A stretch of DNA of 36,015 bases from Anaerolineales bacterium UBA7227 (GTDB lineage Bacteria > Chloroflexota > Anaerolineae > Anaerolineales > Villigracilaceae). The DNA is taken from NCBI GenBank assembly GCA_002473085.1, contig DKTP01000002.1:3413-39427 (forward strand), read 5' to 3'. Under the pieces are notes generated by a model, which had not been told where the DNA came from, did no database searches, and was given only the letters and a program-made list of their open reading frames with translations. The first letter of the stretch is position 1, and each line of letters starts with the position of its first letter. Position numbers and translations under genes: made by a program. Below, in pieces: positions 1 through 36,015 of this stretch.

Positions 1-56
1 ACTAGCCAACTAGCCAACCAGCCAACTAGCCAACTAGCCAACCAACCAGCCAACTA
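1..56. repeat. 8-base degenerate tandem repeat at the window edge
   Basis: Units of ACTAGCCA or ACCAGCCA follow one another in perfect 8-base phase (1-8, 9-16, 17-24, 25-32, 33-40), with one 4-base half unit at 41-44, then 45-52 and a final partial ACTA. The partial copy supplies the CTA that is read on the minus strand as the TAG stop codon of dnaX. The array is cut by the left edge, so its full size is unknown. It belongs with the heptamer arrays elsewhere in this window. Confidence 0.85.
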
Positions 57-1580
57 CTCCTGCACATCCACAATCTCCCCGCCCTGATGGATCGCGGTCG
101 CGACCATCCCATCCTGCGGCACGTGCGGCGGGACTTTGCCCTTGGCGTTCGTGACTTCGCAGCGGATGTCGAGCGTCACGCCGAGCAGATCAGACAAGGC
201 CTGGTTGGTCAGTTGCTTCTCTTCGTCCTGCATCTTGGACATCAACACATCGCTCGCAAACCCCAGCACGAGCGTCCCATCCTGCACGTCAATGGACGAG
301 ACCGAATTCAGCAGCGCCGCAAGGTTGGCGTAATCCTTCCTCAAAGCATTCTGGACTTGCTTCCAGACCTTGATGACCTCGGACGCGGGGATGGCGGAAG
401 CGGACGCGCCTCCCGACTGGGGAGCGACTGGCGTCTTCGGCGCGGACTTGGCGGGCGGCTTCGCGCTGACCTTCGACGCGGGCGCGACGAGCGCGGACTC
501 CGCGGGCGGCTCCAGCGCTTCGGCGAAGGCCAGCTCGAGCGGGAGGGACGGCTGCCAGCTGCCGCGCGAGTCGGTCGCGGCTTCGTTGAAGATTCGCATC
601 ATCCGCAGGACGGCGGCGGGCGTGAACGCGTCCGCATGTTCGGTCATCCGTTCTTTAATATCCCTGGTCGTCTCGACTTGCGACGCGTTGCCCATTTGGA
701 TCAACATCAGCCCGCGCAGATAGTCAACCACCTGGCGAGCCAACGCGCGCGGATCGGCGCCGCCGTCGAGGGCGCGGTGGATCTCCTCGAGACCGCGCCC
801 AGGATTCGGGTCCGCGATGGAGGCGACGAGGTCGAGGACGGTTTGGGAGGTCGCGGTCCCGAGGACGGTCTGCGCGAGGTCCAGCGTGATGCGTTCGCCC
901 GTCGAGGAGAGTTGGTCGAGCAGGGAGATGGCGTCGCGCATCCCGCCCGCGGACTGGCGCGCGATGAGGGCGAGGGCGTCGCCGTCGGCCTGAATGGATT
1001 CGGCGGCGGCGATGGTCTTGAGCTGACCGACGATCTCGTCCACGGGGACGCGGCGGAACTCGTGACGCTGGCAGCGCGAGAGGACGGTGGCGGGGATTTT
1101 GTGGATCTCGGTGGTGGCGAGGACGAAGATGGCGTGCGGCGGTGGTTCTTCGAGGGTCTTGAGGAGCGCGTTGAAGGCCGCCGTGGAGAGCATGTGGACT
1201 TCGTCAATGATGTAGATTTTGAATTTGCCCTGTGTGGGGGAGAAATTTATTTTGTCGCGCAAGTCACGGACATCGTCCACCGAGGTGTTGGAGGCGGCGT
1301 CAATTTCAATGAGGTCGAGGAAGCGATTTTCGTTGACGGCGCGGCAGTAGTCGCATTCGTTGCAGGGACGCTGGGTCTTGTCGTCGTTCAGGCAGTTGAC
1401 GGCTTTCGCCAGCAGGCGCGCCAGCGTGGTTTTGCCCGTGCCGCGCGGACCCGCGAAGAGATAGGCGTGCGCGACGCGGTCTCCGACAATGGCGTTGCGG
1501 AGGGTCTGCACGATGTGCTGTTGGCCGACGACTTCGGCCCATCCTTGCGGGCGGTATTTGCGGTAGAGGGCTTGGGACAT
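54..1580 (-). CDS. dnaX: DNA polymerase III subunit gamma/tau
   Basis: This is the clamp-loader ATPase subunit of the replicative polymerase, which opens and loads the beta sliding clamp. The 508-residue protein has the Walker A motif GPRGTGKT at residues 44-51. Zinc-module cysteines are at 63, 73, 76 and 79. The Walker B motif DEVH is at 126-129, followed by the LLKTLEEPP segment and the SRC arginine-finger motif at 168-170. A low-complexity Ala/Pro/Lys linker near residues 360-395 leads to a short tau-like C-terminal domain. Length is normal for the family. The start lies directly against a heptamer repeat (1582-1633) with no visible ribosome binding site. Expression is therefore either leaderless or driven from further upstream. 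The identification is secure; only the exact translation signal is uncertain. Confidence 0.97.
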   Translation of the reverse strand: MSQALYRKYRPQGWAEVVGQQHIVQTLRNAIVGDRVAHAYLFAGPRGTGKTTLARLLAKAVNCLNDDKTQRPCNECDYCRAVNENRFLDLIEIDAASNTSVDDVRDLRDKINFSPTQGKFKIYIIDEVHMLSTAAFNALLKTLEEPPPHAIFVLATTEIHKIPATVLSRCQRHEFRRVPVDEIVGQLKTIAAAESIQADGDALALIARQSAGGMRDAISLLDQLSSTGERITLDLAQTVLGTATSQTVLDLVASIADPNPGRGLEEIHRALDGGADPRALARQVVDYLRGLMLIQMGNASQVETTRDIKERMTEHADAFTPAAVLRMMRIFNEAATDSRGSWQPSLPLELAFAEALEPPAESALVAPASKVSAKPPAKSAPKTPVAPQSGGASASAIPASEVIKVWKQVQNALRKDYANLAALLNSVSSIDVQDGTLVLGFASDVLMSKMQDEEKQLTNQALSDLLGVTLDIRCEVTNAKGKVPPHVPQDGMVATAIHQGGEIVDVQE

Positions 1581-1581
1581 G

Positions 1582-1633
1582 TTGGTAGTTGGTAAATGGT
1601 AATTGGTAATTAGAGAGCGGAGAACAGAGAGAA
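1582..1633. repeat. Heptamer tandem repeat upstream of dnaX
   Basis: Seven successive 7-base units are in exact phase: TTGGTAG, TTGGTAA, ATGGTAA, TTGGTAA, TTAGAGA, GCGGAGA and ACAGAGA. The unit drifts gradually from TTGGTAA to ACAGAGA. The array fills nearly the whole spacer between the stop of the lamin-tail gene (1656) and the dnaX start (1580), so it occupies the dnaX ribosome binding region. It resembles the short tandemly repeated repetitive (STRR) sequences known in filamentous cyanobacteria. Confidence 0.85.
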
Positions 1634-1655
1634 GTCAATGTGAGAGAGATAGGCT

Positions 1656-2147
1656 TTACGGCACTTTATACGTCACGATCAATTTCCCGTTCGCGTCGTA
1701 CAGGCTGGCCGTCTCGCCCGATTTCCAGACGGGCGCGGACAAGCCCCAGTACAGGTCCACGACGGTGTTCGTCCCCGCGCCGGTGTGGATCTGCACCGCG
1801 CCGCCGTTGACGAGCGTGATGGACGGGAAGAGGAAGATGTTGCCGTTTTCGTCCTTGAGCTGCCAGTTGGACAAATCCACCTGCCCGGCGCCGTAGTAAC
1901 GCAGGATGACGACTTCCGCGCCGAGGTTGTCCGCGCCGACGACGCTGACGATGCGGAGGTCGCCGACCGGGTTGGCGTCCACGCGGGAGGCGGGCGCGCC
2001 CGCTTCAAGTCCAGGAAGAGGCGCAAAGGCGGGGGCGGAGGAAGTCGCTTTCAGGTTGCGGTCGTACCAGAACAGGATCGTCCCCGTCACGCAAGCGGAG
2101 ACCAGCGCGTTCAACAAAAGAAATTGGAGGAGACGTTTGCGATCCAT
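1656..2147 (-). CDS. Membrane-anchored lamin-tail-domain protein
   Basis: The product is a 163-residue protein of unknown cellular role. An N-terminal membrane segment (about residues 6-25, LLQFLLLNALVSACVTGTIL) acts as anchor or signal. It is followed by a short spacer and an immunoglobulin-like lamin-tail (LTD) fold: LRIVSVVGADN, then EVVILRYYG, then the hallmark VDLSNWQLKDENGN and FPS, ending with WKSGETASLYDANG. LTD domains are common on secreted and surface proteins of Chloroflexota-like bacteria. The start at 2147 (MDRKRLL) is chosen over an upstream in-frame ATG at 2222 because the upstream one would overlap prmA and lacks a signal. A TATGAT box nine bases before 2147 suggests a leaderless transcript. 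The domain call is from pattern recognition; the function is unknown. Confidence 0.8.
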   Translation of the reverse strand: MDRKRLLQFLLLNALVSACVTGTILFWYDRNLKATSSAPAFAPLPGLEAGAPASRVDANPVGDLRIVSVVGADNLGAEVVILRYYGAGQVDLSNWQLKDENGNIFLFPSITLVNGGAVQIHTGAGTNTVVDLYWGLSAPVWKSGETASLYDANGKLIVTYKVP

Positions 2148-2156
2148 GCTGGACGA

Positions 2157-2162
2157 ATCATA
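2157..2162 (-). promoter_or_regulatory. -10 box for the lamin-tail gene
   Basis: On the minus strand TATGAT ends nine bases before the ATG at 2147. No Shine-Dalgarno sequence fits between them, so transcription would start at or next to the start codon. No convincing -35 is seen. Confidence 0.45.
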
Positions 2163-2191
2163 GCACAGATTGACGGGAAACCCGATTTTTT

Positions 2192-3163
2192 TTAGAAACC
2201 CGCCCTCTTCGATTTGCGACACGACAGCGCCACCCAGTCTTTCATCTGACGCTGACCGGTCAAAACCAGACCTTTGGCGGACGCGGCCGCCGCGACTTTT
2301 TCCGCCTGCTCGGCGAGGATGCCGCTCAAGATGATCTCGCCGCCGTCGTCGATCAAATCCGCCAGCCCCGCGTCGAAGAGACGGACGATGACCGGCGCGA
2401 GGATGTTCGCCATCACAAGCGGCGCGGACGCGTACGCGAACTGCCCGGCCTTCACCTCCGCCACCGAGCCTTGACCGAGGATGAGTTCCGCGCCGACGCC
2501 GTTTTTCTCCGCGTTCTCGCGCGCGTTGCGGACGGACTCGATGTCAATGTCCACGCCGAGGGCGGAGGCCGCGCCGAGTTTGAGCGCGGCGATGGAGAGG
2601 ATGCCGGAGCCGCAGCCGATGTCAATGACGGGAGACGGGAGACGGAGGACGGGGAAGTCTGGCCCGTCTTCGGTCCTCGGTCTTCGGTCATAGAATTTCT
2701 CGATCAACTCCAGGCATAACTGCGTCGTCGGATGCGTCCCCGTGCCGAACGCCATGCCGGGGTCAATTTTGATCGGGATGCGGTCCGGTTCGGGCGAGTC
2801 CATCCACGCGGGGACGATCATCAGCCGTTTGCCGATGGGGATGGGTTTGTAACTGGCTTTCCAGGCTTCCATCCAATTCTGGTCGGCGATCTGTTTGTAC
2901 GCCGGCGCGGGGAGCGGCTGGATCATGCCGAGATAGAAGAGCGCTTCCTCCAGCTTCTGACGCGTCTCTTCGAGCCGGTCGTTGACTTCGAGATAGGCGC
3001 GCACGCTGACGGGGCCGACCGCGACGCCTTCGTTTTCCTCGTCGAGGAATTTCACGCCCGTGCTTTCGGTGACGACGCCGTTGGGCGCGAAGCGCGCCAG
3101 CACATCGGCGACCGCTTCGGCGAGTTCGCCGTCCACGAGGAGGGAGACTTCGAGCCAGTTCAT
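2192..3163 (-). CDS. prmA: Ribosomal protein L11 methyltransferase with a repeat-derived insertion
   Basis: This is a SAM-dependent enzyme that trimethylates ribosomal protein L11. The 323-residue protein has the family signature DPGMAFGTGTHPTTQLCLELIE at residues 134-155. The SAM-binding glycine loop VIDIGCGSGILS follows at 179-190, then the VDID acidic end of strand 2 and the NILAPVI motif. Between the first two motifs there is an unusual stretch, residues about 158-179 (starting RRPRTEDGPDF). It is encoded by two blocks of 7-base tandem repeats at 2627-2693; most family members have a shorter link here. The ATG overlaps the stop of the DUF190 gene by four bases (ATGA), so translation is coupled to it. 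Family assignment is firm. Whether the insertion is tolerated is inferred from the intact frame. Confidence 0.95.
   Translation of the reverse strand: MNWLEVSLLVDGELAEAVADVLARFAPNGVVTESTGVKFLDEENEGVAVGPVSVRAYLEVNDRLEETRQKLEEALFYLGMIQPLPAPAYKQIADQNWMEAWKASYKPIPIGKRLMIVPAWMDSPEPDRIPIKIDPGMAFGTGTHPTTQLCLELIEKFYDRRPRTEDGPDFPVLRLPSPVIDIGCGSGILSIAALKLGAASALGVDIDIESVRNARENAEKNGVGAELILGQGSVAEVKAGQFAYASAPLVMANILAPVIVRLFDAGLADLIDDGGEIILSGILAEQAEKVAAAASAKGLVLTGQRQMKDWVALSCRKSKRAGF
2627..2693. repeat. Heptamer repeats inside the prmA coding region
   Basis: There are two blocks of four 7-base units: GACGGGA, GACGGGA, GACGGAG, GACGGGG (2627-2654), and GTCTTCG, GTCCTCG, GTCTTCG, GTCATAG (2666-2693). They are separated by 11 bases. 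The segment encodes about 22 residues just before the PrmA SAM-binding loop without breaking the frame. Confidence 0.8.
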
Positions 3164-3501
3164 TGTTTGTCCGCCTTGTAAAATCGGATCTGCGCTTTTT
3201 CCAGTGTGACCAACCCCGCGCCGAGATGCGGTTCGATCAAATCGAGAAACGCCTCCAGGTTCTCCCGCGTGTCTACGATCTCGACGACGATAGGCAAATC
3301 TTCAGACAGTGTATCGAAGCGGAATGTTCGAATTTTGCGCGTGTTCGCGCCATAGCCCATCATCCCGCGCAGGACGGTCGCGCCAGCCAGGCCTCTCTCG
3401 CGGGCTTGCAGGACGATCCACTCATAGAGCGGTTTACGCTCATATTTATCCGCTTCGCCGATGAAGATGCGGAGTAGTGAGCCTTCTTGTGGAAGTTGCA
3501 T
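3160..3501 (-). CDS. DUF190 family protein
   Basis: This is a small, 113-residue cytosolic protein of the DUF190 family. It contains the typical opening LLRIFIGEADKYERKPLYEWIV, the central GLAGATVLRGMMGYG and the closing VVEIVDTRENLEAFL. The fold is PII-like and is thought to bind a small ligand; the biochemical role is not settled. The start at 3501 (MQLPQEG) is chosen because sequence upstream of it belongs to fluC in another frame. The gene begins three bases after the fluC stop and ends in a four-base overlap with prmA. DUF190 genes are often found next to crcB/fluC, so a link to fluoride resistance or ion-channel control is a reasonable inference. Confidence 0.9.
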   Translation of the reverse strand: MQLPQEGSLLRIFIGEADKYERKPLYEWIVLQARERGLAGATVLRGMMGYGANTRKIRTFRFDTLSEDLPIVVEIVDTRENLEAFLDLIEPHLGAGLVTLEKAQIRFYKADKQ

Positions 3502-3503
3502 GA

Positions 3504-3896
3504 TTACCTCCAGATCCAAAACGCGACCGCGCGTCCCAGCCAGACGAACGCGAGACCGAGGATCACGTTCGCGCCGACATTGACCAGCGCGTTGACCGTC
3601 TGACCAGCACGGAATAAATTCATCGTGTCGTTGCCGAATGATGAAAATGTGGTGAACCCGCCCAGGAAACCGATGAAAACCAATCCGCGCGTCTCGGGCG
3701 TGAATACGCCGCGCGACTCCGTGAGTTGGCTGAGCAAACCAATTACGAAACAGCCGACGAGATTCACCGCCAGTGTGCCAAAGGGAAAACCGAGACTCTG
3801 GCTCACAGGCTGGATCCACACGCCAAGCAAGTAACGGGAGACCGATCCCGCCGCGCCGCCGAGAGCGACGAGAGAAATGGTAAGAAGAGAAGGCAT
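3504..3896 (-). CDS. crcB: Fluoride ion channel FluC/CrcB
   Basis: This is a 130-residue, four-helix membrane protein that works as a dual-topology dimer and exports fluoride. Family motifs are visible in order: GGAAGSVSRY near residues 13-22, the helix GTLAVNLVGCFVIG, and GFLGGFTTFSSFGND around residues 78-92, which carries the conserved Thr-Phe-Ser-Ser of the fluoride pore. It is the first gene of a crcB-DUF190-prmA operon. A TATAAT box ends seven bases before the ATG, so the transcript is probably leaderless. That leaves no room for the fluoride riboswitch that often precedes this gene. Identification is strong. Confidence 0.95.
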   Translation of the reverse strand: MPSLLTISLVALGGAAGSVSRYLLGVWIQPVSQSLGFPFGTLAVNLVGCFVIGLLSQLTESRGVFTPETRGLVFIGFLGGFTTFSSFGNDTMNLFRAGQTVNALVNVGANVILGLAFVWLGRAVAFWIWR

Positions 3897-3903
3897 GGAG
3901 AAG

Positions 3904-3909
3904 ATTATA
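3904..3909 (-). promoter_or_regulatory. -10 box for the crcB operon
   Basis: TATAAT on the minus strand lies seven bases before the crcB ATG and gives a probably leaderless mRNA. No ribosome binding site or riboswitch fits in the gap. Confidence 0.55.
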
Positions 3910-3936
3910 AAACCAATAAGCGGACTTTCATCCGCT
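3910..3936 (-). terminator. Intrinsic terminator of the GT39-cmk-plsC operon
   Basis: On the minus strand the hairpin AGCGGA / TCCGCT with loop TGAAAG (arms at 3931-3936 and 3919-3924) is followed by TATTGGTTTT. It lies just after the heptamer array behind plsC and just before the crcB promoter. Confidence 0.5.
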
Positions 3937-3973
3937 CACTGCAAACTGATCGCTGAAAACTGGACACTGACTA
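3937..3973. repeat. Heptamer tandem repeat at the plsC stop codon
   Basis: Five 7-base units CACTGCA, AACTGAT, CGCTGAA, AACTGGA and CACTGAC run in exact phase from 3937 to 3971, with consensus NRCTGNN. They end on the CTA that is read as the minus-strand stop of the plsC-like gene. Confidence 0.75.
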
Positions 3974-4696
3974 TCTGCCGCGATACACGCCTTGATATTC
4001 GGGCGGCAGGAGGCGCGCCAGTTCCCGCATGATCTGGACGGTACCGTTCGCCAAATCCGCGTGACGGTCCCCGGTGCGGACGAGGCGGAAGGGCCGCCCG
4101 ACGGTCATCGTGACGGGGACGCGCGGCCAGCAGAACAGTCCGCGATAGAGGCGGGGATTCTCGGTCCCGGTCAACGCGATGGGGACGAGAGGAACGTCCG
4201 CGCGCAGGGCGAGGAAGGCCGCGCCGTCCAGTCCCTGCTCGAGTCCGCCGATCACGCTCTCGCGTCCCTCGGGAGCGATGGTCACAAACCGTCCGAGGCG
4301 CAGCGACTCCAGCGCGCAGTTCAACGCGCGGCGGTCGGGACGTCCGCGATGAAGCCAGATGACGCCGTACGGTTCGGCGAAGACCCGCAGCGCGGCGATG
4401 TCGTAGAGATTGCTTGCGGCCAGCGAATCCACTTCGAGCGTTTGGAGTTGCGAGAGGATGACGACGATGTCCGCGTCGCCGAGATGGTTGAGGACGATCA
4501 GCGCGGGGCCGCGTTCGGGAAAATTTTCCAGGCCGCGCACGGCGAGGTCAATTCGCGTCGCGACGAGGAAGCGCATGAGGGCGCGCAGGACGCGGCGCGT
4601 CAACCTGCGCCGCCAGTGATATTCGGGGACGCGCGTCAATTCGGGGCGGAATTTTTCCGCGACGGGTTTAGGAGGCGGCGATGACGGATTCGGCAT
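3971..4696 (-). CDS. PlsC-type 1-acyl-glycerol-3-phosphate acyltransferase (second copy)
   Basis: This 241-residue acyltransferase is expected to add the second acyl chain to lysophosphatidate at the inner face of the membrane. The catalytic HX4D motif is present as NHLGDAD (about residues 71-77). The substrate-binding block is APEGRES, followed by VPLVPIALTGTENP. A basic N-terminal region (WRRRLTRRVLRALMR) probably peripherally binds membrane. It is the last gene of a four-gene operon and its start overlaps the preceding plsC-like gene by 29 bases. The two neighbours share motif order and a C-terminal LLPPEYQGVY/LLPEEYRGVY ending, which suggests tandem duplication. The substrate has not been established, and other lysolipid acceptors are possible. 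Confidence 0.88.
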   Translation of the reverse strand: MPNPSSPPPKPVAEKFRPELTRVPEYHWRRRLTRRVLRALMRFLVATRIDLAVRGLENFPERGPALIVLNHLGDADIVVILSQLQTLEVDSLAASNLYDIAALRVFAEPYGVIWLHRGRPDRRALNCALESLRLGRFVTIAPEGRESVIGGLEQGLDGAAFLALRADVPLVPIALTGTENPRLYRGLFCWPRVPVTMTVGRPFRLVRTGDRHADLANGTVQIMRELARLLPPEYQGVYRGR

Positions 4697-5354
4697 AGAC
4701 CCCGCGATATTCCTCGGGCAGCAGCCCCGCGATGTGACGCATCACCAGGTCCGCGTTGCGCTGGCGGGACTCGCGCCGCGCCGCGCCCTTCCCCTCGACG
4801 GCGGGCAGGCGGATCGGCTTGCCGATGCGCATTTCCAAATTCGGCCTTTCGCCGCGGCGGGCGCGCTGCCAGAAATCGTCGGTCGTGCCGACGAGACCGA
4901 CCGGCAGGACCGGCGCGCGCGTCTCTTCGACGATGTAGGCGATGCCCGGCTTCGCGCGCCGCATGGCCGTCACGCGCGAGCGTCCGCCCTCGGGCGCGAT
5001 GAACAGCGGGCGGCCAGACTTGACGACGCGCGTCGTCCACTCGAGCAGGGCGCGGTCGTACTCGCCGCGATGCACGGGCGTCACGCCGTAGAGTTTGAGC
5101 AGCTGCCCCTGCCCGGGTTTGTCGAACACATCCGCCGCGCCGATGATCTCCAGCGTCTCGGGCCAGAAGGCCGCCGCGAACGGCGGGTCGAAGATCGAGA
5201 CGTGGTTGACCGCCGCCACATACGGTTTGCCCAGCGGCACGTTGTCAAGTCCAGTGATCTTCACGCGCGCCAGAATATGAAACAGCCCGCGAAACACGAC
5301 CCGCAAAACGGGACGGGTGATTCGAAATCGCAGGGGCGCGCGGTATTCATCCAT
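4668..5354 (-). CDS. plsC: PlsC-type 1-acyl-glycerol-3-phosphate acyltransferase (first copy)
   Basis: This 228-residue member of the lysophospholipid acyltransferase family has the catalytic NHVSIFD (HX4D) motif near residues 61-67. The block FIAPEGGRSR corresponds to the EGTRS substrate motif, and APVLPVGLVGT follows. The start at 5354 (MDEYRAPL) is used because it overlaps the cmk stop by eight bases, which suits coupled translation; a longer frame upstream would extend deep into cmk. The pairing with cmk recalls the common cmk-plsC arrangement in Gram-positive and Chloroflexota genomes. There cytidine nucleotides and phosphatidate are both needed for CDP-diacylglycerol. Family is certain; exact acyl specificity is unknown. 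Confidence 0.9.
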   Translation of the reverse strand: MDEYRAPLRFRITRPVLRVVFRGLFHILARVKITGLDNVPLGKPYVAAVNHVSIFDPPFAAAFWPETLEIIGAADVFDKPGQGQLLKLYGVTPVHRGEYDRALLEWTTRVVKSGRPLFIAPEGGRSRVTAMRRAKPGIAYIVEETRAPVLPVGLVGTTDDFWQRARRGERPNLEMRIGKPIRLPAVEGKGAARRESRQRNADLVMRHIAGLLPEEYRGVYAESVIAAS

Positions 5355-6081
5355 TGCACAGCTCGCGGACGCGCGCGAAAACTTCATCGGCAGACAGCCC
5401 CTCGGTGTCCACGATGACCGCGTCGTCCGCGGGACGCAGGGGCGCGACCGAGCGCGTCGAATCGATTCGGTCGCGCGCGTGGATCTTCGCGAGGATCTCC
5501 GCGTAGTCGGCCTCTCCGCCCCGCGCGATGATCTCCGCGAAGCGGCGGCGGGCGCGTTCCTCGGCGGAAGCGTCGAGGTAAATCTTCAAGTCCGCCTCGG
5601 GCAGGATGACCGTGCCGATATCGCGTCCCACCATCACGATGCGGCCGCGCTGGCCGATGCGGCGCTGCTGACTGCCCATGGCGAGTCGCACGCCCGCGTA
5701 GGCGGAGACGATGGAGACGTTCGCGTCCACTTCGGGACGACGCGTCTCCCAGGTGACGTCGCGTCCCTCGACGATCACATCGCAGGCGCGTCCATCGGAC
5801 TTCGAGGCGGGCGCGACGTCAATGGACATTTCCTCGGCGAGGCGCGTCGCCGCGGCCTCGTCGTGGACGTCCACGCCGCGCTGGAGCGCGCTCCACGTGA
5901 CGGCGCGGTACATCACGCCCGTGTCGAAAAAAAGATAACCGAGGTCGTCGGCGAGACGTTTGCCGATGGTGGATTTTCCCGACGCGGCGGGACCGTCTAT
6001 GGCGATGATGGAGGGGACGTCAGGCATCAGTTTTTGAATTTCGGGTTGTGGGTTGTTTGCGGCGCTCGGCGTATCTCTCAT
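5347..6081 (-). CDS. cmk: Cytidylate kinase
   Basis: This enzyme phosphorylates CMP and dCMP to the diphosphates in pyrimidine salvage. The 244-residue protein has the P-loop IDGPAASGKSTIGKRLA near residues 28-44, DTGVMYRAVT for CMP binding, the GRDVTWETR element, GRDIGTVILPEA, and the lid ARRRFAEI. An internal Met at residue 19 (start 6027) sits right before the core domain and is an alternative start. The start at 6081 is preferred because it overlaps the upstream stop as ATGA, the same coupling as its neighbours. Second gene of the operon running from 7811 to 3971. Confidence 0.95.
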   Translation of the reverse strand: MRDTPSAANNPQPEIQKLMPDVPSIIAIDGPAASGKSTIGKRLADDLGYLFFDTGVMYRAVTWSALQRGVDVHDEAAATRLAEEMSIDVAPASKSDGRACDVIVEGRDVTWETRRPEVDANVSIVSAYAGVRLAMGSQQRRIGQRGRIVMVGRDIGTVILPEADLKIYLDASAEERARRRFAEIIARGGEADYAEILAKIHARDRIDSTRSVAPLRPADDAVIVDTEGLSADEVFARVRELCNG

Positions 6082-7811
6082 GGCTTTTCCGCGTCAATGA
6101 ACAGGTCGGCGCGGCCCCAGAGAATGACTGTCTCCGGCGCGGTTGGGAGGTCGTGATAGGCGAGCCAGCCCAGGGTATAGGACGAAAACGAATCCCAGGC
6201 GGGATACAGGCGCCAGTTAAAGTCCTGCCCGCGATAGGACGCGGCCAGGCCGAGGTCGTCGCGCGTCGGCGTGATGACCAGTTCGGGCGCGGAGGCCGGG
6301 TCGAGGGCGACGACGTTCTGCGGGTTGTGGCCGCGAAGCGCCCAGGTCAGCGCGGGCGAGTCCACGCCGACGATGAGGACCGGCAGGGAGTCCGTCTGAC
6401 CGACAGCCCATTCCGAGGTCTGGTTCACGGTGAGCGTGAGCAGGTCTGCCTGCGCGATGCGCGGGGATAGATCCCAGAGTTCGACGGCTTTTTCGTCGCG
6501 CAGTCCCGTCGCGCCCCAGGCCGCGCCGAGCGTGTAGACGCCGAGGACGACGGCCGCGCCCCATGCCGCGCCGACGCGCGCCACCCGCGCCGACCAGCCA
6601 TATCCCACCAGCGCCGCGCTGACGATCAGGAGAACGAACGCCCCGGCGAGCAGCAGCAGACGGATGTTGGCCTCCCGCGAGGGGATGGTCGTCCAGCGCA
6701 AGGCCTCCACGTCCATCCACGCGAAGGCGAGCAGGAGGATGACGAGGGCGGCAAGCCCGACGATTTCGAGGCGGTCTTCGCGGGGAAATTCGAGATGACG
6801 CGCCAATTCGAGCGCGGCGAGAGTCCACAGCGGGACGAGCGCCCAGACGAGGTCCGCGGGCTGGCGGGCGGGATAAAACGCCGCCAGCAGAATCGCGACC
6901 AGCGTCCACAGGCTGAGGCGGATGGCGTCGGCGGAGCCGTCCCACCAGCCGCGCCCGATGGCGATGAGCGCGAAGGGGACGGCGAGCAACTGGTACACGC
7001 CCAGCGCGAGGAAGAGACGGCCGACCGGCACGGAGACGGGCGCGACCCAGCCTTTGAGATAGTCGGGGAGCGAGGCCAGCCACGCGCCCAGTCCCTGCGG
7101 GGAGAGGAAGAGGAGAGTCGAAACGGCGAGGAGAGTCGCGAGCAGGGCGGCGCCCAGCGCCCGGTAATCGGTCTTCAGCGGGACAATGACGGGAGAGGAG
7201 GCGTCGGAAGCATTTTCGGGCGCGGCCGCGTCCGACTCCGTCTCGGCGGAAGCGGGGCGCGCGGACATGAACTGGGCGAGCATCCACGCGAGGAGCAGGC
7301 CGAGGAGTCCGGGCCAGAGGGCGGGGCCGGAGAGAAGCGCCAGGGCGAGGAAAACGCCCGCGAGGCGCGGCCGGCTGCGGGTCCAGAAAGCGGCGGCGAG
7401 CAGGGACGAGGTCACGGCGAGGATGGGTCCGCCCGCCTGTCGCGAGAGCGAGACGAGGGCCGGGTCCAGCGCGAAGAAGAAGGCGAGGAGGAGAGCGGGG
7501 CGCGGCGTCAGCCGATCCCGGAGGAGGAGCGGCGCGAAGACGAGCGCCGTCCCGAATACGGCGGGCCAGAAGCGGGCGAGGAAATTGAAACTGCCGAAAA
7601 TGAAGAACAGGACGGCGGTGAGGCTGGTATAGGCGACGTGGGAACTGAGCGCGGGATGCTGTCCCTGCGCGACGTGGAGGGCGTCCAGCGCGAGCCGCGC
7701 CTCGGAATCGGAGAGGGGAAGTTCGCCGAGGCGGACGAAGCGCAATCCGAGGGCGATGAGAAAAGCCAGGCAATATAGGGCTGTTTCGTGACGGGGAGGA
7801 CGCGGGGTCAT
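6078..7811 (-). CDS. GT39/ArnT-like integral membrane glycosyltransferase
   Basis: This 577-residue protein has about a dozen hydrophobic segments. Its N-terminus resembles polyprenol-phosphate-dependent glycosyltransferases: a first helix, then an extracytoplasmic loop with acidic residues (LPLSDSEARLALDALHVAQG, about residues 33-52), then further helices. Members move a sugar from a lipid carrier onto a protein or lipid on the outer face of the membrane. The C-terminal soluble part (from about residue 440) is divergent. It leads a four-gene operon with cmk and two plsC genes. The -10 box TAAAAT lies six bases before the ATG, so the mRNA is probably leaderless. The acceptor is unknown and the family call rests on topology and the acidic loop. 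Confidence 0.7.
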   Translation of the reverse strand: MTPRPPRHETALYCLAFLIALGLRFVRLGELPLSDSEARLALDALHVAQGQHPALSSHVAYTSLTAVLFFIFGSFNFLARFWPAVFGTALVFAPLLLRDRLTPRPALLLAFFFALDPALVSLSRQAGGPILAVTSSLLAAAFWTRSRPRLAGVFLALALLSGPALWPGLLGLLLAWMLAQFMSARPASAETESDAAAPENASDASSPVIVPLKTDYRALGAALLATLLAVSTLLFLSPQGLGAWLASLPDYLKGWVAPVSVPVGRLFLALGVYQLLAVPFALIAIGRGWWDGSADAIRLSLWTLVAILLAAFYPARQPADLVWALVPLWTLAALELARHLEFPREDRLEIVGLAALVILLLAFAWMDVEALRWTTIPSREANIRLLLLAGAFVLLIVSAALVGYGWSARVARVGAAWGAAVVLGVYTLGAAWGATGLRDEKAVELWDLSPRIAQADLLTLTVNQTSEWAVGQTDSLPVLIVGVDSPALTWALRGHNPQNVVALDPASAPELVITPTRDDLGLAASYRGQDFNWRLYPAWDSFSSYTLGWLAYHDLPTAPETVILWGRADLFIDAEKP

Positions 7812-7817
7812 GGCGCA

Positions 7818-7823
7818 ATTTTA
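7818..7823 (-). promoter_or_regulatory. -10 box for the GT39-cmk-plsC operon
   Basis: Minus-strand TAAAAT lies six bases before the ATG at 7811, with no Shine-Dalgarno site. It is back to back with the plus-strand promoter at 7847. Confidence 0.5.
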
Positions 7824-7846
7824 GCATGGAAAAAGAAACCGTCTGG

Positions 7847-7852
7847 TACAAT
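7847..7852 (+). promoter_or_regulatory. -10 box for the flippase-like gene
   Basis: TACAAT is placed seven bases before the ATG at 7860. There is no ribosome binding site in the gap, so the transcript is likely leaderless. Confidence 0.55.
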
Positions 7853-7859
7853 CGCCGGC

Positions 7860-8870
7860 ATGAAACGCTGGCAATTCTGGCTGGGGCTGGTCATCAGCCT
7901 CGTTTTTGTGTACTGGGCCGTCCACGGCCTGGAGTGGGACTCTTTTTGGATCGCGGTCAAGTCGGCGCGATATTGGTGGCTGATCCCCGGCGTGGCCATC
8001 TATCTCGTGGGACTTTGGGCGCGGGCGTGGCGCTGGCATTACCTGCTGCGTCCGATTAAGCCCATCCCGACCAACAGGATGTTCCCCATCGTGTGTATCG
8101 GCTACATGGGCAATAATATTTATCCGTTCCGCGCGGGGGAGGTTTTGCGGGCGGTGATCCTGAAACGCAAGGAGGGCGTCCCCGTCTCCGCCTCGCTGGC
8201 GACCGTCATCGTGGAGCGCGTCTTCGACGGCGTGGTGATGCTGGCCTTCGTCTTCCTCAACCTGCCCGAACTGGCGCGCGTCAACAGCGACTCGGGCTTC
8301 ATCGGCGACATCCAATCGCTGGCGGTTTGGGGGTCGGCGGCTTTCCTCGGCGCGCTGGGAATCTTTTTGCTGGCGGCCATGTTCCCGCAAACGACGGCGC
8401 GCGTCGGGCTGTGGTTCATCGAACGTCTCACGCCGAAACGCCTGCACGAAAAAATCATCAGCGTGATGAATAAATTCCTGGATGGGCTGGCGTCGCTGCG
8501 CTCCCCCGCCAACGTGTTGATGGTCTTCGTCACGACGGTTGTCATCTGGCTTTTCGAGACGGGCAAATACTGGTTCGTCATGCACGCCTTCGACTTCAAC
8601 GTCTCGTTCTTCGCGCTGATGCTGATGAACGGCATCGTGACGCTCGCGACCACCCTCCCGTCCGCGCCGGGCTACGTCGGGACGTTCGACACGCCGGGCA
8701 TCGCCATCCTGCAAGCCTACGGCGTGGACAAGGCCATGGCCACCGGCTATACCCTCGTCCTCCACATCGCGCTCTGGCTCGCGCCGACCGTCCTGGGCGC
8801 GTACTTCATGATGCGCGAGGGCGTCCACTGGAACGAATCCATGCGCGAGGAACTGGGGGAGAACGGATAA
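7860..8870 (+). CDS. LPG-synthase-TM / UPF0104 family flippase-like membrane protein
   Basis: This 336-residue protein has about eight membrane segments and belongs to the lysylphosphatidylglycerol synthase transmembrane (LPG_synthase_TM) family. Visible marks are the LRPIKPIP loop, IGYMGNNIYPFRAGEVLRAVILKRKEGVPVS, the TVIVERVFDGVVML helix, and a later NGIVTLATTLPSAPGYVGTFD. These match the family's conserved GE(V/F)-R and PSxPGxxGxfe positions. Members are thought to move lipids or lipid-linked sugars across the membrane, sometimes with glycosyltransferases. A divergent GT39-like gene lies immediately upstream. The start at 7860 follows the TACAAT box. Its stop overlaps the next gene by one base (TAATG). 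The substrate is unknown. Confidence 0.85.
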   Translation: MKRWQFWLGLVISLVFVYWAVHGLEWDSFWIAVKSARYWWLIPGVAIYLVGLWARAWRWHYLLRPIKPIPTNRMFPIVCIGYMGNNIYPFRAGEVLRAVILKRKEGVPVSASLATVIVERVFDGVVMLAFVFLNLPELARVNSDSGFIGDIQSLAVWGSAAFLGALGIFLLAAMFPQTTARVGLWFIERLTPKRLHEKIISVMNKFLDGLASLRSPANVLMVFVTTVVIWLFETGKYWFVMHAFDFNVSFFALMLMNGIVTLATTLPSAPGYVGTFDTPGIAILQAYGVDKAMATGYTLVLHIALWLAPTVLGAYFMMREGVHWNESMREELGENG

Positions 8871-9502
8871 TGCCCACCATCGAACAAGCCCGCGCCTGGT
8901 ACGCGGACGCCGATCCCGTCCACGATTTCGACCACGTCCTGCGCGTCTATCGGATGGCGGAACGGCTGGCCGAAGCCGAGGGCGCGGACCTGGACATCGT
9001 CCGCGCTGCGGCGCTGCTGCACGACGCGGAGGGCGCGACGCCCGGACACGCCTCCCGCGCGGACCACCATCACGCCTCGGCGGAATTCGCCGCGCAAGTC
9101 CTCGCCTCCGAGGGCTGGGAGGCGGGACGCATCGCGGCCGTCCGGCATTGCATCCGCGCCCACCGCTACCGCGGCGACGAGAAACCCGAAACGCTTGAAG
9201 CGAAGGTCCTCTTCGACGCCGACAAACTCGACGTGCTGGGAGCCATCGGCGCGGCGCGCGCCATCGGTTACGCGTCCCTGGCGGGGACGCCGTGGTACGC
9301 GGAGCCGTCCCGTCAATTTTTGGAAAGCGGACGCGAGGTCGAAGGCGAGCCGCACAGCGCCTATCACGAGCATCTCTTCAAACTGCGGAAAGTCCGCGAG
9401 CGCATGTTCACGTCCACGGCGCGCGCCATCGCGGAGGAGCGGTTAAAATATCTCGACGAATTCTTCGAGCGTTTGATTGACGAATGGAACGGAAAGAAAT
9501 AA
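8870..9502 (+). CDS. HD domain phosphohydrolase
   Basis: This 210-residue soluble protein carries the HD metal-binding signature: HDFDH near residues 18-22, ALLHDAEG (HD pair) near residues 48-55, DHHHAS, then HCIRAHRY and FDADKLDVLGAIG. That order is typical of the small YpgQ/YedJ group of nucleotide or phosphate-ester hydrolases. The substrate cannot be read from sequence. It is translationally coupled to the flippase-like gene (TAATG overlap), so the two form an operon. The DUF3800 gene that follows 16 bases later is compositionally different and may be a later arrival. Confidence 0.88.
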   Translation: MPTIEQARAWYADADPVHDFDHVLRVYRMAERLAEAEGADLDIVRAAALLHDAEGATPGHASRADHHHASAEFAAQVLASEGWEAGRIAAVRHCIRAHRYRGDEKPETLEAKVLFDADKLDVLGAIGAARAIGYASLAGTPWYAEPSRQFLESGREVEGEPHSAYHEHLFKLRKVRERMFTSTARAIAEERLKYLDEFFERLIDEWNGKK

Positions 9503-9517
9503 CGTGAGCGCATCGGA

Positions 9518-10108
9518 ATGACGTCATATATCTATGTGGATTGGTCGGGGGATCCTGGCTTTCGTTTTCGACGCGGCTCATCGGATCTTCTGTTGGTTGC
9601 CGCGGTATCGTCTCGCGACCGCGAAATTGACGTTTCCCCATTGCGACAGCAACTGCATCTTTCCAATTCTTTTGAATTCCATTATGTCAAAACCGCCGAC
9701 GATATCCGTAGAAAATTTCGACATTACATAACGGCGGAACTCGATTTTCCTTTGGCCATCGTATTACGAATTGACAAACGCCGCATTCCGCAGGAATTTC
9801 GCAAGATGAGCGGCGAGCAAATTCTCGCGAATTTCATCGCACAGACCATCCAGGTTATTCCTGCTTCCCTCCTTGACAATTCCATTTTGCTCTATGACGG
9901 AAAAAAAGAACAACGGTCATTCAGAAACGTGCTACGCAGAACACTGTCAATGACATTAAAATCCGCCGCATACCTCAGCGAAGTCAAGGCGACGCCTGCG
10001 TCAAAGAACGACGGTTTACAGACTGCCGATATGTTGGCTGGCCTGGCTCGGACAGGGAATCAATTAACACCATCGAAGAAAGTCAAGATCGTTGATTATC
10101 CGCCTTAA
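9518..10108 (+). CDS. DUF3800 family protein
   Basis: This 196-residue protein has the N-terminal YVDWSGDPGF motif (acidic residues of an RNase-H-like core), a central FHYVKT, ILLYDGKKEQ (second acidic strand) and the C-terminal LQTADMLAGLA signature. These are the marks of DUF3800, a family often found on mobile or defence-associated DNA; enzymatic activity is unproven. The base composition is visibly more AT-rich than all neighbours, with ATT, TTT and AAA codons frequent, which suggests horizontal acquisition. It starts 16 bases after the HD gene. A structured palindrome follows its stop codon. No partner gene of a defence system is visible next to it. Confidence 0.85.
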   Translation: MTSYIYVDWSGDPGFRFRRGSSDLLLVAAVSSRDREIDVSPLRQQLHLSNSFEFHYVKTADDIRRKFRHYITAELDFPLAIVLRIDKRRIPQEFRKMSGEQILANFIAQTIQVIPASLLDNSILLYDGKKEQRSFRNVLRRTLSMTLKSAAYLSEVKATPASKNDGLQTADMLAGLARTGNQLTPSKKVKIVDYPP

Positions 10109-10115
10109 AAACAAG

Positions 10116-10197
10116 TACCTGGCTAGTTGGGGATGCTTTTATGCAGGTTCTTGGCGCCTGCAACCCAACCCGCGCTTTCGCACGACTACGCCAGGTG
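10116..10197. other. Structured inverted repeat with three-way-junction potential
   Basis: An outer stem pairs ACCTGGC-TAGT (10117-10127) with ACTA-c-GCCAGGT (10185-10196), with one bulged C. Inside it, TGCAGG (10142-10147) pairs with CCTGCA (10157-10162), extended by TTGGG/CCCAA, and a second small hairpin GCG/CGC (10172-10181) follows. The element lies between the AT-rich DUF3800 gene and the arginase promoter. It has no run of T and is upstream of the TATAAT, so it is not an obvious terminator or leader riboswitch. It could be a REP-like or transposon-derived palindrome. Confidence 0.45.
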
Positions 10198-10205
10198 ACT
10201 GAATT

Positions 10206-10211
10206 TATAAT
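10206..10211 (+). promoter_or_regulatory. -10 box for the arginase gene
   Basis: TATAAT 47 bases before the ATG would start a leader of about 40 bases that includes a GGAG ribosome binding site (10249-10252). The -35 region is not recognisable. Confidence 0.5.
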
Positions 10212-10258
10212 ACACTGGTTCAGAATAACCGTCAATACGGAAACGATTGGAGAATCTT

Positions 10259-11167
10259 ATGCAAATAGACATTATCGGTATCCCCGTTGACCTCGGCGCG
10301 GACCGCCGCGGCGTGGACATGGGCCCCAGCGCCATCCGCTACGCCCAGTTGCAGCCGCGTCTCGAAAGCCTGGGATACGCGGTGGAAGACAAGGGCAACA
10401 TCGAAGTCCCGATCGCGGAGATGTGTTCGATCTCCGAGCCAAAGTTGAAATACATTGACTGCATCGTGCCGATGGGACGCCGCGTGGCCGGCGCGGTCGC
10501 CGTCTGTATGCAGGCGGGACACTTCCCCCTCGTCCTCGGCGGCGACCACAGCCTGGCGTACGCCTCCATTCGCGGCGCGGCCAAATTCAAAAAACTCGGC
10601 GTCATCTGGGTGGACGCGCACGCCGACTTCAACACCGCCGAGACCACGCCCTCGGGCAACATCCACGGGATGCCGCTCGCCGCCCTCGCGGGCCTCGGCG
10701 ACCGGCGCCTCGTCCAGCTCTGGGACGAGGCGGTTCCCGTCGTGGACCCGAAGCGGATCGCGGTCATCGGGGCGCGCGACCTCGACCCCGGCGAAAAAGC
10801 CAACCTGCGCGCGGCCGGCGTGATGGTGCAAGGCATGGAGCAGCTCGACCGCTTCGGCATGTATCAGTGCGTCATGAAAGCCATTGACCGCGTGAGCCAG
10901 GACACGGACGGGATCTATCTCTCCTTCGACATGGACGCGCTCGACCCGCGCCACGCGCCCGGGGTGGGGACGCCCGTGGCCGCGGGGTTGACGCAGCGCG
11001 AGGGCCACCTCGTCTGCGAACTGATCGCGGAGACGGGCAAACTCGTCGGCATGGACCTCGTCGAAGTGAATCCCATCCTCGACGTGCAAAACCGCACCGC
11101 CGACCTCGCGGTGGAGTTCATCCTCTCCGCCCTCGGTTACCGCGTGTGGAACGGCGACGACGAATAA
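10259..11167 (+). CDS. rocF: Arginase (ureohydrolase family)
   Basis: This 302-residue enzyme is predicted to hydrolyse L-arginine to ornithine and urea using a binuclear manganese site. Metal-ligand motifs are GGDHS (about residues 99-103), DAHADFN (about 122-128) and SFDMDALDP (about 220-228). The EVNP motif (EVNPILD) near the C-terminus is also typical of arginases. The N-terminus IIGIPVDLGADRRGVDMGPSAIR is the classical arginase rather than agmatinase start. The start at 10259 is set by the GGAG six bases upstream of it; an in-frame ATG lies 12 bases earlier. The gene is alone on the plus strand and is followed by a large palindrome. Arginine is the most likely substrate, but other guanidino compounds cannot be excluded. 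Confidence 0.93.
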   Translation: MQIDIIGIPVDLGADRRGVDMGPSAIRYAQLQPRLESLGYAVEDKGNIEVPIAEMCSISEPKLKYIDCIVPMGRRVAGAVAVCMQAGHFPLVLGGDHSLAYASIRGAAKFKKLGVIWVDAHADFNTAETTPSGNIHGMPLAALAGLGDRRLVQLWDEAVPVVDPKRIAVIGARDLDPGEKANLRAAGVMVQGMEQLDRFGMYQCVMKAIDRVSQDTDGIYLSFDMDALDPRHAPGVGTPVAAGLTQREGHLVCELIAETGKLVGMDLVEVNPILDVQNRTADLAVEFILSALGYRVWNGDDE

Positions 11168-11196
11168 AAAAGACAGCCGCTTTAAAGCGGCTGTCT
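11168..11196 (-). terminator. Palindromic terminator between arginase and the class V PLP enzyme
   Basis: A perfect palindrome with 13-base arms (11171-11183 and 11184-11196, arm AGACAGCCGCTTT) is followed on the minus strand by a run of T (opposite 11165-11170). It therefore terminates the minus-strand gene. It lies three bases after the arginase stop and may also act for that gene. The arm core GACAGCCG reappears in the terminator at 15892. Confidence 0.75.
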
Positions 11197-11214
11197 CATT
11201 GAACGCCGGTCCCG

Positions 11215-12618
11215 CTACTGCAACAACCCTTCCGCAAATTTCAAAAACATCCGCACATCCTGGAAATTGCTGACCATCCCGACCGAGATCCGCACCGCGC
11301 CGCTGGACTTGCCGTCAATGCAGAGACGGAAATCGTCCACGCTCAGGCGCTCTTCGTGACCCGGCTGGGTGAAGCAGACGTCCAGCTCGACGCGCGAGAT
11401 GTTCAGCGCCACCTCGCCCGCGCCGGGGTTGCAGAAACACCCCGTCCGCAGGGAGATGTTGACTTTGTTGGCCTCGCTCTCGATGAAGCGATGGTCAATC
11501 GGATTCCCGTCCTTATCGAAAAAGTTGACGGTCACCGAGCCGCCTCGCCCCTCGGGGACGGCGGGTCCGTAAATGCGGACGAGGGGCGCGCCCGTCGAGT
11601 GTTTCATCGCCGCCAGGTTTTCGAGCAGCCAGCCGGTCAACATGCGGACGCGTTCGTGGATCAGTTCGTAGCCGATGGACTCGATGTGCTTGAGACCGAT
11701 CTCCACCGCGGGGATGTTGAGGTAGTCGAGCGTGCCGTCCTCGAACGCGGCGGGACCGTCGGCAAGGTAGTATTTGCCTCCCTGCACCGAGGCGACGGTG
11801 ATCGTCCCGCCCGCGAACCAGGGACGGCGCAACTTACGGAGCGCCTCTTTGCGGGCGATGAGCGCTCCGATGCCCGTCGGGTAGCCGAACATCTTGTAGA
11901 ACGAGACCGGCACAAAGTCGGGGTGGACCGCGGAGAGGTCGAGCGGGTTGGTCGGGACGAAGGCGGCCGCGTCGAGCAGCACGTCCCAGCCGTGGAAGCG
12001 GGCGCGCGCGATCCAGTCGAGGGGATGCTGGACGCCCGAGAAGTTGGATTGCGCCGGGAACGCGAAAAGATTGAACCCGCCCTCTTTGGGCCGCGCCAGT
12101 TCGCGGTCGAGTTGCGAAGCGTCGACGCGCATGTCGGGCAGGGCGACGGGAATGTACGTCACCTCGGCGCCGCGGGCGTGGGCAAATTCCCGAATCCCGT
12201 TGACCGAGTTGTGATTGTCGAACGTGAGCAGGTAGCGCGAGTTGGAGTCGAAGGGATAGGACTCGCCGACGATCTTGAGCGCGCCGCTGGCGTTGGCGGT
12301 GAAGACCGCCGTGTACTCGTCCGGGTCGGCGCGAAAGAAACGCAGGATGTATTCGCGGGTATGCTCCACGAGTTCAGTGGAGGCTTGCGAGGTGGGATTG
12401 GTGGAATGCGGGTTGCCGAAGACGTGTTCGCTGAGCAGGCGATGATGACGGAGAATCTGCGACTCGGCGTAGAGACCGCCGCCGGTGTAATCGAGATACA
12501 CCTGGGAGTTCACGTCGAGGCGCGCGTACTCGCTGAGGCGGAGACGGTCGAGCGCGTCGGTAGTGGGATAGGCGGGAAAGGCTTTGAGAAATGCAACGAG
12601 GTCGAGGTCTTGGGACAT
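11215..12618 (-). CDS. MOCOS-like class V aminotransferase / cysteine desulfurase-type PLP enzyme
   Basis: This 467-residue PLP enzyme (fold type I, class V) resembles the N-terminal domain of molybdenum cofactor sulfurase. Marks are YLDYTGGGLYAESQ near the N-terminus, NPHSTNPTS, FTANASGALKIVGE, the phosphate-binding LTFDNHNSVNGIREF, and SFYKMFGYPTGIGALI, in which the Lys should hold PLP. The Cys-containing RTGCFCNPGAGE corresponds to the sulfur-accepting region of MOCOS. The start at 12618 (MSQDLDLV) has an AGGAG site eight bases upstream; longer frames lack one. It could sulfurate a molybdenum cofactor or mobilise sulfur or selenium. No molybdoenzyme gene is present in the window. Confidence 0.85.
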   Translation of the reverse strand: MSQDLDLVAFLKAFPAYPTTDALDRLRLSEYARLDVNSQVYLDYTGGGLYAESQILRHHRLLSEHVFGNPHSTNPTSQASTELVEHTREYILRFFRADPDEYTAVFTANASGALKIVGESYPFDSNSRYLLTFDNHNSVNGIREFAHARGAEVTYIPVALPDMRVDASQLDRELARPKEGGFNLFAFPAQSNFSGVQHPLDWIARARFHGWDVLLDAAAFVPTNPLDLSAVHPDFVPVSFYKMFGYPTGIGALIARKEALRKLRRPWFAGGTITVASVQGGKYYLADGPAAFEDGTLDYLNIPAVEIGLKHIESIGYELIHERVRMLTGWLLENLAAMKHSTGAPLVRIYGPAVPEGRGGSVTVNFFDKDGNPIDHRFIESEANKVNISLRTGCFCNPGAGEVALNISRVELDVCFTQPGHEERLSVDDFRLCIDGKSSGAVRISVGMVSNFQDVRMFLKFAEGLLQ

Positions 12619-12696
12619 GGCAAAACTCCTGCGTCCATTTAACCACAGTCTCCCGCGCTTGCGAAGGAGTCCTTCCTCGGAAATTACGTCAAGATT

Positions 12697-12750
12697 TACC
12701 GCGAAGGCCGCAAAGAAATGCAATGAAACTTCGCGTTCCCGGCGGTTCAA
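12697..12750. repeat. Degenerate palindromic dispersed repeat
   Basis: An imperfect inverted repeat has ACCGCGAAGGCCGC on the left and TTCGCGTTCCCGGCGGT on the right, around a short AT-richer centre. It resembles the ACCGCGAAGG...CCTTCGCGGT palindromes scattered through many environmental genomes. It fills most of the spacer between the NUDIX stop and the PLP-enzyme start. No gene is seen in this spacer. Confidence 0.5.
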
Positions 12751-12772
12751 TGGATTTGGCGATGGGGAATTT

Positions 12773-13213
12773 TCAGCCTTCTGTGAAAGTCAACGCCTCG
12801 GCAGGCCAGTTATCGGGATGGGATTTTTGGACCAGCGCGGCCACCGACTTCGGCAGGACGTTTTGGACGGTTGCCTGCTCGAGCGGCATCCAGACCGGTT
12901 CGTACGTCCCCCGCGCGGGATCCAAGTCGGGCGCGTACTCCTCGCCCGCGCCGCTTCCGAACTCTCCGCCCGTCTGCTCGACGAGGAAGAAGAACTGCGG
13001 GTCGCCGCGAAACCAGACCTTCGCCGCCAGCCGGACGACGCGCACTTCGACTCCCAACTCCTCCCGCGTCTCGCGGACGGCGCCCTGTTCGGGAGTCTCG
13101 TCCGCGTCCAGGCCGCCGCCGGGGAAGGTGAAATAATGCATCCCCGCGCGGTGGCGCTCCAGGAGCGCGAGGGAGTTGTTCTGGATGAGGATGGCGGCGG
13201 CGCGGGTTCGCAT
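12773..13213 (-). CDS. NUDIX hydrolase
   Basis: This 146-residue protein has a complete Nudix box GX5EX7REUXEEXGU, beginning GGGLDADETPEQGAVRETRE and continuing ELGVE, at about residues 31-55. The family cleaves nucleoside diphosphates linked to another moiety and often cleans up oxidised nucleotides. The N-terminus MRTRAAAILIQNNSLALLERH is a typical first strand. The gene starts directly after the stop of the methyltransferase gene with no gap, so the pair is an operon. The substrate is not predictable. Confidence 0.9.
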   Translation of the reverse strand: MRTRAAAILIQNNSLALLERHRAGMHYFTFPGGGLDADETPEQGAVRETREELGVEVRVVRLAAKVWFRGDPQFFFLVEQTGGEFGSGAGEEYAPDLDPARGTYEPVWMPLEQATVQNVLPKSVAALVQKSHPDNWPAEALTFTEG

Positions 13214-13765
13214 TTATTTTTCCACGATGACCCAGGCGGTGTGATCCTCGGCTTCGAGGCGCGTCCGCGCTTCAGGAGGCAGCAGCGCGGCAATCTGCGG
13301 CGGCGACAGGAAATGACTGCGCATCAGCGCGAGCTTCTCCCCCACCGCGATCAACTTGACCGCGAAGGTCCGCAGGTCGGGCTCTTCGATGACGAGCCGT
13401 CCGCCGGGTTTGAGGACGCGGAAAAGTTCGCGGACGGTCTCGCCCTGATGGACGACGTGGTGCAGCGCGTCCACCATGAGGACGCGGTCGAAGACGCCGT
13501 CCGCGAAGGGCAGGCGCTCCGTTTCGGCGGAGGAGGCGTCCAACCCCTTTTGCCGCGCCCGCGCCAGCATCCCGCGCGCGACGTCGGCCACGACGACCGA
13601 TCCCACGTGCGGACGAAGCGCCTCGGCCACGCGTCCCGTCCCGCCGCCGGCGTCGAGGAGAATCCCGGCGTGAGGCAGGCCGAGGACCTGGAGAGTTCGC
13701 TCCAGCCGCTTGAACGGGATGGCGCGGTCATAGATCGAAGCGATGAGGTTAAAATGTGAATTCAT
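13214..13765 (-). CDS. Class I SAM-dependent methyltransferase
   Basis: This 183-residue methyltransferase is of the ubiquinone/menaquinone-biosynthesis (UbiE-like) type 11 group. Motif I is ILLDAGGGTGRVAEAL (about residues 36-51). The acidic loop (SVVVADVARGML) follows, then the motif around LPFADGVFDRVLMVDALHHV (about 84-103) and the post-motif FRVLKPGGRLVIEEPD. It is shorter than true UbiE/MenG. The first residues MNSHFNLIASIYDRAIPF match the start of the group. It is directly followed by the NUDIX gene. The substrate is unknown. Confidence 0.88.
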   Translation of the reverse strand: MNSHFNLIASIYDRAIPFKRLERTLQVLGLPHAGILLDAGGGTGRVAEALRPHVGSVVVADVARGMLARARQKGLDASSAETERLPFADGVFDRVLMVDALHHVVHQGETVRELFRVLKPGGRLVIEEPDLRTFAVKLIAVGEKLALMRSHFLSPPQIAALLPPEARTRLEAEDHTAWVIVEK

Positions 13766-13803
13766 GGAAAATCGTCCGCGAGTGTTCTACAATTCTACCA
13801 AAT

Positions 13804-13834
13804 GAGGAGACCGCCTTTACAAGACGGCCTCCTC
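13804..13834 (-). terminator. Hairpin downstream of the epimerase gene
   Basis: GAGGAG (13804-13809) pairs with CTCCTC (13829-13834), and the stem continues inward as CCG/CGG and CTT/AAG with two mismatches. It lies in the spacer between the epimerase gene and the methyltransferase start and is probably a minus-strand terminator. The lack of a clear T run lowers confidence. Confidence 0.4.
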
Positions 13835-13840
13835 GCTCAA

Positions 13841-13910
13841 CTGCTCTCCGTTCCCTGCTCTCTGCTCTCTACTCTCTGCCCTCTGCTCTCTTCTCTCTAT
13901 TCTCTTCTCC
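13841..13910. repeat. Ten-unit heptamer tandem repeat
   Basis: Ten successive 7-base units are in exact phase with consensus CTGCTCT: CTGCTCT, CCGTTCC, CTGCTCT, CTGCTCT, CTACTCT, CTGCCCT, CTGCTCT, CTTCTCT, CTATTCT, CTTCTCC. The array lies between a hairpin (13804-13834) and the stop codon of the epimerase gene at 13917. It is the longest array in the window. Confidence 0.88.
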
Positions 13911-13916
13911 TTATCC

Positions 13917-14930
13917 CTACCTCCCATACCTCTTCCTGATCTCCGGCAGGAAATACTCCTCGAAGAATTTATCCGCGTCGTAATCGGGATTCCAGCCCCA
14001 GTCGGCGCGGGCGCGCGAGTCGTCCAAATCTTCGGGCCACGAGTCGACGATGCCCTGCCGGCGCGGGTTCGGCTCGAAGACGATTTCCGCGCCGGGGAAG
14101 GCCTTCACGGCGCGGTCGCGGAACTCGCCCGCGGTGAGGGCGAACGCGGCGATGTTGTAAACCTGCCGCGTCAACCGCTCGCGCGGCGCGTCCGTCAACA
14201 TCAGCAGGGACTTGATGGCGTCGGGCATCGCCATGAACGAGATCTTCGTGTCCTCGCGGACGAAACAGGCGTAAGGTTTGCCGTCCGCGGCGTGGTGGAG
14301 CATCTCGGGCCCGTAGTCGCTCGTCCCGCCGCTGGGGAGGGTGAAGGCCGAGATCAGCCCGGGGAAGCGGATCGCCCGAAAGTCCAGCATGACCGGGGGC
14401 GCGGGATCGAGGTGTTTCTGTCCATGGAAATGTCCGTAATACATCCCCAATTTTTCGCAATACAGTTTGTTACATCCATACATCGTGTGCGGGTTGTCGT
14501 GGTCTTCCTCCTTCACGCGTCCCGCCTTTTGCTTCTCTTCGAGATCGGCCATCCCGTAGGCGGCAATCGAACTGGGGAACAGGAACTTGACCGGCTTTTT
14601 ATATTTCTCGGATTTGTACGCGGCCAGCATCAGCAGCTGCATCGTCCCCTCGACGTTGATGCGGTGCGCCTCCTCGGTGGCCACCTCCGCCTTCGACGAA
14701 AGCGAGGCGGCCAGATGATAGATGATGTCGAAATCGTAATCGTAGAACTGCTTGACCCGATTGACGAGGTCGCCCTGCACATGTTCAGCGGAGAGGGCGT
14801 GGATGGAATCGGGGAGCGGAGCCAGGTCCGCGGTGACGATGCGATAGCCGCCGCGCGCCGCCAGTCCCTGCACCAGCGCCTGCCCGATCTCGCCGCACGC
14901 GCCGGTCACCAACACAGATTTCTCGGTCAT
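13917..14930 (-). CDS. NAD-dependent epimerase/dehydratase resembling L-threonine 3-dehydrogenase
   Basis: This 337-residue short-chain dehydrogenase of the extended class has the NAD-binding VLVTGACGEIGQALV (residues about 6-20). The YHLAAS loop, the SSIAAYG catalytic Ser region and the YGCNK (YxxxK) pair follow. Its C-terminal half matches SDR-type threonine dehydrogenases more than sugar epimerases: RFPGLISAFTLPSGGTSDYG, FMAMPDAIKSLL, YNIAAFALTAGEF and the tail GIVDSWPEDLDDSRARADWG. It would oxidise L-threonine to 2-amino-3-ketobutyrate. No kbl ligase is seen nearby. A generic NDP-sugar epimerase is the alternative. Confidence 0.85.
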   Translation of the reverse strand: MTEKSVLVTGACGEIGQALVQGLAARGGYRIVTADLAPLPDSIHALSAEHVQGDLVNRVKQFYDYDFDIIYHLAASLSSKAEVATEEAHRINVEGTMQLLMLAAYKSEKYKKPVKFLFPSSIAAYGMADLEEKQKAGRVKEEDHDNPHTMYGCNKLYCEKLGMYYGHFHGQKHLDPAPPVMLDFRAIRFPGLISAFTLPSGGTSDYGPEMLHHAADGKPYACFVREDTKISFMAMPDAIKSLLMLTDAPRERLTRQVYNIAAFALTAGEFRDRAVKAFPGAEIVFEPNPRRQGIVDSWPEDLDDSRARADWGWNPDYDADKFFEEYFLPEIRKRYGR

Positions 14931-14982
14931 GAGATTCTCCTGAGCGGTTCGTAACCGAATGGAATTTTATGCCGCGCTATTG

Positions 14983-14988
14983 TACAAT
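14983..14988 (+). promoter_or_regulatory. -10 box for the lipoprotein gene
   Basis: TACAAT is six bases before a GTG at 14995. There is no ribosome binding site, which indicates a leaderless GTG-initiated mRNA. Confidence 0.5.
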
Positions 14989-14994
14989 ATTCTC

Positions 14995-15789
14995 GTGAAT
15001 CAACGCCGTTTTTCGACCCCGAAATTTCGACGAATTTCGACGCGCGCCGCGCCGCTCCTCCTCCTGCCGACGCTCCTGCTCGCCGCCTGCTCCGCGCTGG
15101 ACAGAAAACCGCCCGGCGCCGCGACGCCCGTCCCGCCGACGGCGACCCCGCTTCCCTCCCCGACCCCGGTCTGGTTCCCGCCCACCGACACGCCCGCTCC
15201 CTCGGCCGCGACCCTGCCCACCGCCACCCCCGATTGGAGTCCCGGCCTCGGCAAGGTCCTCTATACAGACGATTTCACCGATCCCGCGAACTGGTCCAAC
15301 GGCAAGGACTACCTCATCAATGGACGGCTGACTCTGGCCGCCGAGCCGGACGTATATCGGATGAGCCTGCATCAAGACCTGCTCGTCGAGAATTTCTACG
15401 CCGAGATCGCCGCCAGTCTCAACCTGTGCCGCGGCGCGGGCGAGTATGGATTCCTCGTGCGCGCCGCCCCGACCGCGTATTACCGCTTCGGCTTGAATTG
15501 CAACGGCGAGATCAAAGCCGACCGCGTCGTCAACGGGACGCGCGCGCCGTTGAAGCTCCCCGTCTTCTCCAGCGACGCGCCGCGCGGCGTCCCGGCCCGA
15601 GTGCGGATCGCAGTCTGGGCGGTGGGACGCGAGCTGCGCTTCTTCCTGAACGACCACTACCAGTTCAGCGTGGACGATCCCGTCCTGCCGAACGGCTCGC
15701 TGGGAGTGTACGTCCGCGCCGCGGCGGATTCGCCCGTCACAGTTTCGTTCTCCGACCTGGTCGTGAGACAGGTCAACGCCAACCCGTGA
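14995..15789 (+). CDS. Lipoprotein with C-terminal laminin-G/DUF1080-like beta-sandwich
   Basis: This 264-residue secreted lipoprotein starts at GTG. Its basic N-terminus is MNQRRFSTPKFRRISTR, followed by a hydrophobic stretch ending in the lipobox LLAAC. A Thr/Pro-rich linker (repeated TPVPPTATPLPSPTP-like text) is typical of surface proteins that span a thick wall. The C-terminal domain starts at VLYTDDFTDPANWSNG and ends near VSFSDLVVRQV. This layout is shared by concanavalin-like carbohydrate-binding or DUF1080 modules. The GTG start is chosen because the TACAAT box lies six bases upstream; the longer ATG frame at 14959 would start upstream of the promoter. Function beyond surface binding is not predictable. 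Confidence 0.75.
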   Translation: MNQRRFSTPKFRRISTRAAPLLLLPTLLLAACSALDRKPPGAATPVPPTATPLPSPTPVWFPPTDTPAPSAATLPTATPDWSPGLGKVLYTDDFTDPANWSNGKDYLINGRLTLAAEPDVYRMSLHQDLLVENFYAEIAASLNLCRGAGEYGFLVRAAPTAYYRFGLNCNGEIKADRVVNGTRAPLKLPVFSSDAPRGVPARVRIAVWAVGRELRFFLNDHYQFSVDDPVLPNGSLGVYVRAAADSPVTVSFSDLVVRQVNANP

Positions 15790-15801
15790 AGCTCAATAGT
15801 G

Positions 15802-15807
15802 TATAAT
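15802..15807 (+). promoter_or_regulatory. -10 box for tRNA-Val
   Basis: TATAAT ends nine bases before the first base of the mature tRNA. No clear -35 is seen; it lies within 20 bases of the preceding stop codon. Confidence 0.6.
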
Positions 15808-15816
15808 GTCGGCGTC

Positions 15817-15890
15817 GGGCGCTTGGCTCAGTTGGTTAGAGCGCCTCGTTTACACCGAGGATGTCGGGGGTTCGAGTCCCTCAGCGCCCA
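15817..15890 (+). tRNA. tRNA-Val (anticodon TAC)
   Basis: A full cloverleaf of 74 bases can be drawn. The acceptor stem GGGCGCT pairs with AGCGCCC. The D stem is GCTC/GAGC. The anticodon stem CCTCG/CGAGG holds the loop TTTACAC with anticodon TAC at 15851-15853. The T stem holds the loop TTCGAGT. The discriminator is A. The CCA end is not encoded. The gene has its own -10 box and a strong terminator two bases downstream. Confidence 0.97.
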
Positions 15891-15891
15891 C

Positions 15892-15920
15892 AAAAGACAG
15901 CCGTGAAGCGGCTGTCTTTT
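15892..15920. terminator. Bidirectional terminator of tRNA-Val and the DMT gene
   Basis: AAAAGACAGCCG (15892-15903) pairs perfectly with CGGCTGTCTTTT (15909-15920) around the loop TGAAG. T runs on both strands make it work for the tRNA on the plus strand and for the convergent transporter gene, whose stop codon touches it. Confidence 0.85.
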
Positions 15921-16357
15921 TATTTCGCCGTCAGCCAGACGCCGAGCAGGACGATCGCCATTCCCAGCAGGCGCGGCGCGTCGAGCGGACGTTCGAGCGC
16001 GCCCAGCCAGCCGAAGTGATCGAGGATCATCCCGACGAGGAGTTGTCCCGCCACGATTGTGATGATGGAACCCGCCACGCCGATGCGGGGGATCATGTAA
16101 CTGACGGCGCCGATCACCACCAGCCCAAAGACTCCCGCCAGCAGCGCGTACCACGGCAGCGTCCGCCACTGACCCAGCTTCCCGCCGCCGAGGAACAAAA
16201 GCGGAATCAGCGCGGCCAGCGCCCCTCCCGCGTGGATGATGAAGACGCTTTCCAATGTGCCGAGTCTCTGGCTCATCATACTCGCGAGCGGGCTTTGCAA
16301 TCCCACCGCCATGCCGCCCGCAAGCCCGATCACGACGATCAACACGACTGCCTGCAT
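15920..16357 (-). CDS. DMT superfamily transporter of the YdcZ (DUF606) type
   Basis: This 145-residue protein has about five membrane helices and belongs to the DUF606/YdcZ group of half-size drug/metabolite transporters. Typical features are an N-terminal helix GLAGGMAVGLQSPLASMMSQRLG, the central SVFIIHAGGALAALIPLLF, then WYALLAGVFGLVVIGAVSYMIPRIGVA, and the end RLLGMAIVLLGVWLTAK. Such proteins probably act as dimers or pairs. The start at 16357 has a GGAGG-like site just upstream. Substrate is unknown. The gene converges on tRNA-Val with a shared terminator. Confidence 0.85.
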   Translation of the reverse strand: MQAVVLIVVIGLAGGMAVGLQSPLASMMSQRLGTLESVFIIHAGGALAALIPLLFLGGGKLGQWRTLPWYALLAGVFGLVVIGAVSYMIPRIGVAGSIITIVAGQLLVGMILDHFGWLGALERPLDAPRLLGMAIVLLGVWLTAK

Positions 16358-16452
16358 ACCTGCCTCCTTTTAAGGGAATGATACCATCCACCAGAAATAT
16401 GGCCCGGATAAACGGGACAAAACTCATATTCTCACTATGACGGGAGTCGGCA

Positions 16453-16458
16453 TACAAT
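16453..16458 (+). promoter_or_regulatory. -10 box upstream of degV
   Basis: TACAAT would start transcription near 16465. This places the palindromic element 16464-16540 in the 5' leader of degV. The rest of the 210-base gap (16358-16452) shows no gene. Confidence 0.4.
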
Positions 16459-16463
16459 AATTT

Positions 16464-16540
16464 GACGTCCTCGCGAGCGGCGCGAGGCGCTCCCCGCCTG
16501 ACGGGGAGATCGTCCGCGAACGCCTCGCAACGACGACGTC
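16464..16540. repeat. REP-like palindromic element in the degV leader
   Basis: The element is bounded by GACGTC on both sides (16464-16469 and 16535-16540). GCGAGGCG (16483-16490 region) pairs with CGCCTCGC (16521-16528), and inside it CTCCCCG pairs with CGGGGAG around CCTGA. Read on the minus strand it begins GACGTCGTTGCGAGGC. This recalls the widespread palindromic repeats starting GTCATTGCGAGG in other bacterial genomes. Confidence 0.6.
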
Positions 16541-16567
16541 CAACCGAAAACAGACCGGGAGAATGCC

Positions 16568-17404
16568 ATGACCATCATCGTCGCAGATACCACCTGCAGC
16601 CTGCCGCGCGAAACGTTGAAGCGGCGCGGCATCCCGCTCATCCCCCAGATCGTCATGTTCGGGGAGGAGTCTTATCACGACGACAGCGAGATCGACACCG
16701 CGGCTTTTCTCGCCAAACTCAAGGCCTCGCCCGTCCTGCCGAAGACCGCCGCGCCCGAGCCGACGCTGTACTATCCGATCTTCGAACAGGCGCGGGCGCA
16801 GGGCGAGAGCGTCATTGTCGTGGCGCCCTCGGCCAAGGTCAGCGGGACGACGCGTTCCGCCGAGACCGCCGCGCAGGAATTCGCGGGCGCGGATATCCGC
16901 GTGGTGGACACGCAGACAATCTCGTGCAACCTCGGTTCGCTCGTCCTGCTGGCGGACGACATGGCGAAGGCGGGAAAGTCCGCCGACGAGATCATGGCAA
17001 AACTCGAAGACCTGATCCCGCGCGGGCGCATCTACTTCCTCGTCCACACGCTGGAGTATCTCGCCAAAGGCGGACGGATCGGCGGCGCAAGCAAATTGCT
17101 GGCCGAACTGCTGGAGATCAAACCCATCCTGACGATCCGCGCGGGACAGGTGGAGGCCTTCGAGCGACAGCGCACCCACAAACGCGCCCTGGCGCGGCTG
17201 GAGGAGATCGTCCACGAGGAATGCCCGAGGTCGGCGGAGGCGTATCTGGCGGCGATGCAGGTCGAGGCGGAGGAAGAGGCCCGGGTCCTCGCGGCCAGCC
17301 TCCAGTCGTGGCAGGGAGGCGGCGAAGTCCCCATCTACGAACTGCCGCCGGCCATCGTCACGCACGGCGGGCCGAAGACGATGGGAGTCGGATTTTTCGT
17401 CTAG
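16568..17404 (+). CDS. DegV family fatty-acid-binding protein
   Basis: This 278-residue soluble protein of the DegV (FakB-like) family binds a fatty acid and presents it to a kinase for phosphorylation in lipid metabolism. Visible features are the N-terminal IIVADTTCSLPRE, the SPxLPKTAAPEP loop, the ligand-binding APSAKVSGTTRSAE, VVDTQTISCNLG, and the C-terminal HTLEYLAKGGRIGGA followed by KPILTIRAGQVEAFERQRT. The start has GGGAG six bases upstream (16557-16561). No fakA kinase is in the window. Length is normal. Confidence 0.92.
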   Translation: MTIIVADTTCSLPRETLKRRGIPLIPQIVMFGEESYHDDSEIDTAAFLAKLKASPVLPKTAAPEPTLYYPIFEQARAQGESVIVVAPSAKVSGTTRSAETAAQEFAGADIRVVDTQTISCNLGSLVLLADDMAKAGKSADEIMAKLEDLIPRGRIYFLVHTLEYLAKGGRIGGASKLLAELLEIKPILTIRAGQVEAFERQRTHKRALARLEEIVHEECPRSAEAYLAAMQVEAEEEARVLAASLQSWQGGGEVPIYELPPAIVTHGGPKTMGVGFFV

Positions 17405-17430
17405 CGCTTCGCAAGGGCGGGTAAATCCGC

Positions 17431-17436
17431 TATAAT
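17431..17436 (+). promoter_or_regulatory. -10 box for yebC
   Basis: TATAAT stands 54 bases before the yebC ATG, giving a leader of about 48 bases that ends in the strong AAGAAGGAG site (17478-17485). Confidence 0.55.
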
Positions 17437-17490
17437 TCTGCCGCTCAAAAGCAATCCCCCACGTCAGCGGTTTTACAAGAAGGAGTACGA

Positions 17491-18246
17491 ATGTCTGGTC
17501 ACAGCCATTGGGCAACCATCAAACGCAAAAAGGGCGCGGCAGACGCGAAAAAAGGCGCCATTTTCACCCGTCTCGCGCGGGAGATCGCCATGGCCGCGCG
17601 TCTGGGCGGCGGCGACCCGGGGACGAATTTCCGTCTCGAACTCGCCATCGAAAAAGCGCGCGCTGGCAACATGCCGAAGGACAACATCGAGCGCGCCATC
17701 CGCCGCGGCACCGGCGAAGACAAAGAGGCCGGCTCGTTCGAGGAATTGACTCTCGAAGGCTACGGCCCGCACGGCGCGGCCCTCATGGTGGACTGCGTCA
17801 CCGACAACCGCAACCGCACCATCTCGGACCTCCGTCACGCGTTCAGCAAGGCGGGCGGCAACATGGCCGAGGCCGGCGCGGTGGGCTGGCAGTTCGACCG
17901 CAAAGCGTACTTCTCCTTCCCCTCCAGCCAGATGAATTACGACAAGGCCTTCGAACTCGCCGCGGTGGCCGGCGCGGACGACGTGCTGGACGCCGGCGAG
18001 GCGGTGGAGATCATCGCCCCGGTCGACGCGTTCAAGACCCTGAGCGACGCGCTCCACCAGGCGGGCGTCACCCCCGACGAGGCCGAACTGCGCCTGATCG
18101 CCAAGCAGGAGCTGGAACTGGACGCCGAGTCCACGCTCTCGGTCCTGCGGCTGGTGGAGGGCCTCGAGGAACTCGACGACGTGCAGAGCGTGTTCCACAA
18201 CGTGAAACTCTCCGACGAAGCGCTGGCCGCCCTCGAAGCCGCGTAA
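17491..18246 (+). CDS. yebC: YebC/PmpR/TACO1 family protein
   Basis: This 251-residue protein has the invariant N-terminus MSGHSHWATIKRKKGAADAKKG. The block FTRLAREIAMAARLGGGDP follows, then NMPKDNIERAIRRGTGE and the domain 2/3 stretch EGYGPHGAALMVDCVTDNRNRT. Members have been described as transcriptional regulators and more recently as ribosome-associated factors that ease translation of difficult sequences. It has its own promoter and ribosome binding site and is followed by ruvC, the common yebC-ruvC gene order. Identity is secure; the mode of action is debated for the family. Confidence 0.96.
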   Translation: MSGHSHWATIKRKKGAADAKKGAIFTRLAREIAMAARLGGGDPGTNFRLELAIEKARAGNMPKDNIERAIRRGTGEDKEAGSFEELTLEGYGPHGAALMVDCVTDNRNRTISDLRHAFSKAGGNMAEAGAVGWQFDRKAYFSFPSSQMNYDKAFELAAVAGADDVLDAGEAVEIIAPVDAFKTLSDALHQAGVTPDEAELRLIAKQELELDAESTLSVLRLVEGLEELDDVQSVFHNVKLSDEALAALEAA

Positions 18247-18249
18247 ACG

Positions 18250-18288
18250 AAAATTCTGAATTCAGGCTGCTGAGTTCAGAATTTTTTC
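18250..18288. repeat. Heptamer repeat and hairpin between yebC and ruvC
   Basis: AAAATTCTGAA pairs with TTCAGAATTTT around a loop, followed by a T run, so the segment looks like a terminator or attenuator. It can also be read as 7-base units AATTCTG, AATTCAG, GCTGCTG, AGTTCAG (18252-18279). It separates yebC from the ruvC ATG, which follows only two bases after the end of the element. Confidence 0.55.
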
Positions 18289-18290
18289 TT

Positions 18291-18773
18291 ATGACCCTCT
18301 CTCTCGGAATTGACCCCGGCCTCGCCACCACCGGCTACGGACTGGTGCGCCTCGAACCCGACGGGAGGCTGGACGCGGTCTCCTTCGGCGTGATCCTCAC
18401 CCCGAAAACGGACTCCGTCCCCGCGCGGCTGGAGAGTCTCTACCGCGGCCTGCGTTCCCTGCTGAAAAAACACAAACCCGATACCGCCGCCGTGGAGAAA
18501 TTGTTCTTCCAGCGCAACGTCTCGACCGCCATCGCGGTGGGACAGGCGCGCGGCGTGGCGCTGCTCGCCCTCCAACAGGCGGGACTGGAGGTCTTCGAGT
18601 ACACGCCCAACGAGGTCAAACAAGCCGTGGCGGGATACGGCTCTGCGGACAAGAGACAGGTGCAGGAGATGACGCGCGTCCTCCTGCAATTGAACGAGAT
18701 CCCCAAGCCCGACGACGCCGCCGACGCGCTCGCAATCGCCATCACGCATTTGAATACGAGGAGGTATGAATAA
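18291..18773 (+). CDS. ruvC: Holliday junction resolvase RuvC
   Basis: This 160-residue endonuclease cleaves Holliday junctions symmetrically, working with RuvAB in recombinational repair. The four acidic residues are visible: Asp in SLGIDPGLATTGYG (residue 8), Glu in AAVEKLFFQRNVSTA (about residue 67), and the two Asp of PDDAADALAIAI near residues 138-142. The N-terminus at 18291 (MTLSLGIDPG) is chosen over a longer frame that runs into yebC. No Shine-Dalgarno site is visible because the hairpin 18250-18288 occupies its place. The last codon region overlaps the start of a higB remnant. No ruvA or ruvB is in the window. Confidence 0.96.
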   Translation: MTLSLGIDPGLATTGYGLVRLEPDGRLDAVSFGVILTPKTDSVPARLESLYRGLRSLLKKHKPDTAAVEKLFFQRNVSTAIAVGQARGVALLALQQAGLEVFEYTPNEVKQAVAGYGSADKRQVQEMTRVLLQLNEIPKPDDAADALAIAITHLNTRRYE

Positions 18774-18847
18774 ACGACCAGTGGCGTATTTGCTTTCGTT
18801 GGGAAGGCAGCGACGCTTTCGACGTTGAAATTACGGATTATCACTAG
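18770..18847 (+). pseudogene. higB: C-terminal remnant of a HigB/RelE-type toxin
   Basis: Reading from 18770 the frame encodes 25 residues, INDQWRICFRWEGSDAF followed by DVEITDYH, and then TAG at 18845-18847. This is the highly recognisable C-terminal end of HigB/RelE-superfamily mRNA interferases. Full-length toxins are about 90 residues, so some 65 N-terminal residues are gone. The remnant begins exactly at the ruvC stop codon, with an in-frame TGA just before it. A deletion or insertion therefore fused ruvC to the toxin tail. The remnant sits 14 bases before higA in the usual toxin-antitoxin order. Confidence 0.8.
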
Positions 18848-18861
18848 ATTGGCAGGCAAGA

Positions 18862-19161
18862 ATGTCTACTAAATTACAGCCCGTTCACCCCGGCGAAGTT
18901 TTACTGGAAGAATTTTTAAGGCCGATGAACTTAAGCCAGAATCGGTTAGCGATTGACATTGGCGTAGACGCGCGCCGTATCAATAAAATAGTCCTGGGAA
19001 TTCGCAGCGTGACGGCAGATACGGCCTTGCGCCTGTCTCGCTATTTTGACGTTTCGCCTCAATTCCGGCTTGGATTACAAGCGGAATATGATTTGGACAT
19101 TACGCTTGATTCTCTGGGCAGTCGTCTTGATAAAGAAGTCAGACCGCGAGTCCCAGCGTAA
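18862..19161 (+). CDS. higA: Orphan HigA family antitoxin
   Basis: This 99-residue XRE-type DNA-binding protein has the HigA signature MSTKLQPVHPGEVLLEEFL. The helix-turn-helix LSQNRLAIDIGVDARRINKI follows (about residues 24-43), then the VTADTALRLSRYFDVSPQF segment. HigA binds and neutralises HigB and represses the operon. Here the toxin is reduced to 25 codons, so this copy is an orphan; it may still act on other HigB toxins or as a repressor. Codon use is more AT-rich than yebC or ruvC. It is followed by a strong terminator. Confidence 0.92.
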   Translation: MSTKLQPVHPGEVLLEEFLRPMNLSQNRLAIDIGVDARRINKIVLGIRSVTADTALRLSRYFDVSPQFRLGLQAEYDLDITLDSLGSRLDKEVRPRVPA

Positions 19162-19232
19162 TTTTTCAAGGCAAAGGATTCTGGTAAGCCCAAACGCCGT
19201 CCACCGACAACCAGCAGCGTCATGGCAAACCC

Positions 19233-19265
19233 AAAAACGGTTCCATACTTTCAGGAACCGTTTTT
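19233..19265. terminator. Bidirectional terminator between higA and the SIS gene
   Basis: AAAAACGGTTCC (19233-19244) pairs perfectly with GGAACCGTTTTT (19254-19265) around the loop ATACTTTCA. The A and T tails serve both converging genes. The rest of the 195-base gap holds no gene. Confidence 0.88.
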
Positions 19266-19356
19266 GATTCCCCGCGTACCCATTTCGAGGCAGGGACAGC
19301 CTCCGCCGTCCGCGCGCGCCATGCCGCGCCTTCGATTCAAGCGCCTTTCCCCGGGC

Positions 19357-20394
19357 TCAGCGCGTCTCGGTGACCTTGGAGATCGCGCGCGGGCGCTCGG
19401 TGTCGAGTCCCTTCGCCGAGGTGAGATGACAGGCAAAAAGCTGCGCGGGGAGAATGCCGACGATGGGCGTCAGCCATTCGGGAATCCCGGAGGGGAGCGG
19501 AATGGGCGATTGGGCCAGGTCGAGAGTCGACGCGTCGTCGGAGAGGACGACCAGCTCGGCGCGATGCTCCTCCCGTAATTTGGACAGCAGCGCGCGCAGC
19601 GAGTCGAGCGTCTGCCCCGTGGGCGCGGCCGCCAGGATGGGGAATCCATCCTCGACCATCGCGATCGGTCCGTGCTGGAAATCGGCGGAAGAATACGGCT
19701 CGGCCACGGTGTAGGTCAACTCTTTCAGTTTCAGCGCCCACTCGAACGCGGTGGCGTAATTGAAGCCGCGTCCCAGCGTCACGCATTGACGCATGTAACG
19801 ATAGCGCTGCGCCAGGCGCGCGACGTCCGCGTCGAGCGCGAGACTTTGCGCCGCGAACGCGGGGACGGCGGCCAGCTCGTCCCAGCGCGCCGCGGACGGA
19901 TCCAGCGCGGCCGAAAGCATGGCGACAGCCGCCAGTTCGGCGGTGTACGTCTTCGTCGCGGCCACGGCTTTTTCCTCCCCCGCCTGGATGTCGAGGACGA
20001 GGTCGGCCGCGCGGGCGAGCGGCGAATCGGGGGTATTGACGATGGCGAGCGTCAGGCAATTTTGCCGCCGGCCCTCTTCCAGCACGCTCACGATGTCGGG
20101 CGATTGTCCCGATTGAGAAATGCCGACGACCAGCGCGTCGCGCAGGCGCGGCGGGGACTGATAGCAGGTGAAGAGCGAGGGCGCGGCGAGCGCGAGCGGA
20201 AGTCCGTTATGCGCGCCCCAAAGGTAGTTGGCGTAACGCCCGGCGTTATCGGACGTGCCGCGAGCGGCGACCAGGACGTATTGCACGCCGCGGGCGCGGA
20301 CGACGCGGGCAATCTCCTGGACGGTCTGTTTTTGATCGCGTAAAAGGGCCGCGATCCGTTGGGGTTGTTCGAGAATTTCGGAATGAAGCGACAT
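19357..20394 (-). CDS. SIS domain sugar isomerase / glucosamine-6-phosphate deaminase-like
   Basis: This 345-residue protein has two SIS domains like the isomerase half of GlmS, without the glutaminase part. Residue landmarks are ILEQPQRI (GlmS-like helix), LVAARGTSDNAGRYANYL, the phosphosugar-binding SQSGQSPD, GEEKAVAATKTYT, GRGFNYATAFEWALKLKEL and the active-site loop SSADFQHGP. Such stand-alone proteins act as NagB-II-type deaminases or AgaS-like enzymes on amino sugars. It has its own GGAGGAGA ribosome binding site (20397-20404) and a TATAAT promoter. No other amino sugar gene is near, so the precise substrate is not known. Confidence 0.88.
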   Translation of the reverse strand: MSLHSEILEQPQRIAALLRDQKQTVQEIARVVRARGVQYVLVAARGTSDNAGRYANYLWGAHNGLPLALAAPSLFTCYQSPPRLRDALVVGISQSGQSPDIVSVLEEGRRQNCLTLAIVNTPDSPLARAADLVLDIQAGEEKAVAATKTYTAELAAVAMLSAALDPSAARWDELAAVPAFAAQSLALDADVARLAQRYRYMRQCVTLGRGFNYATAFEWALKLKELTYTVAEPYSSADFQHGPIAMVEDGFPILAAAPTGQTLDSLRALLSKLREEHRAELVVLSDDASTLDLAQSPIPLPSGIPEWLTPIVGILPAQLFACHLTSAKGLDTERPRAISKVTETR

Positions 20395-20412
20395 GTTCTC
20401 CTCCGTGATTGG

Positions 20413-20418
20413 ATTATA
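20413..20418 (-). promoter_or_regulatory. -10 box for the SIS gene
   Basis: Minus-strand TATAAT is 18 bases before the ATG at 20394, with GGAGGAGA between them. A promoter on the other strand (20542-20570) serves the divergent gene. Confidence 0.55.
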
Positions 20419-20541
20419 CCCTGTCCATCCCGCCGGACCGTGAACGGGAAAAGCCGGCTTTTCCAGGCAGGCAGACCGATCCGCGCTCTATCGCCGCGAA
20501 ACGTCCCTGGCGGAAAACTGCTTGTCGGAGGAAATGCCCTC

Positions 20542-20570
20542 TTGACAAAATAGAACACATGTTCTAAAAT
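20542..20570 (+). promoter_or_regulatory. Near-consensus promoter with a palindromic operator in the spacer
   Basis: The -35 box TTGACA (20542-20547) and the -10 box TAAAAT (20565-20570) are separated by exactly 17 bases. The spacer contains TAGAACA-CA-TGTTCTA (20551-20566), a perfect 7-base inverted repeat with a GAAC-N4-GTTC core. That core is the arrangement of the LexA box in Bacillus and other Gram-positives. A repressor bound here would block both boxes. The gene it drives begins at 20603. Confidence 0.7.
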
Positions 20571-20602
20571 CTCCCCAGTTCACCCACCCAAAGGAGGTCG
20601 AG

Positions 20603-21322
20603 ATGAATTCTGCGTATTCGAAATACAAACCCGGCGACGGCATCGGCGCGCTCTGGCGCAGTCTTGGACGGGGACGCCGCTTCAACCGCGGCGCGACCTG
20701 GGGACTGATGATCCTCGGCGCCCTGCTGGCTTTCGAGATCTTCAACTTCAGCACCACCCAGTTCGCCCTGCTCGACCTGCTCGGCGGCCTGACCTTCGCC
20801 GGTATGCGCTGGGCCTCCATCCTGGCCCTGGCTTTTTGCGGCATTGACTTCGCCGGCATCGCCCGCATCTTCACGCCCGAACAGGGGCGCGAAGAGCCAG
20901 CCGAGATCTGGTATCTCTTCGGCGCGTGGCTGCTCGGCGCGGGCTTCAACGCCGCGCTCACCTGGTGGGGCGTCTCGGTAGCCATCGTGAACCATTCCAG
21001 CGCGGCGGCCGGCACGGTGGTCAGCAGCGCCACGCTGACCAAAGTCATCCCGATCTTTGTAGCCGTGATGATCTGGCTGATCCGCGTCCTCATCATCGGG
21101 ACTTTCTCCCTCGCGGGCGACCGTCTCTTCTCGACCGCGTCGAACTACGCGCCGCGTCCCTACCAACCCGCGTCCGCGCAGCCCTCGGGACTCCGCCCCG
21201 CTTCCAGCTTCACGCGTCCCGCTCCCAAGCCGATGACGCAATCCAGCTTCTCCTCGGCCCGTCCCGAACCGACCTACCACCCGCTCGGGTTCGACACGCC
21301 CAACCAGCAGCGCGAGTCGTGA
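20603..21322 (+). CDS. Membrane protein of unknown function under a LexA-like operator
   Basis: The 239-residue protein is not recognised. It has about five hydrophobic segments between residues 30 and 175: WGLMILGALLAFEIFNF, LDLLGGLTFAGMRWASILALAF, IWYLFGAWLLGAGFNAALTWW, and VIPIFVAVMIWLIRVLIIGTF. A Pro/Ser/Arg-rich cytoplasmic tail without obvious domains follows. A strong AAAGGAGG site (20590-20597) is well placed. The promoter has a palindrome between -35 and -10, so the gene is likely repressed until a signal relieves it. It is followed by a lytic transglycosylase gene. A role in cell envelope or DNA-damage response is possible but is not shown by sequence. Confidence 0.75.
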   Translation: MNSAYSKYKPGDGIGALWRSLGRGRRFNRGATWGLMILGALLAFEIFNFSTTQFALLDLLGGLTFAGMRWASILALAFCGIDFAGIARIFTPEQGREEPAEIWYLFGAWLLGAGFNAALTWWGVSVAIVNHSSAAAGTVVSSATLTKVIPIFVAVMIWLIRVLIIGTFSLAGDRLFSTASNYAPRPYQPASAQPSGLRPASSFTRPAPKPMTQSSFSSARPEPTYHPLGFDTPNQQRES

Positions 21323-21410
21323 CTTTCCCCGCCTTCCGCGGGACACGCCCCTGAATCCCGATTATCCGCTCAACCTCCGTCCGTGTCCTTTCCTTAATAT
21401 CTGTGAACTC

Positions 21411-22139
21411 ATGCCTCGTCCCCGCGTCGAATCCCAACCCGAATTTTGGACAACCGCTTCTCCACAGGGAAGCGGTTGTTCGTCTGGCTTGCTGATCCCA
21501 CCGTTGACCGTGCTGCTGGTCAGCGGACTTCTAGCGTTACTCGCATACAGCCATATCGCCGCCGCGCCCTTGCCTCTCCAGCCTGCCGCGCAATCGGTCA
21601 GCCCGCCCGCCAGTTTGCCTCTTCTTAATTCTGGCTACGCGCAGAGCATCTCGCCCGTCTTCACGCCCGAAATCCAATACTGGGGAGCGCGGCTGGCGGC
21701 GTGGTCGGCGGAATTCGGCCTCGACCCGAATCTATCCGCGACCGTGATGCAGATCGAATCGTGCGGATACGAGCGTGCCCTCTCCAGATCTGGAGCGATC
21801 GGTTTATTCCAGGTCATGCCGTTCCATTTCTCCGCCGCCGACTCCCCTTTCGACCCCGATACGAACGCCCGCCGCGGGCTGGCCTACCTGGCCGAGTCGC
21901 TGGCGCGCGCCGGGGGCGATGCGCGCCTGGCGCTGGCGGGCTACAACGGGGGGATCGGCGTCATCAGCCGCGGCGAGTGGAACTGGCCCGCGCAGACCCA
22001 GCGATACGTCCACTACGGCGCGCCCATCTATGCGGACGCGGCCGCGGGGAAAACCAGCAGCCCCGCGGTGGCAGAGTGGCATCTTAAATATGGAGCGAGT
22101 CTGTGTCGGCAGGCCCGCGACCAGATCGGTCTGCCCTGA
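21411..22139 (+). CDS. Lytic transglycosylase, SLT family
   Basis: This 242-residue protein cuts the peptidoglycan glycan strand. An N-terminal hydrophobic segment (about residues 27-50) acts as signal or anchor. The SLT domain has the catalytic Glu in VMQIESCGYER (about residue 115), the GLFQVMPFHF motif and AGYNGGIGVI. The start is uncertain: a perfect hairpin (21450-21479) lies over codons 14-23. The true start could therefore lie further in, for instance just before the hydrophobic segment, with the hairpin terminating the upstream gene. A TAATAT box ten bases before 21411 supports the listed start. Confidence 0.85.
   Translation: MPRPRVESQPEFWTTASPQGSGCSSGLLIPPLTVLLVSGLLALLAYSHIAAAPLPLQPAAQSVSPPASLPLLNSGYAQSISPVFTPEIQYWGARLAAWSAEFGLDPNLSATVMQIESCGYERALSRSGAIGLFQVMPFHFSAADSPFDPDTNARRGLAYLAESLARAGGDARLALAGYNGGIGVISRGEWNWPAQTQRYVHYGAPIYADAAAGKTSSPAVAEWHLKYGASLCRQARDQIGLP
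21450..21479 (+). terminator. Hairpin at the 5' end of the transglycosylase gene
   Basis: ACAACCGCTTC (21450-21460) pairs perfectly with GAAGCGGTTGT (21469-21479) around TCCACAGG and is followed by TTCGTCT. Its arms resemble the GCCGCTT/AAGCGGC cores of other terminators here. It is either a terminator for the membrane protein gene or a translational control stem for the transglycosylase. Confidence 0.45.
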
Positions 22140-22147
22140 GCGCGGGG

Positions 22148-23518
22148 CTACTTTGCCAGCGGCAGCCAGACCGCGAAGGTCGTCCCCCGGCCTTCGCGGG
22201 AGTTGACTTCGATCCTTCCCCCGTGCTGTTCCACAATCCAATGCGCGATAGACAGCCCCAGCCCAAAACCGCCCGCGGCGGAGCGCGTGCGCGACTTTTC
22301 GGCGCGATAGAAACGCTCGAAGATGTAAGGCAGGTCTTCGGCGGGAATGCCCGGACCGGTATCGCGCACGATCAACCGGGCGCGGTCGCCGACGCGGGCG
22401 AGGCTGAGGAACACCTCCTCCCCGGCCGGCGTGTACTGAATGGCGTTGGCAATCAGGTTGAGCAGGACCTGCTTCAAGCGGTCGCGGTCGCCGTACACCT
22501 GCAACTGGTCGATCTCCGTCAATTTAACGCGGATCTTGTTCCCGGCCAGCACCCGCATTTCAGGGATGACTTCCAGCAGGAGCGTATCCAGTTCGACGCT
22601 GGCCTTCGTCAACGGAAGGGACCCCGCTTCGGCCTTCGCGAGCAGCAGCAGGTCGGTGACAAGGCGGGTGAGGCGGCCGGCTTCCTGGTCGATACTGTCG
22701 AGTAGGTCGGGGTCGAGTTCCCTCATGCGGCGCATCAAATCCACGTTGCCTTTGATGACCGTCAACGGGGTGCGGAGTTCGTGGCTAACGTCGGCGATGA
22801 AACGCTGCTGGGAGGTGAAGAGGACTTCGAGCCGTTCGAACGTCTGGTTGACGGCGTGGACCAGTTGGCCGATCTCGTCCTCGTCTGAGCCTTCGTAGGG
22901 GACGCGGCGCGAAAGGTCGTCGGCGCGGTTGATCTGGTCGGCGGCGCTTGCAATGGTGTCGAGCGGCAGCAGGAATTGTTTGACGGAGGCTTGCGAAGCC
23001 AGCGCGGAGATGGCAATCCCCAGAATGGTGGTGAAAGCCAGCACCGAGAGCAGGTTGCGGCGCGCCGAGTCCACCACGTCCAGCGTGGCGGCCACCTGCA
23101 CCACGCCCACGCGCCGGCCTTCGGACACCAGCGGGACGCTCAACACGCGCAGGCGGACGCTGTCGTCGAGCGTCACGTCGCGGTAAGACGGCAGAGGCTT
23201 GCGGATGCCGACGCTATCCAGCGGTTTGTTGAAATTGCCGAGGTTGGGGGAATAATCCACCAACTGCTGGGTGTCCCAAACCTGGACAAATATATTCGAG
23301 GTGGATCTCAGGCTGGGGGCCACGATCCCGCCGCCCATCGCCCCGGTGACGTCAATGTGGACCTGGCTGACGATCTGCTCGGAGGTCCGCTGCAAGGCGT
23401 TGTCTATCTGGTTATAGAGAAGAATGGTGACGACGCTGTAGGAGACCACGCCGAAGAATATAAAAAGTCCGCCCAGCAAAACGATATTAAACAGCGTCAG
23501 ACGGTCGCGGATGGACAC
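22148..23518 (-). CDS. Sensor histidine kinase (HAMP-HisKA-HATPase)
   Basis: This 456-residue kinase of the OmpR-partner type has two membrane helices (about residues 10-33 and 156-176) flanking an extracellular sensor domain. A HAMP linker starts at LLPLDTIASAADQINRADD. HisKA is at FIADVSHELRTPLTVIKG with phospho-acceptor His246. The ATPase N box LNLIANAIQYTPAGEEV, the G1 DTGPGIPAEDLPYIF and G2 GGFGLGLSIAHWI follow. The gene follows the response regulator gene by 25 bases in the same direction, so the two form an operon. The signal is not known. Confidence 0.95.
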   Translation of the reverse strand: MSIRDRLTLFNIVLLGGLFIFFGVVSYSVVTILLYNQIDNALQRTSEQIVSQVHIDVTGAMGGGIVAPSLRSTSNIFVQVWDTQQLVDYSPNLGNFNKPLDSVGIRKPLPSYRDVTLDDSVRLRVLSVPLVSEGRRVGVVQVAATLDVVDSARRNLLSVLAFTTILGIAISALASQASVKQFLLPLDTIASAADQINRADDLSRRVPYEGSDEDEIGQLVHAVNQTFERLEVLFTSQQRFIADVSHELRTPLTVIKGNVDLMRRMRELDPDLLDSIDQEAGRLTRLVTDLLLLAKAEAGSLPLTKASVELDTLLLEVIPEMRVLAGNKIRVKLTEIDQLQVYGDRDRLKQVLLNLIANAIQYTPAGEEVFLSLARVGDRARLIVRDTGPGIPAEDLPYIFERFYRAEKSRTRSAAGGFGLGLSIAHWIVEQHGGRIEVNSREGRGTTFAVWLPLAK

Positions 23519-23543
23519 GGGGCGCTCAACTATCGGGCGGCGA

Positions 23544-24224
23544 TCAGGAATTTTCGCGCATCACATAGCCGACGCCGCGCAGGGTGTGGATGAGGCGGGG
23601 TTCTCCGCCCTCCTCCAGTTTCTGGCGCAGGTAGCGGATGTAGACTTCCAGCACGTTGCTTTCGCCGCCGAAGTCGTACCCCCAGACGCGGTCGAAGATG
23701 ACTTCGCGGGTCAGCACCTGTTTGGGATGGCGCAGGAAGAGTTCGAGCAATTCGTACTCTTTGGCGGTCAGTTGGATGAGGCGGCTGCCGCGCGAGGCCT
23801 GGCGGGAGCCGGTGTCGAGGGTCAGGTCGGCGAATTTCAGGACGGGGACGCGGTCGGGCTGGGTGCGGCGCAGGAGGGCGCGCACGCGCGCCAGCAGTTC
23901 GTCGAGGTTGAACGGCTTGACCAGGTAGTCGTCCGCCCCGGCGTCCAGACCCTGGATGCGGTCCTGGACGGAGTCTTTGGCGGTGAGCATCAGGATCGGG
24001 ACCGACCCGCTGGCCGTCCGCATACGATGACAGACTTCGAGGCCGTCCATGCCGGGCAGCATCCAATCGAGAATGACGAGGTCGGGCTGGTGATCGCGCG
24101 CCAGCATCAATCCGCTGCGACCTTCGGTGGCGGTATCCACGGTGTATCCTTCGTAGGTCAAACCGCGCTGGAGGATTTTCAAAATGGCCTGGTCGTCTTC
24201 GATGATCAGAATTCTTTCGTTCAT
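23544..24224 (-). CDS. OmpR/PhoB-family response regulator
   Basis: This 226-residue regulator has an intact receiver domain: acidic pair IIEDD (residues 7-11), phospho-acceptor Asp53 in [15 protein letters not shown], Thr in MLTAKDS and Lys in [12 protein letters not shown]. Its winged-helix DNA-binding domain starts at LTLDTGSRQ and ends in the hallmark [14 protein letters not shown] and [19 protein letters not shown] ribosome binding site precedes the ATG. Upstream on the minus strand is a TATATT-type -10 box. The partner kinase is the gene downstream. Divergent to the haem-sensor kinase gene. Confidence 0.96.
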
Positions 24225-24336
24225 AGTTCTTCCTCAGTTCGCAGTATGGCTTTGCACATTCAATGAGGGAGCGCTTACAGGCAAAATATACCACACTTGG
24301 CGCAAGATGCCCGGCCGCCCGCCGGTAGTTCTGGGA

Positions 24337-24342
24337 TATACT
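24337..24342 (+). promoter_or_regulatory. -10 box for the haem-sensor operon
   Basis: TATACT would start transcription near 24349, just before the AGAGGA site (24349-24354) that sits nine bases in front of a TTG codon at 24364. This argues against the longer in-frame starts upstream. Confidence 0.45.
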
Positions 24343-24363
24343 TGCGCCAGAGGATTCACGCCG

Positions 24364-25842
24364 TTGAAAAAAAGCGCCCGTTCCATGCGGCCCTATTACG
24401 AACTCAAATTGCGCCATAAAGTGGGGATCGTTTTTTTTCTGCCAGCGCTGCTGGCCCTGCTGGTCATGCTGGCCGCCCACATTGTGCGCGATGCGCGCGA
24501 GGCAAAAGCCAACCGCGAGCAGGTCAAAGTTGCCGCCTCGAGCCTCGGACACGCGATGTTGAACGGTCTGCGGCACGCCATGCTCAAAAACGATTCGGAA
24601 ACGCTCGACAGCATGGTCAACGACATGGGAAGCGCGTATCCCGTTCGGCGAATTTGGATCGTGGACTGGCAAAACGTCGTCTGGAAAAGCAGCGCGGCCG
24701 GCGATGTGGGACGGATGGCCGCGCCGGCCGATCTGGGCTGCCCGGAATGTCATCAAAACCAGGCGGGACCGCCTCCGCAGGCGATCGCCTTCTCCGCAAA
24801 TTCGAATCTGCTGCGCGTCGCCATCCCGGTCGAACAGGCCCCGGAATGCAGGGAATGTCACCCCGCGGCCCAGCCGCACATGGGCGTGATGATATTGGAC
24901 GCCTCGGCGCCTTCGCTTCAGGCCGGGTTCGCGGCGGGGACGCTGCTGGAGGGGCTGGCGTTGCTCATGATCCTGGCCGCGTTCCTGCTGCTGGATTTTG
25001 AACTGGTGCAATGGCTCATCGTCCGCCGCGTGGAGGTGATCCACAATGCCCTGCTCAAATTCGGGGGCGGCGATCTGTCCACGCGCATCGCGCCGCGCTG
25101 GCGCACCAGCGACGAGTTGACGCAGCTGGCCGATCAGTTTAACGAGATCGCGGAGAATTTCGAGAGGCTGCAGGCCAAACGGAAGGAGAAGGAACGCGTG
25201 CGGGCGCAGGCCATCATTGAAGAGCGCGAACGCATCGCCCGTGAACTTCACGACGGCGTGGCCCAGTTCCTGGGTTATCTCTCCGCCAAACTGGGGTCCG
25301 TCCAGATCGCCTTGAAGAATCAACGGATGGAGGCCGCCGATAAAAGCCTGGCGCAGATCGAGGCCTCGGTCCGCGACCAGTCCGCCGAGGTGCGCTCCGC
25401 CATCGTCGGGTTGAAGATGTCGGGCGGCATCGACCGGGGGCTGATCTCCAGCGTGCGCGAATTCGTGGAACAGTGCAACCGCATCGACGATCTGGCGCTG
25501 GAACTGGAAATCGTCGGGGAGGCGGAGAGCGCCCCTCTCTCTGAAGAATCTGCCCTGCAGCTATTCCGCATCCTGCAGGAGGCGGTCAGCAACGTCCGCA
25601 AACATGCGCGCGCCGCCGAAGCCTCGATCCGTTTCCAGCGGCAGGACGACCGTTTGACGATGACCATCCGCGATAACGGCGTGGGCTTCGATCCCCTGCT
25701 CACCGGGCTGGAGCGGAGAGGCCGCTTTGGGTTGCAGATCATGGTGGAGCGCGCCCACGCCATCGGCGCGCGCATCGAGATCAAATCCGCGCCGGGACAG
25801 GGCGCCCAGGTGATTGTCGACCTCGCCCTTCAGGAGTCTTGA
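24364..25842 (+). CDS. Histidine kinase with two c-type haem motifs in the sensor domain
   Basis: The 492-residue kinase (TTG start; ATG at 24385 is the alternative) has membrane helices at about residues 20-40 and 192-216, enclosing an extracellular domain. In that domain lie two haem-attachment motifs, CPECH at 126-130 and CRECH at 162-166. A HAMP region (ELTQLADQFNEIAENF) follows. The NarX/DegS-type HisKA_3 site is IARELHDGVAQFLGYL with His296, and the ATPase part has LQEAVSNVRKHARA and NGVGFDPLL. A redox-, nitric-oxide- or oxygen-sensing role through bound haem is inferred. The NarL-type regulator follows two bases after the stop codon, and the multihaem cytochrome genes lie downstream. 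Confidence 0.93.
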   Translation: MKKSARSMRPYYELKLRHKVGIVFFLPALLALLVMLAAHIVRDAREAKANREQVKVAASSLGHAMLNGLRHAMLKNDSETLDSMVNDMGSAYPVRRIWIVDWQNVVWKSSAAGDVGRMAAPADLGCPECHQNQAGPPPQAIAFSANSNLLRVAIPVEQAPECRECHPAAQPHMGVMILDASAPSLQAGFAAGTLLEGLALLMILAAFLLLDFELVQWLIVRRVEVIHNALLKFGGGDLSTRIAPRWRTSDELTQLADQFNEIAENFERLQAKRKEKERVRAQAIIEERERIARELHDGVAQFLGYLSAKLGSVQIALKNQRMEAADKSLAQIEASVRDQSAEVRSAIVGLKMSGGIDRGLISSVREFVEQCNRIDDLALELEIVGEAESAPLSEESALQLFRILQEAVSNVRKHARAAEASIRFQRQDDRLTMTIRDNGVGFDPLLTGLERRGRFGLQIMVERAHAIGARIEIKSAPGQGAQVIVDLALQES

Positions 25843-25844
25843 AC

Positions 25845-26477
25845 ATGCGCGTACTGGTAGTGGACGACCATTCCCTCTTCCGCGACGGGATCGTGAGCCT
25901 GCTCGAAGCCGGCGGGCACGCGGTGGTCGGGCAGGGAAACAACGGCCTCGAGGCCGTCCGCCTTACCGAGGAACTTCATCCCGAACTAGTGCTGCTGGAC
26001 CTCCACATGCCAATTATGACCGGGTTGACCGCCCTGAAACAGATCAAGGCCGAAATGCCCGACATGAAGGTCGTCATGCTCACGGTCTCGGAGGAAGACA
26101 AAGACATCATCGAAGCCATTCGCGCCGGCGCGAACGGTTACCTGCTCAAGCAGATCAACGCCGCCGAATTCTTTCAACTGCTGGAGAAATTGGAACGGGG
26201 GGAAGCCGCCGTCTCGCCGGCAGTGGCGCTCCATCTCTTTAAGTATGTAGGCCGCATCGGGCCGAAAGCCGAGGCCTCTCCCCTCAGCGAAAGAGAACTC
26301 GAAGTCCTGCGGCTGGTTGCGAATGGAAAATCAAATCACGAGACGGCCGAAGCCCTGTCGATCAGCGATAACACCGTCAAATTCCATCTTAAAAACATCA
26401 TGCAAAAATTGAACGCCTCCAACCGCGCCGAAGCCGTGATGAACGCAAAGCAATTGAACCTCCTCCAAATGCCATAA
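25845..26477 (+). CDS. NarL/FixJ-family response regulator
   Basis: This 210-residue regulator has a receiver domain with VVDDHSLF, Asp52 in LLDLHMPIMTGLTAL, MLTVSEED and Lys in YLLKQINAAE. A C-terminal LuxR-type helix-turn-helix runs from LSERELEVLRLVANGKSNHETAEAL to KFHLKNIMQKLNASNRAEAV. The start at 25845 is preferred; it has AGGAG eight bases upstream and begins two bases after the kinase stop. The kinase and regulator form a tight pair. Because the cytochrome operon starts about 150 bases downstream, that operon is the likely target. A strong terminator follows. Confidence 0.95.
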   Translation: MRVLVVDDHSLFRDGIVSLLEAGGHAVVGQGNNGLEAVRLTEELHPELVLLDLHMPIMTGLTALKQIKAEMPDMKVVMLTVSEEDKDIIEAIRAGANGYLLKQINAAEFFQLLEKLERGEAAVSPAVALHLFKYVGRIGPKAEASPLSERELEVLRLVANGKSNHETAEALSISDNTVKFHLKNIMQKLNASNRAEAVMNAKQLNLLQMP

Positions 26478-26502
26478 AACTGGCAGGATGAAAGTAACGC
26501 CG

Positions 26503-26530
26503 CGGCCTACCCGATTGGGTAGGCCGTTTT
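26503..26530 (+). terminator. Terminator of the haem-sensor two-component operon
   Basis: CGGCCTACCC pairs with GGGTAGGCCG around GATT, a perfect 10-base stem followed by TTTT. It lies 25 bases after the regulator stop and separates it from the cytochrome operon. Confidence 0.85.
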
Positions 26531-26623
26531 GATTCCAAACTACCTGCCGGATCTCCCACAAACTACCCAATTTTTCTTGTTTAATCCTGGATTAATGATT
26601 ATAGTCGCGGCAAATTTCACGCT

Positions 26624-27019
26624 ATGGGAACCCCAAAGATTCTCGTTCTGACCGGCCGGTCGCTCCTCGTGCAAGGGATCATCTCCAACTTGCAGAAGAC
26701 CTCCGCTTCCCTGGAAATGGAAACGGCGGACGCGGGCCGCGCCGACCTGCTTGAATGGATGGCGGAGCGCCAGCCAGACATCGTGATTCTAGAGTCGTCC
26801 CTGCGCGGCCAGCCCAACGGCTGCCCGTTCAACCGCTTCTTCGAGATCCTTCCACACCTCATCGTCCTCGAAGTCAACCTTAACAATTCGAGCGTCCAAA
26901 TGATCCGCAGCGACCTGTACGAAACCTCCGACTTCGCGGACTTTCTGGGCATGATCCAATCCGTCAAATCGAGCCCTCACGGTTTATTCGCCCCGCTTTC
27001 CGCAACGACCCATGAATAA
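26624..27019 (+). CDS. Receiver-like protein with Glu at the phospho-acceptor position
   Basis: The 131-residue protein has receiver-domain layout: first strand KILVLTGRSLLVQGII, then PDIVILESSLRG, then LIVLEVNL. The usual acidic pair is replaced (LTG), the phospho-acceptor Asp is Glu57 in the position of IVILD, and the conserved Lys is not seen. It therefore cannot be phosphorylated normally and may be a constitutive or ligand-controlled adaptor. There is no output domain. It is first in the cytochrome operon and its last codons overlap the next start by eight bases. A TATAGT box lies 18 bases before the ATG. The family is inferred from the fold pattern only. Confidence 0.65.
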   Translation: MGTPKILVLTGRSLLVQGIISNLQKTSASLEMETADAGRADLLEWMAERQPDIVILESSLRGQPNGCPFNRFFEILPHLIVLEVNLNNSSVQMIRSDLYETSDFADFLGMIQSVKSSPHGLFAPLSATTHE

Positions 27020-28301
27020 ACGCGCCTTCCCCGCCCCCTGGAAGATCCTGTCCATCTTCACGGGACTCATGCTCCTCGCGTGGGTCAACCTGACGCTTTC
27101 AGCCGGGCGCGTCCAGGCTCTGACGCCGGGGCAGGCCGGCGCGACGCCGACCGTCACGCCCACCGCCGCGCCCCCGCCCGACGAGCAGCCGATCACTTCC
27201 GCCAGCCCGCACGCCACCGGCGACTGTTTCGCCTGTCACTCGCAAGCGGGCATGACGGGCATGACCAAAGACGGGGACGAATACTCCCTGTACTTCGACA
27301 AGTTCCATTACCAGGACATCCTGCATTCCAACTGCGTCTTCTGCCACGTCAACCAGAAGAGCTACCCGCACGACTCGTCCCCCACACAGTCCTGCGCGGT
27401 CTGCCATTGGGAGGCGGCCGGGGCGCCGGCCCCCGACGGACCGTTGACCTTCCAACTGCCCTACGAGGACACGCGCGCCATCGCGCTGGAGATCAACGCC
27501 TCCTGTATGCGCTGTCACGGCGAGGCGTTCAAGGAGATCGAGACCAGCGTGCATACGCGCACCATGTCGAAGGACAACCGCTTCGCCCCGGTCTGCGTGG
27601 ACTGCCACACCCCTCACGTCATCAAGATCATCAACCGTCAGTACGGCGCGCAACTATGCTCCAAGTGTCACCTGGCGCAAACCATCGCCTACGAAAGCAG
27701 CGTGCACGGCACGGCGTTGAAAGCGGAGAACAACCAGGACGTCCCGATCTGCGACGACTGCCACGGCGCGCACAGCGTCATTGGTCCGCGCGACGCGGCC
27801 TTCCGTCTCGACGCGTTCGAGATGTGCGGAAAATGTCACGCCGACGAGAATCGGATGAAGAAGTACAACATCTCCACAGACGTGCTTTCCACCTACCTCG
27901 ACGATTTCCACGGGCGTTCGTCAGACCTGTTCGGCAAACCCGGCGCGGCCAAGATCACCAAAGCCGCCTGCTACGATTGCCACGGCGTCCACAATATCCT
28001 GTCGCCCGAAAACCCGGAATCGAAGGTCGCCGCGGCGAACCTGCAAAGAACCTGCCAGGAATGTCACCCGGACGCCAACGCGAACTTCCCCGCGGCCTGG
28101 CTGGGCCATAAGCGGGTTTCCATACAGGACGAACCCGCGCTGTTCGCCCTACAGTTGTTTTTAATTCTGTCCGTATCGGCGGTCGTGGTCTTCTTCGTCG
28201 CCTATATCTCGCTGGATATCGGCAAGCGCCGGGCGACGCGAAAAGCGGAAGCCGCGGCCGCGGAAACAAAAAGCGAGAACGAGGAGGGAAAACCGCAATG
28301 A
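27012..28301 (+). CDS. Membrane-anchored decahaem c-type cytochrome
   Basis: This 429-residue cytochrome has an N-terminal signal/anchor (about residues 10-30) and a Thr/Pro-rich spacer. Ten CXXCH motifs are at about residues 72, 108, 128, 165, 195, 216, 247, 272, 320 and 348. A C-terminal membrane helix (about 380-402) ends in a charged cytoplasmic tail. The haem part thus faces outside. The FdnI-like cytochrome b gene follows with an ATGA overlap. Together they resemble a split form of CbcL, in which a multihaem c domain is fused to a dihaem cytochrome b. Role inferred: to take electrons from quinol via cytochrome b and pass them outward. Confidence 0.93.
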   Translation: MNKRAFPAPWKILSIFTGLMLLAWVNLTLSAGRVQALTPGQAGATPTVTPTAAPPPDEQPITSASPHATGDCFACHSQAGMTGMTKDGDEYSLYFDKFHYQDILHSNCVFCHVNQKSYPHDSSPTQSCAVCHWEAAGAPAPDGPLTFQLPYEDTRAIALEINASCMRCHGEAFKEIETSVHTRTMSKDNRFAPVCVDCHTPHVIKIINRQYGAQLCSKCHLAQTIAYESSVHGTALKAENNQDVPICDDCHGAHSVIGPRDAAFRLDAFEMCGKCHADENRMKKYNISTDVLSTYLDDFHGRSSDLFGKPGAAKITKAACYDCHGVHNILSPENPESKVAAANLQRTCQECHPDANANFPAAWLGHKRVSIQDEPALFALQLFLILSVSAVVVFFVAYISLDIGKRRATRKAEAAAAETKSENEEGKPQ

Positions 28302-29254
28302 GCGCGAACAAGACCCGTACCTCGCCGCGCAGACCAAAGCCCTACACCTTCCAGATCTCTTGGCGGGACGCCGTGGAAGCCGCCATGCGCTTGCGAACCG
28401 ACCACAAGGGCAGGCGCTACGTCAACCGCTTTTCCACCGCGGCCGCCATCGAGCATTTCGTGCTTTTGCTGTCGTTCGTGATCCTGGGGATCACCGGCTT
28501 CGCGCAGACTTTTTACAACACCGCGCTGGGCAGCCATACGCTGGAGCTCTTCGGCGGGATCGACTCGCTCCGCCAGGTGCATCACGCGTTCGCGTTCATC
28601 CTCGGCATCTCGGTCGGCTATCACCTCCTGAACTACGCCAACGACCTGATCGTCTATCGCCGCTCCGGGGGGATGTGGTTCGACCACGCGGACTGGTCCC
28701 TGCTCTTCCGCCTCGGCCGCTCGAAAAGGCCGACGGAGTTTGGACGCTACACCTTCGCGGAAAAGATCTCCTACTGGGCGACGGCGTTCGCCATCCTGGC
28801 GCTGGGCGCCAGCGGGCTGGCGCAGCTCTTTCCCATTTGGGTCTCCGAAGTTCTGCCGGGACGGGCTGTGCCGGCCGCGAAACTGACGCACTTCTGGATG
28901 GCGGTCCTGCTGGCGGCTGTCGTGCTGGTCTGGCACGCGTACGACGTGCTGATTCGCAAAGTCAACTTGAGCATTCTCACCGGCAACATGTCCATCAAAG
29001 ATATGGAGGAGGATCACCCGCTGGAGCTGCACTATCTCGAAGCCGCGGCCGGCGCCGTCAACAGCCCGGATTGGCCGCTGATCCTCGAGATCGCGCGCGA
29101 GGACGAACCGCCAATACTCGAGAAAAAGACGGAGAGCAGGCCAACCGTCGAAGCGAGGCGGGAAACGACCGCCCCGCAGGAAACGCCAAAAAACACGGAG
29201 CCGGTTGAAGGTCAGAAAGACGAGGCGGCTTCCCAGGATTCCGTCGAAGGATGA
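28298..29254 (+). CDS. FdnI/HydC-like dihaem cytochrome b subunit
   Basis: This 318-residue protein has four or five membrane helices with conserved His at suitable places: IEHFVLLLSFVILGITGF (His53), QVHHAFAF (His95/96), SVGYHLLNYANDL (His109), and KLTHFWMAVLLAAVVLVWHA (His198, His213). The helix beginning FAEKISYWATAFAILALGAS is typical of formate dehydrogenase gamma and hydrogenase cytochrome b subunits, which oxidise or reduce quinones. An acidic, repetitive cytoplasmic C-terminus follows residue 250. It starts in an ATGA overlap with the decahaem gene. Inferred as the quinol-oxidising partner of that cytochrome. Confidence 0.9.
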   Translation: MSANKTRTSPRRPKPYTFQISWRDAVEAAMRLRTDHKGRRYVNRFSTAAAIEHFVLLLSFVILGITGFAQTFYNTALGSHTLELFGGIDSLRQVHHAFAFILGISVGYHLLNYANDLIVYRRSGGMWFDHADWSLLFRLGRSKRPTEFGRYTFAEKISYWATAFAILALGASGLAQLFPIWVSEVLPGRAVPAAKLTHFWMAVLLAAVVLVWHAYDVLIRKVNLSILTGNMSIKDMEEDHPLELHYLEAAAGAVNSPDWPLILEIAREDEPPILEKKTESRPTVEARRETTAPQETPKNTEPVEGQKDEAASQDSVEG

Positions 29255-29259
29255 TTTCA

Positions 29260-30732
29260 ATGAAGAAGATTCGAATCCCGTTCCTGTCCAAACTTCGCTG
29301 GCCGCACATTGACCTTGACCTGAGCAAGCCGGCCCATCGCTGGAAGTTCCTTCTCGGCCTGGTGACGCTCGGCATCGTCGGGGTGGCGCTGGCGATCGGC
29401 GGGGTGCAGGGATACGCCTACTCCGAAAGCACGGAGTTTTGCGGCACGGTCTGCCACTCGATGTATCCGCAGTTGGAGCGTCACGACCAGTCGGCGCACG
29501 CCAACGTGGAATGTACGACCTGTCACGTGGGGCCGGGCGCGGCGGCCTTCGTCCAATCCAAAATTGACGGGACGCGCCAGCTGGTGGCGACCGTCTTCGA
29601 TAATTATGCGCGGCCGATCAAAAGCCCGGTCAAGAACCTGCGCCCGGCCCGCGAGATCTGCGAAGGCTGCCACACGCCCACTTCGTTCACCGACAACATC
29701 ATCAAGGTGAACCGTCATTATGACGACGACGCGGAGAACACGCCCTACGAGAACACTTTGATCCTGAAGATGGGCGGACTCAACGTCCTGACCGGCGAGC
29801 GGCGCGGCATTCACTGGCACGTCGCCAGCGAGGTGGACTACATCGCCCTCGACGACCAGCGCCAGGTGATGGCCTGGGTGGGCGTGAAACAGCCCGACGG
29901 CTCTCTCAAGGAATATTTTTCGCGCGACATGCTCAACATGGCGCAGACGAATTTTGTGGAGAAGGCGCGCGCCAGCGGCGAACTGCGCACGCTCGATTGC
30001 ATTGACTGTCACAACCGCACGGCGCATTACATCCCCTACCCCGAGCAGGTGGTGGACCAGGCCATGCTCCACAATCTCATCTCGCCCGACCTGCCGTTCA
30101 TTCACAAGAACGCGTCGGACCTGCTGAACGAAAAATACGCGTCGAGCGACGAGGCCTTTGCCGCCATTGACAAACTGGCGGAGAAATACGCGTCATCCCC
30201 GAAAGATGAAGTGGAGCAGGCCGTCAAGACGCTCAAAGACATCTATACCATCACGAACTTCCCCGACATGAACCTGGACTGGAAGAGCAACCCGAACAAC
30301 GAGCGTCACAACCCCACGCTGGGATGCTTCCGCTGTCACGACGGCAACCACGTCTCGCGGGACGCTAAAGGAAACGAGGAAGTAATCAGCGTGAAGTGCA
30401 ACCTGTGCCACACCGTCCCCATCACGGGACGCGGCAGCGAGCTGGTGGTGGAAGCCCCGGTGATCGTGGGCAGCGTCCCCGCTACGCATGCGGACTTTAG
30501 CTGGACCGTCACGCACCAGTACACTTCGTCCGATGAACTGGACAGCTGCGCCGACTGCCACGGGCGGTCGTTCTGCAGCAACCAGGCCTGCCACAACCTC
30601 AACCACCCTGCGGACATGGCCTTCACGCATCCGCAATCCTACGCCGAATCCGGCGGACAGGTCTGCTATACCTGCCATCAAAACGTGACCTGCGCCCGCT
30701 GTCATCCGGGCGGCATCATCGAGAAACCCTAG
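29260..30732 (+). CDS. NapC/ImcH-like membrane-anchored decahaem cytochrome with unusual haem sites
   Basis: This 490-residue cytochrome has one N-terminal helix (about residues 29-50). It is followed by the NapC/NrfH-type start ESTEFCGTVCHSMYP, whose first site is CX3CH (residue 61). Standard CXXCH sites follow at about 85, 134, 247, 356, 380, 430, 469 and 478. A CX4CH site (CSNQACH) is at 439, giving ten haems in all. The general layout recalls ImcH, the inner-membrane cytochrome needed for metal reduction in Geobacter, although that protein has fewer haems. An ATG at 29251 overlapping the previous stop is an alternative start; 29260 has GAAGGA at the right distance. Quinol oxidation is inferred. 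Confidence 0.9.
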   Translation: MKKIRIPFLSKLRWPHIDLDLSKPAHRWKFLLGLVTLGIVGVALAIGGVQGYAYSESTEFCGTVCHSMYPQLERHDQSAHANVECTTCHVGPGAAAFVQSKIDGTRQLVATVFDNYARPIKSPVKNLRPAREICEGCHTPTSFTDNIIKVNRHYDDDAENTPYENTLILKMGGLNVLTGERRGIHWHVASEVDYIALDDQRQVMAWVGVKQPDGSLKEYFSRDMLNMAQTNFVEKARASGELRTLDCIDCHNRTAHYIPYPEQVVDQAMLHNLISPDLPFIHKNASDLLNEKYASSDEAFAAIDKLAEKYASSPKDEVEQAVKTLKDIYTITNFPDMNLDWKSNPNNERHNPTLGCFRCHDGNHVSRDAKGNEEVISVKCNLCHTVPITGRGSELVVEAPVIVGSVPATHADFSWTVTHQYTSSDELDSCADCHGRSFCSNQACHNLNHPADMAFTHPQSYAESGGQVCYTCHQNVTCARCHPGGIIEKP

Positions 30733-30755
30733 CCGAAAAGAAAGGCGAATCACGA

Positions 30756-31718
30756 GTGAACAAGGCAAAAAACCTTATCGACGCAGTCCAGAAACGGCTG
30801 TTCACGAACACCTATCAATTGCAGCGCATCGTCATCCTGACGGCCGTCGTACTGGCGTTGACGGTGGCGGGTTTCGGCGGCTATTACTATTACGACCGCT
30901 ACCATCGTCCCCAGCCGAAGATCGCCGCGTCCAGCATCGAAGCGGCGGAGAAGGCGGTGGCAGAAGATCCGCAGGACGCCGCGAAACGCCTGAACCTGGC
31001 CGAGACCTACCTCGCCAACCGTCGTTATGAAGACGCCATCGCGCAGGCGCAGGAAGTCAACGCCGCCTATCCCGACGACCAGCGCGCCTGGTTCATCCTC
31101 GGGATCGCGAACGCGCTGGGCGGCCGCCCGGCGGAGGCCGTCGAACCGCTGGAAAAATTCCTCGAGGCCAACCAGGACGCCGAGATGCCCGGCCTGAACA
31201 AGACCCTGCAATCCGCTGCCTACTACCTCGGCGACAGTTACCTGAAACTGGGACAGCCCGACAAGGCCATTTCCCCGCTGGAAAGAGCCGTGGACTGGAG
31301 TCAGACCGACGCCGACGCCATGTACAAACTCGGCATGGCCTACCTCGGCGTGAGAGCGTACGAAAACGCCGCCAACATGTTCATCCAGGCTACCCGCTTC
31401 GTGCCGAACTACACCGAGGCCTATCAGGGACTGGCGGCCGCCTTCCAGGGACTTAACGAGCCGGGACTGGTCAATTACGCCAACGGCATGGCGGCCTTCT
31501 CCACGAAGGACTATTCCAAAGCGCTCGACCTGCTCCTGCAAGCCGCCCAGGCGCGCCCCGACTTTGCCCCCATCTTCAGCGGGCTGGGCATGACCTACGA
31601 AGCCGCCGGCGACCTGCAAAACGCCAAAACCAGTTACGAAGCCGCCGTCAAACTGGACCCGAACGATTTCACCGCGAACACCGGCCTCCAGCGCGTGAAC
31701 GCGCTCTTGAACAAATAG
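30756..31718 (+). CDS. Membrane-anchored TPR repeat protein
   Basis: This 320-residue protein (GTG start with AAAGG upstream) has an N-terminal membrane helix (about residues 25-45). Tandem tetratricopeptide repeats fill the rest, for example DAAKRLNLAETYLANRRYED, AAYYLGDSYLKLGQPDKAI, ADAMYKLGMAYLGVRAYEN and PIFSGLGMTYEAAGDLQNAK. The repeats lie outside the cell. Such proteins scaffold complexes or help assemble cytochromes. It is set between the NapC-like and NHL genes in the same operon. No enzyme domain is seen. Confidence 0.92.
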   Translation: MNKAKNLIDAVQKRLFTNTYQLQRIVILTAVVLALTVAGFGGYYYYDRYHRPQPKIAASSIEAAEKAVAEDPQDAAKRLNLAETYLANRRYEDAIAQAQEVNAAYPDDQRAWFILGIANALGGRPAEAVEPLEKFLEANQDAEMPGLNKTLQSAAYYLGDSYLKLGQPDKAISPLERAVDWSQTDADAMYKLGMAYLGVRAYENAANMFIQATRFVPNYTEAYQGLAAAFQGLNEPGLVNYANGMAAFSTKDYSKALDLLLQAAQARPDFAPIFSGLGMTYEAAGDLQNAKTSYEAAVKLDPNDFTANTGLQRVNALLNK

Positions 31719-31727
31719 GAACGACGA

Positions 31728-32984
31728 ATGGCAACTCCTGAAATTAACGAACCCACCCCGGTCAAGACCGAAGCGGAGACGCCCGCCGCGCCGCCCGTCC
31801 CCCTCACGCCTGAGGAAAAAGAGGAACAGGACGAGAAGAAGCGGCGACTCCTGCTGCTCCTGCTTCTGCTCCTGCTCGTCTGCCTGTGCTGCGTGTGCGG
31901 ATTGCTGGGACGTTACCTGATCAAGAAGGAACCGCTCCCCAACATCATCATCCCGACGCAGGTCTCGGTCTGCACGCGTCCGGCCTACAAGTTCTCCATC
32001 AACAACGTGGACGGTCCCGTGTCGGTGGCGCTCTCGCCCGACGGCAACCGCATCTACGCCGCCGAGACGGGCGGCAGCCGCCTCGTCAAGGTTTTCGACC
32101 GCGACGGGAACTTCGTCACCAGCTTCGCCCCGCCCGGAACCGACAAGGCCAACCGCGAGCCGAAGTACATGGCGATTGACAAGCAGGGACGCATCTTCCT
32201 CGTGGACCGCACCAGCCAGGCCATAGACATCTACGACCCGAACGGCAACCTGATAGACGCCATCATCGGCCAGCAGATGACCCTCACCAAATACATCGCC
32301 CAGCAGTCCGGCGGAAGCGTACCGAGAGGACTGATCATCACCCACTACGAGGGCATCAACAAGAATTTGACTTATACCTCCGACCTGGGACTCAAAACCA
32401 TTCACCTGACCATCCCCGAGGAGAACTATCCCTTCTCGCCGCTCGGGCTGCGCTTCGACGCCGACGGCAACCTGATCTACACCGACACCACCACCGACGC
32501 CCACAGCGTCCGCGTCATCCCCGCGGCCGCGCTGGAGGGCGATCTCTCGTCCTTCGCCCCGGTCATCGCCGCGTTCGGTTCGGAGGGACCCGGCAACGAG
32601 CAATTCCAATTCCCGCAGACCGTCGTCAAGGACGGCAGGGGCAACTTCTATATTTCCGATGGGAACAACGCCCGCGTCTCCGTCTGGACTCCAGAACGCG
32701 CCTACAAAACCTTCTTCGGGTTCGGACAGACGCAGGGCGCGCTGAACCTGCCGCGCGGCATGTGGATGGCCCGCGGCGACTGTCTCGTCGTGGCCGACGC
32801 GGTCGGCTCGACTTTGCGTGTGTATAACGTCTCCGGGGATGAGCCGCAATTCGCCTTCGACATCGGCGAGTTCGGTCTCGAGGAAGGCAAGTTCAACTAC
32901 CCCATTGACGTTTATATTGATGGAACCGGACGGTTGTATATCGCGGACCGCGACAACAACCGTATTCAGGTTTGGTCTTACTAG
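31728..32984 (+). CDS. Membrane-anchored NHL-repeat beta-propeller protein
   Basis: This 418-residue protein has an acidic N-terminus and a membrane helix with a Cys-rich end (LLLLLLLLLLVCLCCVCGLL, about residues 41-60). An extracellular six-bladed-type propeller follows. NHL-like repeats include PVSVALSPDGNRIYAAETGGSRLVKVFDRD, KYMAIDKQGRIFLVDRTSQAIDIYD, FPQTVVKDGRGNFYISDGNNARVSVW and the final YIADRDNNRIQVW. It immediately precedes the OmcS-like cytochrome. From memory, an NHL-repeat gene also neighbours omcS in Geobacter. Role in filament secretion or assembly is an inference. Confidence 0.93.
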   Translation: MATPEINEPTPVKTEAETPAAPPVPLTPEEKEEQDEKKRRLLLLLLLLLLVCLCCVCGLLGRYLIKKEPLPNIIIPTQVSVCTRPAYKFSINNVDGPVSVALSPDGNRIYAAETGGSRLVKVFDRDGNFVTSFAPPGTDKANREPKYMAIDKQGRIFLVDRTSQAIDIYDPNGNLIDAIIGQQMTLTKYIAQQSGGSVPRGLIITHYEGINKNLTYTSDLGLKTIHLTIPEENYPFSPLGLRFDADGNLIYTDTTTDAHSVRVIPAAALEGDLSSFAPVIAAFGSEGPGNEQFQFPQTVVKDGRGNFYISDGNNARVSVWTPERAYKTFFGFGQTQGALNLPRGMWMARGDCLVVADAVGSTLRVYNVSGDEPQFAFDIGEFGLEEGKFNYPIDVYIDGTGRLYIADRDNNRIQVWSY

Positions 32985-33059
32985 GCCAGGAGGTGAGAAC
33001 CCGCCAAGTACGAAACCAGGACCCCAACCCATGTTCGAATCCTACTTAGGAGAGTGTGT

Positions 33060-34607
33060 ATGAAGAAACTTCTCTTCGCAATGGCGCTGGGCGCGATCCT
33101 CATCCTCGCCCTCGCCACCACCGCAACAGCGGACAACGGCCCTCACGGCGGCTTCAACGGTTCCACCGAAGCCTGCGCTTCGTGCCACCGCGCGCACTCG
33201 GCGATTTCCTCCGACGGTTTCCTGCTGGTCGCCAGCGACGTCTACAGCCTGTGCACCTCGTGCCATGACGGCACCGGCGCGTACACCAACGTTGTGGACG
33301 GCTACTACGACACCGCCATTCCCGGTCCCGATACCCACGGCAAGGGTAGTTGGGCCGGCGGCTGGGGCGATGCCGGTTACGGTCTGTTCGGCGGCGGGTT
33401 CGTCAACGCCCGCATGTTGACCGACTACGGCAACGCCTCCAACGAAGGCGGTCTCGCAAACACGACCGCCAACGCGGCCGCGGATCGCAACAACTCCCTC
33501 ACTTCGTGGGCGCGCATGAACGCCTACGATACCAGCGCGGCCTCCCCGCTCGCCGTGGGACGCGCGGCGACATCCAACCACGATGTCTCCACCGCGGGCC
33601 GCTCCGGCACCGTCTGGGGCTCCGGCAACATCAATGCCGGCGGCACGCTGGCGAACAACTGGGGCGCGGGGACCTTCACCGGCGCCACGGAGTTGGAGTG
33701 CACATCCTGTCACGATCCGCATGGAAACGCCGGCAAGCAGTGGGGCTCCGCCACAGGCGCGCCGTATCCGTCCTACCGCATCCTGCGCTTCCAGCCCGGA
33801 GGCTCGAACGGCTTCGAGGTTGCAGGCGAGGTCGGCGCGGGCGCGGCGTTCTACTGGAACACCGCCCAGACCTGGAGCGCGGCCAACGGCATCGCGGCCG
33901 GCTATGTCGGTCAGACGGTCATCCCGTCGGTGGCTGGCGTTCAAGTTCCCGATACCACCGTCAAGTGGTATTCGCTGAACAACAATCCCGCCCTTGACCG
34001 CACCGTGAGCTCCTACAGCACCCGTTACGTCCCGGCTGCGGTCAACAGCCCGTATGTGGCGAACTTCGCCGGCGCAGGCGACTACGGCGGCCGCTACTAT
34101 GCCTACAAGCGTCCCGCCGTTACCGCCTTCAACATCACCGCCACTTCGCGCGTCGCCTGCTTCGACGGCACAACGATGACCGCCAACGCGGCGGACTGCG
34201 CCGGCGGCACGGGCGGCACGGCCTTCAACAACCAGGCCCCGCACGACGTGATGGGGTACTGGTGCGCCACCTGCCACGACCGCTACCTGGCCCCCGGCCT
34301 GGCGTCTCGCAGCACGGACTCCGGCGATCCCGGCTATCACTACCGCCACCGCGCTGGCGCTTCCGGCGCCACCCTGGCCGGCGCCGGGACCTATACCTGC
34401 GTAGACTGCCACAACGCGCACGGCACCGCCGCCACCGCCTCCTCGGCGCTGGCGAGCAACGCCTCCTATGCGGGCGGCTCCGTCCTGCTCAAGGCCGACA
34501 ACCGCGCCATCTGCCTCCGTTGCCACGCGGGGGCGGTCAACTTCTTCAACGTGACCACCAGCCCGACCGCGCCGATCATCGTCCCGGTCGCGGCTCCCGG
34601 TCCATAA
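33060..34607 (+). CDS. OmcS-like secreted hexahaem cytochrome
   Basis: This 515-residue protein has a Sec signal peptide (MKKLLFAMALGAILILALAT, cleavage after TATA) and no membrane anchor. Six CXXCH motifs lie at residues 39, 65, 214, 402, 447 and 485. Order and neighbours match OmcS of Geobacter as recalled: an early PHGG before ACASCHRAHS, then LCTSCHDGTG, ECTSCHDPHG, a YRIL motif, WCATCHDR, RHRAGASGATLAG (RHPAG...GATIAG in OmcS), CVDCHNAHG and a terminal ICLRCHA. The linkers are rich in Gly, Ala, Asn and Thr. The start at 33060 has AGGAG upstream; a GTG two codons earlier is an alternative. Filament formation is inferred from homology to OmcS. Confidence 0.88.
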   Translation: MKKLLFAMALGAILILALATTATADNGPHGGFNGSTEACASCHRAHSAISSDGFLLVASDVYSLCTSCHDGTGAYTNVVDGYYDTAIPGPDTHGKGSWAGGWGDAGYGLFGGGFVNARMLTDYGNASNEGGLANTTANAAADRNNSLTSWARMNAYDTSAASPLAVGRAATSNHDVSTAGRSGTVWGSGNINAGGTLANNWGAGTFTGATELECTSCHDPHGNAGKQWGSATGAPYPSYRILRFQPGGSNGFEVAGEVGAGAAFYWNTAQTWSAANGIAAGYVGQTVIPSVAGVQVPDTTVKWYSLNNNPALDRTVSSYSTRYVPAAVNSPYVANFAGAGDYGGRYYAYKRPAVTAFNITATSRVACFDGTTMTANAADCAGGTGGTAFNNQAPHDVMGYWCATCHDRYLAPGLASRSTDSGDPGYHYRHRAGASGATLAGAGTYTCVDCHNAHGTAATASSALASNASYAGGSVLLKADNRAICLRCHAGAVNFFNVTTSPTAPIIVPVAAPGP

Positions 34608-34623
34608 GCCTGATAAGACCACA

Positions 34624-34653
34624 GCGGGGAGGGCAGACCAGCGCCTTCCCCGC
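34624..34653 (+). terminator. GC-rich hairpin after the hexahaem cytochrome gene
   Basis: GCGGGGAGGGC (34624-34634) pairs with GCCTTCCCCGC (34643-34653), with one G-T wobble, around AGACCAGC. There is no T run, so it may act as a 3' stabilising stem as much as a terminator. Confidence 0.5.
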
Positions 34654-34860
34654 CACAGGAAAACGCCGTGAAAGTCTCTCGCCTCCAATGTACGAAAGCA
34701 ATGGCATACGCCAGTTCCGGGGTCCGAACCGGCGCAGCGCCGCTTTCGCGGCGTCGCTTGTCTCCCAGCAGGGGCGTGGCGGCTATCCAGCCTCCGCCAT
34801 GCCCGTCGTCACGTCCCTGATGGATTGCCTTTAATCGCCTGTTTCAACGAAGTATTATCC
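34654..34860. other. Structure-rich spacer between the cytochrome and muramidase genes
   Basis: About 200 bases without a supported gene contain several stems. GCC-GTTC pairs with GAAC-GGC around CGGGGTCC (near 34711-34734). CGCCGC pairs with GCGGCG around TTTC (near 34739-34756). GGGCGTGGCGG pairs with CCGCCATGCCC (near 34775-34806). It may be a leader or small RNA, but it matches no riboswitch consensus I can recall. Confidence 0.35.
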
Positions 34861-36015
34861 GTGAAGAAACGCCTGCGCAACGCCGCCCGCTCCCGAAGTC
34901 TCGCCACGACATTGATGGTTATGGCGACGCTGATTGTAATCGCCGCGCTTGCCGTCCCCGCGCAGGCCGGCCGGCCGTTTTCGTCCGCGACCGCCACTCC
35001 CACCGCCACCCCTCGGTCATTATTCCCATTTTTATTCCCCGCCAAACAAGCCGGAGAGACCTTCAATCCCGGACTACTATCCTCGCCAGACAGCCCTCTT
35101 GAACTTGCCTCCAGCCGTCCGCTTAACCTGCTGGCTGGGAAGCTCATCTTCACCGGACTGGTGAACGCCTCCTCCTGCGCCGACGGCGGGATCCTCCGCA
35201 ACGGCGCGGCCACCCCCTGCGGCGAGCGCGCGGCGCACAACGCCGTCGTCCTCTGGCAGAACCAGTTCGACGAAGCCATCTACAACGCCGCCATCCAGCA
35301 GGGAGTCCCGCCCTATCTCCTCAAAAACGTGATCGGACAGGAAAGCCAGTACTGGCCCGGCAATCATTCCACCCGCTATGGTTACTCCGAATACGGACTC
35401 GGCCAATTCACCAACAACGGCGCCGACACCCTCCTGCGCTGGAACAACGGCTTCGCCCACGAGTTCTGTCTTCAGATCTACACCGCCGAGACGTGCAAAA
35501 CGCCCTACGGACTCATGCCCGCCTCGCAGCAATCGCTCCTGCGCGGCGCGATCATCCAGCGCGTCGACGCGGACTGCGCCAACTGCCCCGGGCGCGTGGA
35601 CCTACAGCGCTCACGCAACAGCGTCATCTACGTCGCCGCGGCCCTGCGCGCCAGTTACAACAGCGCCAAATACTACGTGGAAGGTCTCACCGGCCGCTCC
35701 TTCGCCAACCTCGATCCCGGCGACGCCTGGCGCATCTCGCTCATCGGCTACCACAACGGGCCGGGCTGCCTCGCCTCGGCCATCAGCCGCGCCAGGAGCC
35801 AGCGTCTCGCGACCAACTGGAAGAACATCTCCAACTCGCTCGACACGGGCTGCGAAAGTTCCATCGAATATGTCCGCGCGGTGAAGAACCTGCAACGCGC
35901 CACCGACGCGGAACTCCGCCTCGCTCAGCGCGACGCCAGCATCGCCGCGTCCCTCGTGATCGGCTTTACGCGGCCCACCGATGTCCCGCCGCTCGCGCCC
36001 GAACCGACGACGACC
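34861..36015 (+). CDS. Secreted SLT-like transglycosylase, 3' end beyond the window
   Basis: The frame opens with GTG at 34861 and stays open for 385 codons to the window edge. Its N-terminus is a signal peptide: MKKRLRNAARSRS, then a hydrophobic stretch TLMVMATLIVIAALAVP ending in AQA. A Thr/Pro-rich spacer (SSATATPTATPRS) follows. The later part has lytic-transglycosylase features: VIGQESQYWPGNHS with a probable catalytic Glu, GLGQFTNNGADTL, and GYHNGPGCLASAI, with several Cys that could form disulfides. An ATG 54 bases in is an alternative start, but the Lys/Arg-rich first residues favour 34861. It lies downstream of the OmcS-like gene and could open the cell wall for filament passage; that is inference. 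The 3' end is missing. Confidence 0.78.
   Translation, partial: MKKRLRNAARSRSLATTLMVMATLIVIAALAVPAQAGRPFSSATATPTATPRSLFPFLFPAKQAGETFNPGLLSSPDSPLELASSRPLNLLAGKLIFTGLVNASSCADGGILRNGAATPCGERAAHNAVVLWQNQFDEAIYNAAIQQGVPPYLLKNVIGQESQYWPGNHSTRYGYSEYGLGQFTNNGADTLLRWNNGFAHEFCLQIYTAETCKTPYGLMPASQQSLLRGAIIQRVDADCANCPGRVDLQRSRNSVIYVAAALRASYNSAKYYVEGLTGRSFANLDPGDAWRISLIGYHNGPGCLASAISRARSQRLATNWKNISNSLDTGCESSIEYVRAVKNLQRATDAELRLAQRDASIAASLVIGFTRPTDVPPLAPEPTTT

Follow-up and report, generated by a model that had tools for sequence, protein, structure and literature searches.

We have analyzed a stretch of 36,015 nucleotides (the window) from contig DKTP01000002.1 of Anaerolineales bacterium UBA7227. It carries a row of genes on the same strand, in the order sensor kinase, regulator-like protein, small protein, decahaem cytochrome, b561-like subunit, octahaem cytochrome, TPR protein, NHL protein and the hexahaem cytochrome P0001. 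A summary of these features is presented in Table 1. The intergenic gaps from the small-protein gene at 26624 to the NHL gene range from -8 to 23 bases, and 75 bases precede P0001. A scan for promoters detected none, where chance alone would give 1.6. The Pfam domains of the kinase were scored on positions 24304-25842; its true start is uncertain and may lie at 24385. The kinase is a possible c-haem redox sensor, and relatives with two motifs head the row in the comparison loci L004, L011 and L020. ORFs weakly similar to the 131-aa protein occupy its place in L004, L007, L011, L013 and L020. The octahaem cytochrome is the probable quinol-side donor.

Table 1. Predicted genes of the hexahaem cytochrome locus
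Feature	Position	Strand	Evidence
Sensor histidine kinase, two CXXCH in outside domain	24184..25842	+	HisKA_3, HATPase_c, HAMP
Response-regulator-like protein	25839..26477	+	By eye from sequence features; conserved pairing with kinase
Small protein, 131 aa, heads compact gene row	26624..27019	+	
Decahaem cytochrome, signal helix and C-terminal membrane helix	27012..28301	+	10 CXXCH; Cytochrome_C7, Paired_CXXCH_1
Cytochrome b561/formate-dehydrogenase-gamma-like membrane subunit	28298..29254	+	Ni_hydr_CYTB 4.5e-13; NCBIfam below cut-offs
Octahaem cytochrome, NapC/NirT-type anchor	29251..30732	+	Cytochrom_NNT 1.6e-10; 8 CXXCH, one helix
TPR protein, one N-terminal membrane helix	30756..31718	+	Pfam TPR; hydropathy
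NHL-repeat beta-propeller, one N-terminal membrane helix	31728..32984	+	Pfam NHL 3.1e-19; hydropathy
P0001, secreted hexahaem cytochrome of OmcS/CwcA kind	33060..34607	+	ORF, motifs, homology
Start of giant gene, weakly lytic-transglycosylase-like	34825..36015	+	SLT 18.4 bits, below Pfam cut-off 21.3

The contig ends at the window end, cutting the giant gene. Contig C136 (L057) begins with a 20-base exact overlap, and an open frame there continues the reading; this second part (L057 1928-7591, minus strand) contains a subtilase, fn3/Ig domains and 15 CXXCH. Positions 34825-36015 and L057 1928-7591 are probably one giant gene lying on two contigs. A subtilase and haems are also combined in one frame in L004 (2180 aa, 15 haems) and L003 (1361 aa, five haems); the SLT domain is absent from the Pfam listing for both of these giant frames, although both match the last frame of the window. 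Behind the hexahaem gene of L003, L004 and L020 stand long multihaem frames (2266 aa in L020) that match this last frame.

P0001 is 515 aa long when read from its ATG, or 517 aa from an alternative GTG six bases upstream. Its CXXCH motifs start at residues 39, 65, 214, 402, 447 and 485. Chance origin of the six is excluded because 20,000 shuffles of the protein gave a mean of 0.01 CXXCH and a maximum of one. A simple hydropathy scan found that the first 22 residues resemble a signal peptide and detected no further membrane helix, bearing out an initial annotation that had proposed a signal peptide without an anchor. The signal peptide was taken as approximately residues 1-24, with the cleavage site placed by eye. 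The same annotation had likened P0001 to the nanowire cytochrome OmcS of Geobacter, on the basis of six CXXCH in the same order and a series of local landmarks. The motif order was confirmed by the motif count and by the global profile alignment described below, and the landmarks are present in P0001 and OmcS (6ef8), respectively, as PHGG/FHSGG, CHRAHS/CHTMHN, CHDPHG/CHDPHG, YRIL/YRIL, WCATCH/WCANCH, RHRAG/RHPAG and CHNAHG/CHRAHA. The OmcS sequence used in this comparison stops at residue 404, the H of the proposed terminal CHA.

A protein search scored 7,994 candidates, of which 343 are relatives of P0001 at E <= 0.001. Among 120 relatives listed, 118 have six CXXCH, one has five and one has three. 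Only three of those listed carry organism names, all Chloroflexota or Anaerolineales MAGs, and the best matching named genome loci are likewise from Chloroflexota; the proposal of a probable Chloroflexota host is thereby supported. A 16S search gave no match in 6 of 6 genomes, so the phylum is judged from these relatives. The gene is patchily distributed: at E <= 1e-20, and with its own genome counted, it was found in 4 of 41 genomes from its genus, family and order and in 11 of 301 from its phylum (8 of 217 among the good ones). Mature P0001 was aligned with 121 of 127 listed relatives (P0003, which is identical, and P0017, P0020, P0034, P0061 and P0129 were excluded; both relatives without six motifs are among the excluded). 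Six CXXCH occur in all 122 rows of this alignment, as they do in 45/45 OmcS-family rows. Outside the motifs, H46, H174, H221, H430 and H454 are conserved in 122/122 rows and H29 in 121/122, and the remaining three spare histidines of P0001 are unconserved (1, 24 and 38 of 122 rows). Since six extra His columns are conserved and there are six haems, each haem has one conserved extra His available. Residues 29, 46, 174, 221, 430 and 454 are the putative distal ligands, and the assignment of each to its haem is putative as well. The six are invariant in 22 chosen sequences and all aligned in 53 of 57 family ORFs, a count that the aligner may favour. The hexahaem proteins of three Bacillota loci (L028 9557-11521, L029 9596-11560 and L026 9605-11437) carry long extensions at the N-terminus, and over 200 residues separate their haem 3 from haem 4, yet the same six His align.

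The relationship to OmcS was assessed by profile comparison. L039, a Desulfuromonadales MAG (sub-stretch L045), has two OmcS-type genes; one L039 protein matches OmcS 6ef8 at 4.6e-65. A profile of 46 rows with P0001 first was compared with a profile of 45 chosen OmcS-family members. Global hhalign placed all six motifs in register and scored 99.9% (E 4.2e-30). Local comparison scored 99.0% across haems 1-3 and 91% for haem 4 in place, but set haems 5-6 of P0001 on OmcS haems 1-2 (86%), out of place, so that locally the two profiles are in place for haems 1-4 only. As controls we used five further multihaem families of these loci, with 4 to 11 sequences each. When they were compared with the OmcS profile, four (decahaem membrane, NapC-type octahaem, Bacillota 12-haem and Bacillota 10-haem) scored 0.0-0.1 globally and 24-54 locally; the fifth, a 7-10-haem Bacillota family, scored 99.2 globally and therefore probably shares a module. 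Two sets of hexahaem proteins, ten from Bacillota and 19 tandem ones from Chloroflexota, scored 99.9. The P0001 profile itself gave 0.0-0.1 with three of the controls, 37 with the 12-haem family and 99.3 with the 7-10-haem family.

Residue mapping between P0001 and OmcS gives 66 identical among 282 aligned positions, and 11 of the 12 putative ligand His of P0001 share a column with an OmcS His. The exception is H29, which has no OmcS partner and lies four columns off the corresponding His in the alignment with the L045 homologue. The two proteins also share a His near the mature N-terminus. Motif spacing differs: the OmcS motifs start at positions 9, 47, 140, 239, 328 and 400 of the mature chain, and the intervals in P0001 are longer between motifs 2-3 and 3-4 and shorter between 1-2, 4-5 and 5-6. 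Plain phmmer of P0001 against the PDB returned nothing relevant. Two structure models were made. The first, from 46 sequences, was poor (pLDDT 60.5) and no fold match was found with it; the second, template-free and from 122 rows, recovered the OmcS monomer fold at a borderline Z, and a Foldseek search with it returned one row only, which was irrelevant. Taken with the alignment, these results agree with the likeness first proposed; neither a different haem arrangement nor a set of best homologues among unrelated doubled-CXXCH proteins was found. P0001 is almost certainly homologous to OmcS over its full length.

The genes upstream of P0001 are conserved with it. Of 41 loci fetched by homology, 32 contain, under our score rule, a plus-strand family member with six or seven haems, and with the window make 33. 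Nine loci are without such a member, three of which (L034, L039 and L043) hold OmcS-family genes instead. In 27 of the 33 loci the gene immediately before the first hexahaem gene encodes an NHL protein, and the order TPR-NHL-hexahaem occurs in 25 (raw counts). These 25 comprise the window, 17 loci named as Chloroflexota or a subgroup, six from Bacillota (L026, L029, L031, L032, L035 and L038) and one Coriobacteriia MAG (L027). The pair is missing from L008 and L014 (little upstream DNA), L022 (NHL only), L028 and L030; in L019, L021 and L025 it is not upstream and the genes lie elsewhere in the locus. Matches outside Chloroflexota are weak (NHL 25-97 bits, TPR 23-37, threshold 20), and Pfam confirmed both domains in L031, the one non-Chloroflexota locus tested. 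Named Bacillota with the cassette are Neobacillus novalis (L031), N. mesonae (L032), N. niacini (L035) and Bacillus sp. MRMR6 (L029), in which the order is 10-haem cytochrome, 12-haem NapC-like cytochrome, TPR, NHL and hexahaem cytochrome. Tandem, differing six- and seven-haem paralogues stand behind one TPR-NHL pair in L005 (5150-8598), L007 (8982-12450), L010 (10001-12006) and others, which suggests mixed or alternative wires.

The source genome (96.8% complete) has no match to Omp85 or LpxC, and ribosomal S9 was found in it. The absence of these two markers fits a cell without an outer membrane, as had been supposed at the outset. In this the host of P0001 differs from that of OmcS. The operon differs as well, since the genes identified include no trihaem carrier or porin; in their place the locus has a giant subtilase-multihaem gene and the TPR-NHL pair.

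The best explanation of the locus, to which we give a probability of about 0.6, is that P0001 serves as the wire subunit in an operon for extracellular electron transfer. The protein would be exported and cleaved right before its DNGPHGG end. Homology, haem and His positions and the modelled fold support its being loaded with six bis-histidine haems, in an OmcS-like fold around a linear haem stack. The twelve haem ligands of OmcS are all His, and the neighbouring subunit supplies one of them, on haem 5 (PMC6584659, PMC7096707). P0001 may polymerise in the same way, its His pattern being of a kind that fits inter-subunit ligation. The inter-subunit His of OmcS we take to be His16, within the CHxxH of haem 1; H46 of P0001 occupies the column of this residue. 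If ligand pairing is assumed to be as in OmcS, haem 5 must borrow H46 of the next subunit, and subunits would stack head to tail. We consider it probable, on balance, that P0001 subunits form such a head-to-tail conduit; that they also make a long free filament is perhaps possible, at slightly worse than even odds.

The same fold might instead serve as a monomer or short oligomer, held in the wall or on the giant cytochrome and transferring electrons by contact. The inter-haem stretches are unlike those of OmcS, so an interface may have been lost; family ORFs vary in length (291 to 898 aa, n=57); and the two or three different hexahaem or heptahaem paralogues that adjoin in several loci might assemble into a mixed chain and not a single filament. 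However, the wire cytochromes OmcS and OmcE are reported to have freely diverging loops (PMC9473688), the His in the OmcS His16 column is invariant, and six haems with six conserved extra His leave one ligand to come from another subunit if the OmcS pairing holds. We regard a protein that does not polymerise as rather unlikely.

If P0001 is a wire subunit, the stack would take electrons through the wall of a cell with a single membrane, and possibly further. Judging by gene content, menaquinol would be the electron source, with the cytochrome b, the decahaem membrane cytochrome and the NapC-type octahaem cytochrome as the entry route. Their conserved order makes the membrane-anchored TPR and NHL proteins candidates to nucleate, hold or cap the stack. 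More speculatively, the giant protein, with its weakly lysozyme-like start, could open a path through peptidoglycan, pass electrons on at the surface, or both. The two-CXXCH kinase may tune expression to redox state. The same wire could also run inward, taking electrons from Fe(II), minerals or partner cells. The Chloroflexota isolate Ardenticatena transfers electrons anodically as well as cathodically (PMC5808234). Conduction along haem chains is possible in either direction, but quinol is the usual electron source of NapC-type and cytochrome-b subunits, and inward flow has in our judgement a small chance. It is compatible with both a polymer and a monomer, so its odds do not add to theirs. 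It is very improbable that P0001 is an NrfA-type reductase or some generic doubled-CXXCH protein resembling OmcS through shared motifs: NrfA ranks above OmcS at the head of the linear PDB profile searches and the only Pfam matches above cut-off are generic doubled-CXXCH and c7/c3 domains, but the NrfA match is confined to the region of haems 4-6, CXXCK, the hallmark of the NrfA active-site haem, occurs in 0/122 rows, six conserved extra His for six haems leave no obvious open site, and four of the five other multihaem families fail global alignment to OmcS where the P0001 family aligns. The NrfA-like reductase was set aside on the missing CXXCK and the partial coverage.

The closest precedents of P0001 are OmcS of Geobacter sulfurreducens (6ef8, 6nef) and the CwcA protein of Thermincola (Tfer_0075/TherJR_1122), an OmcS-like hexahaem cytochrome modelled as a stack across peptidoglycan, with which an OmcS-type wire in a cell without an outer membrane was already proposed (PMC7911101). 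As compared by description, CwcA is, like P0001, a hexahaem relative of OmcS (18% identity between CwcA and OmcS); it belongs to a Gram-positive bacterium, comes with a membrane-anchored decahaem donor and has the same proposed role. Its surface partner is OcwA, in contrast to the giant subtilase-multihaem protein here (PMC7911101). P0001 is likewise an OmcS-like hexahaem protein in a host apparently without an outer membrane. It joins the known OmcS/CwcA kind, in a phylum for which we found no earlier report and with a distinct conserved accessory set: within the open-licence literature, partly in extract, no Chloroflexota OmcS homologue or TPR-NHL-hexahaem cassette was found. A bioanode study at Rifle in 2020 described one non-Geobacter OmcS homologue, from Coriobacteriales, another phylum, with all six CXXCH and 28% identity to OmcS; it noted large Chloroflexi cytochromes, and the portion of it available mentions no Chloroflexi OmcS homologue (PMC7399161). 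OmcE (7tfs) is a more distant parallel. A linear stack with a haem ligated by a neighbour's His is common to OmcS and OmcE (PMC9473688). OmcE differs in having four haems and, with the OmcE-like 9yuq, chains of 218-232 aa, and both match the P0001 family profile weakly, over short paired-motif stretches only. PDB entry 9yuq ('Putative multiheme cytochrome c', 218 aa, 16 chains) is an OmcE-type relative; in linear searches its match to the query profile is roughly as good as that of OmcS.

Solved cytochrome wires are from Geobacter and two archaea (PMC12954529), and the physiological importance of cytochrome filaments is disputed (PMC11077965). A full-length OmcS relative with a near-invariant set of twelve His, present in Bacillota as well as Chloroflexota, would broaden the kind to cells for which an outer-membrane porin is unnecessary. 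It is somewhat unlikely that OmcS-type wires are old and widespread in bacteria without an outer membrane (Chloroflexota, Bacillota including named Neobacillus, and some Actinobacteria) and are built and anchored by a dedicated TPR and NHL pair, with Geobacter OmcS as one branch. If so, cytochrome nanowires would have in this pair their missing machinery for assembly or anchoring. The named Neobacillus genomes with the same TPR-NHL-hexahaem order offer a practical test system.

Propeller genes also accompany OmcS-type genes. In L039 beta-propeller genes flank both sides of the two OmcS-type genes, and NHL proteins are noted in the gene cluster of a Geoalkalibacter OmcE homologue and, in Desulfovibrio ferrophilus, in clusters with putative outer cytochromes (PMC12016550, PMC9769857); together these suggest a wider link between propellers and wires. 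A Geomonas locus (L036) was rejected as an OmcS locus, its match lying in a 587-aa protein with 10 CXXCH next to an OmcE-like neighbour. The L039 row (6163-18688) comprises a 12-haem protein, a beta-propeller, the two OmcS-type genes, a second propeller, a GNA1162-like lipoprotein and a PPIase.
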